From the NCBI RefSeq assembly GCF_025698545.1, contig NC_068569.1:4712001-4776000 (forward strand): 64,000 nt of DNA. The letters are read 5' to 3'. Shown one piece after another: positions 1 through 64,000 of the stretch. Positions within the stretch are counted from its first letter, which is position 1. Every line of letters starts with the position of its first letter. The DNA comes from Gossypium raimondii. Its lineage: Eukaryota > Streptophyta > Magnoliopsida > Malvales > Malvaceae. The translations under genes were made by a program, and so were the position numbers. The notes under the pieces are model-generated. The model saw only the letters and a program-made list of their open reading frames with translations. It was not told the DNA's origin and did not search any database.

Positions 1-1093
1 GGGACAACTCCAAACCCATACATGTTACTGCGATCCACTTCGACTTCTATGTCCGTACGCTTCGCGAACCTTCCTTTGATTCTCGGCCTCATCTCTGCGT
101 ATGCTTTTCTGGAGGCGTAACGGATCGTCTTCTCGAATTTCCTGTTCTTTCTCTTCTCCCTGTACCTCAGCACCCTTGCTTCTCTGTCCGCCGGTGATAG
201 CTGCACCGTCTGATGTGTTGACTCAGGCCCTCTTCCGTACGGGTTTGATATGTCCGTCATCGTACTTCCGTCTGGGACTACCCCAACATCCAATGATGAT
301 GATGATACCTGTAAACCAATATCGAAAACCAAAGTTCAAATTTAAATTCAGAATGACAATACTACTTTGTAATGGTGAAATGTTTCGAAGCTCGTTTGCT
401 TACGCTGTGGCTGATGAAGTTGGGGTTGTAGCCATAAGAGAAGGATTTGGATCCGGTGAAGTCCAAGTCGAAACAGTGATCGTTAGCCGACGGAGCTTGA
501 ACATTCTTGCTTTGGACAGGGACCACCCCATCGGTGCCGGAGCTGTTCTGCTCCCGGGCATCCATTTTTGGATCCCCATGCCCGTAATCTAGATCCAGAA
601 ACGGGTCCATCTCCGAGAACACGTACTGCCCCGAGTTCACGTCCGGGCTGTCCACAGCCTTATGGTTAGGGTTCGGAAGCAGCCACGATGCCGCCTCCGC
701 TTCCTCCCGGCTGACATCAGCGTCTCCGTCCACGTCGGAGAAGTAACGCTCCTCCAGAAACTTAACAACTCCGTTGGGTTTGACGGCTGGGACTGAATTG
801 ACGGAGTCGTAGAAGGGGGTTACAGGGAGGCGCTCGTGTCGGCTAGCAAGAGGGTTGGCGGAGTGGATGTCACGGTCGCAGGTAATACAGAGAGCGGCTG
901 CATCGGCCTTGCAAGTGACGTGAGCGGGCGCTTGCTCGCAGACTTCACAGACCCAAACTCGAGCGTGACGCGAGGCGAGCTTGTTGGCTGCGTGGATTTT
1001 GGAGTCACAGTTGGAGCATAGAAACGCCGAGTCAGCCCGGCAGAAAAGAGTCGCCGTCGCTGATTTGCATGAGTCACACAACTTCGATGCCAT
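1..1093 (-). CDS. COL: CONSTANS-like zinc finger (B-box/CCT) transcription factor, COL3/4/5 type, C-terminus cut by window edge
   Basis: A nuclear transcriptional regulator of the CONSTANS-like family, which acts in light and flowering control. Exon 1 is 404-1093 (230 codons), the intron is 309-403 (GTAAGC donor, TTTACAG acceptor), and exon 2 is 308 down to the window edge; the splice is phase 0. The protein starts [18 protein letters not shown]. It has two B-boxes (about residues 5-45 and 48-90) with the regular Cys/His/Asp zinc ligands, an acidic middle region, and a serine-rich [12 protein letters not shown] motif straight after the junction. A CCT domain follows near the C-terminus ([20 protein letters not shown]) and runs to a YGFGVV end. 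That end matches the VP motif through which CONSTANS proteins contact COP1. About 332 residues are visible and only a few are missing. The two-exon structure and paired B-boxes fit the COL3/COL4/COL5 group; which member it is cannot be settled here. The longer unspliced reading frame ending at 362 is intron read-through. Confidence 0.95.
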
Positions 1094-1886
1094 TTCAACA
1101 ACCCAGTTTGCTAGAAGTTATCTTTTCTCCTCCTCTCTCTTTCTGTGGGTGTGAGCTGAGTTTGGGAAGGCTTTTCAGTTTTAGTTCTGCAGAAAGTTTT
1201 TTTCGGTGGGTTAAGAATAACGAGTTATGCTAAAAAATAATAATATTTAATAGGTATATTTTTACAATATATATCTAATATCTTTAAAATAAATGTATTT
1301 TTTTAAATAATGCGTCTTCTTTTAAGGAAATAATATGTTATTAATAATGAATATGACTTTAAATATAAATTCTAAAACTAATAATTAAAATAGGGTAAAT
1401 TTGAAAAAAGGGTTGATTTTAAATAATAATTAGGATTTAGACTTATTTCTCCAATATTTAAGAACATAGATTGATTTTGGAGAGAGAAATAGAAAACACG
1501 ACTTGCAAGAAGCGTTTTTTATTTCTAAAAATTGTTTTTTTTGTTGGTTTTAAATTTTTGGGGAGAATAATTTATTTGTATTAGTATTTGAGGAGACCCA
1601 TATGATAGATTTAAAATGTGTTTAGGTTTACGGTGGCTCTCAGTAACTTACACTTTTCGTCTATTGTGTTGGGAGGAAACCATCACCTTAGAAGTCCATC
1701 GCATTACAACTCGGGCTTCAGTTCACGGTGGTTATTGATCACAGGTTGAAGTATGATTAGGACTATTGGTTGATCATGGGTTCAAATTTAATGCCACTGG
1801 AAGAAAATGCTTTATAAACCCCATATAAAAGTTTAAGACCATAATCATAATAAAAAGTTAAGGGGTTTTCTGGTATAATCAACTTA
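1094..1886. other. Intergenic: 5' flank of the COL gene
   Basis: The first 100 bp or so on the minus strand are CT-rich (TCTCCTCCTCTCTC on the plus strand near 1125-1140), like a plant 5' leader. The rest is AT-rich sequence without a convincing reading frame. It ends at the TTA target site of the transposon beginning at 1887. Confidence 0.5.
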
Positions 1887-2402
1887 GGGTCTGTTTGATT
1901 GCCAGTAAAATATTTTCCGTAAAATGATTTCTGGAAAATGTTTTACTTTTCTATAATATGATTCTTGGAAAATATTTTCCGGTGTTTGATTGAATCATGT
2001 AAAATATTTTCTTGCTTTTGATTTCCGAAAATATTTTCCTAAAAGTTGTTTTTACATATATTAATATATATTAATAAATTTTATATTTTAAATTGTTTTT
2101 ACATATATTGCAATGATTTATTTATAATTAAATAAATCAAATTAAATATATATAATAATACTCAATTATTAAGTTAGAGTATTAACCGTATGAACTAGAT
2201 AAATGAATCAATGAATCGTAAAGTGGCAGCAAACTTTATTCAAAAAACATTGAAATTCAATTTTATCGTTCAAGATTTGGATGTTTGTATATAATACTGT
2301 CAATGTACACTTCTTAATTTGAACATCTATGGAACTGTCAGGATCTGCCTGCTGAACTTTTTGTGTATGAAGAAAGGGTTGGAACCTGGAAGTTGCGAGT
2401 CA

Positions 2403-2822
2403 CTACAAATACAGAAGGAGCCAAAGATTGAAGAGAGTTAAAGCAAAGGATAGAAACCATAACATGAAAGCCATAGCTGCAGACAATTGATATCTACTGC
2501 ATATCTTTGACGGGCAATATGTCGAGCTGACATTGACCAAAAGACTTGTCACACTAGCAGTTGAGCAAGCTGCGGCTAGTGAGAGAAATGACAAGGCCTG
2601 CAATCAGATAAAACAAATATTTTTACATCAAATTATGATAAGGGATAACACCATGGTGATGATATGCATAATAAGCCATGTAACATACCTAGTCTCCAAC
2701 AATGACAACCAAAGTAGCACTTTGGTTGTCGTGGTAAGCCTTTAACGAACACGGAATATGTATCAACCAATGCTAATGACACACTCTATGGAGTCACTAA
2801 ACCCATGACTGTCACCAAGTAG
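2403..2822 (-). pseudogene. CASP-like protein 5C fragment captured in the transposon
   Basis: Two exon-like pieces of a CASP-like (CASPL5C) membrane protein lie here. The upstream piece (2689-2822) reads YLVTVMGLVTP, then a stop where the family has Trp, then SVSLALVDTYSVFVK, then a frameshift, ending before a GTATG donor. The downstream piece (2403-2597) follows a TTGCAG acceptor and reads LSFLSLAAACSTASV through CPSKICSRYQLSAAMAF to NLWLLLYL and a stop, which is the family C-terminus with its last membrane helix. The first exon, with the initiator Met, was not found. CASP-like proteins are four-helix plasma-membrane proteins. The internal stop, the frameshift and the missing first exon make this a pseudogene. 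The retained intron means the capture was of genomic DNA and not of a cDNA. Confidence 0.8.
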
Positions 2823-3469
2823 CTGCGAAAAAATTTAAAGGAAAATTGGAGATTGATTTATCACCCAACAATTGGTGAGCAACAATGAAAACACAAACAT
2901 TATCTTCTATATCATTATATCTAATGAGCAATTGAACATTATAGTTTGTACCTGCAATTGATCGAACAACACCATAGACAAGGCAAGTTTAGACATTAAA
3001 AGACCTTATCCTATGGCAGTTTTTTATCATTCAATAGCTTCTGTTACTAGTGCAAGGGCTTTGAAATTGCAAGAACATATAAGGTAGGACAACCATGCCA
3101 GTCATAGCAAGTTGGTACTTATGGTCTTATGTCATAGCAAATTGGAACTTATGGTCTTGTACAAATGCTCCCAACATTGTGCATTTTATACAAAAAAAAA
3201 GACACATTTTTTGCATTTCCATTCACCTAGTGAAAACTTTTAACAGAGGAAGGAGAATAACAAATAATTTCAATCTGAATAGAGTCGAAAATAAGAAGTC
3301 CGGAAATCCTGCCTTGGATAACAAATATCATCAGCAAATAAGTTATACAGGTTTCTTCTCACTGCAGTATAGTAGAAACAAACTTTTATTGCCTACAAAG
3401 GATGGAAGATTCTAACTCAAGCCTTAAAATAGTTCATCTACCTACAATTGCACTTCTCATTAGGCAGGT

Positions 3470-3780
3470 AGCTTCTTCTCTTAAGTTTCGTGGATTTCGG
3501 CAACAAGAAATACAAGAAATCTACAAGTTCACCGGAGGACTTCCCTGTAAGAATCGAAATGGAAGCTAGAAGTGTTCATTGGTGTGCAGAGAAATCAAGA
3601 TGGCAAAGAAATGCAATTTATAAAATTTGATCTTTACCTTGAACAAAAGATCATAAGCAATATGTTCCCAAGGCAATGTTATAGACATTGAGCAACATTT
3701 GAGAGGTATCATTTCTTCATCGAAGATGAAGTGGCGAATTAACGATAAGCATTCTTTCTTTGCTATAGATGCAATGAAGT
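3470..3780 (-). other. Unidentified exon-like segments inside the transposon
   Basis: On the minus strand about 50 codons (3778 to 3638) stay open and read SDFIASIAKKECLSLI, later DEEMIPLKCCSMS and ITLPWEHIAYDLLFK, ending at an AAG|GTAAAG donor-like site. A TTACAG acceptor-like site near 3546 is followed by a further open stretch (SSGELVDFLYFLLPK). Amino-acid composition and splice-like borders suggest a third captured gene fragment. I do not recognise the family, and both pieces are bounded by stops in other frames. Confidence 0.35.
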
Positions 3781-4253
3781 CGCTTTACGAACAATAGAGC
3801 CAAGTCCAAACTAAATAAGCATGAAGAAGACATTAAGAATAAACTAAAAGCTAAGTCATTTAGAACATAAGTTAAGCATCTACATGTTTTGCTCCTTTTA
3901 AACTAGACCAAAGCTTACTCGACATGAAATCAACTGCAAGTTTAAAGACTAAATGTGCATGTTTTTCCACGACCATGATTATTTTTGATAAATGAAAAAT
4001 ATGTTGATTAAAAGGCACCAACAAGGGTGTCAACTCGTTGTAAAACTATAGTAAAACAAAATATGTTTAACATATCAATCAATTTCTCACATTCACATTA
4101 ACACAAGCGTAACATATTTATCGATCATGAGCTAGGTTTTGCAAAATTCGAAAGAACAAAAACAGAAGGCAATTCTTGGAAAGATTGATTCCAGGTAGTG
4201 TACCATCATATGCATCCCGGACCATTTGATAGCTGACAAATCTAGAAAAAAGT

Positions 4254-4403
4254 GTGAACCAACTGCAAAATGAGAGGTTGACGAGTACCCATTTCAATTT
4301 CACGCACATTGAAACGGAATCCAAGCAAAGCTTCAAGGAGAGAGCTTTTTCCATCAGTTTGACTGCCGAGGGCTACAATTTTCGGGAATCGGAAACTTCT
4401 CTC
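4254..4403 (-). pseudogene. Dynamin-related (DRP5A-like) GTPase fragment captured in the transposon
   Basis: The minus strand reads FPKIVALGSQTDGKSSLLEA, then LLGFRFNVREIEMGTRQPL and ILQLVH. This is the N-terminal G1 region of a dynamin GTPase (consensus GxxxxGKS), including the following LLGFRFNVRE block typical of plant DRP5A. The rest of the GTPase domain (DTPG and TKLD motifs) is absent. The upstream sequence is a low-complexity Pro/Phe/Leu stretch derived from a GGGAAA-rich repeat at 4440-4510. It is a gene fragment in the same orientation as the CASP-like piece, near the right terminus of the element, and cannot encode a working GTPase. Confidence 0.8.
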
Positions 4404-4699
4404 CGAAGGCCACCGCCATGGCTTGGAGGCGATTGTAGGCTTCGAAACAGGAAAGGGAAAGGGTAGGGGAAAGGGAAGGAGAAGAAGAAGGGGAAAGGGG
4501 AAAGGGGAGAAGAATGGGTCATTTTCTGGAAAATGTCTTACCAAATTCAAAACGGTAAGACATTTTCCTAAAACAACAACTCCTTTTCCCGTGTTTTGTA
4601 AAATATTTTACAATAGGAAATCATTTTCCCCCAATCAAACACCGGAAAATGTGGAAAACCAATTCCGAAAAATATTTTCCCCTATCAAACAGACCCTTA

Positions 4700-6128
4700 T
4701 TCTTTTTGTCTCCATCTCCACCAAAGCAGTATCCTTAACCTCATTGCCTATAACTTGTGACAGAGTTTGGGACAAAAGGACTTTCAAGAGGGGAGTGACT
4801 AGCACAATAGAGAAAAAGCTGCAACTCGAGTCGGGACGGCAATGATTGTAGTTATTAATGAGTTCTTTAATCACAACAATGATTATGGACGCATTTTCTA
4901 TTTCTCTCTCTAAAATCGATTTATTTCCCTAGATATGAGAAAAATCGACCTAATTTCCTAATTATTTTTTGAAATTTTCATATTCTATTAATTTACCCAA
5001 TTAAAATATGAAATAAAACATAATAAAAAATAAAATTAAATATATATTTTCAAATATATAAAAATTAATATAGATATTAATATTTTTATAAATAATTATG
5101 ATAGAAATATCCATAGTCAATTTATGTTATGTTTGATAAGTATTGAAAATTTTATTACGTTTATAACATAATGTAAGATAATGAGATTGAAATGTGTTAT
5201 ATTTATTTAGGCGTTTAATTGATGAAACGTAAATTATTAAAAATATTTTTTAAATTATTATTGTATTTTAGTTATTTTTAGTCTTAATTTTTATAAAATT
5301 ATGATAAATTATAATTATTTTTATTTTTATTTACAAACTATATATTACTGAGTAGAGTAAAATATAATGTTGAAATGAAATTATAAATCATAATTATAAT
5401 AAATTAAGGAAAGTGAATTATAATCACAATTAATACATTAATATATAAATCATTAGAATCAATATAATAATTATAATTTAAAGTATCACATCTATTATTT
5501 CATAGATAGAAAAGAGATATTTTATATTTAATTAGTATTAAATTTTATTTGAAAAATAGATTAAAATAAAACAAAAAACAAAAGGGTAAATTGGTTTGAA
5601 TTTTAAAATTAGGCCTATAATCTAATATTACCTAACGAATAAGTGATAATGAGGTTATATTCTATATGGATAAATATAAAATTTAGATATGAATTTTGTT
5701 TCAATGTGGAAATTAATATGTGAACTTGGATTTGATGCAATTATACACATGAAACTTGAATTTGTGATTCATATGCGTACATGAAACTTTTTTAATTTAA
5801 TGTACACATTTAAAGAAATGCATGTATATACTTATTTTCATATTAGATAGTTTACACATGTAATACATTATATTGACATTATTTATGAATGTGAGATTAC
5901 GAATGATTAAATGAATGTGAGAATAGTGGACTATTCTCACAAGGCAAAAACATAATGTTTTTAAAGAGAAAATTTAAAATTTAGTTTTTAAATGCATTTT
6001 AGCATCGTATTAAATGTTTAAAGTTATTAAAATAAAAAAAATTAAGAAAATATTAACTTAATTTTTTTAAAGAAATTTTATTATGTATTTTAGTTTTTAG
6101 AAAATAAAATATTTGAAATCTAATATAA
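4700..6128. other. Intergenic, AT-rich, no gene seen
   Basis: About 1.4 kb of very AT-rich sequence. It has no reading frame with a recognisable motif, no RNA gene and no clear repeat boundary. It ends at the ATATT target duplication (6129-6133) of the Copia element. Confidence 0.5.
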
Positions 6129-6133
6129 ATATT

Positions 6134-6737
6134 TGTTAGTTCAAAACTCCGGTAAAGAAAATCTCGAACAGAAAAAGAAGAAATAAGACAGGCTCCAAGT
6201 CGTGTATCAAGCCACTATCTTTAAGGTTATATTCGCCCCCACTTACATTCGGTGTGCAAATGAGTTCCAAGCAAATTAACCTCAAGGATACAATGAAGCC
6301 AATGACTATTTGCGTTTTGCACTGATGAGAATAGTCCACTATGCACTGAGTAATGTATAACAAAAAACTCAATTTCTACAAAGGATTTCTGTAGTAATAC
6401 TTTATAGAATAATCTAATAATATTAGAAAATGAAGGAAGGAAAGAAAGAATATTAGAATTCGTTGATATCTTTCTAAATGAAATCTCATTCCTATTTATA
6501 AGAATTTTCATGTCTCTTCATAGAGACATTTTCAATAGGTGTCTTTATGAATAAATAAATAATAATTATTCATTTAATTTTGTAACTATTCAAATAATAT
6601 TTTTGAATAGTTATAATTCTTTTAAAAATCAAATGATATAACTTTTGACCAATGATCAAAAGATTTATCTTTTAATTAATTACACTCATTCATTTATAGT
6701 TATTGGGATACTATAAATATTTGAAAATGTTCCAACA
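6134..6737 (-). repeat. 3' LTR of the Copia element
   Basis: On the minus strand it starts TGTTGGAACA and ends GAACTAACA. It matches the copy at 11206-11826 over its whole length with scattered substitutions. A TATA-like CTTATAAATAG lies near 6492-6502 on the minus strand. It lacks a 19-bp stretch (cacacaatcgaaactcgaa, near 11240) present in the other LTR. Confidence 0.93.
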
Positions 6738-7288
6738 ATCTCTCCCCATTTTCAAAATATTTAGATTTTGATATTCTTGGAAATCAATTTGCATAAATAA
6801 AGGTGTCTTACGATTGAACCTTCACTTAGTGAAAACATGTTAAAGTTAATAGAAATTGCATGGTAGACTAAGCTTTGAACCAACTATTCCATTTGATTAA
6901 CTAGACACATCTCACACAATGATTTCAACATCAGTCAATGCATAGTATCTAGGGACACTATTATGGCCATGTGTCTATATCCTCTTTTCATAAGTGTTGT
7001 TAGAGCCAAGCCCTTAAGCTCCTAGAAAGCGGTCACACTTCCACTCACATAGGTAGATCTCATCAAAAGTGTTACCGTAATTATAACACTCTAATATATT
7101 TATGTTATGGGTCCATTAAGAGTACATTACTCATCTTTCCGTTATCATTACGGGTACCTAGCACTTTAATTTTAGGATGGATTTATTTATAGTGCTAACA
7201 GTCACATACTAATAGTGTATTTTGTCTCATTGAACTCAAGACTTGACGTTATACCAAGCGTTGAGTCGAGTTTCCATCATGGGTGACT

Positions 7289-10200
7289 CTAATTAATAGG
7301 CTTGAGTCCCATCTCTTTTGAGGTCCTTTTTACTACATCTCTAGCAAGACTTTTTGTCAAATGATCTGCCAAATTTTCACTTGACCTCACATAATTAACA
7401 GTGATCACTCCATCAGAGATTAATTGTCGAACATAACAATGTCTTAATCCAATGTGTCTAGACTTTCCATTATATACTTGACTATATGCTTTTGCTAGAG
7501 TAGCCTCACTATCACAACGGATAGAAATATGTGAAATTGGCTTAGGCAATAAAGGTACATCATAAAGCAAATTTCTTAACCATTCTGTTCTTTAGATGTA
7601 GCGACTAATGCAATAAGTTTTGCTGCCATGGTGGAATCAGTAATACATGTTTGTTTCTTGGAACCCCAAGAAATGACTCCTCCACTAAGAATGAAGATCC
7701 ATCCACTAATAGATGCATGATCTTCCAAACTTGTAATCCAACTAGCATCCGAATACCCTTCTAAAACTGGAGGATATCCATTATAACACAATCCATAATT
7801 AATAGTTTTCTTTAAGTACCTAAATACTCTATTCAAAGCTTGTCAATGCAAACTACTTGGATTACTTGTGTACCTACTCAATTTTCCAATAGCATATGCA
7901 ATATCTGGTCTTGTACAAGTCATTATATATATAAGACAACCAATTAGACTTGCATATTTCAATTGATCAATTTTCCTACCAGCATTAGATACTAATTTTA
8001 ATTGAAGATCCATAGGTGTAGATGCTGATATACAGTTGAAAAGATCAAACTTTTTAAGCACATTTTCAATGTAATGTGATTGTGATAAAGCTATAGTGCT
8101 TTCATCTTGGGTTATTTTAATCCCAAGAATAACTTCTGCTACACCCATATCCTTCATAGCAAAGTTGTTTGACAAGAATTTCTTTGTGTTTTCTATTTGT
8201 TCCAAATCCGTGCCAAAAATGAGCATGTCATCTACATATAAGCAAATTATGACACCTTTTTCATTTTCAAATTTGCCAATTATCGGATTCATTTTATTTT
8301 ATAGCCATTACCTAAAACAACCTTGTCAAACTTTTGGTGCCATTTTTTTGGTGCTTGTTTAAGCCCATATAAAGATTTAACAAGCTTACATACCTTATGC
8401 TCTTGTCCTGGAACAACAAATCCTTCCGGTTGCTCCATGTACACTTCCTCTTCCAATTCACCATTTAAAAATGCAGTTTTAACACTCATTTGGTGAACAA
8501 CCAAATTATATATAGAGGTAAGTGATATTAAGAGTCTAATTGTAGCAATTCTTGCTGCTGGAGCATAGGTATCAAAGTAATCAATACCTTGTCTTTGTGT
8601 AAAACCTTTTGCTACCAACCTTGCTTTAAATTTATCAATGGTTCCATTAACCTTCATTTTCTTTTTGAAGATCCATTTACAACCTATTGGTTTGGAACCT
8701 GGTGGAAGATCAACTAAGATTCAAGTTTGATTTCCCATTATTGAATCCATCTCATCATTTATTGCTTCTTTCCAAAAAGTAGAGTCTTGAGATTTCACTG
8801 CCTCTTCAAATGTAATAGGATCAGATTCAGTATTATAACAATAAGGTATCTTGTTGCATATACTTTCACATTTTCCTTCTACAAGAAACATAATGAAATA
8901 TGGTCCAAAATCTTTAACATTTTTAATCCCCTTACTTTTTCTTAATTCTTGACAAGATTCATCATTATTATCAATTTGTTTCAATGGAATCTCATTCTCA
9001 TTTGAAGAATGAACCAATTGTTGTGGTTGTAATTGTCTTGATATAGAATTAAATCTATTTTCATCAAAAATAGCATCTCTTGATTCAATAACAGTATTAA
9101 TTGAAATTGAATCATTTGGTTCAATTACCATGAACCTATATGCCTTGCTATTATGTGCATAACCTATAAATATGCATTCAATTCCTCTTTCACCTAACTT
9201 TTTACGTTTAGGTGTTGGAACTTTTACAATAGCTCTACAACCCCAAACCTTCAAATAATTAATGTTTGGTTTCCTTTTCTTCTATTGTTCATATGGGGTT
9301 ATTTTAGTTTCCTTATTAGGAACTCTATTCAATATATGGCAAGCTGTTAGAACAACTTCTCCCCCAAAACCTTGTCCCAGACCTGAATATGATAACATTA
9401 AATTTACCATTTCAGTCAAGACTCTATTTTTTCTTTCAGCTACACCATTTTGTTATGGTGTGTAAGAGGCTGAAACTTGATGGACAATTCTAGTGAATTC
9501 AAAATAACTTGGATTATAGTATTCTCCACCTCTATCCAATCTTAAGCACTTGATAAATGATTCACACTGAAGTTCAACTTCAGATTTATAAAATTTAAAT
9601 TTATCAAGCGCTTCATCTTTTGAATGCAATAAATATACATAACAATATCTAGAACAATCATCAATAAAAGTAACAAAATATTTCTTTCCACCTAATGTAG
9701 GAGTATTATGCATGTCACATAAATCACTATGTATCAAATCAAGTAATTTTGTTTTCCTTTTAACCTTAGAGAAAGGGTTTCTTGTAATTTTAGTCAACAT
9801 ACATGTATTGCATTTTCAATATTATTATTAAAACAGAATTAAATCTAATTTATACATGTCATTCAAATTTCTATAATTCAAATGACCTAATCTATAATGC
9901 CACAAACAAAAGATTCAACCATATAAGCGAAAATAATATTTTTATTCTTATTAATAATATTGAGTTTGAACATGTTCTCATACATATACCCTTTCCACAC
10001 AAAAATTCTTCCCTTAGACAAAATAAACTTATCTGCTTCAAAAACAAGTTTGAAACCAAATTTATTCAACAGACTTCCAGACACTAAATTATTTCTAACT
10101 TCTGGTACATAATATACATCATTTAAGGTTAAAACCTTTCCAGAAGTGAATTGTAGTTCAACAGACCCTTTGCCTTTGATTGCTGCGGTGGAAGAACTTC

Positions 10201-11187
10201 TCATGTACAAGACATTGCCATTTGCACATTGTGTGAACTTTGTGAACATGCTTTTATCTTTGCACACATGTTTGGTTGCTCCAGTATCAATCCACTATGT
10301 ATTATCATCTTGTGCCATATTAATTTCAGATATCATTGCAATGAACTTTTCGTTATTATCAGCCTTAGAAGATGATTTCTTTTTTAAAAATCGACATTCA
10401 TTCTTGAAATGTCTCGGCTTTCCACAATGATAGCATGAGCCCTTTTGTTTCTTTTTGAACTTAGGTGCTCTATCAGTCTGTTTGAACTTTCTCTTGAATG
10501 GTTTAGTAGTCTGTACTTCCTTCGTAACACGTACTTTGACATTTTCAGAATTTAGGTTCTGATCTTGTTTTCGATACTCTTCTTCAATACGAAGATGATT
10601 TGCCAAAGCCTCAGGAGATATTTCCTCTTTATTATGTTTTAGACTTATTTTAAAGTATTTCTAAGATGGAGGAAGTTTGTCTATTATGGAGAATACCACA
10701 ATCATTTCATCAATTTTCATACATATTGCTTAAATTGATTCAACATATTTTCAATATCACGAAATTGTTCCATAACAGAACGACCATCAACCATTTGATA
10801 ATTATTGAAACGGCTGACAAGAAATTTCTTACTTGTAACATCTTCGGTCATGTATCTTTCCTCCAATTTGTCCCATAATTCTTTAGCGGTGACCTCGTTT
10901 TGGTAGGTATCGAACAAACCATCAGACAAACCATTCAATATATGGCCCATGCACATGTAGTCAGCATTGTCCCATTTTTGTTTTTCTCGGGTTGCAGAAA
11001 CAGATTCGTTTTCATTCTCTTCAGGTTTTGGAGTATCCAAAACATAAGCAATCTTCAAAGTTGATAATAAGAAGTGCATCTTTTTCAGCCATCGTTGAAA
11101 ATTGCCACCGTCAAACCGATCAAGTTTAACAAAGTTGGAAGCCAACTCCCTTAGTGTTCCACTTTCATGTGTTGTGGTAGTCATCAT
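7289..11187 (-). pseudogene. Copia gag-pol polyprotein, broken by stops and frameshifts
   Basis: Gag starts at 11187 (MMTTTTHESGTL) and runs to a stop at 10717. The gag C-terminus with a CCHC knuckle (CYHCGKPRHFKNEC) is at 10295-10606. The protease site follows, reading IDTGATKHVC after an in-frame TAG that replaces a Trp codon. Integrase covers about 9270-9900: an HxxxGH-type zinc motif (WHYRLGHL), catalytic region FIDDCSRYCYVYL, and a TP-stop-QNGVAERKNR segment holding the last acidic residue. Reverse transcriptase is 7843-8657, with FNGELEEEVYMEQPEGF-like and YVDDMLIF motifs and a frame change at about 8290. RNase H/tail is 7289-7836 (YSDASW and a C-terminal ENLADHLTKSL). The family normally makes one continuous polyprotein; here at least five breaks separate the domains. 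Confidence 0.92.
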
Positions 11188-11205
11188 GAAATATAACCTT
11201 AAAAT

Positions 11206-11826
11206 TGTTAGTTCAAAACTCCGGTAAGGAAAATCTCGAACACACAATCGAAACTCGAACAGAAAAAGAAGAAATAGGACAGGCTCCAAGGCGTGTATCA
11301 AGCCACTATCTTTAAGGTTATATTCGCTTCACCTACCTTCTTGTGCAAATGAGTTCCAAGCAAATTAACCTCGAGGATACAATGAAGCCAATGACTATTT
11401 GCGTTTTGCACTGATGAGAATAATCCACTATGCACTGAGTAATGTATAACAAAAAACTCAATTTCTACAAAGGATTTCTGTAGTAATACTTTATAGAATA
11501 ATCTAATAATATTAGAAAATGAATGAAGGAAATAAAGAATATTAGAATTTGTTGATATCTTTCCAAATGAAATCTCATTCCTATTTATAGGAATTTTCAT
11601 GTCTCTTCATAGAGACATTTTCAATAGATATCTCTATGAATAAATAAATAATAATTATTCATTTAATTTTGTAACTATTTAAATAATATTTTATGAATAG
11701 TTATAATTCTTTTAAAAATCAAATGATATAACTTTTGACCAATGACCAAAAGATTTATTTTTGATTAATTACACCCATTCATTTATAATTCTTGGGATAC
11801 TATAAATATTTGAAAATATTCAAATA
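11206..11826 (-). repeat. 5' LTR of the Copia element
   Basis: The upstream repeat for the minus-strand element. A TATA box (CTATAAATAG, about 11580-11590) would drive transcription toward gag. Its outer end is mutated (TATTTGAATA instead of TGTTGGAACA), so it no longer begins with TG. The boundary is fixed by the ATATT target duplication at 11827-11831. Confidence 0.92.
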
Positions 11827-11831
11827 ATATT

Positions 11832-13123
11832 TTATTAATAAATTAAATTATAAAATAATAAATGTAAAATTAAATAATTTATGAAACAAAAGGCGAAGGG
11901 GGAGTTGAGGCGAGTTTAGAAACGTGAAGTTGAGACAAATGGCGTATGGAAGTAGTCTATCTGGTGGGGCAGGGGAAATCCAGGAGTGACCAATGGAAGT
12001 GAAACGCGTGGAAGAAGCTTAGCCAGAACAGAGACGATTTTATTAGGGTCTGAAAATTAGTGGGAGAGAGATGAGAGGGTTGTCATTTTCAATTGGGAGG
12101 TGGAGCCCAGCCCTTGTAGAGATTAATGGAGAAAGGTGCATTTTTGTTTTCTAGGCTTCATCATAATAATGCTTGACAACAACAGTAAAGGCAATTCGAA
12201 GTTGGGGGTTCACACCTCACCCTTCAATCAATTATTCCATTTTTCGTCTTCACTTTTCTTTCCCTCCTTTTCAATATATTTTGTCTTCATTTTCAAATAT
12301 ATAAATTATACACTAAAACCAATCCTTATCTCATAATAGTCTCATTATTATAGGATGATGTGAAACCATGAAACTTCTTACCACTTTACCATTCTAACGG
12401 GCTACGCAAATGCATTTGTTTTCTACTTGTCCAAATCCATAGGTTTCGTTGTATGTTTTTCTCTTTCGAAAATAACACGTTGATTAAAAAAGAGGGAAGA
12501 TTAGAGAGGAGAGCAATGGTGGGTGGTGTCTGCCTCTGCTTTGGCCGGTGGTTACCATTGGGTTGCATAGGTCCTATCTGACCACAGTCGTCACCTTGCG
12601 AGAGCAAAGATCCTTTGTGACTTAGGAATCAATGCTTTTGAACAATGCTAAATGCGCTTATGAATTTGGGGTTTGATTCCTTCTTGTTGTCGCTTGATTG
12701 GAGGAGAAGGTGGGGATGCTGCTCCCTGTGTTCCTGTGTTTCCAGCCTTGGGTTTTATTCGGTCTCTGGTTTCGATTACACACACATATATATTCGCTTA
12801 TCAGTGATAATTTTCACGACCAGAAGACAGTGCATTCCAATTTATGATCCATTAAAAAAGAAAAAGGACGGATATGGGAACCCCGTCCATCAAATGGCTA
12901 AAACCATTGGAAGAAACTTTAAGAACAAAACCCTTCCTTCCATTTTCCAAAATTGGTTCAAACCAAGTTTAAAACACCATCTATCAACTCAAATTGTACA
13001 AGTTCTGACCTGTAATTTAAACAACATAAGAAACTGCAAGTAATAAATCACATGCCAACCGCAAGTCAATGGTGGTGAAACTTATGGGTACATTTAGTAA
13101 AAATCTTGGGATCTGGAAATAAT
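11832..13123. other. Intergenic plus the 3' untranslated region of ARL1
   Basis: A segment at about 11885-12130 is richer in G and purines (GGGGGAGTTGAGG, GGGAGAGAGATGAGAGGG) than its surroundings. I see no coding sequence with a recognisable motif. The part next to 13123 must include the ARL1 3' UTR. Short open frames at 12386-12607 and 12645-13043 have no family match and look like chance. Confidence 0.4.
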
Positions 13124-15530
13124 TTAGCCACCTCCTGATTTGAGAGTATTACTTAACCTGCATAACAGTTTACTACATTAGATGGAACCACCACTCTCTC
13201 AATAAAATTTCAGCAATAAGTATATCAGCACCATAAATGATTATAGAGCTGCTGTGCCTGTGATCATGAGTAAATTTAAAAATTTTATGTTCTTATTAAT
13301 ATTTATGATCATGTTCCCGCAAAAGCTTTTAATTTTTTTAATGAAATGATATGCCTTCGCATTGATATCTGATTTGACTAAGCATCTATAACAGATTACC
13401 ATTCTTGTTGCTTTTAAATTTCCCTAAATTTTCCTAGTTTTGTCATTGTTTTTAGAAAGTTCCCCTTGAAAGCACAAATACAGAACCCTAAATCAGCAAC
13501 GCCTCCATATTATCATAAAGCAGGGAACCCTATAGTCACTCACACTCAACAACAGTTCCTATAAAAACCTACATCCCAATGTAAACTAAGTTTGATACTA
13601 AACAACTATCATGACTAGATACTAGACCAGACATAAACTTCTTGAAAGGTACCATAAGCAGTTGTGTTACTAGAGATAAACAAAGAAGCTGTACTTACCA
13701 GTCCATGCCCTCAAAAAGTCCTTCACCCTTGACTGCACATGTTTTAAATATTGCCCACTGACGGTTTTTTAATTTGTGCAACTCCAAAGCCTCGGTCACG
13801 GCAGCAGCATCAAGCGCACCAGGTAGATCCTGTTCATTTTGAACAAATGTGTTTTAAAATTGTAAAACTTGAAAGACCAAGATCATGGAAATCTTGTCCT
13901 ATGCAGAGTAGAACATTTTACAACTACTTTTGCAGCTTTGAATGGTAGAGCATAGAGCAAATGTAGTGTTCACCTGCTTGTTAGCAAAAATTAGGGCTAT
14001 TGCACCTTTAAGTTCATCCTCCTGCCCAACAGTTTAATGATTCAGTCAGCATCTACCATATGACATTAAAAGAGTTACAGAGGAGTTGAGGGAGACATGA
14101 CTAGCCAGTTTAGACATAAGAATACCTCTAAAATGGCATGAAATTCTTCCTTGGCTATTCCAATTCTATCAGTGTCACTTGAATCAACAACATAAATTAT
14201 TGCTTGTGTATTTGGGAAATAGCATCTCCAATATGGCCTGTAAAAGATGCAGATTAAAAAGAAAAGTGGAAGACGAGTGTTGGAGGGTGGTGAAGACAAT
14301 CGGCGTATTCAACAAGCAGCAAATTGCCCGATGAAAGGACTAAAATCATCACAAAGAAAGCAAATTGGCAATGAAAAATTCCGAAAAACAAAACTCCTTC
14401 CTGAGTAAATAAATGAAAAATGATGAATCTTCTTTCAACTCTCCTTATTGTCCAGCTAAAGAGCAGCCAGAAAAACCCACAAGATATTCCCATATCAGAA
14501 TTAAATAAATAGAGGAAGCAAAGTAACTTAGAGGTTGCATCTCCATTAGTTAGAAGACACACCACAACAGTTAAAGCTACTTTAACAAATCAATTGAAAA
14601 TCTCATCTGTACCAAAAGTGTTGGGATGTTTCCTTGAGAAAACAAAGCTTAAAAACAAGTACCTGATGCTTGTCTGACCACCTGCAAAAAAACAAAACTA
14701 TATTTGATTTAAACTGGAACAAAGAGTTAAATGAATGTTACAACTTTATAGAATCTCACAGCTGATAAGCAAAACGGAGCTACATGTTTAAACTCAACAA
14801 CAGAAACAATTTCTCTGTAAATTCAAGCCACAAAAGTTTGTGCTGATATAATCTTATACAATTCAAACTGTAACTAAATTCCCAAAGGCCTTGTGGCAAA
14901 TGCCAATGCAAGCAGGCCAACCAGATAACTATAGGATCAAAAATGAAATTCAATGATTCAATTTTAAGTAAAAGGATTAAGGCAAATTTCAATGATTCGA
15001 TAAATTAAATTGAACTCCATTTGTATAAACTACATCAGCTGCTATTTCAGATTTATTAACGTTAACTTACCTAAATCCCATACTTGAAACTTGATGTTGT
15101 TGTATTGTACAGTCTCTACATTAAACCCAATCGCTGCAAAAAAAGAGTTCAAAAAAAATGGCGCATCGAAGCTGTCAGTCATTTAGAAAAAAAATGAAAA
15201 CCCAAAACAAGAATGATAAAGAAGAATTGAGAGAGTAGCCGGCAAAGGCAAACCTACTTGGAATTGTAGAGACTACCTCACCCATCTGAAGCCGATCTGT
15301 TGGAAGATGATCAAAATAATAATTAAAAAAAATATGGAATAAATAACACCCAAAATTAGAAAATAAAGAGGAAAAATGGAAAAGAAATAAAAGCGATAGG
15401 CTTGTTTAGGAAAGATCGAAAGGCTACAGAGAATAGTAGTTTTGCCAGCATTGTCAAGACCCAGTACGAGAATTCGAGCTTCTCTGTTACCGAACAGAGA
15501 GGAGAACATCCGAGTAAAAACAATACCCAT
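13124..15530 (-). CDS. ARL1: ADP-ribosylation factor-like GTPase ARL1 (ARF3 of Arabidopsis)
   Basis: A small Golgi/trans-Golgi GTPase that recruits golgin-type effectors in vesicle traffic. Eight exons: 15428-15530, 15258-15296, 15071-15133, 14663-14681, 14126-14237, 13974-14021, 13699-13829 and 13124-13157. They join in frame to 182 residues, the usual ARL1 length. The start [19 protein letters not shown] keeps the N-terminal Gly2 used for myristoylation. Nucleotide-binding motifs are GLDNAGKTT (P-loop), the PTIGFN switch I split across exons 2 and 3, WDLGGQ (switch II), NKQD and the C(A) loop [10 protein letters not shown]. The protein ends [10 protein letters not shown]. Exon 4 is only 19 bp (GGQTSI). 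All introns have GT-AG borders. I chose the ATG at 15530 over the upstream in-frame ATG at 15566 because the myristoylation Met-Gly must be N-terminal. Confidence 0.97.
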
Positions 15531-18500
15531 TTCTTCCCTGTTGATTCCTTTAGCAATTGCTACCACTAATTACCGATCTAACACAGATTCTAAGCTACTT
15601 TAGTTTTAGTGTCGCAAGTAGTATTTACAAAAATCCAGCTTTATTTGTTTTTGTTAATCGTTATTTACATATTTATCTTAATTTTAAAAATAAAAATTGT
15701 TTGTGTAAAGGAAAAGAATTAGGAACGTTACGTACCTAAATACTAATTAATAGTTGTATTTTTTTAGAATAAGAATAGTGTATAAATGAGGTATTGATAA
15801 TCATAAATTACTAAAGGATAATAATTATCAAGCTTAATGATATTAGGCCTAAATAGCTTAGGAGCGTTATTAAGTTTATCATATTTATATTATTAAATTA
15901 TATTACTATTCTTAATATATATTATTAACTCTAAATTTAATTATTTAGTCGAGCTCGAATATTCAGGTTTGAGCTACTCAAAGGTCATACCATCCTTCTA
16001 AATCTTAATGCTTGCTTGAAATATGAAAGGATATGGACAATTTAAAAAGTGGGTTTAGAAAAAAAAATTAAAAGCTTGAACTTAGATTTTAGCATTCAAG
16101 GCTAAAACTTTACTCGTCTATTTTATAGTTTTGCAATGTATTTTTATTTTATTATGCATTTTATATTATATAACATAATACTATATAAAGATTAAAATAT
16201 ACTTTTTAACTATTACAATATTCAAGGCAAGGGTGAGGAAGCCTGAGTTTAAACTCGTACTTTGTACATACCACACGACTCTAAAAAATAGTTAAGTTGT
16301 CTATATTTCAAAATTTAATAAAAAAACATCTACAAAATTAAATGTTAAATAAAAAATAGTATATATATTTAATTATAGGCTATTCCTAAAATGAATTTAG
16401 ATTAAATATTCATAAAATATACCAATTATGTATATAAATAGCCCCGAATGAGAAGCTGTGATTTTGTCGGAAAAAGAAAAAGAAAATCTCCTGCATACCA
16501 GGCTTTCAAATAGAAAAGTGGCAACAGACTAAAACATAAACCCCATTTGATATAAGGCTCGTTAATGTCTTAGTTGTCATGCCCAACTCAGATCCAAATC
16601 AAAGAATAGTGCAACACCCTGAATCCAACCATTTTTAACAAAATCGAACATCCCATTTCATTAGTAGAAAGACATCATATGCAGCTGGAGCTTAGATCCT
16701 GTGCAAAATGAAAGGCCAAAACTTGTACAAGAAAAGGACTCGGTTCTAAATTTAAAACAGAATTAAACAATGTTAGGGTTAAGCTTATGCGGTTACTGAC
16801 CACAGACCACTCCATTAATGTTGTTTTAGGATGGGTGCGAGAGAAAGATTCTCGTCTGTAACTTTGACAGTTTACCTATGATAGTTGGAAGTATCGTGGA
16901 GCGTGAGAGTTCCCTTCCCAATCATTGCTTACCCAACGATGAGACCATGGCAACAAGTTGACGAGATAAAACCCCTCTGTAAGCCAACTACTAGTCTCTG
17001 ATGTAAGAGAAACCTGCCAAATGCTGCTCTTAGTTTCCCTAATAGCTTTCTTTATCCGAACTCTAAGGGTGAAGCCGTGAAGGGGGAAAGGCCGCCATAA
17101 GCAACAACATTAGTATCACCCAAAATATGCCAAGGTCGTAGGTTGCATGGTTGCGAGACTGACTCCACCAAGATGAGGTCAAAGCTGCTGTTGGACCCCA
17201 CAAAACACCAATTGATGCCAAAGAGAAAATCCCAACTAGGGAAACCAACAAAGTGACTTTTAAAGAGGGCATCGAGTAGGAAGATCCATTGACTCTCATG
17301 CTAGCCCTTGATGTCGTTGAAGAAAAACAATGGAGAGGACCATAAGCTCCAAGTATCCCGTAGCAATAAGAAAAAAGAGAAACGAGCACCGACCAAGTGA
17401 TCGAAAAATAGAGGGACAAGAAACTTGAGGGAGAGGGCAGAGTTGTGGCGACCTACAAAGCTACCTATCACTTAAGCGGCAAAGAGACAATGAAGGACCA
17501 AAGCCTCAAGAATGCAAAATGAGAGAGAAAGATCCACTCGAGAGTCCTAACTAGGGTAGATCCACTCGTTGGCGGAAAGCCCTCTAAAAAATTTGAAAAA
17601 AAATCATCAAGTCCTTCAAAAGTTTTGAAAATTTTATTTAGACCCTAAAATCCATGAAAATTTTAATTAAGCTTACAAATGTTTTGAAAATATTAATTAA
17701 AACCCTCTAATTTTTTTAAAAAAATTCTCATTAATTTCATCAAAATTTTTAAATTTTTTAATTGAACTCCAAAACTGATCACATTTCGCACTGGATAAAC
17801 CCAATTCAATAATCATTCATCTACTGCACATTAATTCGAAAAAAGAAGAACAGTTTGTTATTTTAATGCCATTTCACTAATTTGAAAAAAAAAGAAGAAA
17901 GGAAACTTTACTAAATTATTTTCTATATCTGCTATCCAACACTTGTCCACGACAAATTATTTAAAAGTAGGTGAAGTTTCTTCCCATTTACGGAGCTTCC
18001 GTCTCTCTTCCAAATAACAGTTGGCTTCCATGAGAGTTGAAGATCACAGATTGTACTAAGACTGTCCTTGCACTTAGCATGTTCCTCAGTCAACACCTCT
18101 TACGGAAATATCTCCACTTTGAAAACTTGGCCAAATAATAGTGAAACTAGGGTAGGGAATTAATTTAAAGAAGCAATGGTGGCGTCGAGTCGCCGCGCAG
18201 TTGGGAGTTGGGACAGGAGCACACCCCCACCCCAGCTGCTTAAGGTTTGCTTTAATTAATGGTGAGCACGTGACCCTGTGAGGTTGCCGCCAAGCAAGAA
18301 ATAGAGAAAAACTGCTGACTTTGCATTTCATACTTTTGTGAATCAACAACGTTCCGTTTCCCTTCCTCTTTCGGGGATGACAGCTTTTTTACGAGCGGCA
18401 CTAAAATTAGAACTCTTTTGAGGAATATGTCCTTTGCTTTGATTTGTGTCATTTTCTTCCTTTCCTTTATTCCTCTACAAGTACTTTAAAAGTGAAATTT

Positions 18501-19073
18501 ATAATTCGTAAAAACAAAAGATCATTATTCCCATCAAAATTTTTATATATCATATTCTTTGTACTAGCAAACGGCTCAAAACGGTTGATTTCTGTGCAAC
18601 GACAGGCTAATAATAATTATAGGGTATAATTAAAGGTCCATTTCCATGTACTTTCCATTTTGCTCTTGTTTATCAGGCCTTGGCCAATACTCCACTTGGG
18701 ACTTGAGTTTGCTATAGTTGGCAGGCAAGCAAGCGTATCCAGACTTTCAGTAATTAATGAACTTTGTTGTTATGGTCTCGCAGTAAAATATAGCTGGTTA
18801 CTGATGACACGATGAACTATAAGTTGCTTTGTCTTATGGAAATTGGATGTGGATTTGGGAAGAGAACTCACTCACTTCTAATTTATGTTCTCATCAAAAT
18901 TTACATTTTCCGACTATCAAAATCGAACAACTTCTCTGGACAGAGAAAGCAATCAAGCAAAAAAGATAAAGGAAAAAAGAAGAAGAAGAAGAAAAAAAGT
19001 GAAATTTCTCTCACCCTCTGCGAAGAGGGACCAAATTGAAAAAAAGAAAAGAAAAAGGAAAGCAAGTAAGCAA
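15531..19073. other. Intergenic region without a supported gene
   Basis: The first about 100 bp are the ARL1 5' leader and promoter. At 15900-16440 the sequence is AT-rich. The part at 16440-17580 has more balanced composition and an open frame of 118 codons on the minus strand (17063-17419, hydrophobic), which I cannot assign. At 17580-17780 lies a degenerate array of AAATTTTGAAAATTTTA-like units, as in decayed plant retrotransposons. The stretch 18000-18650 has no motif. A purine run (AAGAAGAAGAAG) sits at about 18975-18995, just downstream of the GDU gene. Confidence 0.4.
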
Positions 19074-19664
19074 CTAAGAGCTAAGCTCACTGGTTTGATT
19101 TTGGTCTGGGGTTGGTTGGCTGTCATGGTTGTCATGGTTTTCAGAGTTGTCTGTTACTGTTGGAAATTGTTGATCGTCGTCGTCGTCGTCGTCGTCATCG
19201 CCACTCATCTCTCCTTTCACTTTCTCGCCACTTTCGTCTTTCTTTGATCCTTCCTTGTCATCATCAACCTTGCCATTTATATTACCACCGAAAGAGGAAG
19301 CTTTAGTGCATACAATTACAGGGGTAGCCAAGAACGTGGGTTTCTCTTCACCGGCCATTATCACCAGAATCTTCTCCTCATAAACCTTCACCTGCTTGGT
19401 TGAGTCGCCCTCATTTTCACCACTTTCGACATCCCTTTCGACATCACCTCCTTCACTGTTGTTGTCCAAACGACCAGAAAGCCGCCAGTAGGAACAAGCT
19501 AAGATCAAGAGAGCAAAAGCAATGAGGCCCAGCATCGCTGCTAGGCCACCAAAGAGGTAAGGCACGGGAGAGTGCCATGGAGAGCGTGGTTGCCCCATTG
19601 CTGGTGGTGACATTGAGGGCATAGCTGCTGTTTCTACTGTGTTAACGCTGCTAATTGGTCTCAT
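19074..19664 (-). CDS. GDU: GLUTAMINE DUMPER (GDU) family membrane protein
   Basis: A single-exon gene for 196 residues. GDU proteins are small plant membrane proteins that stimulate amino-acid export and bind LOG2-type ubiquitin ligases. Visible features are a Pro/Ser-rich N-terminus ending SPWHSPVPYLFGG, one membrane helix (about residues 35-58, LAAMLGLIAFALLILACSYW), and the family signature VIMAG at residues 101-105 inside ILVIMAGEEKPTFLATPV. The C-terminal tail is acidic and contains nine consecutive Asp (146-154), encoded by a GAC repeat at about 19173-19200. The tail is longer than the VIMAG region needs and hydrophilic, as in other GDUs. The start is the first ATG after the TATA box at about 19790. 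No intron is needed. Confidence 0.95.
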   Translation of the reverse strand: MRPISSVNTVETAAMPSMSPPAMGQPRSPWHSPVPYLFGGLAAMLGLIAFALLILACSYWRLSGRLDNNSEGGDVERDVESGENEGDSTKQVKVYEEKILVIMAGEEKPTFLATPVIVCTKASSFGGNINGKVDDDKEGSKKDESGEKVKGEMSGDDDDDDDDDQQFPTVTDNSENHDNHDSQPTPDQNQTSELSS

Positions 19665-19785
19665 TTTTAGTGTTTCTTTATAGACCTCGATTTCTTCTTG
19701 TTAACAGAGAAGGTGGTAGTTTGGTTGAGGTAGAGGAAAAGAAGGTGAAGAGTGTGAACCTGAAAAGCAGAGAAGGTGAGGACTG

Positions 19786-19795
19786 TTATTTATAA
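19786..19795 (-). promoter_or_regulatory. TATA box of the GDU gene
   Basis: CTTATAAATA on the minus strand, about 120 bp upstream of the GDU ATG. This leaves a 5' leader of roughly 90 bases. No other TATA-like element lies nearer. Confidence 0.65.
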
Positions 19796-22700
19796 GCAGA
19801 GAAAGTGAGGGAAATCTCAACCCCCCAAAAAAAAAAAAACTCTCACTGCTTTTTGATTAGGTTAGGGTCACGGACTAGGCCCTGTATACGTAGTTTTTTC
19901 ACTCTATTAACGATGGCCTGGTGCACTCTGATGTTGGCTCAGATCCTGGGCATCCCGGGAGTGACCCTAATGGACCATGGTGCGTTCTGATCGGGCCTGA
20001 AGGCTAGAAACATAGGACCCACGTTGCTGGTGTGGGTCCCCAAACCACCAATGGCAGCTCTGTGTCATGGGAGTATAAGCATATTAGGCAGTAGCATTTT
20101 CCTTCGGATAAATTTGTATTGGTTTTTATTTTTTATTTTGCCATTAAGATATAAAATAGTACACTAAGCTTAAAAAAGTTTTCCAAATATCTAACCTGAT
20201 TTGAAATTTTGTGGATGCTGATTCTATTATTTCATTTCAAATCTTTAAAGAGAGCCCATTTTCGTCCTTTACACACACACACAAAAATAAAATAAAACTA
20301 CATATATGCATAATATATATTCCCTTTTATAAAATGCAAATTTCAAATCCTTTAGTTTTAGTGCCCAAAAAATTCAGTGTTGGACCTAGATTCATGTTAA
20401 TCCAAAAGGCATTGATGCTTGAAGTGCTAACTCAACATCAATGCTCATGTTTTAATTTGGAATCAAGAATTAATCGATTTGGATCTAATCCTATGATGTT
20501 GCTGCTGCTAGCTACTCGCTGACACAAATTTAATTTTCATATATTGATTGTGAAACATTATTCTTTAGTATAGATCCCAGCAACATTTTGACTTAGTTGC
20601 TGATGACATGATAATAATAGGGAGATTGTGATTTGTATGTAATACACAATTTTTCTCTTTTCTTGTGAGTGTGACCGAATAATAGTCCATTCCTTTTATC
20701 ATTCCAATTTCTCTATAATTACATCATGACTTTTATATAAGAGAATTGTCCAATATCAACATAACCAAAATTATTAATTATGTTGAAATTTTAAATACAA
20801 TATAAGATGTAACATGCTTAAACATTATTGTTTCCACTATTTATAATAATATATGTATAAAAATTGTTACCAAATTACACTTGGGAATTAATATTTTACA
20901 TTCAAAATTAGCATAAATTAATCAGCAATCTCTTAATTTAGTGGTAAAAATATTGGTACGAGAGTTTGAGTTCAATTTCTAATAATTTCATCCGTACTCC
21001 CAATTATTAAAAGAAATTAGTGTAAATTGAGCAGTAAATTATTAAAATGCAACTTTCATGCTAATATTGCAAATCCACTGATGTGCAAAACTTTTAAAAT
21101 ACTTTTGGATTTGACAAATTGAATTTCAACTAATTTATATAAAATATATAATCTTTATTACATAATAAATGGAATCCACAAGAGAAATAAACCATTTATA
21201 TACTTTAAAAAGTTTTTAAGAAAAAACCCATTATGATTGAATATTAGTTGAATATATGGATGTCGTCATTGGAAGACAACATGTTGATATAGTGATAAGA
21301 ATGGGGCCAGCCTACACAACTGATTAATTTTGGTTTAATAGAAGAAAAGGAGAGTTGTTTACTTTCAAAGCCGACGATGGCTAGAAAATAAAGAGTGGTG
21401 AAACAAGGCATTGTGCAAGTAATTATAAGAGGGAAGGGCACTCAAGTGTTTTATGTGTACTTGTGGGGGGTCCATACCATATCTTAGCGCACTGAGTTCA
21501 AATTGCTGAGATCAACCACAATCATTTAATTAATAAGCAAGATAATAGTGAAAGCATTAGCTTTGTGGGTAAAGTGGGTGGCAATGGCATCACAACAATG
21601 TCTTATGTGGCTTACCTATTCATGTCTCGCTTGGGAAAGGAAAATCATTCTTCCAAATGTGCCTTCATCTCTATCTACTATTTTCCATAATCCCATCCCC
21701 ATATATTATGGTGAAAATGGTAAAGCTATAGGAAGTAGCAATAAGTCTCTAAGATCATACTGCAGTTAGGCTGCTACCTCTATAAAAAAAGATAAGATGC
21801 CTTTTTTAAATCATCTTAAGATAGGCCTACAGATCTATAATAAGTATTAATTGGTGATGATTGTTATTAAAACTGGGGCATATCAATCATGCCCTAAGGA
21901 TGAAAAAGGTGTGGGATTGTGTATTTGTTTAGTGTCAAAAACTGCAGTGGTATATTTTATGGATACGTAGAAAACTCAGATGCAAAATTAGCTGTACTTA
22001 CCAACGACACAATTAATAGAGAGATTAGCTGGAAAGAAGCATATGATAAGGATTTTCTAAATAGAAAATTTTATATATTCATCACACAATATATATGTGA
22101 ATCCTACAGTTTGCATATTGATTCACGGTTAAAAAAGAGTCAATGGCATGTGAACTGTTGAGTACTTGCCTTTCAAAAGTCAAAGAAAAAAAAACATTTG
22201 CTGTGATGATATGATATGATGAATGAGGTTGGGTTTTGAACACCATTTAATGGGTATAAACCTTACAGATCACCACTGCCACGCCTGCAAGAATGGTTGA
22301 CTCTGGTTGGACATTAAATGAAATGAAATTAGTTGAGTCACAGGAAATAGGTTAACCTGTGAAATTTGGTTGGACCAACAACTGCATTTGCACGAGCCCC
22401 CTCACCTTCCCCCCCTCTCTTCTATTTCTCTATGCTAAACTCATCATTCTGACAATGATTTCGCATTGACTAACATTTTAGACACGTCAGAGTCATCACT
22501 AATCAATTATTCACAGCTTACAGGTAAGATATTATTTTGATCAGTTACCTTCGCACTGCACCCATTGGCCTACATTTTTTTATTCAGGTATTCACTCACA
22601 CCCTCTCTTCATTGGATTTCAGCTTCAGCTTCAACTATGAAGGTAGTGGTAAATAATTGAGCAAAGAGATGGGGTCAGTGAACTGATGAAAGTAACCCAA

Positions 22701-23066
22701 CATAAAAAATATGGTAATGGGATCTGCCTTCCGTACATCAGCTCTACTGTACAAGAATTCATATGACAAATGCAGTATTCCCTACTTTTCCGTTCCGTAC
22801 CTTAGTAAGGCTGTGTTTATTAGGTACCCTCCTAAGTTGAAACCTGGAAACTATTCATGCACACAACATTAAAACTATAATATATCAAACATACCGTTTA
22901 ATATACGAAGCTAAATTCAAACATACCATCTAAGGCTCAAATAAACGGCAGAAATATTCAAACACAATTAATTAATGGACGACATAGCTAATTAGCTAAA
23001 CCTTGGGGGTTGGTGTGGTCTAATTAGCATTAATATTAAGTTTCCAAAAACTAAGCAAATGTAAAT
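19796..23066. other. Intergenic region without a supported gene
   Basis: The segment 19860-20060 upstream of GDU is GC-richer than the surroundings and probably belongs to its promoter. The rest is AT-rich with short open frames (20211-20522, 21548-21769, 21919-22161) that carry no recognisable domain and no splice pattern. No RNA gene was found by eye. Confidence 0.4.
20016..20040. promoter_or_regulatory. Inverted pair of TCP-type sites upstream of GDU
   Basis: GGACCCAC and GTGGGTCC form an 8-bp inverted repeat around a 9-base loop, about 230 bp upstream of the GDU TATA box. GGNCCCAC is the known core for TCP transcription factors. The motif is seen directly; a role in GDU expression is inference. 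Confidence 0.35.
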
Positions 23067-23375
23067 CTAGACAGGGTAATGTGTAATAAAAGTAGAAGGA
23101 ATTGGAGCAGGTAGAGGAGGAGAGATCAGGTGGAAGATGAGTGGGATGGGGACCCATCGGACACCTTTGGGAAATAGTCGAGGACAAAGAGGAATAATTG
23201 GTGCACTATCAAATAGTTGAAGACCCCACCGAGCTGGACTGGCGTTCGACCACACCATCATCAAGCACTTTATGCTTTTGCTTGCCACCCTCTCCGCCTG
23301 GGAGGTCCCATTGCTCTCGGACCTTGGCGCTTCGCACTTGGCCTCACCTCTCTTTCGTTGTTTGGATGAATTCAT
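23067..23375 (-). CDS. Possible small protein gene of unknown function
   Basis: An open frame of 102 codons, starting MNSSKQRKRGEAKCEAPRSE and ending PSTFITHYPV. The N-terminal half is charged and Ser-rich, the C-terminal half is hydrophobic and Pro-rich (LISPPLPAPIPS). It is less AT-rich than its flanks. A good TATA box (TATATAAAG, 23474-23482 on the minus strand) would give a leader of about 75-80 bases. There is no signal peptide at the start and I recognise no family. It could also be the first exon of a longer gene or a non-coding transcript. Confidence 0.35.
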   Translation of the reverse strand: MNSSKQRKRGEAKCEAPRSESNGTSQAERVASKSIKCLMMVWSNASPARWGLQLFDSAPIIPLCPRLFPKGVRWVPIPLIFHLISPPLPAPIPSTFITHYPV

Positions 23376-23473
23376 AGCTAATCATCCAATATATACCGTA
23401 CAGTGAGGGAGCGAGGGGGTCACTGCGCACTTAAACCTATGGGTCCCTTAATTATCGTGAACGACTGTAGCTG

Positions 23474-23482
23474 CTTTATATA
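23474..23482 (-). promoter_or_regulatory. TATA box upstream of the possible small gene
   Basis: TATATAAAG on the minus strand, about 100 bp upstream of the ATG at 23375. Its position and match to consensus are the main support for transcription here. Confidence 0.4.
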
Positions 23483-24582
23483 CTTAAATTATTTTCCTTA
23501 CCCTTCACCCTCAAGGTATATATTTGCAAATCGCCTCTATCTTCACCTTAAGTTGCTTTACATGTACTCTTTGCTGCGTCATGATTGAGTCTATTACAAT
23601 TGATCATACTTTATTCACTTCATGATGTTAAGTTATTTTCAGTTTGCATCAATCATTTGTGTTATTAAAATTTATAAGTATGCGTATGAAAAATATCATC
23701 CTTTTCTAATACAAACAAAGCTTACATTAGCTTCTAAATGAAAAGAAAAAGAAAAAGAAGAGATTTCACAAGGATTGAACCTTATGTAGTATATACAAGT
23801 TGCCACTAAATGAGTAGTTTATGGATAATATAATCTTAGACAACATGACTACACTTTTAACTCACATATAAGTTGCCATTAGATCAATAATTTATTGAAA
23901 AAAAAATAAACAATTTTAATTTTAAAAAAGTGATGATAATTCAACTTAACATACTTTGGAGTCCCACCGTTTGGTTAAGTAACTTGTTTGCAAAGTGGTG
24001 ATATTTAGGGTAACAAGATCGAAAAATCGATGTACTCGGTTCAATTTTAAGTTGGTGTTATAATTCGAATCGCACAATTCAATTTAAGTTCAATTTTTCT
24101 ACATTAAACCCATTTCATCTAGATCAAACCGAATTTTATGTTTAAAGCAATAGTTCTAATTGAATAATAAATTGACCATTTCAAACTCTATATAGACTAA
24201 TTCATTTAACCCTATAATTATTATCATTATAATTATGAACAATAACAACTAGATATGATTATATATACTAGAAGATAAAGTTATGGAAATATTTCATAAA
24301 AAGTTATAAAAGTGTAATTTCATATTAGAGTAAGTGAACCATAATTCTAATTTATTAGGAAAATAATTTGTTAAAATTATAATATTTTATTTATAAAAAA
24401 ATTACTTTTCACAATTAATCAATTATATGACATATGTAATCATTCAGTTATAACTAATTTAAAATAACACAAAAACATTAGGTATATTGATGATTTATAT
24501 ATTAACTTTCCTTTTAACAACTTTGAATGATTTATCAACTTAATAGCTTAACTTAAAATGATATTTTAAAGTTTTATTGATG
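23483..24582. other. Intergenic, AT-rich, no gene seen
   Basis: Only AT-rich sequence with short chance frames, ending at the ATTAT target duplication (24583-24587) of the solo LTR. Confidence 0.5.
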
Positions 24583-25989
24583 ATTATTGTCGAAACCATT
24601 TTTATTTAAACGGGGTCAACTTTTATTTAAAAACGAAAATGGAGTAGCCACCAATCTATTTTTATGAGGTGTGATTGGGTCACCTGGAAAAGTAGTTGTT
24701 TTTAATAAACGATTTGATCTTATTAAAAATAACGAATTTGATCCACGAAATTTAGAAAAATGGGTTCGGGAATCGGTTACGTACGAGGAAGGATTAACAC
24801 CCTCGTAACGCCCAAAATTGGTACCTAGTTGATTAATTAATGTCTTAATGTCGAATATTGAAAATTTGAAGAGATCAAAACAATTCCCCTTTTAAAATCC
24901 TTATTGAAATTTATTATTTTGAAAGCTAAATAAAATTTGGCCATCTTACTTTAATGAAGAAATCGAAACCCCGTAAGTTAGGGTACGATTCTTTGAAGTT
25001 CCGATGACAACTCACAAAGTTGTTTTTATTAAAAACTCATCTTGAGATAATAAAATGTCGTGTCCAGTGAGTTAAGATATAACATTTTGAATTTTCGAGA
25101 AAGCTTTTATTTGAAATTTGTGTGATTTTATTGAAAAAGGGATACTCGGCTATTTTGAATTTAACGAGAAAATTGAAGCCCAGTAAGTTAAGGCATAATC
25201 TTCTCGAAAATCTTAAATATCGAGTCTTGTTTTATAAACTTTTGAATAAAATGTAATGTGATTAAATGATAACATACTGACATAAAAAGGATAATTTGTA
25301 AATGAATCATACACTAATGAATAACAAATAATTAATAAACAAATATAAACATGCATGGCAACAATAATTTAATCATACATTATATAAATATCAATATCAA
25401 TATTTTAAAATTAAATGAATTAATAATCAATTTTAAAAGATATACTAAAGGAATCAATGGCAAAAGGAGAAATTATAATCAATAAATTATACGCTCAAAA
25501 TTTTAAAATAAACAATATATATGAGTTAAAACAAATAATATATGTACAATTTAATACAAATAATATCTACAATTTGAAATGAATTGGATAATTTACAATA
25601 AATAATATATAATAAATTTGAAATAATAAAACATATAAAATTTAAAATTTTGATGATAATTCTAGAATAATCATACGTGATAAATCCAAAATAATAGTAT
25701 ATAATAAGTTTAAAAATATTAATGATAAATTTAAAATAATGTTAACAATAAATTTAAAATAATAATATTGATAAATTACAAATAATAAAACATGATAAAT
25801 CTAAAATAATAATATACAATACACTTAGGGTGCGTTTGGTTTGCTGTATTAGATTAGAGGTGTAATAGTAAATCAACTGTTTGGTTGAATGTAATGGAAT
25901 AGAGGCGTAATAGTAATCTTGTGTTTGGTTGAATGGAATAGAGGTGTAATAGCATAGTGGAAAAAACTAAAATGACTAGAATACCCTTA

Positions 25990-27350
25990 GCATAAATTTG
26001 TTTTGGTAAATGATTATTGTTATTGTTATTTAAATTTTAATAAGATTATTATTATCAATAATAAATATTTCAATCATATTTAAACATAATTATTATTAAA
26101 TATATTTTAATTAAAATATATAATTTAATAAAATTCTTAATAATTAGCAGAAATTTGTTTTGGTAAATTATTATTGTTATTATTATTTAAATTTTAATAA
26201 GATTATTAATATCAATAATAAATAATTTAATCATATTTAAACATAATTATTATTAAATATATTATAATTAAAATATATAATTTAATAAAATTCTTAATAA
26301 TTAATATTCTTATATGAATTTACTCAAATCATAATATATGATACTGCAAAATATAAATTAACATAATTATTATTAAATATATTATAATTAAAATATATAA
26401 TTTAATAAAATTCTTAATAATTAATATTCTTATATGAATTTACTCAAATCATAATATATGATACTGCAAAATATAAATTAACATAATTATTATTAAATAT
26501 ATTATAATTAAAATATATAATTTAATAAAATTCTTAATAATTAATATTCTTGTATGAATTTACTCAAATCATAATATATGATACTATAAATGAAAATTTG
26601 AAATAATTAATATTAAATATATTTTAATTAAAATATATGATTTAATAAAATTTAAATTTTAATAAGATTATTAATATCAATAATAAATAATTTAATCATA
26701 TTTAAACATAATTATTATTAAATATATTATAATTAAAATATATAATTTAATAAAATTCTTAATAATTAATATTCTTATATGAATTTACTCAAATCATAAT
26801 ATATGATACTGCAAAATATAAATTAACATAATTATTATTAAATATATTATAATTAAAATATATAATTTAATAAAATTCTTAATAATTAATATTCTTATAT
26901 GAATTTACTCAAATCATAATATATGATACTATAAATGAAAATTTGAAATAATTAATATTAAATATATTTTAATTAAAATATATGATTTAATAAAATTTAA
27001 ATTTTAATAAGATTATTAATATCAATAATAAATAATTTAATCATATTTAAACATAATTATTATTAAATATATTATAATTAAAATATATAATTTAATAAAA
27101 TTCTTAATAATTAATATTCTTATATGAATTTACTCAAATCATAATATATGATACTGTAAAATATAAATTAACATAATTATTATTAAATATATTATAATTA
27201 AAATATATAATTTAATAAAATTCTTAATAATTAATATTCTTATATGAATTTACTCAAATCATAATATATGATACTATAAATGAAAATTTGAAATAATTAA
27301 TATTGAATATATTTTAATTAAAATATATGATTTAATAAAATTTAAAATAA
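25990..27350. repeat. Higher-order AT-rich tandem repeat inside the Harbinger element
   Basis: A 120-bp unit (ATACTGCAAAATATAAATTA as landmark) recurs at 26341 and 26461 with almost no change. A larger 345-bp unit recurs from 26641 to 26986 and ends at 27331 with the same TTTAATAAAATTTAAA landmark, so units of two sizes are nested. An older copy about 158 bp apart is seen at 25993 and 26151 (AAATTTGTTTTGGTAAAT). There is no coding content. Confidence 0.9.
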
Positions 27351-27709
27351 TTATAACTAATAAATTATATTTTATGAATTTGTATAATTTAAAATAATAA
27401 TTATTACATATAATTTAATAATTAATATTAAATTTCATAAAATTCTTGATAATAAATTTTCTTATATGAATTTATACAATTTAAAATAATTAATATTAAA
27501 TATAATTTAATTGTGATATATAATTTCATAAAATTCTTAATAATAAAATGTTCTTATATGAATTTACTAAAATCAATATATAACTTGAGAATTATATTCG
27601 CATAAACATAATTAACTTATATTAAGAAAAGGTTAGATGAAAATGAAATTGTACATCATAATCCATATGTTATATAGTTTTACAACATCAAAAGTTTGAA
27701 CATTGATAT

Positions 27710-28749
27710 TTAATGGTGAGAAAGAAATCTTCTGACCCATTCCAATCGGGCAACAGAAGGTAAACTAAAGAAAACGATCATTTGAGTTAGATGATCAGGA
27801 ATTTTACTCAAAGCATCATACTGCTGATCGTCGGTTAAACCTTCAATTGACCATAAGGCTAAATATAAATTTGAAGCTTTCTCTTCCATCTTTTGATGTT
27901 CTTCTGACTTCTGCTGAACTACCACCTCGGAGGCAATACTCCTACTGATTTGATCGCCAACGGCCTGGATTTTTCCCCCCAACAAAGTGGCAGCCTCATC
28001 AAATGAAGAATATACATTATCACGAGCATCAGATTTCTTCTTTCTCTTGTTTGAAGATGAGGAACCCCTTGGTCTCTATCTCCTCATGGATCTGCAGAAA
28101 CATCCATGTCGTCTAAAGAGACGTCGACCATGATCATAGAATGTGTTTCTCTCTTCATTCATATCTGTAGTACGTTCATCCTCGATGTATTTCTTCAAGA
28201 ACATCAAGAATTTGTTTGAGCGTCTTTCCCATCTTTGATCTCTTGCGTATATGGCGATAAGTTGGTTGTAGTAAGGAAAGAACGATGTCCGAATCGATAG
28301 GCTTCTTTGTGACTCTAAAAAATGAGGAAATCATATTAGTTATAAGTTTTGTAAAAAACAAATAAATACTTGAAATACATTTTACCTTTAGATAGGATTC
28401 CCAAATCGCATCTTCAAAAACAACGAGTGCCTATGTCGTCCCAACCAAAACCATTGTTGTTTTGGCCATTAAGCATGTCGTAGACGACTGACCATTCCCT
28501 TTTTAGGCACCTAATCCGAGATGCAATATTTGGCTTCGCCTTCAACATTGCTCTTGGTAAAGCCTTTTCTAGCATTTTTTCTAGCTCGTTCAAATAACCG
28601 GCCTTGAATCCGGTATCAGTATTAAATGTTCCTACATTGTGCAAATCCACCATGCAAGAAACCAAGGCTGCATCTTTTTCTGGAATCCATTTTCTTTTGC
28701 TTCCTCGAGAAGCTTGAGAAGAAGCATGTGATTGTGGAACACCTGACAT
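27710..28749 (-). pseudogene. Harbinger ORF1, Myb/SANT-like DNA-binding partner, frameshifted
   Basis: Plant Harbinger elements need a Myb/SANT-like protein that helps the transposase enter the nucleus and bind the ends. Exon 1 (28386-28749) starts MSGVPQSHASSQASRGSKRK and contains the Trp-rich helix pattern (KWIPEKDAAL, IASRIRCLKREWSVVYDML, GFGWDD). A one-base shift near 28430 then breaks the frame; the other frame continues VVFEDAIWESYLK to a GTAAAA donor. The second exon begins at 28314 after TTTTTTAG, has an in-frame stop near 28080, then a basic stretch (SSSSNKRKKKSD) and the conserved C-terminal part (27710-27985, GLTDDQQYDALSKIPDHLTQ, ending RRFLSHH). With one frameshift and one stop it is a pseudogene. 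Confidence 0.85.
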
Positions 28750-29074
28750 TATTATCTTAAGAAAAAAAATTAACATTATTTACTGTTTTTAATATCATGA
28801 ATCAAAAGGTGAACAGTTTATAATATTATATCATTAGTTCAATATCATGAATCAAAAGCTTAATACTAAATTTAATGAAATAACACATGCTGAATGAAAA
28901 GATAATTAAATTATAATTCAACAAAGTTTAGTACAATACAGAATTTTAATCAAACACCACCAAAGTTTCATAAACTAGATACATAAAATAACATCAACAA
29001 ATCAATTCAAACTCAATTTGTCCCTAAACCTAACTAATTTCTAGATGCTTACCATTCACGGAACATTTGGTTGG

Positions 29075-30212
29075 CTAGTTCCATCTAACTTTTAATAAAC
29101 CAAAGTATCTTTCAATAACATTACGTGCTGAGGCATGTTTCATATTAAAAAACTCTTGCGGAGAACTTGGCTGATAACCCTGATGCCACTCGTTCAAATG
29201 ATATCGTTGTCCTCTAAAATGTGCAAGAAATCCCTCACAATTTGTGTAGCTAGCATCAACTAGATAATAACAACCTAAAAAATAATTTTTTTAAATGATT
29301 AATTCAGCACAAAAAATTTGATCTTAATGAATAATTCAAAGTCCTCTAACTATCTACTTTACCATTAGGAACTTTTAGTCCATGTGTCCTACTAATGGCA
29401 TCTCGAAGAACACGTCCATCAGCAACTGAACCTTCCCAACCAGGAAGAACGTAAACAAATTGCATATCAGGTGTACAAACACCTAGCATATTTGTTGCTA
29501 TGTCACCTTTTCGCGTTCGATATCTAGGTTTATCAACTGTTGGAACCCTAATCTTGATGTGGGTTCCATCAAGAGCACCTAAGCAATTCTATATCAGATG
29601 ATATAAAACCTTGAGTTAGAATACTAATTTAAATCTAAATCAACTAAATGTTGTACAAACTATATATAAAACTCAGTTCAATACCTTAAACCATTTCCAC
29701 CTTGTGTCAGAAGAATCAGCTGTAATTGGCTCCGCCTTTTTAAATAACACATCTTGTAAGCGTATGACAGCATTTAAAACACTATGAAATGCTCTGCTAA
29801 CAGTTTCCTTGGACCTTCTAAAGTGATGCTTGATAACTCGATTTTTCAGGTGATGGGAGATGATATGTAAAAACATTGCCACTTGCTCATCAACAAGCAT
29901 GTTTCTGGACGACTTCAATCCCCCTAACGATTCTAACATCTCACATAGTTTAAAAAAGGCAGTTATATTCATCCTAACCTGTTCAATACAGGTCTCGTCA
30001 CTAGCATATACAAGCCTTTTCACATAATCCCGTTTTGCATAAAAATCTAAGGTGTAGGACCTAATCATTGGTCTATAAGTATGTAGGCTAAGGCTGGCAC
30101 CCATTCTAAATAAGAACCAAATCGCAATTCTACAGATTTCCAACCATATTGTCAATGCAGCACCAATTCTTTTACGCCTCACACTTTGTGCAATTAAAGG
30201 CAGACGAGCCAT
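29075..30212 (-). CDS. PIF/Harbinger transposase (DDE nuclease), C-terminally short
   Basis: Three exons (29685-30212, 29363-29588, 29075-29274) join in frame to 317 residues with GT-AG borders. Exon 1 holds the helix-rich N-terminal region (EQVAMFLHIISHHLKNRVI, RRSKETVSRAFHSVLNAV). Exon 2 begins NCLGALDGTHIKIRVP, with the first catalytic Asp, and includes PRYRTRKGDIATNMLGVC. Exon 3 has the second Asp in YYLVDASYTNCEGFLA and the Glu in ARNVIERYFGLLK. A stop follows at KVRWN, where family members usually go on for several dozen residues including a CCLLHN block, which I do not see downstream. All three catalytic acids are present, but the missing tail makes activity uncertain. Confidence 0.88.
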
Positions 30213-32792
30213 TACTGCAACATATTAAAATTAGAACTCAGTATCAATCCCCTGAAGTTGCAATTACACATTATCAATATATTTATAAATTATTAAATTT
30301 TTCGTCTTCGTAATTAAAATTTGTAGGTATATGTATAATTGAACTAAAATTAATTGTTGGTATTTGTTAGATTATAACTAAACTCATTATGATTTAATAA
30401 ATTATAAAGCATGTTCAAATTTGTAGCTTTTGCTTTTGGGTTCAAAAATAATTTTCAAAAATAATTCGATTTAGAATGTTGTTTGTTTGGTATTACATAT
30501 GGCTCTAACACTTTTGAGAAGCCATTTATGAAGTAATACTATACTAGGCTTAATAATTATTAATCAAAATTTTTACCAAATTTATTACTAATCATTAAAT
30601 TTAAGGTAAATTGCACCTAAAGGTAATAAAATTGTTAATATATTTAGCTAATGTGTCTCAACATTTCTAAAAACTTAAAAGAGAAACTGTAAAAATAGAC
30701 CTTCAAATTAGTTAACTAACTATTAAATCAACATTATAAATGTTTATTTAAAATTTAATTTTAGACTTTAGAGAAACAAATTATTAAAATAAATCTCGAT
30801 AAGATATCTTTTTCAATTAATAAAATAGCTAATTCATTCAATTTTGTTGAGATATTGTTAATCTTCATAAGATTTTATCAATTTTAATTTTGAGAACATT
30901 TTATCCGTTCTTGTAACAAAAACATGAGTAATTAACATTATACGCATTTGAAAAGGAACGAACTCTTTATGAATAATTATGTCAATTGAGTGTCATTTTA
31001 TAATTTGATAATTTATTTGAAAATAATATTATAATCAATTCAATTAAATAAGAAATTTGAATATTATTGTACATCATAAAAATTTATGTTAGCATTTTAT
31101 CGTTGATGTACCGAATTATATTTTAATTAAAATATGAAGATTTAATCTTAAATTTGGACATTATATAAGAATCGAAATTGGAACTTGATTGATTGTTTGA
31201 GTCTTTAATAATTAATTCAATAATTAAAATAGAGAGCTTATTATATAAAAAAGCCTTGTAAATTAATTCAATAATTATTTGACTCTTTAATAATAACAAC
31301 ATAATTAACCCTATAAAATAATATCAAAACTTGCAAAACTGCAATTAATAATGGCCAAAACAAGCAGGAACCAAAACCTATAAAATAATATCAAAACAGA
31401 CGTAACAATTTCCCCTTTCATCTTCTACTTACTAACAACAACTAAACAATTTCTGAATTGAAAAAAACAGCACTAACAACATTTTCCACTGTAAACTCCT
31501 TCAAACAACAGCAGAGTATCACAAAACTGTCTGAATTTAAATGGCAATTCACAAGTCTGGATCAGTCATTAAGCTAACTTAGAAAATGTAGCCGTAATTG
31601 CTCACTGCCTCAAGTCTGCAGTTAAGCTTATTAACTTTGATTGCAACCAAAATAAACCTAATGGTTCTGTACTACTACCTATGAAATAATAAACATAGCT
31701 TAAACAACATCAATTAACATACTTGCATGCCTTAAAAGTCTTTGGATTACAAAACAAATGAAAAGAGACAACAATCTTCTATGTATCAGATGTAAGATAC
31801 AACCTTAAACCTAACACCATTCCACCTAAGCTAAGCAAACTGGAACAAAATCTAGCCAAAAGAGCAGAGCATTACTAACAACAAAATATAAACAAACCAA
31901 ACAGACCAAGACGCAACAACAACTAAAATTACGCAAAATCTCCATTGTTTGGAATTTGAGCATATTAAGTATGCCAAACAACAACTAAACAATCATAAAG
32001 CTCATTAGCATGCCAAAGAACAAAAACAACAGATCGAAAGCAGTTAAGTAGGAATAGCAAGGGAGAGCAGATTCGTCCCCTCAAGTTTCTCTTCACAAAT
32101 CGCAGAGGAGTTTTACTTGGGGAGGAAAACTAACCTGTAACCAGGGAAATCGGGGAAGAGTTCGATGAACAACAACCTGTAATGAGAAAGGGAAATCGAT
32201 TAACTCCTATAAATAATGCAATACAGGCAAGAACCGAAACAAAGAACCGAAACAAATAATGCAATAAGGCAAGAACCGAAACAAACTATTTAGCCCTAAA
32301 ATTATGTCTTCCAATCGAACATGCAAAACAATCTTTGGAAAAACCTTTGGAAAACTAACCGGGTGAATGCAAAATCGGGCAAGATTGCAATGAAGAAGGT
32401 GTCTGAAATAAGAAAAGGGAAATCGATTTGGGTTAGTGAACAGTTAAAATAAAACAGCAAATCGGTTCCTCCTTCTTGATAAAATGAAGAAAATCAAAGA
32501 AACAAACTCAAATCAATGACGGACTGAGTGGAAGGGAAAAGAACTTACCTTTGCAAGGAGGCGTCGGAGAATCTGAAGGCTGAGGACGAGGGCAAAAAAT
32601 GGAAAAGCAGAGAAGGGGAAAACACAGATTAGGGAATCGGGGATAAGGGGCGTAATAGTTATTACGCAAATAATCTACATAGGGGTATTGGATTACACGC
32701 GGATTGGGATTACAGCGAACCAAACGGTGTAATAGCAGTGGGCCCGCTGCATAGGGGGAATACGCATGCATTCCCTCCAACCAAACGCGTTC
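30213..32792. other. Non-coding right part of the Harbinger element
   Basis: About 2.6 kb between the transposase ATG and the right terminus. AT-rich to 31350, then more mixed, with short repeated AAGAACCGAAACAAA units near 32225-32290. It presumably contains the shared promoter and leader of the transposase gene. No coding sequence is recognised; the open frame at 32508-32780 covers the terminal inverted repeat and is chance. Confidence 0.5.
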
Positions 32793-33847
32793 TTAGATAA
32801 TATTAATGATTAATTTAATAATAGTAAGTATAAACATTCAAATAATATCGATTCAAAATTAAAAAAAACATAATAATCAATACTTAAACAAATAAAACAC
32901 AAGCAAATTAAATCAAACTAGTGATGATTAAATTGAATTTAAAAGCAATTAAAAGGAAAAATTAGAATAAAACCAAACTGAGGGCCAAAAATGGAAAAAA
33001 TAGATAGTATAAAAATAAATTGCAATTGATAATATATGGAAAAAATTTAAAGCAAATAATCAAACAATTTAAAATGGATGATTTATAACACGAGTTTTAA
33101 AAATAAACAACATGTGTGACATAATATTAAAACAAATAAATTATATAATTAATGGAAAAAAAATAAAAGAATGACAAGAATGGTTAAATGAATGAACAAT
33201 ATGTAAATAAGAAAGTTGATGGATAAATAAACAAATAAAAGTAAAAGAATAATTAATGATTAAACAATTAAATAGATAAATAAAAAAAGGTTAAAAAAAC
33301 GCTTAAGTCAGCCTTACTCCCACAATATGAAGATTCAACGAAATTCCTCCACCAAAATCCAACTCAAATGAAAGCAACTTAAAAAGAAACGAAGATGAAC
33401 AAAAAACAAAATAAGAACAAGCCACAGAAAATAAGAATGCAAGAGAAGGAGAAATTTGAGTGAATGCTCTTAAGAATTATTATTGCTCCAAACTCCAGTG
33501 TTTTACAATGAAGGGAGAGGCCTCTATTTATAGTTGAGCCTCCCCAAATCCAACGGTATAGATCAATTACATCAACGGCTAAGATTAAAGGGTATCTACA
33601 AATTAAATCTCTAAGATTACAAAATCTTATCTTCTAAGATTGCATATCATATCTAAGATTGCATATCCTTAAAGATTATATTTCCATATGTATCAAGCTT
33701 TTAGATGGATCTTTAACCTTTTCAAGTAATGGGTCATTCCGATCGGGCCAAATGATATAATTTTGGACTGGACTTGGACTTTGTTTTATTATTTTGAGTT
33801 TATTATTTTTTTGTGAGCCCGGGGCTAAATTGGCCTATTACAATTAT

Positions 33848-36648
33848 GATATTAATTTATTTATTTAATTCACTTTATAAATGTAAATGAATTTAGAGAA
33901 CGTATAATAATTATTGTGAAAAAAAAATCAAGACTTATAATATTAATTCTTTTTAAGCCCAAAACAATGTGATATTATTTTTTTTTTACAAAACTTAAAT
34001 TTAGTAAAAACTGCTGAACTGAATCGAAATTACCAGTTTCGAATATCTCAAATTTTATTTTAAATCAAAAAAAATTCAAATTAATTTTTGTCCAAAAATT
34101 GAACCAAACTGAATACACCCTCATGATATCCTGGATCTCATTCGCTTTAGCTTGTTTTTGTCCCCTTCTTCTTTGAATGGTACAATAATGCGGTCATAAA
34201 CATTTTGCTTTTCTTTTCTTTCCTGTACAGAAATCTGCCTTAGACCCCGCTTCAAGTCACACCCAAAATTTGGGTTGTTTATGTACATTTTCTTTTTTCT
34301 TCATCAAGTTTATCTCAAAGTGGTATTCATGTTGTAATAAATGTCGATAATAGTGGTAGAACGATCGCAAAGCAATAAGAAAAATAATAAATAAGAACAT
34401 ACAGATTTTATATGAAAACCCTTTTGATGAAAAATTACAATTCACTAATATTAAAAAACGAATGATACAAAAATAGTTTTGACTACATCTATTTAAGAGT
34501 TAAAAACCCTATTCTAATCAAAGTCAAATAGAAGAGGAGTTTCTCCCCCACAAATCCTCTCATTTTACTGCCAACAAATAACAGAATTCAAGTCACATCA
34601 TCTCTAACAATACAAACACCTAAAACCTCCGTCAATTTAACCATATTCTCACCCTAATTTTTTTTTATTGTGGAATAAATATATAATACATGTTCCAACA
34701 AAACACTTGTAATGATTAGTCTTCTATTTAATCATATCATTACATAAAAAAAAATGCTCTCCCTATCTACACTTGTCTGCAACTATTTTGATGCTTTGTG
34801 TTTTTTTTTTAAGCACTTAATCAGTAGTTATTCGTTTCTTTTCGCCCTAAGCCACTTGAGCATGAAAAAATGCGCCCTAGCTTTTTCTTATTCTTGATTG
34901 AATTTGATGGTGTCACCTTTCTTTTGGACAACTTTGTAATATAATCAGATTCCACTTTTGTACTTAATCCCTTTCTCCCTTTATTAACCATAATCTTTGT
35001 TATCTTTAAAATAATACTATTCCCAATCGTAATTAGTGGCTAGCTGTACCACCATTTTTAAAAGGTCAATGCCAATGTACCACCAAAATACTACTGTATA
35101 TATACATCATGTTATACATCACATGATAAGCATGGATTTACTCCTAACACTATACACACTTATATAAAGACTGTAATATATATATATATCATATTAAAGA
35201 TCACATGAATAAGCATGGAATTACTCCTAACACTATATACACATATACACAGACTGTATCCAGATCATTTGTTTACAGGTGATATATGTCGCCATTGATG
35301 CACAAAAAATCTGCAGATTTTGGTGTAAAAAAGTTGCAGAATCATGATTATTTGTGAAAGATGCGTTGCTATCCCATTGAGATAATCAGTTTTAGGTAAC
35401 CAAATTCAAGCTACTATTATAGATTGGTAGCTTACCGAATTCAGTTAATCAGGACATTATTTTTCCTTGTACATCGTATATAACTAAGCATCTTGGCTAT
35501 TGTTGAAATTCTTTTTCCCTTTGCCACAAAATATAGGGCAGCTAAGAGTGATAAGCTGAATATATTAGTTCCCAATGTAGAAATTCATATCATCATCATC
35601 AACTGCTTTCTAAGGTTCTGATGCTTAAACTAATCACATCCCATTTTGGTGTCTTAAAGTAATTAGCAAGATAAGAAATGATGGTAAGATGGTACTAATG
35701 AAGTACTCATTAAAACAAAGAGGGGGAGGAACAGTATTATATCATATCTCATTATATCTTAGGAATTTTCTTTTATGACGTTAAATATATTTTATTAAAT
35801 TAGACAATGGTTAAAGTAGTGGATAGGGCACTTTGTACTGGGCCATATGCATTAATTCATCACTTCAATCAAAGGTTAGCGTCCAAACTAATCTATGAAA
35901 CTTAAGACTTTTGGCTCGGTGTTGGAATCTTTTGTCACAACACAATATGGAGGAAAAATGAATAAATTAAAAGGGTCGAACATGGGTTGCCTTTCGCTGC
36001 CTGCAGCCTACCCACTTGAATGGGATCTATGGCGTAGTTTCGCCAAGCTCCCACATATATTTGTAATATCCCTTTCTTTTATGCATATTTGGGGTGTGCC
36101 CTCTAGTTTTTTTATTTTATAAGTCAAAACATGATTTTTGATAGGTTAATTCCCAATACTGTAACCAAATAGAAAAGGAAGCTATATACAGAGATGTATG
36201 TGTTGCTTTCATGGCAGGTTCATGTGAAGTTAAAAAGATTTGACTTTATGGCATGGAGATCGAATCTCTTGGAAGGGAAATGACGTAGGAATTGTGCATT
36301 CTTCACCTCTTAGCATATTTCTTTATTCTTTTGTCACACAGATTTCTTAAATTTAGTTTTGGTTTGACATGTGTATAGGCATGAAGCACTGGATTCTTTA
36401 CTCATCACCTGTTGCTGCTTAGTCTCTATAACAATATGCTTTTATCTCGTTTTCTCTATTTATTTCTGACAATATATATAATGGTAGGCCACTTCAAGTT
36501 TATGTTTATTGTTTCGACACGTCTTCCATGCATCCAACACACAACCTGGAACCTTATAACTACAGTATTCTTAGTGATGCAGCTTGCCATTGCCTTGAGG
36601 CCCATTTCTTGGTCTAAAAAACAACTGCAATAGCAGAAGCCCATTATC
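33848..36648. other. Intergenic, AT-rich, between the solo LTR and duplication block 1
   Basis: No gene seen. It includes the local repeat at 35118-35259 and runs of T and A. Open frames at 34257-34445, 35895-36122 and 36412-36633 have no recognisable domain. The last part runs into the left limit of the segmental duplication at about 36649. Confidence 0.5.
35118..35259. repeat. Local direct repeat with an AT microsatellite
   Basis: Two copies of about 62-65 bp begin at 35118 and 35199. They share ATCACATGATAAGCATGGAT-like sequence and TTACTCCTAACACTATA, and are separated by an ATATATATAT run. Confidence 0.8.
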
Positions 36649-36899
36649 GAAGCCATTTTGGATCCCTAACGTAGCCCAAAATTTAGACCCAAATTTATCA
36701 CTAAAAAACTGGTTCATCAAGGCGTACTTTAGGGTCCCCCAGTCATACCCAAACCTAACCCTGAAAATACTTTTTAATTTTAGGCTGAAAAAAATGAGCC
36801 ACATATTCTACCCTACCTGCCGTTACGGTACACGCCATGTGTACTTCCCCTGTCGTGCGTGCCTGAGTTTTGTCAGACTATTTACTTTCTTCTGCTCTA

Positions 36900-37973
36900 G
36901 TAAGTTCATATTCTTTCTTTCGTATTTGTTACGGGTAGATTCTTCAACTACATATTCGAATTCAATCATTCTCTGTTGGGGGTGAGTCTTTATATGTTGC
37001 TTTCAGGTGCGAAAAGATTTGTTTATATCTCCGATGCTGATTTTGGCTTGGCAGGCTATTTACTTAAAAGGATACCTTTCTGTTTGCTTTATCTGTTTTG
37101 TATATCGTTATTGTCTGATTTTAATATTTGATTCTTAGTATTCTGCTCGAAAAGTGGTAGATTAGCATATACATTGAAAACATTTATTTTGACAAGTAAT
37201 GGAACATATGGCTCAAGAAGTCTTGTGGTTCACTAGCTGATTAGTATTCTCTTTTTCTTGTCCTGTTTGGCGCAGAGAGCTGCTCACCAAATTTCCATTC
37301 GGAGATGGGTTTTGTGATTCACTTGCTGTAATTTGTGCAAATATTCTGCACTTAACTTCCACATTGCTTCTTATTTCCTTATTGCTAATGGTAAGCTTGC
37401 TAAGTAATAACATGAAACTATCACCATCTAGTAGTTATGGTTCTTTACATCACTTAAAGATTTTGCGTTTCTTATTGCAGGACATTTTGAGGCATGGCTT
37501 CATTCATGGAACGCGCACTGTTGGAAGCATGATGTTACCTCCAGGCGTTATTTGTTCACCACTGGAATGGTAAATCCATGTGGTTTTAAATTTCTTTTTC
37601 TTCCGCATGTAATCTTCACTTGATCTGTTCCCTCACCTAAACCAGCAAAAAGGTTGGGTCCAATGATGCATCCCAGTTTATGGGGAGTTGGTGAGAATAG
37701 TCGGCATTTAATGCGTGATGAAATATGCCTAGATGTAATGGTTCGTGGAAAATTTTCTCACAAGTCATCGACTAAGATCACTTGTATCTCTGCAGGTTCT
37801 TCAACATGCAAAACCATTGAACCAGCTACCACTAGTTGGACCCTTGATCTCTCCTCCCGTTAATGCATATTGCTGTTGCCAAGGTTGCAGTGAGAGCAGC
37901 AACTTAAGTTTTCCCCCCAGGCATCGTAGCTGTCAATGGAATACAACAATTTAGCCCGCAAAGGTCAAGATAG
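36900..37973 (+). pseudogene. Truncated copy of the Rossmann-fold/SDR gene
   Basis: The copy of the gene at 51454-54428. A stub of the exon 1 donor region (CTCTAGTAAGTTCATATTC, about 36896) is followed by a deletion of exons 2-6. Exon 7 remains at 37007 (FVYISDADFGL-like) but is frameshifted at its end. Exon 8 (about 37276) has lost 18 bp, and its donor GT has become AT. Exons 9 (about 37482) and 10 (37797-37973) remain, with substitutions, an indel and a stop inside exon 10. The copied promoter region is kept at 36649-36850. No functional enzyme can be made. Confidence 0.92.
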
Positions 37974-38004
37974 ATCAGTTGAACTTTGAGTTTTGCGCTG
38001 TTTC

Positions 38005-41000
38005 CTATTGTTTCCATCGTGGCAAATATTGCTCGAGACACTCTTTCAGTTTTTGGAAAGTTACAGGCTTTGAAATAAACGAGTCCATGCCATTTGCAGA
38101 ACACTCATCAGCACTCTCTGACAATGCATTTGCTGTCATCTGCATTTATGCGTAACATATTTTTGTCAGCGTGTGCATAACATGAAGACTATCTGCTGGG
38201 ATAATATGAGCTTAAGCTTGATTATTAAGAGGCAGTTAAAGTGATGAACTCACTGCAATTATGGGGATACGATTTGGAGGTGTACAATCTGGTTGTAATG
38301 AATCAGAAGATGGTGAAGGCTTCTCTATCCCAGCCTTTGCTGCTTCATCCCAATTACCAGTTTCCTCAAAGGAACGAATCAATCTCGTTGTTTGAAGGCC
38401 ATCCATGACCGGCATGCACACATCCTGCAAGATTAAATTTGTAAGTGGTTGCTAATAAACTCCAAGTCTTTCAGAACTCGAATGCAGACGTAAAACTTGA
38501 GCAGATTTAAACCCTGTAGAAAGCAACTCTTATATGCAGTAGGGAAGGAAAGAGAGGAAGGAATTACCATCAAGACAAGATCATAACTATGGTACTGAAT
38601 TGCACGGACAGCTTCTACACCATTGCTCACAACATCTATTGTGTGGCCTAACTGCTTCATCATTGACCGCGTCACCATTACATTAATTTTATTATCTTCC
38701 ACCAGGAGGATCTTTGGCTTTGAGATAGAATTTGATGCTTCTCGGCTGCTGTTTAATGTGGACTGAAAACCGCTGTCAGATCTCCCCTGCCTCTCCGCTG
38801 GCAGCTGGGGCTCAGTTATCTTCTCTTTCACATCCACCTCTCTGCTTGTCTCTGAGCAACTTGACACATCTCTGGTAGAAACTTTGTTCTCAGCATTTAC
38901 AACATTGTGATGATGCTTGTCTCTGCAAATTGCTCTTTCATTATCGTGGTCTGGGCTGTGACTAAATGAACTTTCAGGCTCAGGTGATATCTCTAAAGCT
39001 TCAGCAACAGAACAAGCATCCTCAAATAAATCCATCTCCTTTGTTTGACCATTACTCGTGGGAAATGAATAACAATTCTCTGAGAACCCATTAATTTTAT
39101 GCGAATTTACATAGCCAATATTATGTGCTAATAAATTTTGGGTTCTGCTAGATCCATTAGAAGAAAATAGGGAACCCAAAGTACGTGGCTGGAATTGGAA
39201 AAAGCCAGCCGTTGCATCATCATCCGTAGCACCATGATCATCCATATCTGAGAGGTTGTCATCCGCGTCATCAGAATGATCACATGATAGAGAAACCTTA
39301 TAAGGTAAGATAAACGTAAATGTAGAACCGCAATGCACTTGGCTAGACACAGTAAGACGGCCGCCCATTAACTCAACCTGTAGCGAAGGCAAGGAATGTT
39401 AGGACTTAGTTTTGTACCAGCAAGAGTATCAATCAAATCTCTGCAAAAATCAACAACTTAAATCTTTCAAGTAAAATGAAAATATGCTTAAAATATATAG
39501 ATTTACAAACTTCCCAACTTTTCAATGATCTGGAATTTAGCATTGTTGAGAGTAATGAGCTGTAAGTAAACACTGCAGATATTTTGGCACGTGAAGAGCA
39601 ACAGTGTCTTAAAAAGGAACTAAAAGATGTTGAAAACTTGGAAAGAATCTATTTTTATTCTAATATCGAATTATATGCTTTTCTTAACTGCAAAACTAGG
39701 ATAGTTAGTTAAACTAGACCTACTGAGATTTATATCATAATTATCTGATCTGCTAAACTGTTTCTTTAAGCAGAAGCAAGAAGAGGGAAGGCAAATTGTA
39801 TCAATTGTGGCGGGGGAAAACATTATTGTTGATGGAAGGAAGAATTCACCAGCTGTTTACATATTGCGAGGCCAAGTCCTGTCCCACCGTACTTACGGGC
39901 ATGATCGGCACTGACTTGCATGTACTTCTTAAAAAGTGTGGGTAAAGCATTTTCTGTCACAGACAAAGGAGAATGTATCAAGTTCTAACAAAACCTCTGA
40001 TTTCTTGTGATAATGCAAATGATTAAAGAAAAGCATATTCATGTACCAGGTATGCCAATTCCAGTGTCATATACATCACAGCGAATCCAAACTGTTGTTT
40101 CAGGTAATTCTGCTTGCTCCTCGGTTACATCTATTGTTCCATTCGTTACTGGAGTACCACGTTCACTTTGTGAACGGTCTTGGCAAGAACCTTCGTGTTT
40201 CTTACCATGAAATCCTCTCTGGTCACTGCTAGTTTGAGACGTTGATGTACATGTCTCTTCTTTTGGTACATTAGTTGTGGATTGATTAGCAGTTGATCCA
40301 GCAGACCCATTCTGAGATCCTTCTTTTGCAAAAGGCGGCTCTGGGACTACATAAAGTTTTACTCCTACCTTTCCTTCATGTGTAAACTTGATAGCATTGC
40401 TGAAGAGAAAGAAAGGTTGTTCACATAACATGCAAGAAATGAAAGTAATGAATACTAATCATTCAGGAAGATTTTCTCAGCATAGTTTTCAGAACCATTC
40501 ATTTCCTAATGACAAAAAAAACTAAGTTCATAGTTGCTGAAACGCATGACATTTAATTCTCTAAACAATCAGTTACACACAATGTTTTCATGATAATCTA
40601 TAGGAAAGTTGAAACATGTGTTTTGATAGTTCAATACCTGATCAAGTTGGTGAGAATTTGTCGAATTCTTAGCACATCTCCTATGACCTGAAATCAATGC
40701 ATAAAGCTCCACAAAATGGGGGAGGATGAAAAAAGAATTTAATTTTTTTAAATAAAATACTCGAAGGAAATGTGTCACAAGACTCTTACCTCAATAGGAA
40801 CATCATCTGCTACATTTCCTTCCAACGTAAGAATCTTCCGCAATGATGCTGCAGCTGTCTGGAGAACATGCTTTACAACCTCTCTCGGTCGGAATTTTGT
40901 AGCCTCCAACTTCATGACACCTAAAGAAACAGAGAAAAGAAGATGCATTTAGAAATTCTGATATATGAGAAAAATAAAATTCCATGATGGAGGGCATCGA

Positions 41001-43129
41001 ATATTGAGATAAAAAAAAGTATGATGTGATTGTGAATCAGAAATACAACTTTCTAAACATGAACCGCAAATATCACACTTTAAGACCAGATCTCTCACAC
41101 TTGTTGCTATATATGGTACTACACTGTTCAACTTGTGATTCATATGTGATGAGCAAAATAATGAGATTTAAGAAATTAATATACACAATTGAATATTTAA
41201 AAATAACACGAGAATGAGATTTTCATGCAATTTTGGAGTAAAATCCAAACCTGATTCAACCTTGGAAAGATCAAGGATGTCATTTATAAGTTGAAGGACC
41301 AAATCTCCTGAAGATATCATAACATCTAATAATTGTCTTTGCTCTCGGTCAAGTTTCGTTGTGGCCAAGATCTCTGCCATGCTAACAACCCCAGATAGAG
41401 GAGATCTTATCTCATGGGACATGGTTGCCAGCATCTGTTTTGCACGCATTGTCTCCTCTAGAGAAAGTGTAAAAAGAAGGCAAAGCAGAGTTAAAGGTAT
41501 AGCAAAAGAGTAATTCACAAATATTCAGTTGTCACTTAGTTGATGAACCTGTTATGTGTATGGTTCTGTTGAGTTCTGTTTCCTTTGCCTTTTGTACCGC
41601 AATCTCCTCTCGTATCTTTATCATCCTTTCCCTTTTCCGTACCTATACAATCAGAAACATAAATCCGCATTTTTCTCCATTTCAATTAATAGCTTAAACA
41701 ACCAATATGAACAAACAGAATGTACCTGATCTGTTATATCGATGCCCATGTAATTTATACCAATAGTCTCCCCTGCCTTGCTAAAAACAGGTTCCACATA
41801 TATCAAGAACGTCTTCGACCCAAATAGTTCTGTCTCAAATGTGATTTCTCTTTTTGCAGGCAATCCTTTATCCATCACTTCTTTTTTAAAATCCTGAGAC
41901 TCCTTAACACCAGATCCAGTAAAAATTTCCACATCTCTTTTTCCTAAAATGTCCTGAAATGAGAACACGTAATAGTTCTTATGCCACTCACTGTAAATAA
42001 AAGGGACTGCAGAAGGTGAGGAAGTTACAATCAAAAACTATATTACGACAACAATCGTGCTCACAACCAATACTTCAACAAAAGATTATCAAACCTTGAA
42101 TAAGAACTTCTGGTGCAATAAATTACCTCCTCTTGTAAACTTGGAAAATGGTTATAAATAAAGCGATACCGCAGCTCTTTATCCTGGTTGATCAAACAAC
42201 AAGTTTCATTAGTTGAAAGATTATACTATGTCTCCTCATGCTTCAGCTAATTTTGGAAACTTTAATTGATGATATCTGATCTACTGAAAAGATGAACTAT
42301 TTAACAGCTTTTAAATTGACATTACTCAAAAGCTTAACGCAATGAATTATGTGCATGGAATAAAGTTTAATTGTGAGGCAGCTTCTTATTTCACTACATT
42401 TTTCTTGATTACCTGATGCCCAAACACAACGGGTGCAGTTTGAAGTACAAAATGTAAGAAATTATCTGCTCTTTTAAGAACTTGGGACAACTCTTCTACT
42501 GGTGAAGACTGTTTTTCCAGATTTTTTATGCTTTCCTGCAACTTTTCCATGAGTTGCTGCTCTCTCTGCATGCTGGCTTCCAACATTTTCTCCAAGTGCG
42601 CGGCTCGCTGTTTCCAGTATATGACAGTATCATACTCGGCATCAATTTCAACTCTTTTACTTGGAACCATAATATTATATTTCCTCCGAGGAACTTCTTG
42701 CCATATATCATAAATGCCATCCAGTATGGAAATCGGGCGTTTATCTCCTCCATACCTTTCCTCGAAACGATGTTCCTCCAATATCTCTAATTTCTTGAGC
42801 TCAGATTCCTGTCTTTGTCTGCTTAAATTGTCAAGTTCTTCTCTAAGAAGACGAACAGCATTCGCTTGCTTATATTCCCAGTGTTTTACAAGGTATGCTA
42901 ACTGAGACGAGCCCTTGTCTGTATAATTAGTTAGCTCTATAAGATGTTGGAAATCAACTATGGTTGGCTCCCCCACAATTGTTACCTCTTCCAACATATC
43001 TTGGTCACCTCTTGGGTTTTCTACATTAAACTGCTTCCCAGCTTCATGTTCAATATCTTCAGGCCACATTGAAGAAAGGACTTCGACGTCCATGTCTTCA
43101 ATTGGATCGGTCTCCATCTTACAAACCAT
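38005..43129 (-). CDS. AHK5: Cytosolic hybrid histidine kinase AHK5 (CKI2 type), copy A
   Basis: A His-Asp phosphorelay sensor that in Arabidopsis acts in ROS, ethylene, ABA and stomatal signalling. Twelve exons: 42413-43129, 42127-42183, 41726-41953, 41549-41642, 41251-41457, 40790-40920, 40638-40687, 40047-40399, 39850-39953, 38568-39377, 38254-38424 and 38005-38139, giving 1,018 residues (Arabidopsis about 920). The order is coiled coils (about 75-215), a PAS-type domain (about 230-340), DHp with phospho-accepting His380 in [15 protein letters not shown], an ATPase domain ([26 protein letters not shown]), an acidic linker, and a receiver (LLVEDNKIN, phospho-accepting Asp918 in [15 protein letters not shown]). 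There is no transmembrane segment or CHASE domain, as expected for AHK5. The normal TGA after EQYLP is CGA, adding RWKQ before a TAG that lies in the deletion junction. The 5' leader probably contains an intron (acceptor GTTGCAG at about 43247). Confidence 0.96.
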
Positions 43130-44248
43130 GGAAATCAGTTAATTACAACCTGTTTGAACTGTTGAGAACATAAATTAACATCAATAGATCACCAATCTAT
43201 GCTTCTCGTATGTCTCTATAAATCATCTTTTAATCAGAGCAGATCCTGCAACATAAAGTATCGAGCTTGAGCCTTCAACATAAAGTCAATAAACCATTGA
43301 TTCTAAGATTTGTCCAGCTTTACTACTTCATTTCAAGTCAAATTTTATTTGAAATCGAATTAAATGACAAAGATGTGTGGCTTTCGGAACAGAAAATTGC
43401 AGAAAACCATGGCAACCAGAGAAAGAAAATAATAGATATGTTGACTGAGGTGGAAAAACAGCGATTGGAGACGAAATAAACGGTAGAAATCTCTTTATTC
43501 GACGGAAATATAAATTCCAAAAGTTGATAGAATTTTATATATTAAAAAGATGAAAAGAAAAGCTTTGAAAGTTTCAAGGGAAAGGAATCAGAGATTCAAA
43601 GTCATGTTGGGGAGCAGAAGCTAAATTTCGCTAAACATTTTGATCATTGATCGTTAGCAACAGCTCACATTCTAAACCAGAAGTAAAAGGAAAGTCATCG
43701 GAATTCAAGATAATGAACCTGAAAAAAGAGCAAGATTCATTAAACAGAACCACCGAGGATAAGTTTATCCAATAGATACGAGTGAACAAACACACAACGT
43801 GTTTTCCTTTTCCTTTTTCTTAAATAAAAGCGAATTAGGCGATCAATTAAGATTAAGCAAACACAAACAAACCACATTAGTAAGCTAACCTTTGAGATTG
43901 AATCACATCCAGTCCTGAAAATAACAAAGCCTTGACGGAGAAGAAGAACAAGCAAAAGGTTGACGGCAAATCCAAAACTCAAAATATTTTTAACTGTAGA
44001 TCTGAGGAACACCTTTTCTGTCCAGATATTCAGTCAACAGCCTTCAAATGCTAATGAATAACTCTTTTTTAATGCAAAAAAAGAAGAAGAAAAAACGAAA
44101 GGGAAGAAGAAAGGCTGAAGCGGGCAAGTTATAAGAGGAGAGAGAGAGAGGAGAGCATGTGACTGAAAAGAGAAACAAAAATGTAGGAGAAAAGAAGCCG
44201 TGTGCGATCAGAGGTCAAAAACAATAGATAATTCTCTGAATCTTGCCT
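43130..44248 (-). promoter_or_regulatory. 5' leader and proximal promoter of AHK5 copy A
   Basis: About 1.1 kb duplicated with high similarity in copy B (62747-63990). A possible 5'-UTR intron ends at about 43247 (TTATGTTGCAG then GATCTGCTC), and a donor-like AAAG|GTTAGC lies at about 43889. A GA/CT microsatellite (GAGAGAGAGAGGAGAG, about 44140-44155) near the outer end may mark the transcription start region. There is no clear TATA box. Extents are inferred. Confidence 0.5.
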
Positions 44249-45272
44249 TCTTCTTTTTTCCTTGGTATTTTATATGTATGAAGTGTAGAGTTGTCTGCTT
44301 CTCACCGTGGGGAGGGGAAAAGGGAGAGGATTATTTTTTAAATTTGGGTGCCTTCGCTGTACGTATTATAACAATTGATATATGTTATCAGAAGCAAATG
44401 ATGAATGTATTATTATGATTTTATAATGTGTTTCTTCTCTATCTCAAGTTCAATTAATTTATTTTAAAATTAAATTGCTTTTACTTTTTATTTTTTTATT
44501 TTCTTCTATCTTTAAAAACACCATCCACTCTTTCTTATACAAGAAATTTGAAAGAATTTATTTTAATATGTTTATCTCTTTAAAAATTAAATTAAGTGGC
44601 ATTGTTTTATTAGTGTTTAAAAACTAAAGATGTTAGAATTATCGTAATATAATTTTTTTATTAATGATAAATATATAAATAAATTAACTTTATATATTTA
44701 AGGTAAATTATTATTGATATATATCATTATATATAACTATGTTATTATAATATATAATACGTGTTATACCACCTTTGCAAATCACCCTATTAAGCACACT
44801 TTTACCATCGACTACCTTCATCAAAATGAGATTAATTGGCACCCTGCATCTAGGGGCCCTTCCATATAATATGCTTACAATGGCATCTCATGTCTCTCGT
44901 ATAAAAGCTCTCTACTTCAATAAATAGGCCTATGTTACAATTTTCACACTCTACTCTACAAGCAATCTTTCTTGCCTTTTCTCCTCCTCCTTTACTACTT
45001 CTCTTTGACATCTGTTCGCCTTTTGCACCTTACCAACTTTTTTCCTTATTGATTCTTTGTATCAACAAGTTATTATAGTAATTAATAAACACTTTAATCT
45101 AACTTTAAGGGATACTAAATTAGACAAGCCTCATTTAATATTGCCTAAAAAAGATAAAGAAATATCAATTTACAAATCAAGTAAAAATTAAAATAAGCAA
45201 AAATACATTGATATATATATTTTTCATAGAAATGAATATTTTTAAAAATCAATAAAAACACTATGAGAGGTT
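44249..45272. other. Spacer between duplication block 1 and the solo LTR
   Basis: AT-rich, with a CT-rich stretch at 44960-45060 (CTCCTCCTCCTTTAC). No coding sequence is recognised. Confidence 0.5.
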
Positions 45273-45277
45273 AGAAC

Positions 45278-48200
45278 TGTAACACCCCTAACCCGAATCC
45301 GTCGCCGAACAAGGTTACAGAGCATTACCGAAATTTACAAATTAATTTTTAGACATTTCATTTCATCTAGCATTCATAATTGAAACCAACCAAAATCAAA
45401 ATATTAATGAGCCAACGTTGGCTAAATTAACTTATACATGTCATTATAACTAGAATCAAATCATCCAAAATTACCGATAAAACCAATGGATAGTGTGATA
45501 TATCTCCGACAAGTTTCCAATCCAATCGAGCTTCCAATAATCTGTAGGGTAAATAAAAAAAATAAATACGTAAGCAATGGATGCTTAGTAAGCTCGTGTA
45601 GTCTTTAGTCATATTAGTTCTTTTAAAATATGAAATCTATACATATCAAGGATAACCCAATATTGATACCACAATACCCATGAAGCTATATTCATCAACT
45701 TACAAGGTGAATAAATCCACAGTATCACTTAAACATATTATCCCAAGCTTAGTAGGATTTTATATAACTTTAACTCTTGATAATTCCTTTATTTTCATTT
45801 GCATTTCTTTACTTTCCACGCTTGTTCCATATGCATGTCACACAAGTCATAAACATATCATTCAACCATGGTCACAAGCTAGTGCATTTACCCAAAGCCT
45901 TTCCCGAACTGATCACATGATAAGTCATTTCATAAGAAAATTGCTTAATTTAAACCATAATGCTTTTTCATGAGCAGTAGCATATTTTCACTTAAATACT
46001 TACCAATTCAATGCATCATATAAATAATTATATTACCATTCAAGACAACTCTCAATATTTGACCTTTCGAAGAACAACTTACAGATATGAGTACATCTTT
46101 TTCAGAAGCCCGAAGGCTAAACTTAAGCTCATGAGAGCTAAACAGATAGTAAACACGAAAGTCCGCAACAAATGCTAAACCTCAGTTTACTTGGGTAATT
46201 TGTTGTCAATTCATCCTTTTACATTTGTAATGCCATAACCCAGTTACGGTCTTATCCGTCAATTCATCCTTTGGCACAGAACGATTGTACTCAATACCGC
46301 GTTCAATCCAAACTGGGTATTAAATTCGATAATATATTTCCAATAATAATTGAATTCCATGTTTTCTATTACCCTTATTATTTTCCATATTTATCCCGTT
46401 GAATTTCTCAAAAATTCGATGGATTTTCAGAGGTACACTTTTAGTGTACAAATTTAAGTCCGTCAATTCATATTCATGTGCGCACATTTCCATTTCAGAG
46501 AGCACACTCCCGCGAACCTCATCCTTACAGTGAGATTATCAGTCCAGGCTAAATCCCCTGTAATATAAACTCATAGAGTATTATCGGGATTACCAGTCCA
46601 GGCTAAATCCCCTGCAATGACAATTACTCTAATAAGCTTGGATCTGAATTACCAGTCCAGGCTAAATTCAGACCCTAATTCGGATTGCCCGTCCGGGCTA
46701 AATCCATTTTTCACATATTCTTTGGGAGGGCTATATCAGGATAGGATCACCCGTCTGGGCTAGATCCTTTTTTTGCCGTCAATTCTTTTTCAGAGATCCA
46801 TCAAATTTTCCTTCCATTCAACCGGGATTTCTTCCCCTTTTTATCAAATATATCAATGTTTCATCAATTTTCATACAATGAACATTCAAATCATATTCAC
46901 ATCAAATAACATACATTTCAAGCATTTAAGAATATAATTCAAGTTATACGAACTTACCGGGCTAAATTGCAGAAATACCAAAATTCATGGACATTTTGGT
47001 AATTTTCCATTTTTCTCGAATTTCTACACAATCTTGATCTAAATTAATATTTCATTCAATTTATTAATTTAAATAAAAAATTCATTTCATGCAATTTGGT
47101 CATTTTGACATTTTACAAAATTATCCTTAAAATTTTATTTTTATTCAATTTAGTCCCTAAACCTAAAACATGTAAATTAACTATTTTAAAATAAACTCAT
47201 ATTAGCTGAATATTCACATATATTTTCCTCCTCCTTCACTCCATTCCACATCCTTGATATATACATAATACCACTATTTACTTGTTTACTCATAACAAGC
47301 TATTCACTTGAGTCATAATCACTAAATTAATTATATCTTAAGCTACAGAACTTCGAATTGAGATCTGAAAATTTTATCTCAAACTAGACTCACATATATT
47401 CTTGCCATAAAATTTTCAGAATTTTTTGTTTATCCAATAAATATAGTTTATTCTTTAAAGTTTTCATTGTTTCACTGTTTGACAGTTCCGACCCCTCTTC
47501 ACTAAAAATCAATTATCTCTTTTTACAAGATTCGGATGATGATCCCATTTGTTTCTATTGAAAATAAACTCATTCAGGATTTTAAAAATATAAATTTAAG
47601 CCTCTAATTATTTTTATTCATTTTTTATGAGTTTCCAAAGTCAGAATAGGGGAACCCAAATTCATTCTGACCTTGTCTCACAAAATTTATTATATCTCAT
47701 GATTTACAATTCCATTACTTACACCATTTCTTATATGAGAAACTAGAATTAATAAGCTTTGATTCCATATTTTTTTCATTCTCTAATTCGATTTCCATAA
47801 TTTATGGTGATTTTTCAAAATTAGCCTACTGTTGTTGTCCAAAACTGTTTTAGTGCAAGATATTTATTACCATGTTTATAACACCCTTATTTTCTTTCTC
47901 TACACTATTTCTCATCACTTTCTCTTATTTTCTCTTCACTAACATATCAAGAATATAGGACCATATCTCTGAAAACTTTACATTAACATCATTTCCATAC
48001 TTTTTCAATAATATCAAACTTAAAAATATATTAAAATCTTGATGTTCTTACCTTGTCATATTGATTTTAATCTTTAACTTGATTTTCTCTCTCCTCCAGC
48101 TTCTATTGCTTGAATCTAACTTGATATTCTAACTCCCCATAGTCTCCTTGTTATCTTTCTCTCTTGATGGATATGGAAACTCTTTTGATTTCTAGATGAA

Positions 48201-48866
48201 AATGGTGAATTTTTGGTGGAAAGACCAAATTGTAAAAAAAATAAAATCTTCTTTCTTCTCTTTTTTTCTCACGTTGGTGCATGGAAAAAAATGGTGGGTT
48301 GGATGATTCTTCATCTTCCTTTTCTTATATATATATTAAATAAAATAATAATAAAATATCATTTAAAAATTAAATTAAAATATTAATAAACTAATATTTA
48401 TTTAATTAATTAATCTAAAATATCTCCAACATCATCATTATCTTCTAGATTTCTCTCTCTTCTAATTGACCATTTTGCCCTTTATGATCTTTTAAAATTA
48501 CATCCTTGAGTCATCACTTAATTTGGTAAAATTTCAATGTAGTCCCTTAAAATTCTTCACCTTTTTCAATTTGGTCCTAATCCATCCATTTTCCTTAGTT
48601 TATAGATCATTCCACCCTTAAAATATTTACACCATTGGTCCTTCAACTTTTTCATATTCACACTTTAACCCTTCAAATTTTAAGTATTTACTCTCGGGCA
48701 ACAAAATTTTTCTCACTTTTGCGATTTAATCCTTTCTTGAACTAATATGTCATAATATACTTCCCAATGTTGATATAACTCCAAAATTTCCCCTTTTTGT
48801 TGCTTTATTTCCTTATTTTATTATATCAAAGATAATATCTTCTTGTAAAAATTTTAGGGTATTACA
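45278..48866. mobile_element. Solo LTR of a long-LTR retrotransposon
   Basis: Starts TGTAACACCCCTAACCCG at 45278 and ends GGGTATTACA at 48866. Target duplication AGAAC is on both sides (45273-45277 and 48867-48871). Over 3.6 kb there is no gag or pol motif and no second terminal copy, so it is best read as one very long LTR. The CCCCTAACCC/GGGTATTACA style of ends is common among plant Gypsy elements, but the superfamily and direction cannot be proven from a lone LTR. It carries an internal minisatellite (46533-46768). Confidence 0.8.
46533..46768. repeat. Degenerate minisatellite inside the solo LTR
   Basis: Five diverged units share CCAGTCCAGGCTAAAT or CCGTCCGGGCTAAATCC, spaced about 50-75 bp. 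The units pair short flanking sequences (GGATT...AATCC), so each could fold into a small hairpin. It is an internal feature of the LTR. Confidence 0.8.
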
Positions 48867-48871
48867 AGAAC

Positions 48872-50098
48872 TGTCTTAACGGGTTTAATCATAAGCAAAT
48901 TGTGGATTATTGTGATACAATCCTTTCTTTCACCATATTGTAAACATGTGTATGACTATTGTATAGAAAATTTGGATGCGTGTACCTTTTAGAGAGAGAA
49001 AAAGGACATGACTAAATATGCTCAATATCATGTTCAAATTAATATTTAACACTTAGATTGGTAAATAAGTCCACAAAAGACATGATTAATAAAAATATTG
49101 ATACTTTTAATACTTAATTAAAATATTTTAAAGTTTAAATCAATACTTGAAGGCATTTAAAGCGATTAACCTCAAAATCCAAATAATTTTTAATATACAA
49201 ATGTACCTAGAATTACATATAATTTCTTCTCAACTCTTAAATAGAAGAAGAAATGTATTTCAACACACTCAAAATTACGTTATTTTATACTGATAACAAA
49301 ATTAATATCAACAAAGTAAAACAACTTAATTTCTTTTCTATCCACCTGCCATCACTCTCTTTTATAACTAACTAAATAACCCAGAGAAATACTTAAAAAG
49401 ACATTGCTAGGTTGGCATAAAATCATGCACTAAATTTTCAAATTCTAGCTGGCAGTTCTTTGAGATAAGTAGTTGAAAATAAACGGTGGTTTCTAATTGA
49501 ACCTGGTCCATTTCCCAACCGTAACAAGAAAAAAATAATTAAAAACAACCATTTTTCCTTGAAAAAAAATAAATGACTAGGGATTCGAGCATGTTAAATA
49601 AAGCCAGCACAAAAACTCAAGGATAGAACGGAAGCAGGCGGCCCAAGCTTTTCTTTTCTGCCAGTAAAACTAAAGTAGTCCATTCATTTATCTTCCAGTC
49701 ATAGATTTTCCCCTGCTCACTTGGTCCTGACTGACCATTGTTTTTGCGGTTTTCTTTATATATTTTTTAAATTTAGAAATTATTTTTTATATTTTAATTT
49801 TTAAAAATTTAATCTTTTTATTTTTTTTTAAATTTCAAAATTTAAGTTCAATTAAAATTATTTGTTGAAATTTATATAAAAAATTAAATAATGCTTGATT
49901 AAAGTGGTAAAATTAAATATTTTAAATTAATTGTATTATGAATTTAAATTTCATAATAATTAAATTTTTATTAATTCTATATAAAAATATAAAAGGAACC
50001 CTAATAAAAATAATAACTCATTTTATATATAAAAGAGTATTTTAGTAATTTTTCAATTATTTTGATACTTAATTCATTTGTTATATCAACTTCATCAG
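48872..50098. other. Spacer between the solo LTR and the MITE
   Basis: AT-rich sequence with no recognised gene. The part at 49745-50040 is strongly AT-rich. Confidence 0.5.
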
Positions 50099-50443
50099 AG
50101 GTGATCATGGGTTGGGCCGGGCCCATACAAAATTCTAGGCTCGAGCCCGGCCCGGTCTAAAATATGGGCCTAAAAATTTATCTAAGCCCGGCCCAAGAGA
50201 AAATTACTAAGTCCGAGCCCGGCCCGGCCCATATTAAATATATATTTGATTAAAAATAAAAATATATATTTAATATATAATTCGGGCCGGACCAAAAAAG
50301 TTTTACCCGAGTCCGGCCCGTTTTCTAAAAGGGCCTAATTTTTTTTACCCAAACTCATATTTTGGGTTTACATTTTTACCCGAACCCTCCCATTTTTCGG
50401 GCAGGCCGTCGGTCGGGCCGGATAGCCCAACCCATGATCACCT
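50099..50443. mobile_element. GC-rich inverted-repeat MITE
   Basis: A 345-bp near-palindrome beginning AGGTGATCATGGGTTGGGC and ending in its inverse GCCCAACCCATGATCACCT. The interior is packed with GGGCCGG and CCGGCCC runs around an AT-rich centre (AATATATATTTAAT). Small elements of this look are widespread in dicot genomes. No convincing target duplication is visible, so the superfamily is left open. Confidence 0.7.
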
Positions 50444-51088
50444 TTATAGTAAAGTAAGGCTTTCCTTGAAAAGAAAAAGGAACAAAGCTTTGCTGGTATA
50501 GTTAAAATATTAACGACTGGCACAATTTTATATCTAAAAGATAAGCGATGAGTTATTTGCAACTTAAATCCCTGTGTATTTTTTATAAGTCCTTTCACCT
50601 TTTATGTTTACTAATTTAGTTTTATAGTTATTCTCAATTTAGAAATAACTTAATAATATTATCTACATTAGGTTCTATATGTTTTAATTACTTGTGAAAA
50701 ATATTTTTTTTATTTTTATTTATAAAATTCTAGTAACATAAAGATATTAATCTCTATATATTAATACTTAACGTATAACTTTAACTAATTAATAGATAGA
50801 TATTATTAGATTTAAATGTTTTACTAATAAATATTAAAGAACTCAAGAAGTAAATTTATTAACTGAAAAAGAATTTAGTCGTGTTTCGAGATAAGAATTC
50901 AATCTGCAAATTCACTTGCATGATACTGTAGCGTGTATTGAATTGTGTGAACTTAAGATTTAATTGTATAAAAAATATTAAAAACAAAACTACATTTATT
51001 TTCAGATATCAAATTAAAATTTAAGTATATTAAAAGAAACTAAATTTATTTTTAAATATCATATTAAAAACTATATTTTAAATAAATT
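50444..51088. other. Spacer left of duplication block 2
   Basis: AT-rich, no gene seen. It ends where similarity to block 1 starts. Confidence 0.5.
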
Positions 51089-51453
51089 GAAGCCATTTTG
51101 GATCCCTAACGTTACGTAGCCCAATAATTAGACCCAAATTTATCACTACAAAACTGGTTCATGTAGGCGAGCTTTTGGACCCACCTACTAATACCCAAGC
51201 CTAGCCCTGAAATACTCTTTAATTATAGGCTAAAAATGAGCCACATATACTACCCTACCTGTCGTTACGGTTACACGCCATGTGTACTTCCCCTGTCGTG
51301 CGTGCCCGAGTTTTATTAGAGACTTTTGCCCTTTTTCTCATTGATGCTGAAAAAAGCAACCTCCAATTTGTGAAGCAAGGTTTCAGAAAAATTCAAATTC
51401 ACAAAAGAGAACGATCGAAAATACCACTAGTATTTTGAAATAAGCTCCAATCC

Positions 51454-54428
51454 ATGGCTACACGGTTGATCTATTCCAGACTCTCACTCTCTAGACTCTC
51501 GTAAGTTCATATTCTTTCTTCTGCTTCTTTGATTCGTATTTGTTACGGTTAGATTCTTCAGCTACATATTCGAATTCGACCATTCATGAACCGTAAGAAC
51601 CTATACACGGTTCTTTATTTTCTTTTCCATTTGTCGGAATCTGAATTCCTCTGATTGGACTATAATGTTAGCATAGGTTTTGTTCTGTGGAGATGAAAAA
51701 GTTGAAAATTTTGTTCTTTATTGTTGCCGAATGGATTAAGAATTTTTATTTTTTTATTTGCACGGCTTCTCCTTTGCAATAAAACAGTGCAATGGGTGGA
51801 CCCAAGAATGGAAGATTTCTTTCAACAGAGTCTAACAAGATTGACGAGCCTTTTAAAGTTGAAGAAGCAGAGACCGTGAATGTACCTCCTCCTCCTTCTG
51901 AGAAGGTGCTAGTTAGAACTTTTGGACCTATATATTGTCATTTTATTAATGTCGGGTTCTTTTAATTTATTATTGTGCATGCATTACTTTCGACTTATTG
52001 TTATATTGTTCATTTCAGCTGCTTGTGTTGGGTGGAAATGGATTTGTTGGCTCCCATATCTGTAGGGAAGCTTTGAACCGTGGTCTGGCTGTTGCAAGCC
52101 TCAGCAGGTATTCTAATTTTATTTCCAGGATTTCTTTATAGAACATTATGTTTATTTCTCATGTGGGCTCGGTTTAGTAATGAAGCTCATGAACTAATGG
52201 AGTTTGCAACTATGTTATCTTGCATGATGAGAGTACATAAGAAATTTCAAATTTCTGATTGTTATACAATGTTTTTCAGAATAAAATTTTCAAATATCAT
52301 GGAAAGTGACCAGTCCTTTTAGCTTTAGGGGCATCTAATTTTGTACTCTTTAGCTGGAAATATTCATCTGGACGCTTTCTGCTGTTAATTGCATCTGTAT
52401 TACAAAGATTGCTTATTTACTATCCCCCATGATATGCTTCCTGTTCTTGTTACAAATATGCTCTGCTCATTACGCTAATGCTTTCTAGTACAATGATCAA
52501 AATTTAGAGCCTAGGTAATGATACCCTACATCATTTGTATGTGAAGATACCTTATATTTTTCTGCTGCTTTCCATTTTCGTCAATTACTGGTATTTCTTC
52601 AACCCCTTAATTTGGTTGCTTCTTTCTATTAGGTCTGGCGGATCATCTTTACAGGACTCTTGGGCTAAGAATGTGACATGGCATAAAGGTTTCTTTCCTT
52701 TATTTGCTTTGCTAGATGTTATTGGTTACACGTTGTGACATAGCTAACATGTTACTTCCAATCAGGGAACCTTCTTTCTTCTGATTCGTGGAAGGAAGCT
52801 CTGGATGGAGTTACATCTGTTGTATGTAGTCCCTTAATTCTGCAGATGACCTAACATCCAAAAATCAAATCTGAGCTAAATTTACTTGCACAGCTATACA
52901 CAATGGTTCCATATTTTAATTATGGCATTCATATTACAATTTTCCTGGTTACTTGCAATTCAATTTGAATCTTACTCTCTTCTTTGACATTCTCTTTTTT
53001 TCCTGCTAATTAAGTTTAATTTTTTAGATCTCTTGCATTGGCGGTTTTGGATCTAATTCATATATGTATAAGATTAATGGGACTGCAAACATCAATGCTA
53101 TCAGAGCTGCTGGAGATAAAGGTATATAGATTATTGATCTGTGATGCGTCTCCTTTTGTGACTAACTTCACCCCTTCTGGGAAAAAGAAAAGGGAAAGGG
53201 AGAAAAAATTAACGAAAACTTCAAAATGTGTCAGTGTTTTGTTTCTGTGTGCTTTTCATTTTTATTTCTGAGCGATTGCCACCAGTAACTTCTTTTTGGA
53301 CTTTTTACCTTGTTTCTGTTTGGGTTGACTTTTTATATTTTGCTTTCAGGTGTGAAAAGATTTGTTTATATCTCCGCTGCTGATTTTGGCTTGGCAAACT
53401 ATTTACTTAAAGGATATTACGAGGGGAAGGTACACTTTTCTCTTTGCTCTCGGTTCCTGATGACCATTTGCTCAGGTGTCTATTTTGCATAACATTATTG
53501 TGTGATTTTATTCATAGCATTCTGCTCAAAAAGTGGTAGATTAGGATGTACATTGAAAACTTTTATTTTGATAACTGATGGAATATGTGGCTCAAGAAGT
53601 CTTGTGGACCGCCTGCTGATGGAAAATTCTCTTTTTCTTGTCCTGTTTGGTGCAGAGAGCTGCTGAGACAGAGTTACTCACGAAATTTCCGTACGGAGGT
53701 GGGCTTTGTGATTCACTTGCTGTAATTTGTGCAATATTCTGCACCTAACTTCCACATTGCTTCTTATTTCCTCTTTTATTGCTAATAGTAAGCTCTGATT
53801 GTTTTGGTTTGGCTGGTAGCTTGCTAGTAATAACATGAAACTATCATCATCTAGTAGTTATGGTCCTTTACCCTTTAAAGATTTTGCATTTTCTATTGCA
53901 GGAGTGATTTTGAGGCCTGGCTTCATTCATGGAACTCGCACTGTTGGAAGTATGAAGTTACCTCTAGGCGTTATTGGTTCACCACTGGAAATGGTAAATC
54001 CATGTGGTTTTAAATTTTACTTGCCTTCTGAATGTAGTATTCATTTGATCTGTCCCCTGACCTAAACCAGCAAAATGAATGGGTCCAATGATGCATCCTA
54101 GTTTGTAGGGAGTAGGTGAGAGTAATCGGGCATTTGATGCGTGATGAAGTGTGCCTAGGTTAACTGCAACGATCCATGTTGGTGCATAAGCTTCGTGGAA
54201 ATTTGTGTCTGAAGTTATCAACTAATAAGATCACTTGTATCACTGCAGGTTCTTCAACATGCAAAACCATTGAACCAGCTACCACTAGTTGGACCCTTGT
54301 TCACTCCTCCCGTTAATGTTACGGCAGTTGCCAAGGTTGCAGTGAGAGCAGCAACTGATCCAGTTTTCCCCCCAGGCATCGTAGATGTCTATGGAATACA
54401 ACGATTTAGCCAGCAAATGTCAAGATAG
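51454..54428 (+). CDS. NAD(P)-binding Rossmann-fold protein (atypical SDR, At5g10730/At5g15910 type)
   Basis: Ten exons: 51454-51500, 51788-51905, 52019-52107, 52633-52688, 52766-52821, 53028-53121, 53350-53429, 53656-53698, 53902-53993 and 54249-54428, giving 284 residues; all junctions are GT-AG and in frame. The Arg/Ser-rich start (MATRLIYSRLSLSRLS) looks like a mitochondrial targeting sequence. The nucleotide-binding glycine motif GGNGFVGSH comes straight after LLVL (about residue 60). Further on are ISCIGGFGSNSYMYKINGTA, the FVYISAADFGL strand and YYEGKRAAE, which carries the YxxxK-type pair. The C-terminus is PPGIVDVYGIQRFSQQMSR. Plant members are related to the complex I subunit NDUFA9 group; the substrate is unknown. 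The upstream region (51089-51310) is duplicated in block 1. Confidence 0.95.
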
Positions 54429-55721
54429 ATGAGTTGAAATTTGAGTTTTGCGTTGTTTCCTTTTTTTCAGTATAAAGCTATTGAAGGTATTTAAGTGGAG
54501 GATTGTAAATTCTTGTGATGGTCGCTGCTGCGTTTAAGAGAGTGAAGGAAACAAGGTCAATAGTCCACTCACTCGGGTTCAATAAAAAATTCAGGCATTA
54601 GCCTCTATTATAGTAGAAGAAATTTAAAAAGGCTGTTTTGTGCTTTCGAATTAAGCCTTCTCATGATTTTACTCAACAAAAAATCTCCCTTTATCTCCAT
54701 ACTAAATATAAAAAGGTCTTTTCTTTACTATATATGCGTATTGCTCTGTTTCAGAACATCTTTTGGAATTTATTAATATTTTATTCATAAAAATATTAAA
54801 TAAATGAGATCGAAAATATTTATTAATTATAAAATATTCATAATTTATATTATTTATTAAATTAGTTAAAAGTTTAAAGTCCAATTTTAAATTTTATTAT
54901 TTATTATTATAAATGGTGAAATTAATAGTGTTATATATTATGCTTCGTTGTACGATGTGTCGATTGGTGTGATTGCAGTTGAGGAAAATGAATCAGTATA
55001 ATTAATACATGTCGAAAAGGATTGATTGTTCTACTTCAATATTAAAATGACTGATATGATTAGAACCAATGCGAAACTAACTTGTAATAACGAAGGTTGT
55101 GTTGGATTTTTGGACACATTTTACCTTGCTCTCTTACTTTTATTATTAGGTCAAACTATCTGATAAGTCCTTTTATTATTGATACACAGAATCAAATTAG
55201 TCTCTATTATTAAATGAATCAATTTAATCAATATACAATTAAAAGGAATAAAATAAGATCAAATCGAAATAAAGTCAATAATTGTTGTTTAAAAATGGCA
55301 AAGTTATTTTTATTTACAGTTTAACTCTAAACAAAATATTTCATCTACATAATCATAAAAGGTTTTGAAAATATAATTTTATTTAACAGACTTTTTAAAC
55401 CGTAAATGATAATTTTATTAAAATTTAATTTAATCGAATTATTTTTAACGACAAAAAAATAATTTGATTCAATAGACTAATTTAATAATATTTAAATTAT
55501 AGTAGCATTAGCAGGAGCATTTGGGGCTTGTAGGAGTCCAGTATGAGTACCCAATGAGAACAAAAAATCAAATTTAAGAAAGCACGAGTCAGACTTATGA
55601 AAAGGCTCCATTAAATGAATCTTCTTGCCGGGAGAAAAAGAAACACGAAGCAGTTTCCCATATTGATAAAGGCAGTAAAGGACTGGAAGAAGCAACAGAG
55701 GAAGGGGAAAGGAAATAGAGA
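54429..55721. other. Spacer between the SDR gene and TAF10
   Basis: 3' UTR of the SDR gene, then AT-rich sequence and the TAF10 promoter with a GGGAGAAAAAG-type purine-rich leader near 55625-55720. No extra gene is seen. The matching stretch is missing in block 1, which jumps from about 54455 directly to the AHK5 end. Confidence 0.55.
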
Positions 55722-57155
55722 ATGAATCATAATCGGCAATCCAACGATGGGAAGCATGATGATGACTCTGCTCTCTCCGATTTCCTTGCTTCTCTCATGG
55801 ATTACACTCCCACTGTACTCGTTTTTCTTTTTTTCTTCAAAAGAAGGGAATTCTTATAATTACGTTTCTGAACTTTTTTTTTTTCAAAATTCATTGCAGA
55901 TACCTGACGAACTGGTGGAACATTACTTAGCCAAGAGTGGTTTTCAATGTCCCGATGTTCGATTGTAGGTTTTTCCCTCTCCTTTTTTTTTTTTTACTTC
56001 CCATTTCCTTTTATCCTCTGTTTAGCTGCCCAACCGGAAATTTTCAAGAAAGTATTTTCTTTTATTTATAAAAATTTCAGTTAATCTTTACAGCTTTTAG
56101 TGGTCTTCATGATAAAGAGTCCTAATTTCAATCTTGCTTTCCTCGAATAGGGGTTCTTATCGTTCGTTAAGATGGTTCTAGGGTTCCGGGTAATGGAAAA
56201 TTTAATCCTTCAATTTAATTATCGGTTGCCTTCCGAGTCACCCTACAAACTTCAATTACTGTACTTTGTGACGAAAAATGAGACAGATGCAAACCACTAA
56301 TTTCATGTAGTCCGCAAAATCCAAAAGAAAAGAAAGAAGCTTTATACGGTTGCTATATTGCTTGCGGTTCTACTGTTAAAAGAAAAAGAGTGGTGTGTTG
56401 GGCATGATTTTTCCATTAATTCTAGCTTTATATTTTGCTTTTGCAGAATAAGGCTTGTAGCTGTTGCTACTCAAAAGTTCGTTGCAGAGGTTGCAAACGA
56501 TGCACTTCAGTATGGCACCAAATACTTTTTAACTTTTATTCCTCTGTGTGTTTTTTCCATGAAGGAACAAAATAGTGTTGCATAACTTTTATTCCCGTGT
56601 GTGTTTTTTCCATGAAGCTTTTCTTATGTGCAATGGAAATGTTTATAGAAAAGAGTAAATCTTTTGGGTAGTATCAGTTTGGATTCGCTCGTCTCAAAGT
56701 TAGTTTGATTATGACAATTTTCGATCCTAATAATGTAGGCATTGCAAGGCAAGACAGGCTGCAGTAGTGAAGGACAAAAGGGAGAAGCAGCAAAAGGTGA
56801 TATCCTTTGATGCTTGTTTTTAAAGTTTCCGAATTCCTTTCTCGGTATGTCTGACCCTGTTGTTGCAACAGGATAAACGCCTAATCTTGACAATGGACGA
56901 CCTCTCCAAGTCATTGCGTGAGGTAGGCATTCCCGTGACTTGTTCAGATGTTTTAAAAAAAAATGGTCATGCCTTTTTGTTTTTTGTCTTCAACGACTAA
57001 AGAGTATTAATTTCTCTCATCATTTTCGATTGATATCCAGAAATTATTTGATTTTGTGTTCTTTGAATGAGCAGTATGGAGTGAATGTGAAGCAGCAGGA
57101 GTATTTTGCCGATAGCCCTTCAACAGGAATAGACCCTGCTACTAGAGATGAATAG
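55722..57155 (+). CDS. TAF10: Transcription initiation factor TFIID subunit 10 (TAF10)
   Basis: A nuclear subunit of TFIID (and SAGA in other eukaryotes) that contacts other TAFs through a histone fold. Six exons: 55722-55814, 55900-55964, 56447-56509, 56739-56796, 56872-56922 and 57075-57155, giving 136 residues, the normal plant length. It starts MNHNRQSNDGKHDDDSALSD. The conserved core runs DFLASLMDYTPTIPDELVEH, YLAKSGFQCPDVRLIRLVAV, ATQKFVAEVANDALQHCKAR and LTMDDLSKSLREYGVNVKQQ. Its 3' end faces AHK5 copy B with about 350 bp between stop codons. It is the only copy in the window; the block 1 counterpart has been deleted. Confidence 0.97.
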
Positions 57156-57504
57156 TTGGAGTTAGAATTATGTTATTACTTTGTTGATGCTGCTGGAAAC
57201 CTCCTTTATGGCCCTTTATTACTTGATTGCTCAGCTTAATAGACTCGATTAACATTTACAGGGTTGTGGCTAATAATATTTCCAGTCAATGTGTATGTGA
57301 AAATTACATTTTTTTTCCCGTTAATTGGTGGTCTAAAGAGAAGTTTTTGTTACCTCATTCCCGAAAAATAAGTGACATTCAACTATACAATCTATATTAA
57401 TGAAATGCTAATGGCTTAGATGAAGATGATATATTGACAAAACTTTCCTAACATGCTGCCATTTTTCTGTACATATCGCAATAATTTACACAGAGGTGTC
57501 TCCA

Positions 57505-60500
57505 TCAAGGCAAATATTGCTCGAGACACTCTTTCAGTTTTTGGAAAGTTACAGGCTTTGAAACAAACGAGTCCATGCCGTTTGCAAAACACTCTTCAGC
57601 ACTCTCCGACAATGCATTTGCAGTCATCTGCATTTATACGTAACATATTTTTATCAGTGTGCATAACATGAAGACTATCGAGACAGTTAAAGTGATGAAC
57701 TCACCGCAATTATGGGGATATGCTTTGGAGGTGTACAATCTGGTTGTAATGAATCAGAAGATGGTGAAGGTCTCTCTATCCCAGCCTTTGCTGCTGCATC
57801 CCAATTACCAGTTTCCTCAAAGGAACGAATCAATCTTGTAGCTTGAAGGCCATCCATGACCGGCATGCACACATCCTGCAAGATAGAGTTCGTAAATGGT
57901 TGCTAATAAGCTCTTAAAGTCAATAATGCAGCTTTCAGAACTAGAATGCAGACGTGATATTACACCTTTCAGACCATAAAACTTGAGCAGATTTAAACCT
58001 TATCGAAAGCAACTCTTATATGCGGTAGGGAAGGAAAGAGAGGTAGGAATTGAAAGATCCTGAAGGAAGTACCATTAGGACAAGATCATAACTACGGCAC
58101 TGAATGGCACGGACAGCTTGGACACCATTGTTCACAACATCTATTGTGTGGCCTAACTGCTTCATCATTGACTGCGTCACCAATACATTAATTTTATTAT
58201 CTTCCACCAGGAGGATTTTAGGCTTTGAGATAGAATTTGATACTTCTTGGCTGGTATTTAATGTGGACTGAGAACCGCTGTCAGATCTCCCCTGCCTCTC
58301 AGCTGGTAGCTGAGGCTCACTTATCTTCACTTTCACATCCACCTCTGTGCTTGTCTCTGAGTAAGTTGACACATCTATGGAAGAAACTTTGTTCTCTGCG
58401 TTTACATCATTGTGATGACGCCTGCCTCTGCAAATTGCACTTTCACTATCGTGGTCTGGGCTGTGACTAAATGAACATTCAGGCTCAGATGATATCTCTA
58501 AAGCTTCAGCCACAGAACAAGCATCCTCAACTAAATCCATCTCCTTTGCTTGACCATTACTCGTGGGAAATGAACAATAATTCTCTGAGAATCCGTTAAT
58601 TTTATGTGAATTTACATGGCCCATATTATGTGCTAATAATTTTTGGGTTCTGCTAGATCCATTAGAAGAAAATAGAGAACCCAAAGTACGTGGCTGGAAT
58701 TGGAAAAAGCCATTCGTTGCATCATCATCTGAGTCACCATGATCATCCATATCTGAGAGGTCATCCGGGTCATCAGAGTCATCAGAATGATCACATGATA
58801 GAGAAACCTTGTAAGGTAGGATAAACGTAAATGTAGAACCACAATGCACTCGGCTAGACACCGTAAGACGGCCACCCATTAACTCAACCTGCAGAGAAGG
58901 CATGGAATGTTAGGACTTAGGTTTTGTACCGGTAAGAGTATCAATCAAATCTCTGCAAATATCAACAACTTAAATATTTCAAGTAAAGGAAAATGTGCAT
59001 AGATAAATATAGAATTACAAAATTCCCAGCTTTTCAACGATCAGGAATTTACCAGTGTTGATAGTAATGAGCTGTAAGTAAATACTTCAGATATATTGGC
59101 ATGTGCAAACCAACAGTGTCTTAAAAAGGAACTAGAAGGTGCTGAAGACTCTGAAACAATCTATTTATATTCTAATATCAAATTATATGCTTTTCTTAAC
59201 TGCAAAACTAGGATATTTAGTTAAACTAGACCTACTGAGATTTACATCATAATTATCTGATCTGCTAAACTGGTTCTTTAAGCAGAAGCAAGAAGAGGGA
59301 AGGCAACTGTATCAATTGTGGAGAAAAAACATTATTGTTGATGGAAGGAAGAATTCACCAGCTGTTTACATATTGCGAGGCCCAGTCCTGTCCCACCATA
59401 CTTTCGGGCATGATCGGCACTGACTTGCATGTACTTCTTAAAAAGTGTGGGCAAAGCATTTTCTGTCACAGAGACAGGAGAATGTATCAAGTTCTAACAA
59501 AACCTCTGATTTTTTGCGATAATGTAAATGATTAAAGACGAGCATACTCATGTACCAGGTATTCCAATCCCAGTATCATATACATCACAGCGAATCCAAA
59601 CTGTTGTTTCAGGTAACTCTGCTTGCTCCTCAGTTACATCTATTTTTCCATTCATTACTGGAGTACTGGGTTCACTTTGAGAACGGTTTTGGCAAGAACC
59701 TTCGTGTTTCTTACCATGAAATCCTCTCTGATCACTGCTAGTTTGAGACGTTGATGTACATGTCTCTTCTTTTGGTACATTAGTTGTGGTTTGATTAGCA
59801 GTTGATCCATCAGACCCGTGCTGAGATCCTTCTTTTGCAAAAGGGGGCTCTGGTACTACATAAAGTTTTACTCCTACCTTCCCTTCATGTGTAAACTTGA
59901 TCGCATTGCTGAAGAAAAAGAAAGGTTGTTCACATAACATGCAAGAAATTAAAGTAATGAGAAGTAATAATTCAGGAAGATCTTCTCAGCATAATTGTTA
60001 GAATCCTTCTTTTCCAAATGACAAAAAGAACTAAGCACATGTCATCTAATTCTCTAAACAATCAGCTACAAACAATGTTTTCATGATAATCTATAGGAAA
60101 CCTCAAACATAAATCCTGACTTCTCATAGTTCAATACCTGATTAAGTTGGTGAGAATTTGTCGAATTCTTAGCACATCTCCTATGACCTGAAATCAATAT
60201 ATAAAAAGCTCCACAAAATGGGGGAGGATGAAAAAAGGAACTTTAATTTTTAAATTAAAAACTTGAAGGAAATGTGTCGTATGACTCTTACCTCAATAGG
60301 AACATCATCTGCCACATTTCCTTCCAAGGTAAGAATCTTTTGCAATGATGCTGCAGCTGTCTGGAGAACATGCTTTACAACCTCTCTTGGTCGGAATTTT
60401 GTAGCCTCCAACTTCATGACACCTAAAGAAATAGCGAAAAGAAGATACATTTAGAAATTCCAATATATGAGAATAAAAACCTGCCATGATTGAGAGCATC

Positions 60501-62746
60501 GAATTTTGAGACAAAAAAGCATGATGTGATTGTGAATAAGAAATAGAACTTTCTAAACATGCACTACAAAGATCACATTTTAAGGCCAGATCTCTCAACC
60601 TTGTTGCTATATATAACTAAAACACTGTTCAAGTTCTGATTCTTATGTAACAGTAGTATTATTATCATTCTCAACAGTTGTGGTGACCAAAATAATGAGA
60701 TCTATGAAATTAATATACACAGTTGAAAATTGAAAAATAACAGGTTTGAGCTTTTCATGCAATTTTGGAGTAAAATCCAGACCTGATTCAACCTTGGAAA
60801 GATCAAGGATGTCATTTATAAGTTGAAGGACCAAATCTCCTGAAGATAGCATGACATTTAACAATTGTCTTTGCTCTCGGTCAAGTTTCGTTGTGGCCAA
60901 GATCTCTGCCATGCTAACAACCCCAGATAGAGGAGATCTTATCTCGTGAGACATGGTTGCCAGCATCTGTTTTGCACGCATTGTCTCCTCTAGAGAAAGT
61001 GTAAAAAGAAGGCAAAGAAGAGTTAATTCAGCGCTTTAAAAGGTATAGCAAAAGAGAAATTCACAAATATTCAGTTGTCACTGAGTTGATGAACCTGTTA
61101 TGTGTATGGTTCTGTTGAGTTCTGTTTCCTTTGCCTTTTGTACCGCAATCTCCTCTCGTATCTTTATCATCCTTTCCCTTTTCCGTACCTATACAATCAG
61201 AAACATAAATACGCATTTTTCTCCATTTCAATTAATAGCTTAAACAACCAATATGAACAAACAGAATGTACCTGATCTGTTATATCCATGCCCATGTAAT
61301 TTATACCAATAGTCTCCCCTGCCTTGCTAAAAACAGGTTCCACATATATCAAGAATGTCTTCGACCCAAATAGTTCTGTCTCAAATGTGATTTCTCTTTT
61401 TGCAGGCAATCCTTTATCCATCACTTCTTTTTTAAAATCCTGAGACTCCTTAACACCAGATCCAGTAAAAATTTCCACATCTGTTTTTCCTAAAATGTCC
61501 TGAATAAAAGGGACTTACTGTGAATAAAAGGGACTGCAGAAGGTGAGGAAGTTACAATCAAAAACTATATTACAACAACAATCGTGCTCACAACCAATAC
61601 TTCAACAAAAGATTATCAAACCTTGAATAAGAACTTCTGGTGCAATAAATTACCTCCTCTTGTAAACTTGGAAAATGGTTATAAATAAAGCGATACCGCA
61701 GCTCTTTATCCTGGAAGTCGACCAAACAGGAAGTTTCATTAGTTGAAAGATTATACTGTCTCTTCGTACTTCAGCTAATTTTGGAAGTTGTACTCGTTGG
61801 ATATCTAGTTATAGGCAAAAGATTCGAGTAGTAGCTCAAATCAGCATATGAGGATTCTTGGCATAAATGATTAGTTTGATGATATCTCATCTGCTGAAAA
61901 GATAACCTATTTAACAACTTTTAAATTGACATTACTCACAAGTTCAAAGCAATGAATTAAGAATGTCCATGGAATAAAGTTTAATTGTGAGGCAGCTTCT
62001 TATATCACTAAATTTCTCTTGATTACCTGATGGCCGAACACAACCGGTGCAGTTTGAAGGACAAAATGTAAGAAGTTATCTGCTCTTTTAAGAATTTGGG
62101 ACAACTCTTCTACTGGTGAGGACTGTTTTTCCAGATTTTTTATGCTTTCCTGCAACTTTTCCTTAAGTAGCTGCTCTCTCTGCATGCTTGCTTCCAACAT
62201 TTTCTCCAAGTGCATGGCTCGCTGTTTCCAGTATATGACAGTATCATACTCGGCATCAATTTCAACTCTTTTACTTGGAACTACAACATTTTTTTTCCTC
62301 CGAGGAACTTCTTGCCAAATATCATAAATGCCATCCAGTATGGAAATCGAGCGTTTATCTCCTCCATACCTTTCCTCCTCGAAACGATGTTCCTCCAATA
62401 TCTCTAATTTCTTGAGCTCAGATTCCTGCCTTTGCCTGCTTAGATTGTCAAGTTCTTCTCTAAGAAGACGAACCGCATTCGCTTGCTTATATTCCCAGTG
62501 TTTTACAAGGTATGCTAACTGAGACGAGCCCTTGTCTGTATAATTAGTTAGCTCTATAAGATGTTGGAAATCAACTATAGTTGGCTCCCCCACAATTGTT
62601 ACCTCCTCCAACATATCTTGGTCACCTCTTGGCTTTTCTACATTAAACTGCTTCCCAGCTTCGTGCTCAATATCTTCAGGCCACATCGAACAAAGGACTT
62701 CGACGTTCATGTCTTCAGTTGGGTCGGTCTCCATCTCACAAATCAT
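57505..62746 (-). CDS. AHK5: Cytosolic hybrid histidine kinase AHK5 (CKI2 type), copy B
   Basis: Twelve exons matching copy A one to one: 62027-62746, 61654-61710, 61272-61499, 61095-61188, 60783-60989, 60292-60422, 60138-60187, 59556-59908, 59359-59462, 58073-58888, 57705-57875 and 57505-57627, giving 1,017 residues in frame. The start chosen is [17 protein letters not shown] at 62746, because copy A and Arabidopsis AHK5 begin at this Met; an in-frame ATG lies three codons upstream. The phospho-accepting His is residue 381 and the receiver Asp is residue 921. Small differences from copy A include one extra Glu in EEERYGG and a slightly longer acidic linker. The protein ends EQYLP with TGA, as expected for the ancestral form. 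Intron 2 has a different acceptor sequence from copy A. Confidence 0.96.
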
Positions 62747-63990
62747 GGAAATCACTTAACTACAACCTGTTTGAACTGTTGAGAACACAAATTATCAACA
62801 ATCGGTCACCAATCTATGCTTCTGGTATGGCTCTATAAAGCATCTTTAATCAGAACAGATCCTGCGGAAGAATGTTAATTTAAGAATGTCATGTATCCAT
62901 GCAAAGTTTAAAATTAAGAAATATTAAGTACCGAGCTTTTAGCCTTCAGAATAAACCAATTGATTCTAAGGTTTCTCCAGCCTTACTACTTTATTTCAAA
63001 TCAAATTTTATTTGAAAGCGAATTACATGACAACGATGTGCAGTTCTTGGAACAGAAAATTGTAGAAAACCATGGCAAACAGAGAGAGAAAATAATAGAT
63101 ATGTTGACTGATGCGGAAAAACAGCAATTGGAGACGAAATAAACAGTAGAAATCTCTTTATTCGACGGAAGTCATATAAATTCCAAAAGTTGATAGAATT
63201 TTACATATTAAAAAGATGAAAAGAAAAGCTTTCAAAAATTTTACATATTAAAAAGATGAAAAGAAAAGCTTTTAAATTTTCAGGAGAAAGGAATCAGAAG
63301 ATTCAAAGTCATGTTGAGGAGCAGAAGGTAAATGGCTAAAAGTTTTGATCACTGAACGTTAGCAACAGCTGAATTATATCACATTCGAAACCAGAAGTAA
63401 AAGGAAAGTCGAATTTTAATAAGAATTCAAGAAAATGAAGCTGGAAAAGAGTAAGATTCGTCAAACAGAACAACCGAAAACAGCGCCAACAATAAATATG
63501 ATAAATTTACCCAGTGAACCAACATACTACGCGTTTTTCCTTTTTTTCTTAAATAAAAGCGAATTAGGCAATCAATTAAGATTAGGCAAATACAAACAAA
63601 CCACATTAGTAAGCTAACCCTTGAGATTGAATCACATCCAATCCTGAAAAGAACAAAGCCTTGACGGAGAAGAAGAACAAGCAAAAGGCTGACGGGAACA
63701 TCCAAAACTCAATAGATTTTTCACTGTAGATCTGAGGAACAGCTTTTCTGTTCAGATATTCAGTCAACAGCCTTCAAATGCTAATGAATAACTCTTTTTT
63801 AATGCAAAAATAAAAAATAAGGGAAAGAAGAAAGGCTGAAGCGGCCAAGTTACGAGAGGAGAGAGAAAAACGAGTGAGAGAGAGAGAGGAGAGCATGTGA
63901 CTGAAAAGAAAAACAAAAACAAAAATGTAGGAGAGAAGGAGCCATGTGCGATCGGAGGTCAAAAACAATAGATAATTCTCTGATTCTTGG
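62747..63990 (-). promoter_or_regulatory. 5' leader and proximal promoter of AHK5 copy B
   Basis: Equivalent to 43130-44248. A possible 5'-UTR intron acceptor (CTTCCGCAG then GATCTGTTC) is at about 62863. A 41-bp direct duplication (ATTTTACATATTAAAAAGAT landmark) at 63200-63270 is specific to this copy. A GA microsatellite (GAGAGAGAGAGGAGAG) lies at about 63877-63892. Extents are inferred. Confidence 0.5.
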
Positions 63991-64000
63991 CGGTTTTTTT

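Follow-up and report, generated by a model that had tools for sequence, protein, structure and literature searches.

Two AHK5 histidine kinase genes stand in tandem in the cotton (Gossypium raimondii) DNA analysed here, and loss of a neighbouring gene after the tandem duplication appears to have rewritten the 3' end of one of them, giving it a new C-terminus, a new stop codon and probably a 3'UTR made of the reverse strand of a pseudogene. In the history that we favour, with a probability of roughly 0.7, a tandem duplication in the cotton lineage doubled a block of three genes, SDR, TAF10 and AHK5, and a deletion of ~3.0 kb in copy A would have taken TAF10 together with both intergenic spacers and fused the 3' ends of SDR and AHK5 (the direction of this change is what we infer). 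Before or after the deletion, CGA replaced the TGA stop of AHK5-A, and translation now continues through four more codons and ends at a TAG within the reversed 3'UTR of SDR. The SDR copy of the A block has decayed, and AHK5-A has stayed intact under purifying selection. To judge from published gene coordinates, AHK5-A transcripts are most likely polyadenylated ~0.8 kb downstream, on the strand opposite to the decayed SDR gene. The junction itself is real and well resolved, and it is ordinary in kind.

Self-comparison of the window (the whole 64-kb stretch of DNA that was analysed) revealed the tandem pair of AHK5 genes, copy A and copy B, and the following matching segments on the A and B sides: 36646-36877 and 51086-51320, 36895-36971 and 51496-51585, 36972-38012 and 53315-54467, 38009-42277 and 57497-61806, and 42266-44245 and 61876-63989. 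The copy B block is complete, with SDR-B and TAF10 on the plus strand and AHK5-B on the minus strand; in the copy A block a wrecked SDR abuts AHK5-A directly. TAF10 was identified by PF03540 (TFIID 23-30 kDa subunit domain, E 3.7e-40), which was covered over the whole profile length, and SDR-B by matches to PF13460, PF01370 and two weaker Pfam families. In both kinase copies HisKA, HATPase_c and receiver domains (PF00512, PF02518 and PF00072) scored above the cut-off in one chain. Rfam and tRNA scans over the window gave no matches. The coordinates of the features are collected in Table 1.

Table 1. Positions of genes, gene remnants and candidate signals in the window
Feature	Position	Strand	Remarks
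AHK5 copy A coding region	38005..43129	-	12 coding exons, 1018 aa, ends EQYLPRWKQ; three Pfam domains
AHK5 copy B coding region	57505..62746	-	12 exons, 1017 aa, ends EQYLP
SDR-B	51454..54428	+	10 exons, 284 aa, intact; NAD(P)-binding Rossmann-fold protein
TAF10	55722..57155	+	6 exons, 136 aa; within the window only beside copy B
SDR-A pseudogene remnant	36646..38012	+	without start codon and exons 2-6; exon 7 truncated
Deletion junction	38009..38012		position uncertain by 0-4 bp; 54468-57496 of copy B (3,029 bp) without counterpart in A
Present stop TAG	38005..38007	-	SDR-register sequence; first base (38007) unlike SDR-B
Former stop	38017..38019	-	TGA in copy B, CGA (Arg) in copy A
Putative 3'UTR of AHK5-A	37151..38004	-	antisense to SDR-A; would end between 37151 and 37240; from published coordinates
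AATAAA, candidate poly(A) signal	37183..37188	-	sole AATAAA in the first 1,000 nt past the stop codon of copy A
Candidate 5'UTR intron of AHK5-A	43246..43889	-	644 nt exactly; AAG|GTTAGC ... TTGCAG|GATCTG

When the sequences are compared without gaps, positions 37970-38012 of copy A track SDR-B 54425-54467 with scattered mismatches, and from 38009 onward copy A tracks AHK5-B from 57497. The two registers overlap at 38009-38012, leaving a T-rich overlap of 0-4 bp at the joint. The interval of copy B that is absent from A corresponds to TAF10 plus the downstream spacers of both flanking genes. When 54440-57520 was compared with the whole window by sensitive BLASTN, no further TAF10 turned up. 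Non-self matches within the TAF10 gene were limited to an internal 35-nt repeat and to stretches no longer than 37 nt (E 0.23 or weaker), and the remaining matches of the query were mostly low-identity AT-rich spacer, in addition to the two junction arms. The two-register junction and the lack of a second TAF10 in the window support the proposal of the initial annotation that a deletion removed TAF10 and brought together the 3' ends of two convergent genes, and a TAF10-removing deletion is the best reading of the junction. The same annotation had seen reversed SDR 3'UTR (approximately 54430-54460) beyond the TAG of copy A, had counted 31 bp between the end of the SDR-A stop (37973) and 38005, and had concluded that copy A lost its original AHK5 3'UTR. 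The SDR register described above agrees with the first of these points, the distance was found to be correct, and only 4-8 nt of the original 3'UTR remain. What did not hold is the role assigned to GGAAACA as a motif shared at the joint. The motif is GGAAACA in SDR-B and GGAGACA in AHK5-B, and copy A reads GGAAACA-ATA-GGAAACA. Because both motif copies survive in A, GGAAACA was ruled out as a recombining or annealing repeat.

At the 3' end of the kinase the minus strand reads GAG CAA TAT TTG in both copies, continued by CCT TGA in copy B (stop 57507..57505) and by CCA CGA TGG AAA CAA TAG in copy A (stop 38007..38005). This codon reading confirmed that copy B ends EQYLP-TGA and that copy A has CGA followed by RWKQ and TAG. 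The further claim that the present stop was produced by the junction stands in part. The TAG does sit in the SDR-derived arm, but the TGA was replaced by CGA within sequence that is still in the AHK5 register, and the TAG needs a base that SDR-B lacks: at plus-strand position 38007 copy A has A and SDR-B has T, and the SDR-B base would give AAG, not TAG. Since the changed bases 38019-38020 are flanked on both sides by AHK5-register matches, loss of the old stop is due to a substitution close to the junction but separate from it. Loss of the TGA without the deletion, in front of a 3'UTR like that of copy B, would add 19 residues before the next stop; with the deletion the tail is four residues long.

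Among solved chains the closest to the copy A receiver is that of Arabidopsis AHK5/CKI2 (AT5G10720; 4euk, Histidine kinase 5, E 3.8e-65), the next best having an E value of 2.2e-22. The crystallised chain ends QYLH, one residue past QYL, and lacks an RWKQ-like tail, unlike copy A. Taking the end of the 4euk chain as the native C-terminus, RWKQ is most likely a derived addition, because 4euk ends QYLH where copy B ends QYLP.

The direction of the change could be the opposite if TAF10 entered copy B by insertion between its SDR and AHK5 genes and the abutting arrangement of copy A is ancestral. In Arabidopsis, AHK5 (AT5G10720) and a Rossmann-fold dehydrogenase (AT5G10730), which we take to be the counterpart of the SDR in the window, are consecutive and TAF10 is at AT4G31720, and a TAF10-less order may thus exist elsewhere. 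We nevertheless regard an insertion as improbable. Copy A is derived at the stop, where Arabidopsis ends like copy B, and its SDR is a wreck; the interval 54468-57496 includes the downstream spacers of both genes, not TAF10 alone, and no clear target-site duplication flanking it was seen by eye. It is for these reasons (degradation of the A side, the extent of the interval and the target-site result) that a deletion is preferred over an insertion. The Arabidopsis order could also have arisen in another way. The nearby cotton gene Gorai.009G066900 is listed as WRKY11/AT4G31550, which argues that the cotton region also resembles Arabidopsis chromosome 4 near TAF10. The AHK5 region and the TAF10 region of Arabidopsis are presumably duplicates of each other, and alternating gene loss after genome duplication would explain the Arabidopsis order.

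The gene carrying the deletion at its 3' end has been published under another name. In PMC10102465, GrHK5.1 is given as a protein of 1017 aa encoded by 12 exons (chromosome 9, 4714872-4720202, length 3143, reverse strand), and GrHK5.2 as one of 1018 aa encoded by 13 exons (4694607-4701762, length 4444, reverse strand). AHK5-A corresponds to the gene of GrHK5.2 (XP_012444154.1, LOC105768647, B456_009G066000 of Gossypium raimondii), with agreement in length, strand, order with respect to GrHK5.1 and four protein properties. The pI, instability index, aliphatic index and GRAVY of copy B are 5.11, 53.34, 80.95 and -0.496, and the tabulated values for GrHK5.1 are 5.11, 53.35, 80.95 and -0.496. Copy A with RWKQ gave 5.16, 51.96, 80.31 and -0.518, identical to the values printed for GrHK5.2 (PMC10102465), whereas copy A without RWKQ gave 5.11, 51.40, 80.63 and -0.507, which do not match. 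Computed and published molecular weights are 1.3 Da apart in both copies. Because the properties of GrHK5.2 fit only when RWKQ is included, the RWKQ ending must already be present in the RefSeq protein. The agreement of both copies with the published pair also places the window on G. raimondii chromosome 9 or in a near-identical sequence. Expression of GrHK5.2 was reported to rise under salt and to fall under cold (PMC10102465); in the passages that deal with GrHK5.2, that paper makes no mention of its C-terminus, of a deletion, of the loss of TAF10 or of a long 3'UTR. GrHK5.1 and GrHK5.2 are absent from the five segmental duplicated pairs as given in the excerpt of PMC10102465; here they form a tandem pair (38005-43129 and 57505-62746). 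No apparent precedent was present among the listed matches from the literature on duplicate genes and stop codons.

In both AHK5-A and AHK5-B the reading frame is open, and GT and AG are present at all introns. The proteins are 92.8% identical over 1014 aligned codons, with Ks 0.135 (0.104-0.164), Ka 0.033 and Ka/Ks 0.243 (bootstrap 0.175-0.336). Exons of the two copies differ in length by multiples of three only; in the introns 8.8% of aligned sites differ, and 25 of the 30 gap events are not multiples of three. Where one copy of a pair is free of constraint, a Ka/Ks of roughly 0.5 is expected. The observed value is hard to reach unless both copies are constrained, which suggests that AHK5-A is under purifying selection. 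Slower substitution rates would give an older age for copies A and B. At a rate of 6.56e-9, as quoted in PMC10102465, the Ks corresponds to ~10 million years, a figure that is not put forward as a date.

These values bear on the question whether AHK5-A, too, is turning into a pseudogene, in which case the tail and the missing 3'UTR would be early signs of decay and the transcripts would be poorly terminated. The lost stop and the deletion of the homologous poly(A) region would fit with such a course, as would the higher Ka in the last 165 codons (0.048) than in the first 600 (0.021). Incipient decay is nonetheless unlikely in view of an open frame of 1018 codons with every splice site kept, a Ka/Ks of 0.24 whose upper bound of 0.34 is under the value expected for one free copy, and the expression response of GrHK5.2 reported in PMC10102465. 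An assembly error, by which copy A would have been collapsed or misjoined in a genome that in truth has TAF10 and the TGA, is very improbable: tandem repeats are prone to misassembly, but these copies are well apart (8.8% of aligned intron sites, Ks 0.135), substitutions against copy B are found on both junction arms, and the published protein, to judge from the tabulated properties, has the composition with RWKQ, although it may come from the same assembly and would then not be independent.

The position at which the AHK5-A transcript ends can be estimated from the coordinates in PMC10102465. For copy B the published span (5331) exceeds the coding span (5242) by 89, and the published length (3143) exceeds the coding sequence (3054) also by 89. 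As both excesses are 89 nt, the internal intron lengths agree exactly, and the column headed CDS apparently lists the lengths of transcripts. The distance between the low-coordinate ends of GrHK5.1 and GrHK5.2 as published is 20,265, and that between the stops in the window is 19,500. Assuming that the spacing in the published assembly equals that in the window, the AHK5-A gene would thus extend 765-854 nt past its stop. The end is given as a range (37151-37240) that allows for every split of the 89 UTR nt of copy B between its two ends. For AATAAA in the stretch after the copy A stop, the single occurrence compares with 1.34 expected by shuffling, and at least one was present in 76% of shuffles; its presence, which is not above chance, was therefore dropped as evidence in itself. 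The motif is also found in an SDR-B intron and is probably pre-existing. The suggestion of the initial annotation that copy A had probably lost its poly(A) signal has to be modified accordingly: the AATAAA at hand does not exceed chance, but the published coordinates imply an extension reaching the vicinity of this antisense motif, and expression of the gene is reported. On the basis of these coordinates copy A probably gained a new 3'UTR and did not lose polyadenylation.

The published length of 4444 for GrHK5.2 requires one further intron of 644 nt. On the 5' side three GT-AG pairs of exactly 644 nt were found, compared with a mean of 1.36 per length, and one of them (43889..43246) ends at a site homologous to an acceptor of copy B; its donor is also found in copy B. 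With the acceptor fixed, a GT donor was available for 9 of 101 lengths (600 to 700), and the candidate donor GTTAGC is not of a common type. Taken together, there is moderate support for this candidate 5'UTR intron. An extra intron inside the 3'UTR was rejected, as the 3' extension has 0 GT-AG pairs of exactly 644 nt. The value 4444 is also listed for GrHK2.2 in the same table (PMC10102465), so a copying slip is possible; this would affect the absence of a 3' intron and not the reach of 765-854 nt. Upstream of AHK5-B a 40-bp unit is present twice (63197-63276, 97% match), and copy A has one unit; the repeat lies where copy B corresponds to the candidate 5'UTR intron of AHK5-A.

SDR-A, whose reverse strand would supply the new 3'UTR, has disabling lesions by comparison with the intact SDR-B (Table 1), including a 14-bp gap in exon 8, and is thus classified as a pseudogene. 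Its segment 36646-36971 contains ~230 bp homologous to sequence upstream of SDR-B, together with a portion of intron 1, with the start codon lost. It could be transcribed without coding. Identity to SDR-B is 92.1% in exon 9 and 93.2% in exon 10 (gaps left out). Between the putative AHK5-A 3'UTR and the SDR-B mRNA there are perfect complementary runs of 52, 30, 23, 18 and 15 nt, and 45 perfect 21-mers at either end of the range of 3'UTR ends. Provided that this 3'UTR holds, the two mRNAs share the extended complementarity that characterizes trans-NATs. As in the plant trans-natural antisense transcripts described in PMC4463847, long stretches of an mRNA are complementary to the mRNA of another gene; unlike in those, the antisense part here would be a 3'UTR that arose by deletion fusion with a pseudogene. 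It is conceivable, if doubtful, that the deletion made a regulator of the dead SDR-A: the AHK5-A mRNA with ~0.8 kb of antisense SDR might act as a trans-antisense RNA (and possible siRNA source) against SDR-B ~16 kb away, and would couple the output of SDR-B to the way in which AHK5-A responds to salt and cold. An active antisense relation would offer a concrete path from gene loss to trans-regulation; if it is inactive, the case is one of ordinary stop loss plus deletion.

Elsewhere in the window two direct repeats of ~640 bp (6114-6739 and 11187-11828), which are 91% identical and 5 kb apart, resemble retrotransposon LTRs, and 25987-27608 is an AT-rich array of tandem repeats whose nested periods are close to 120, 225 and 345 bp.
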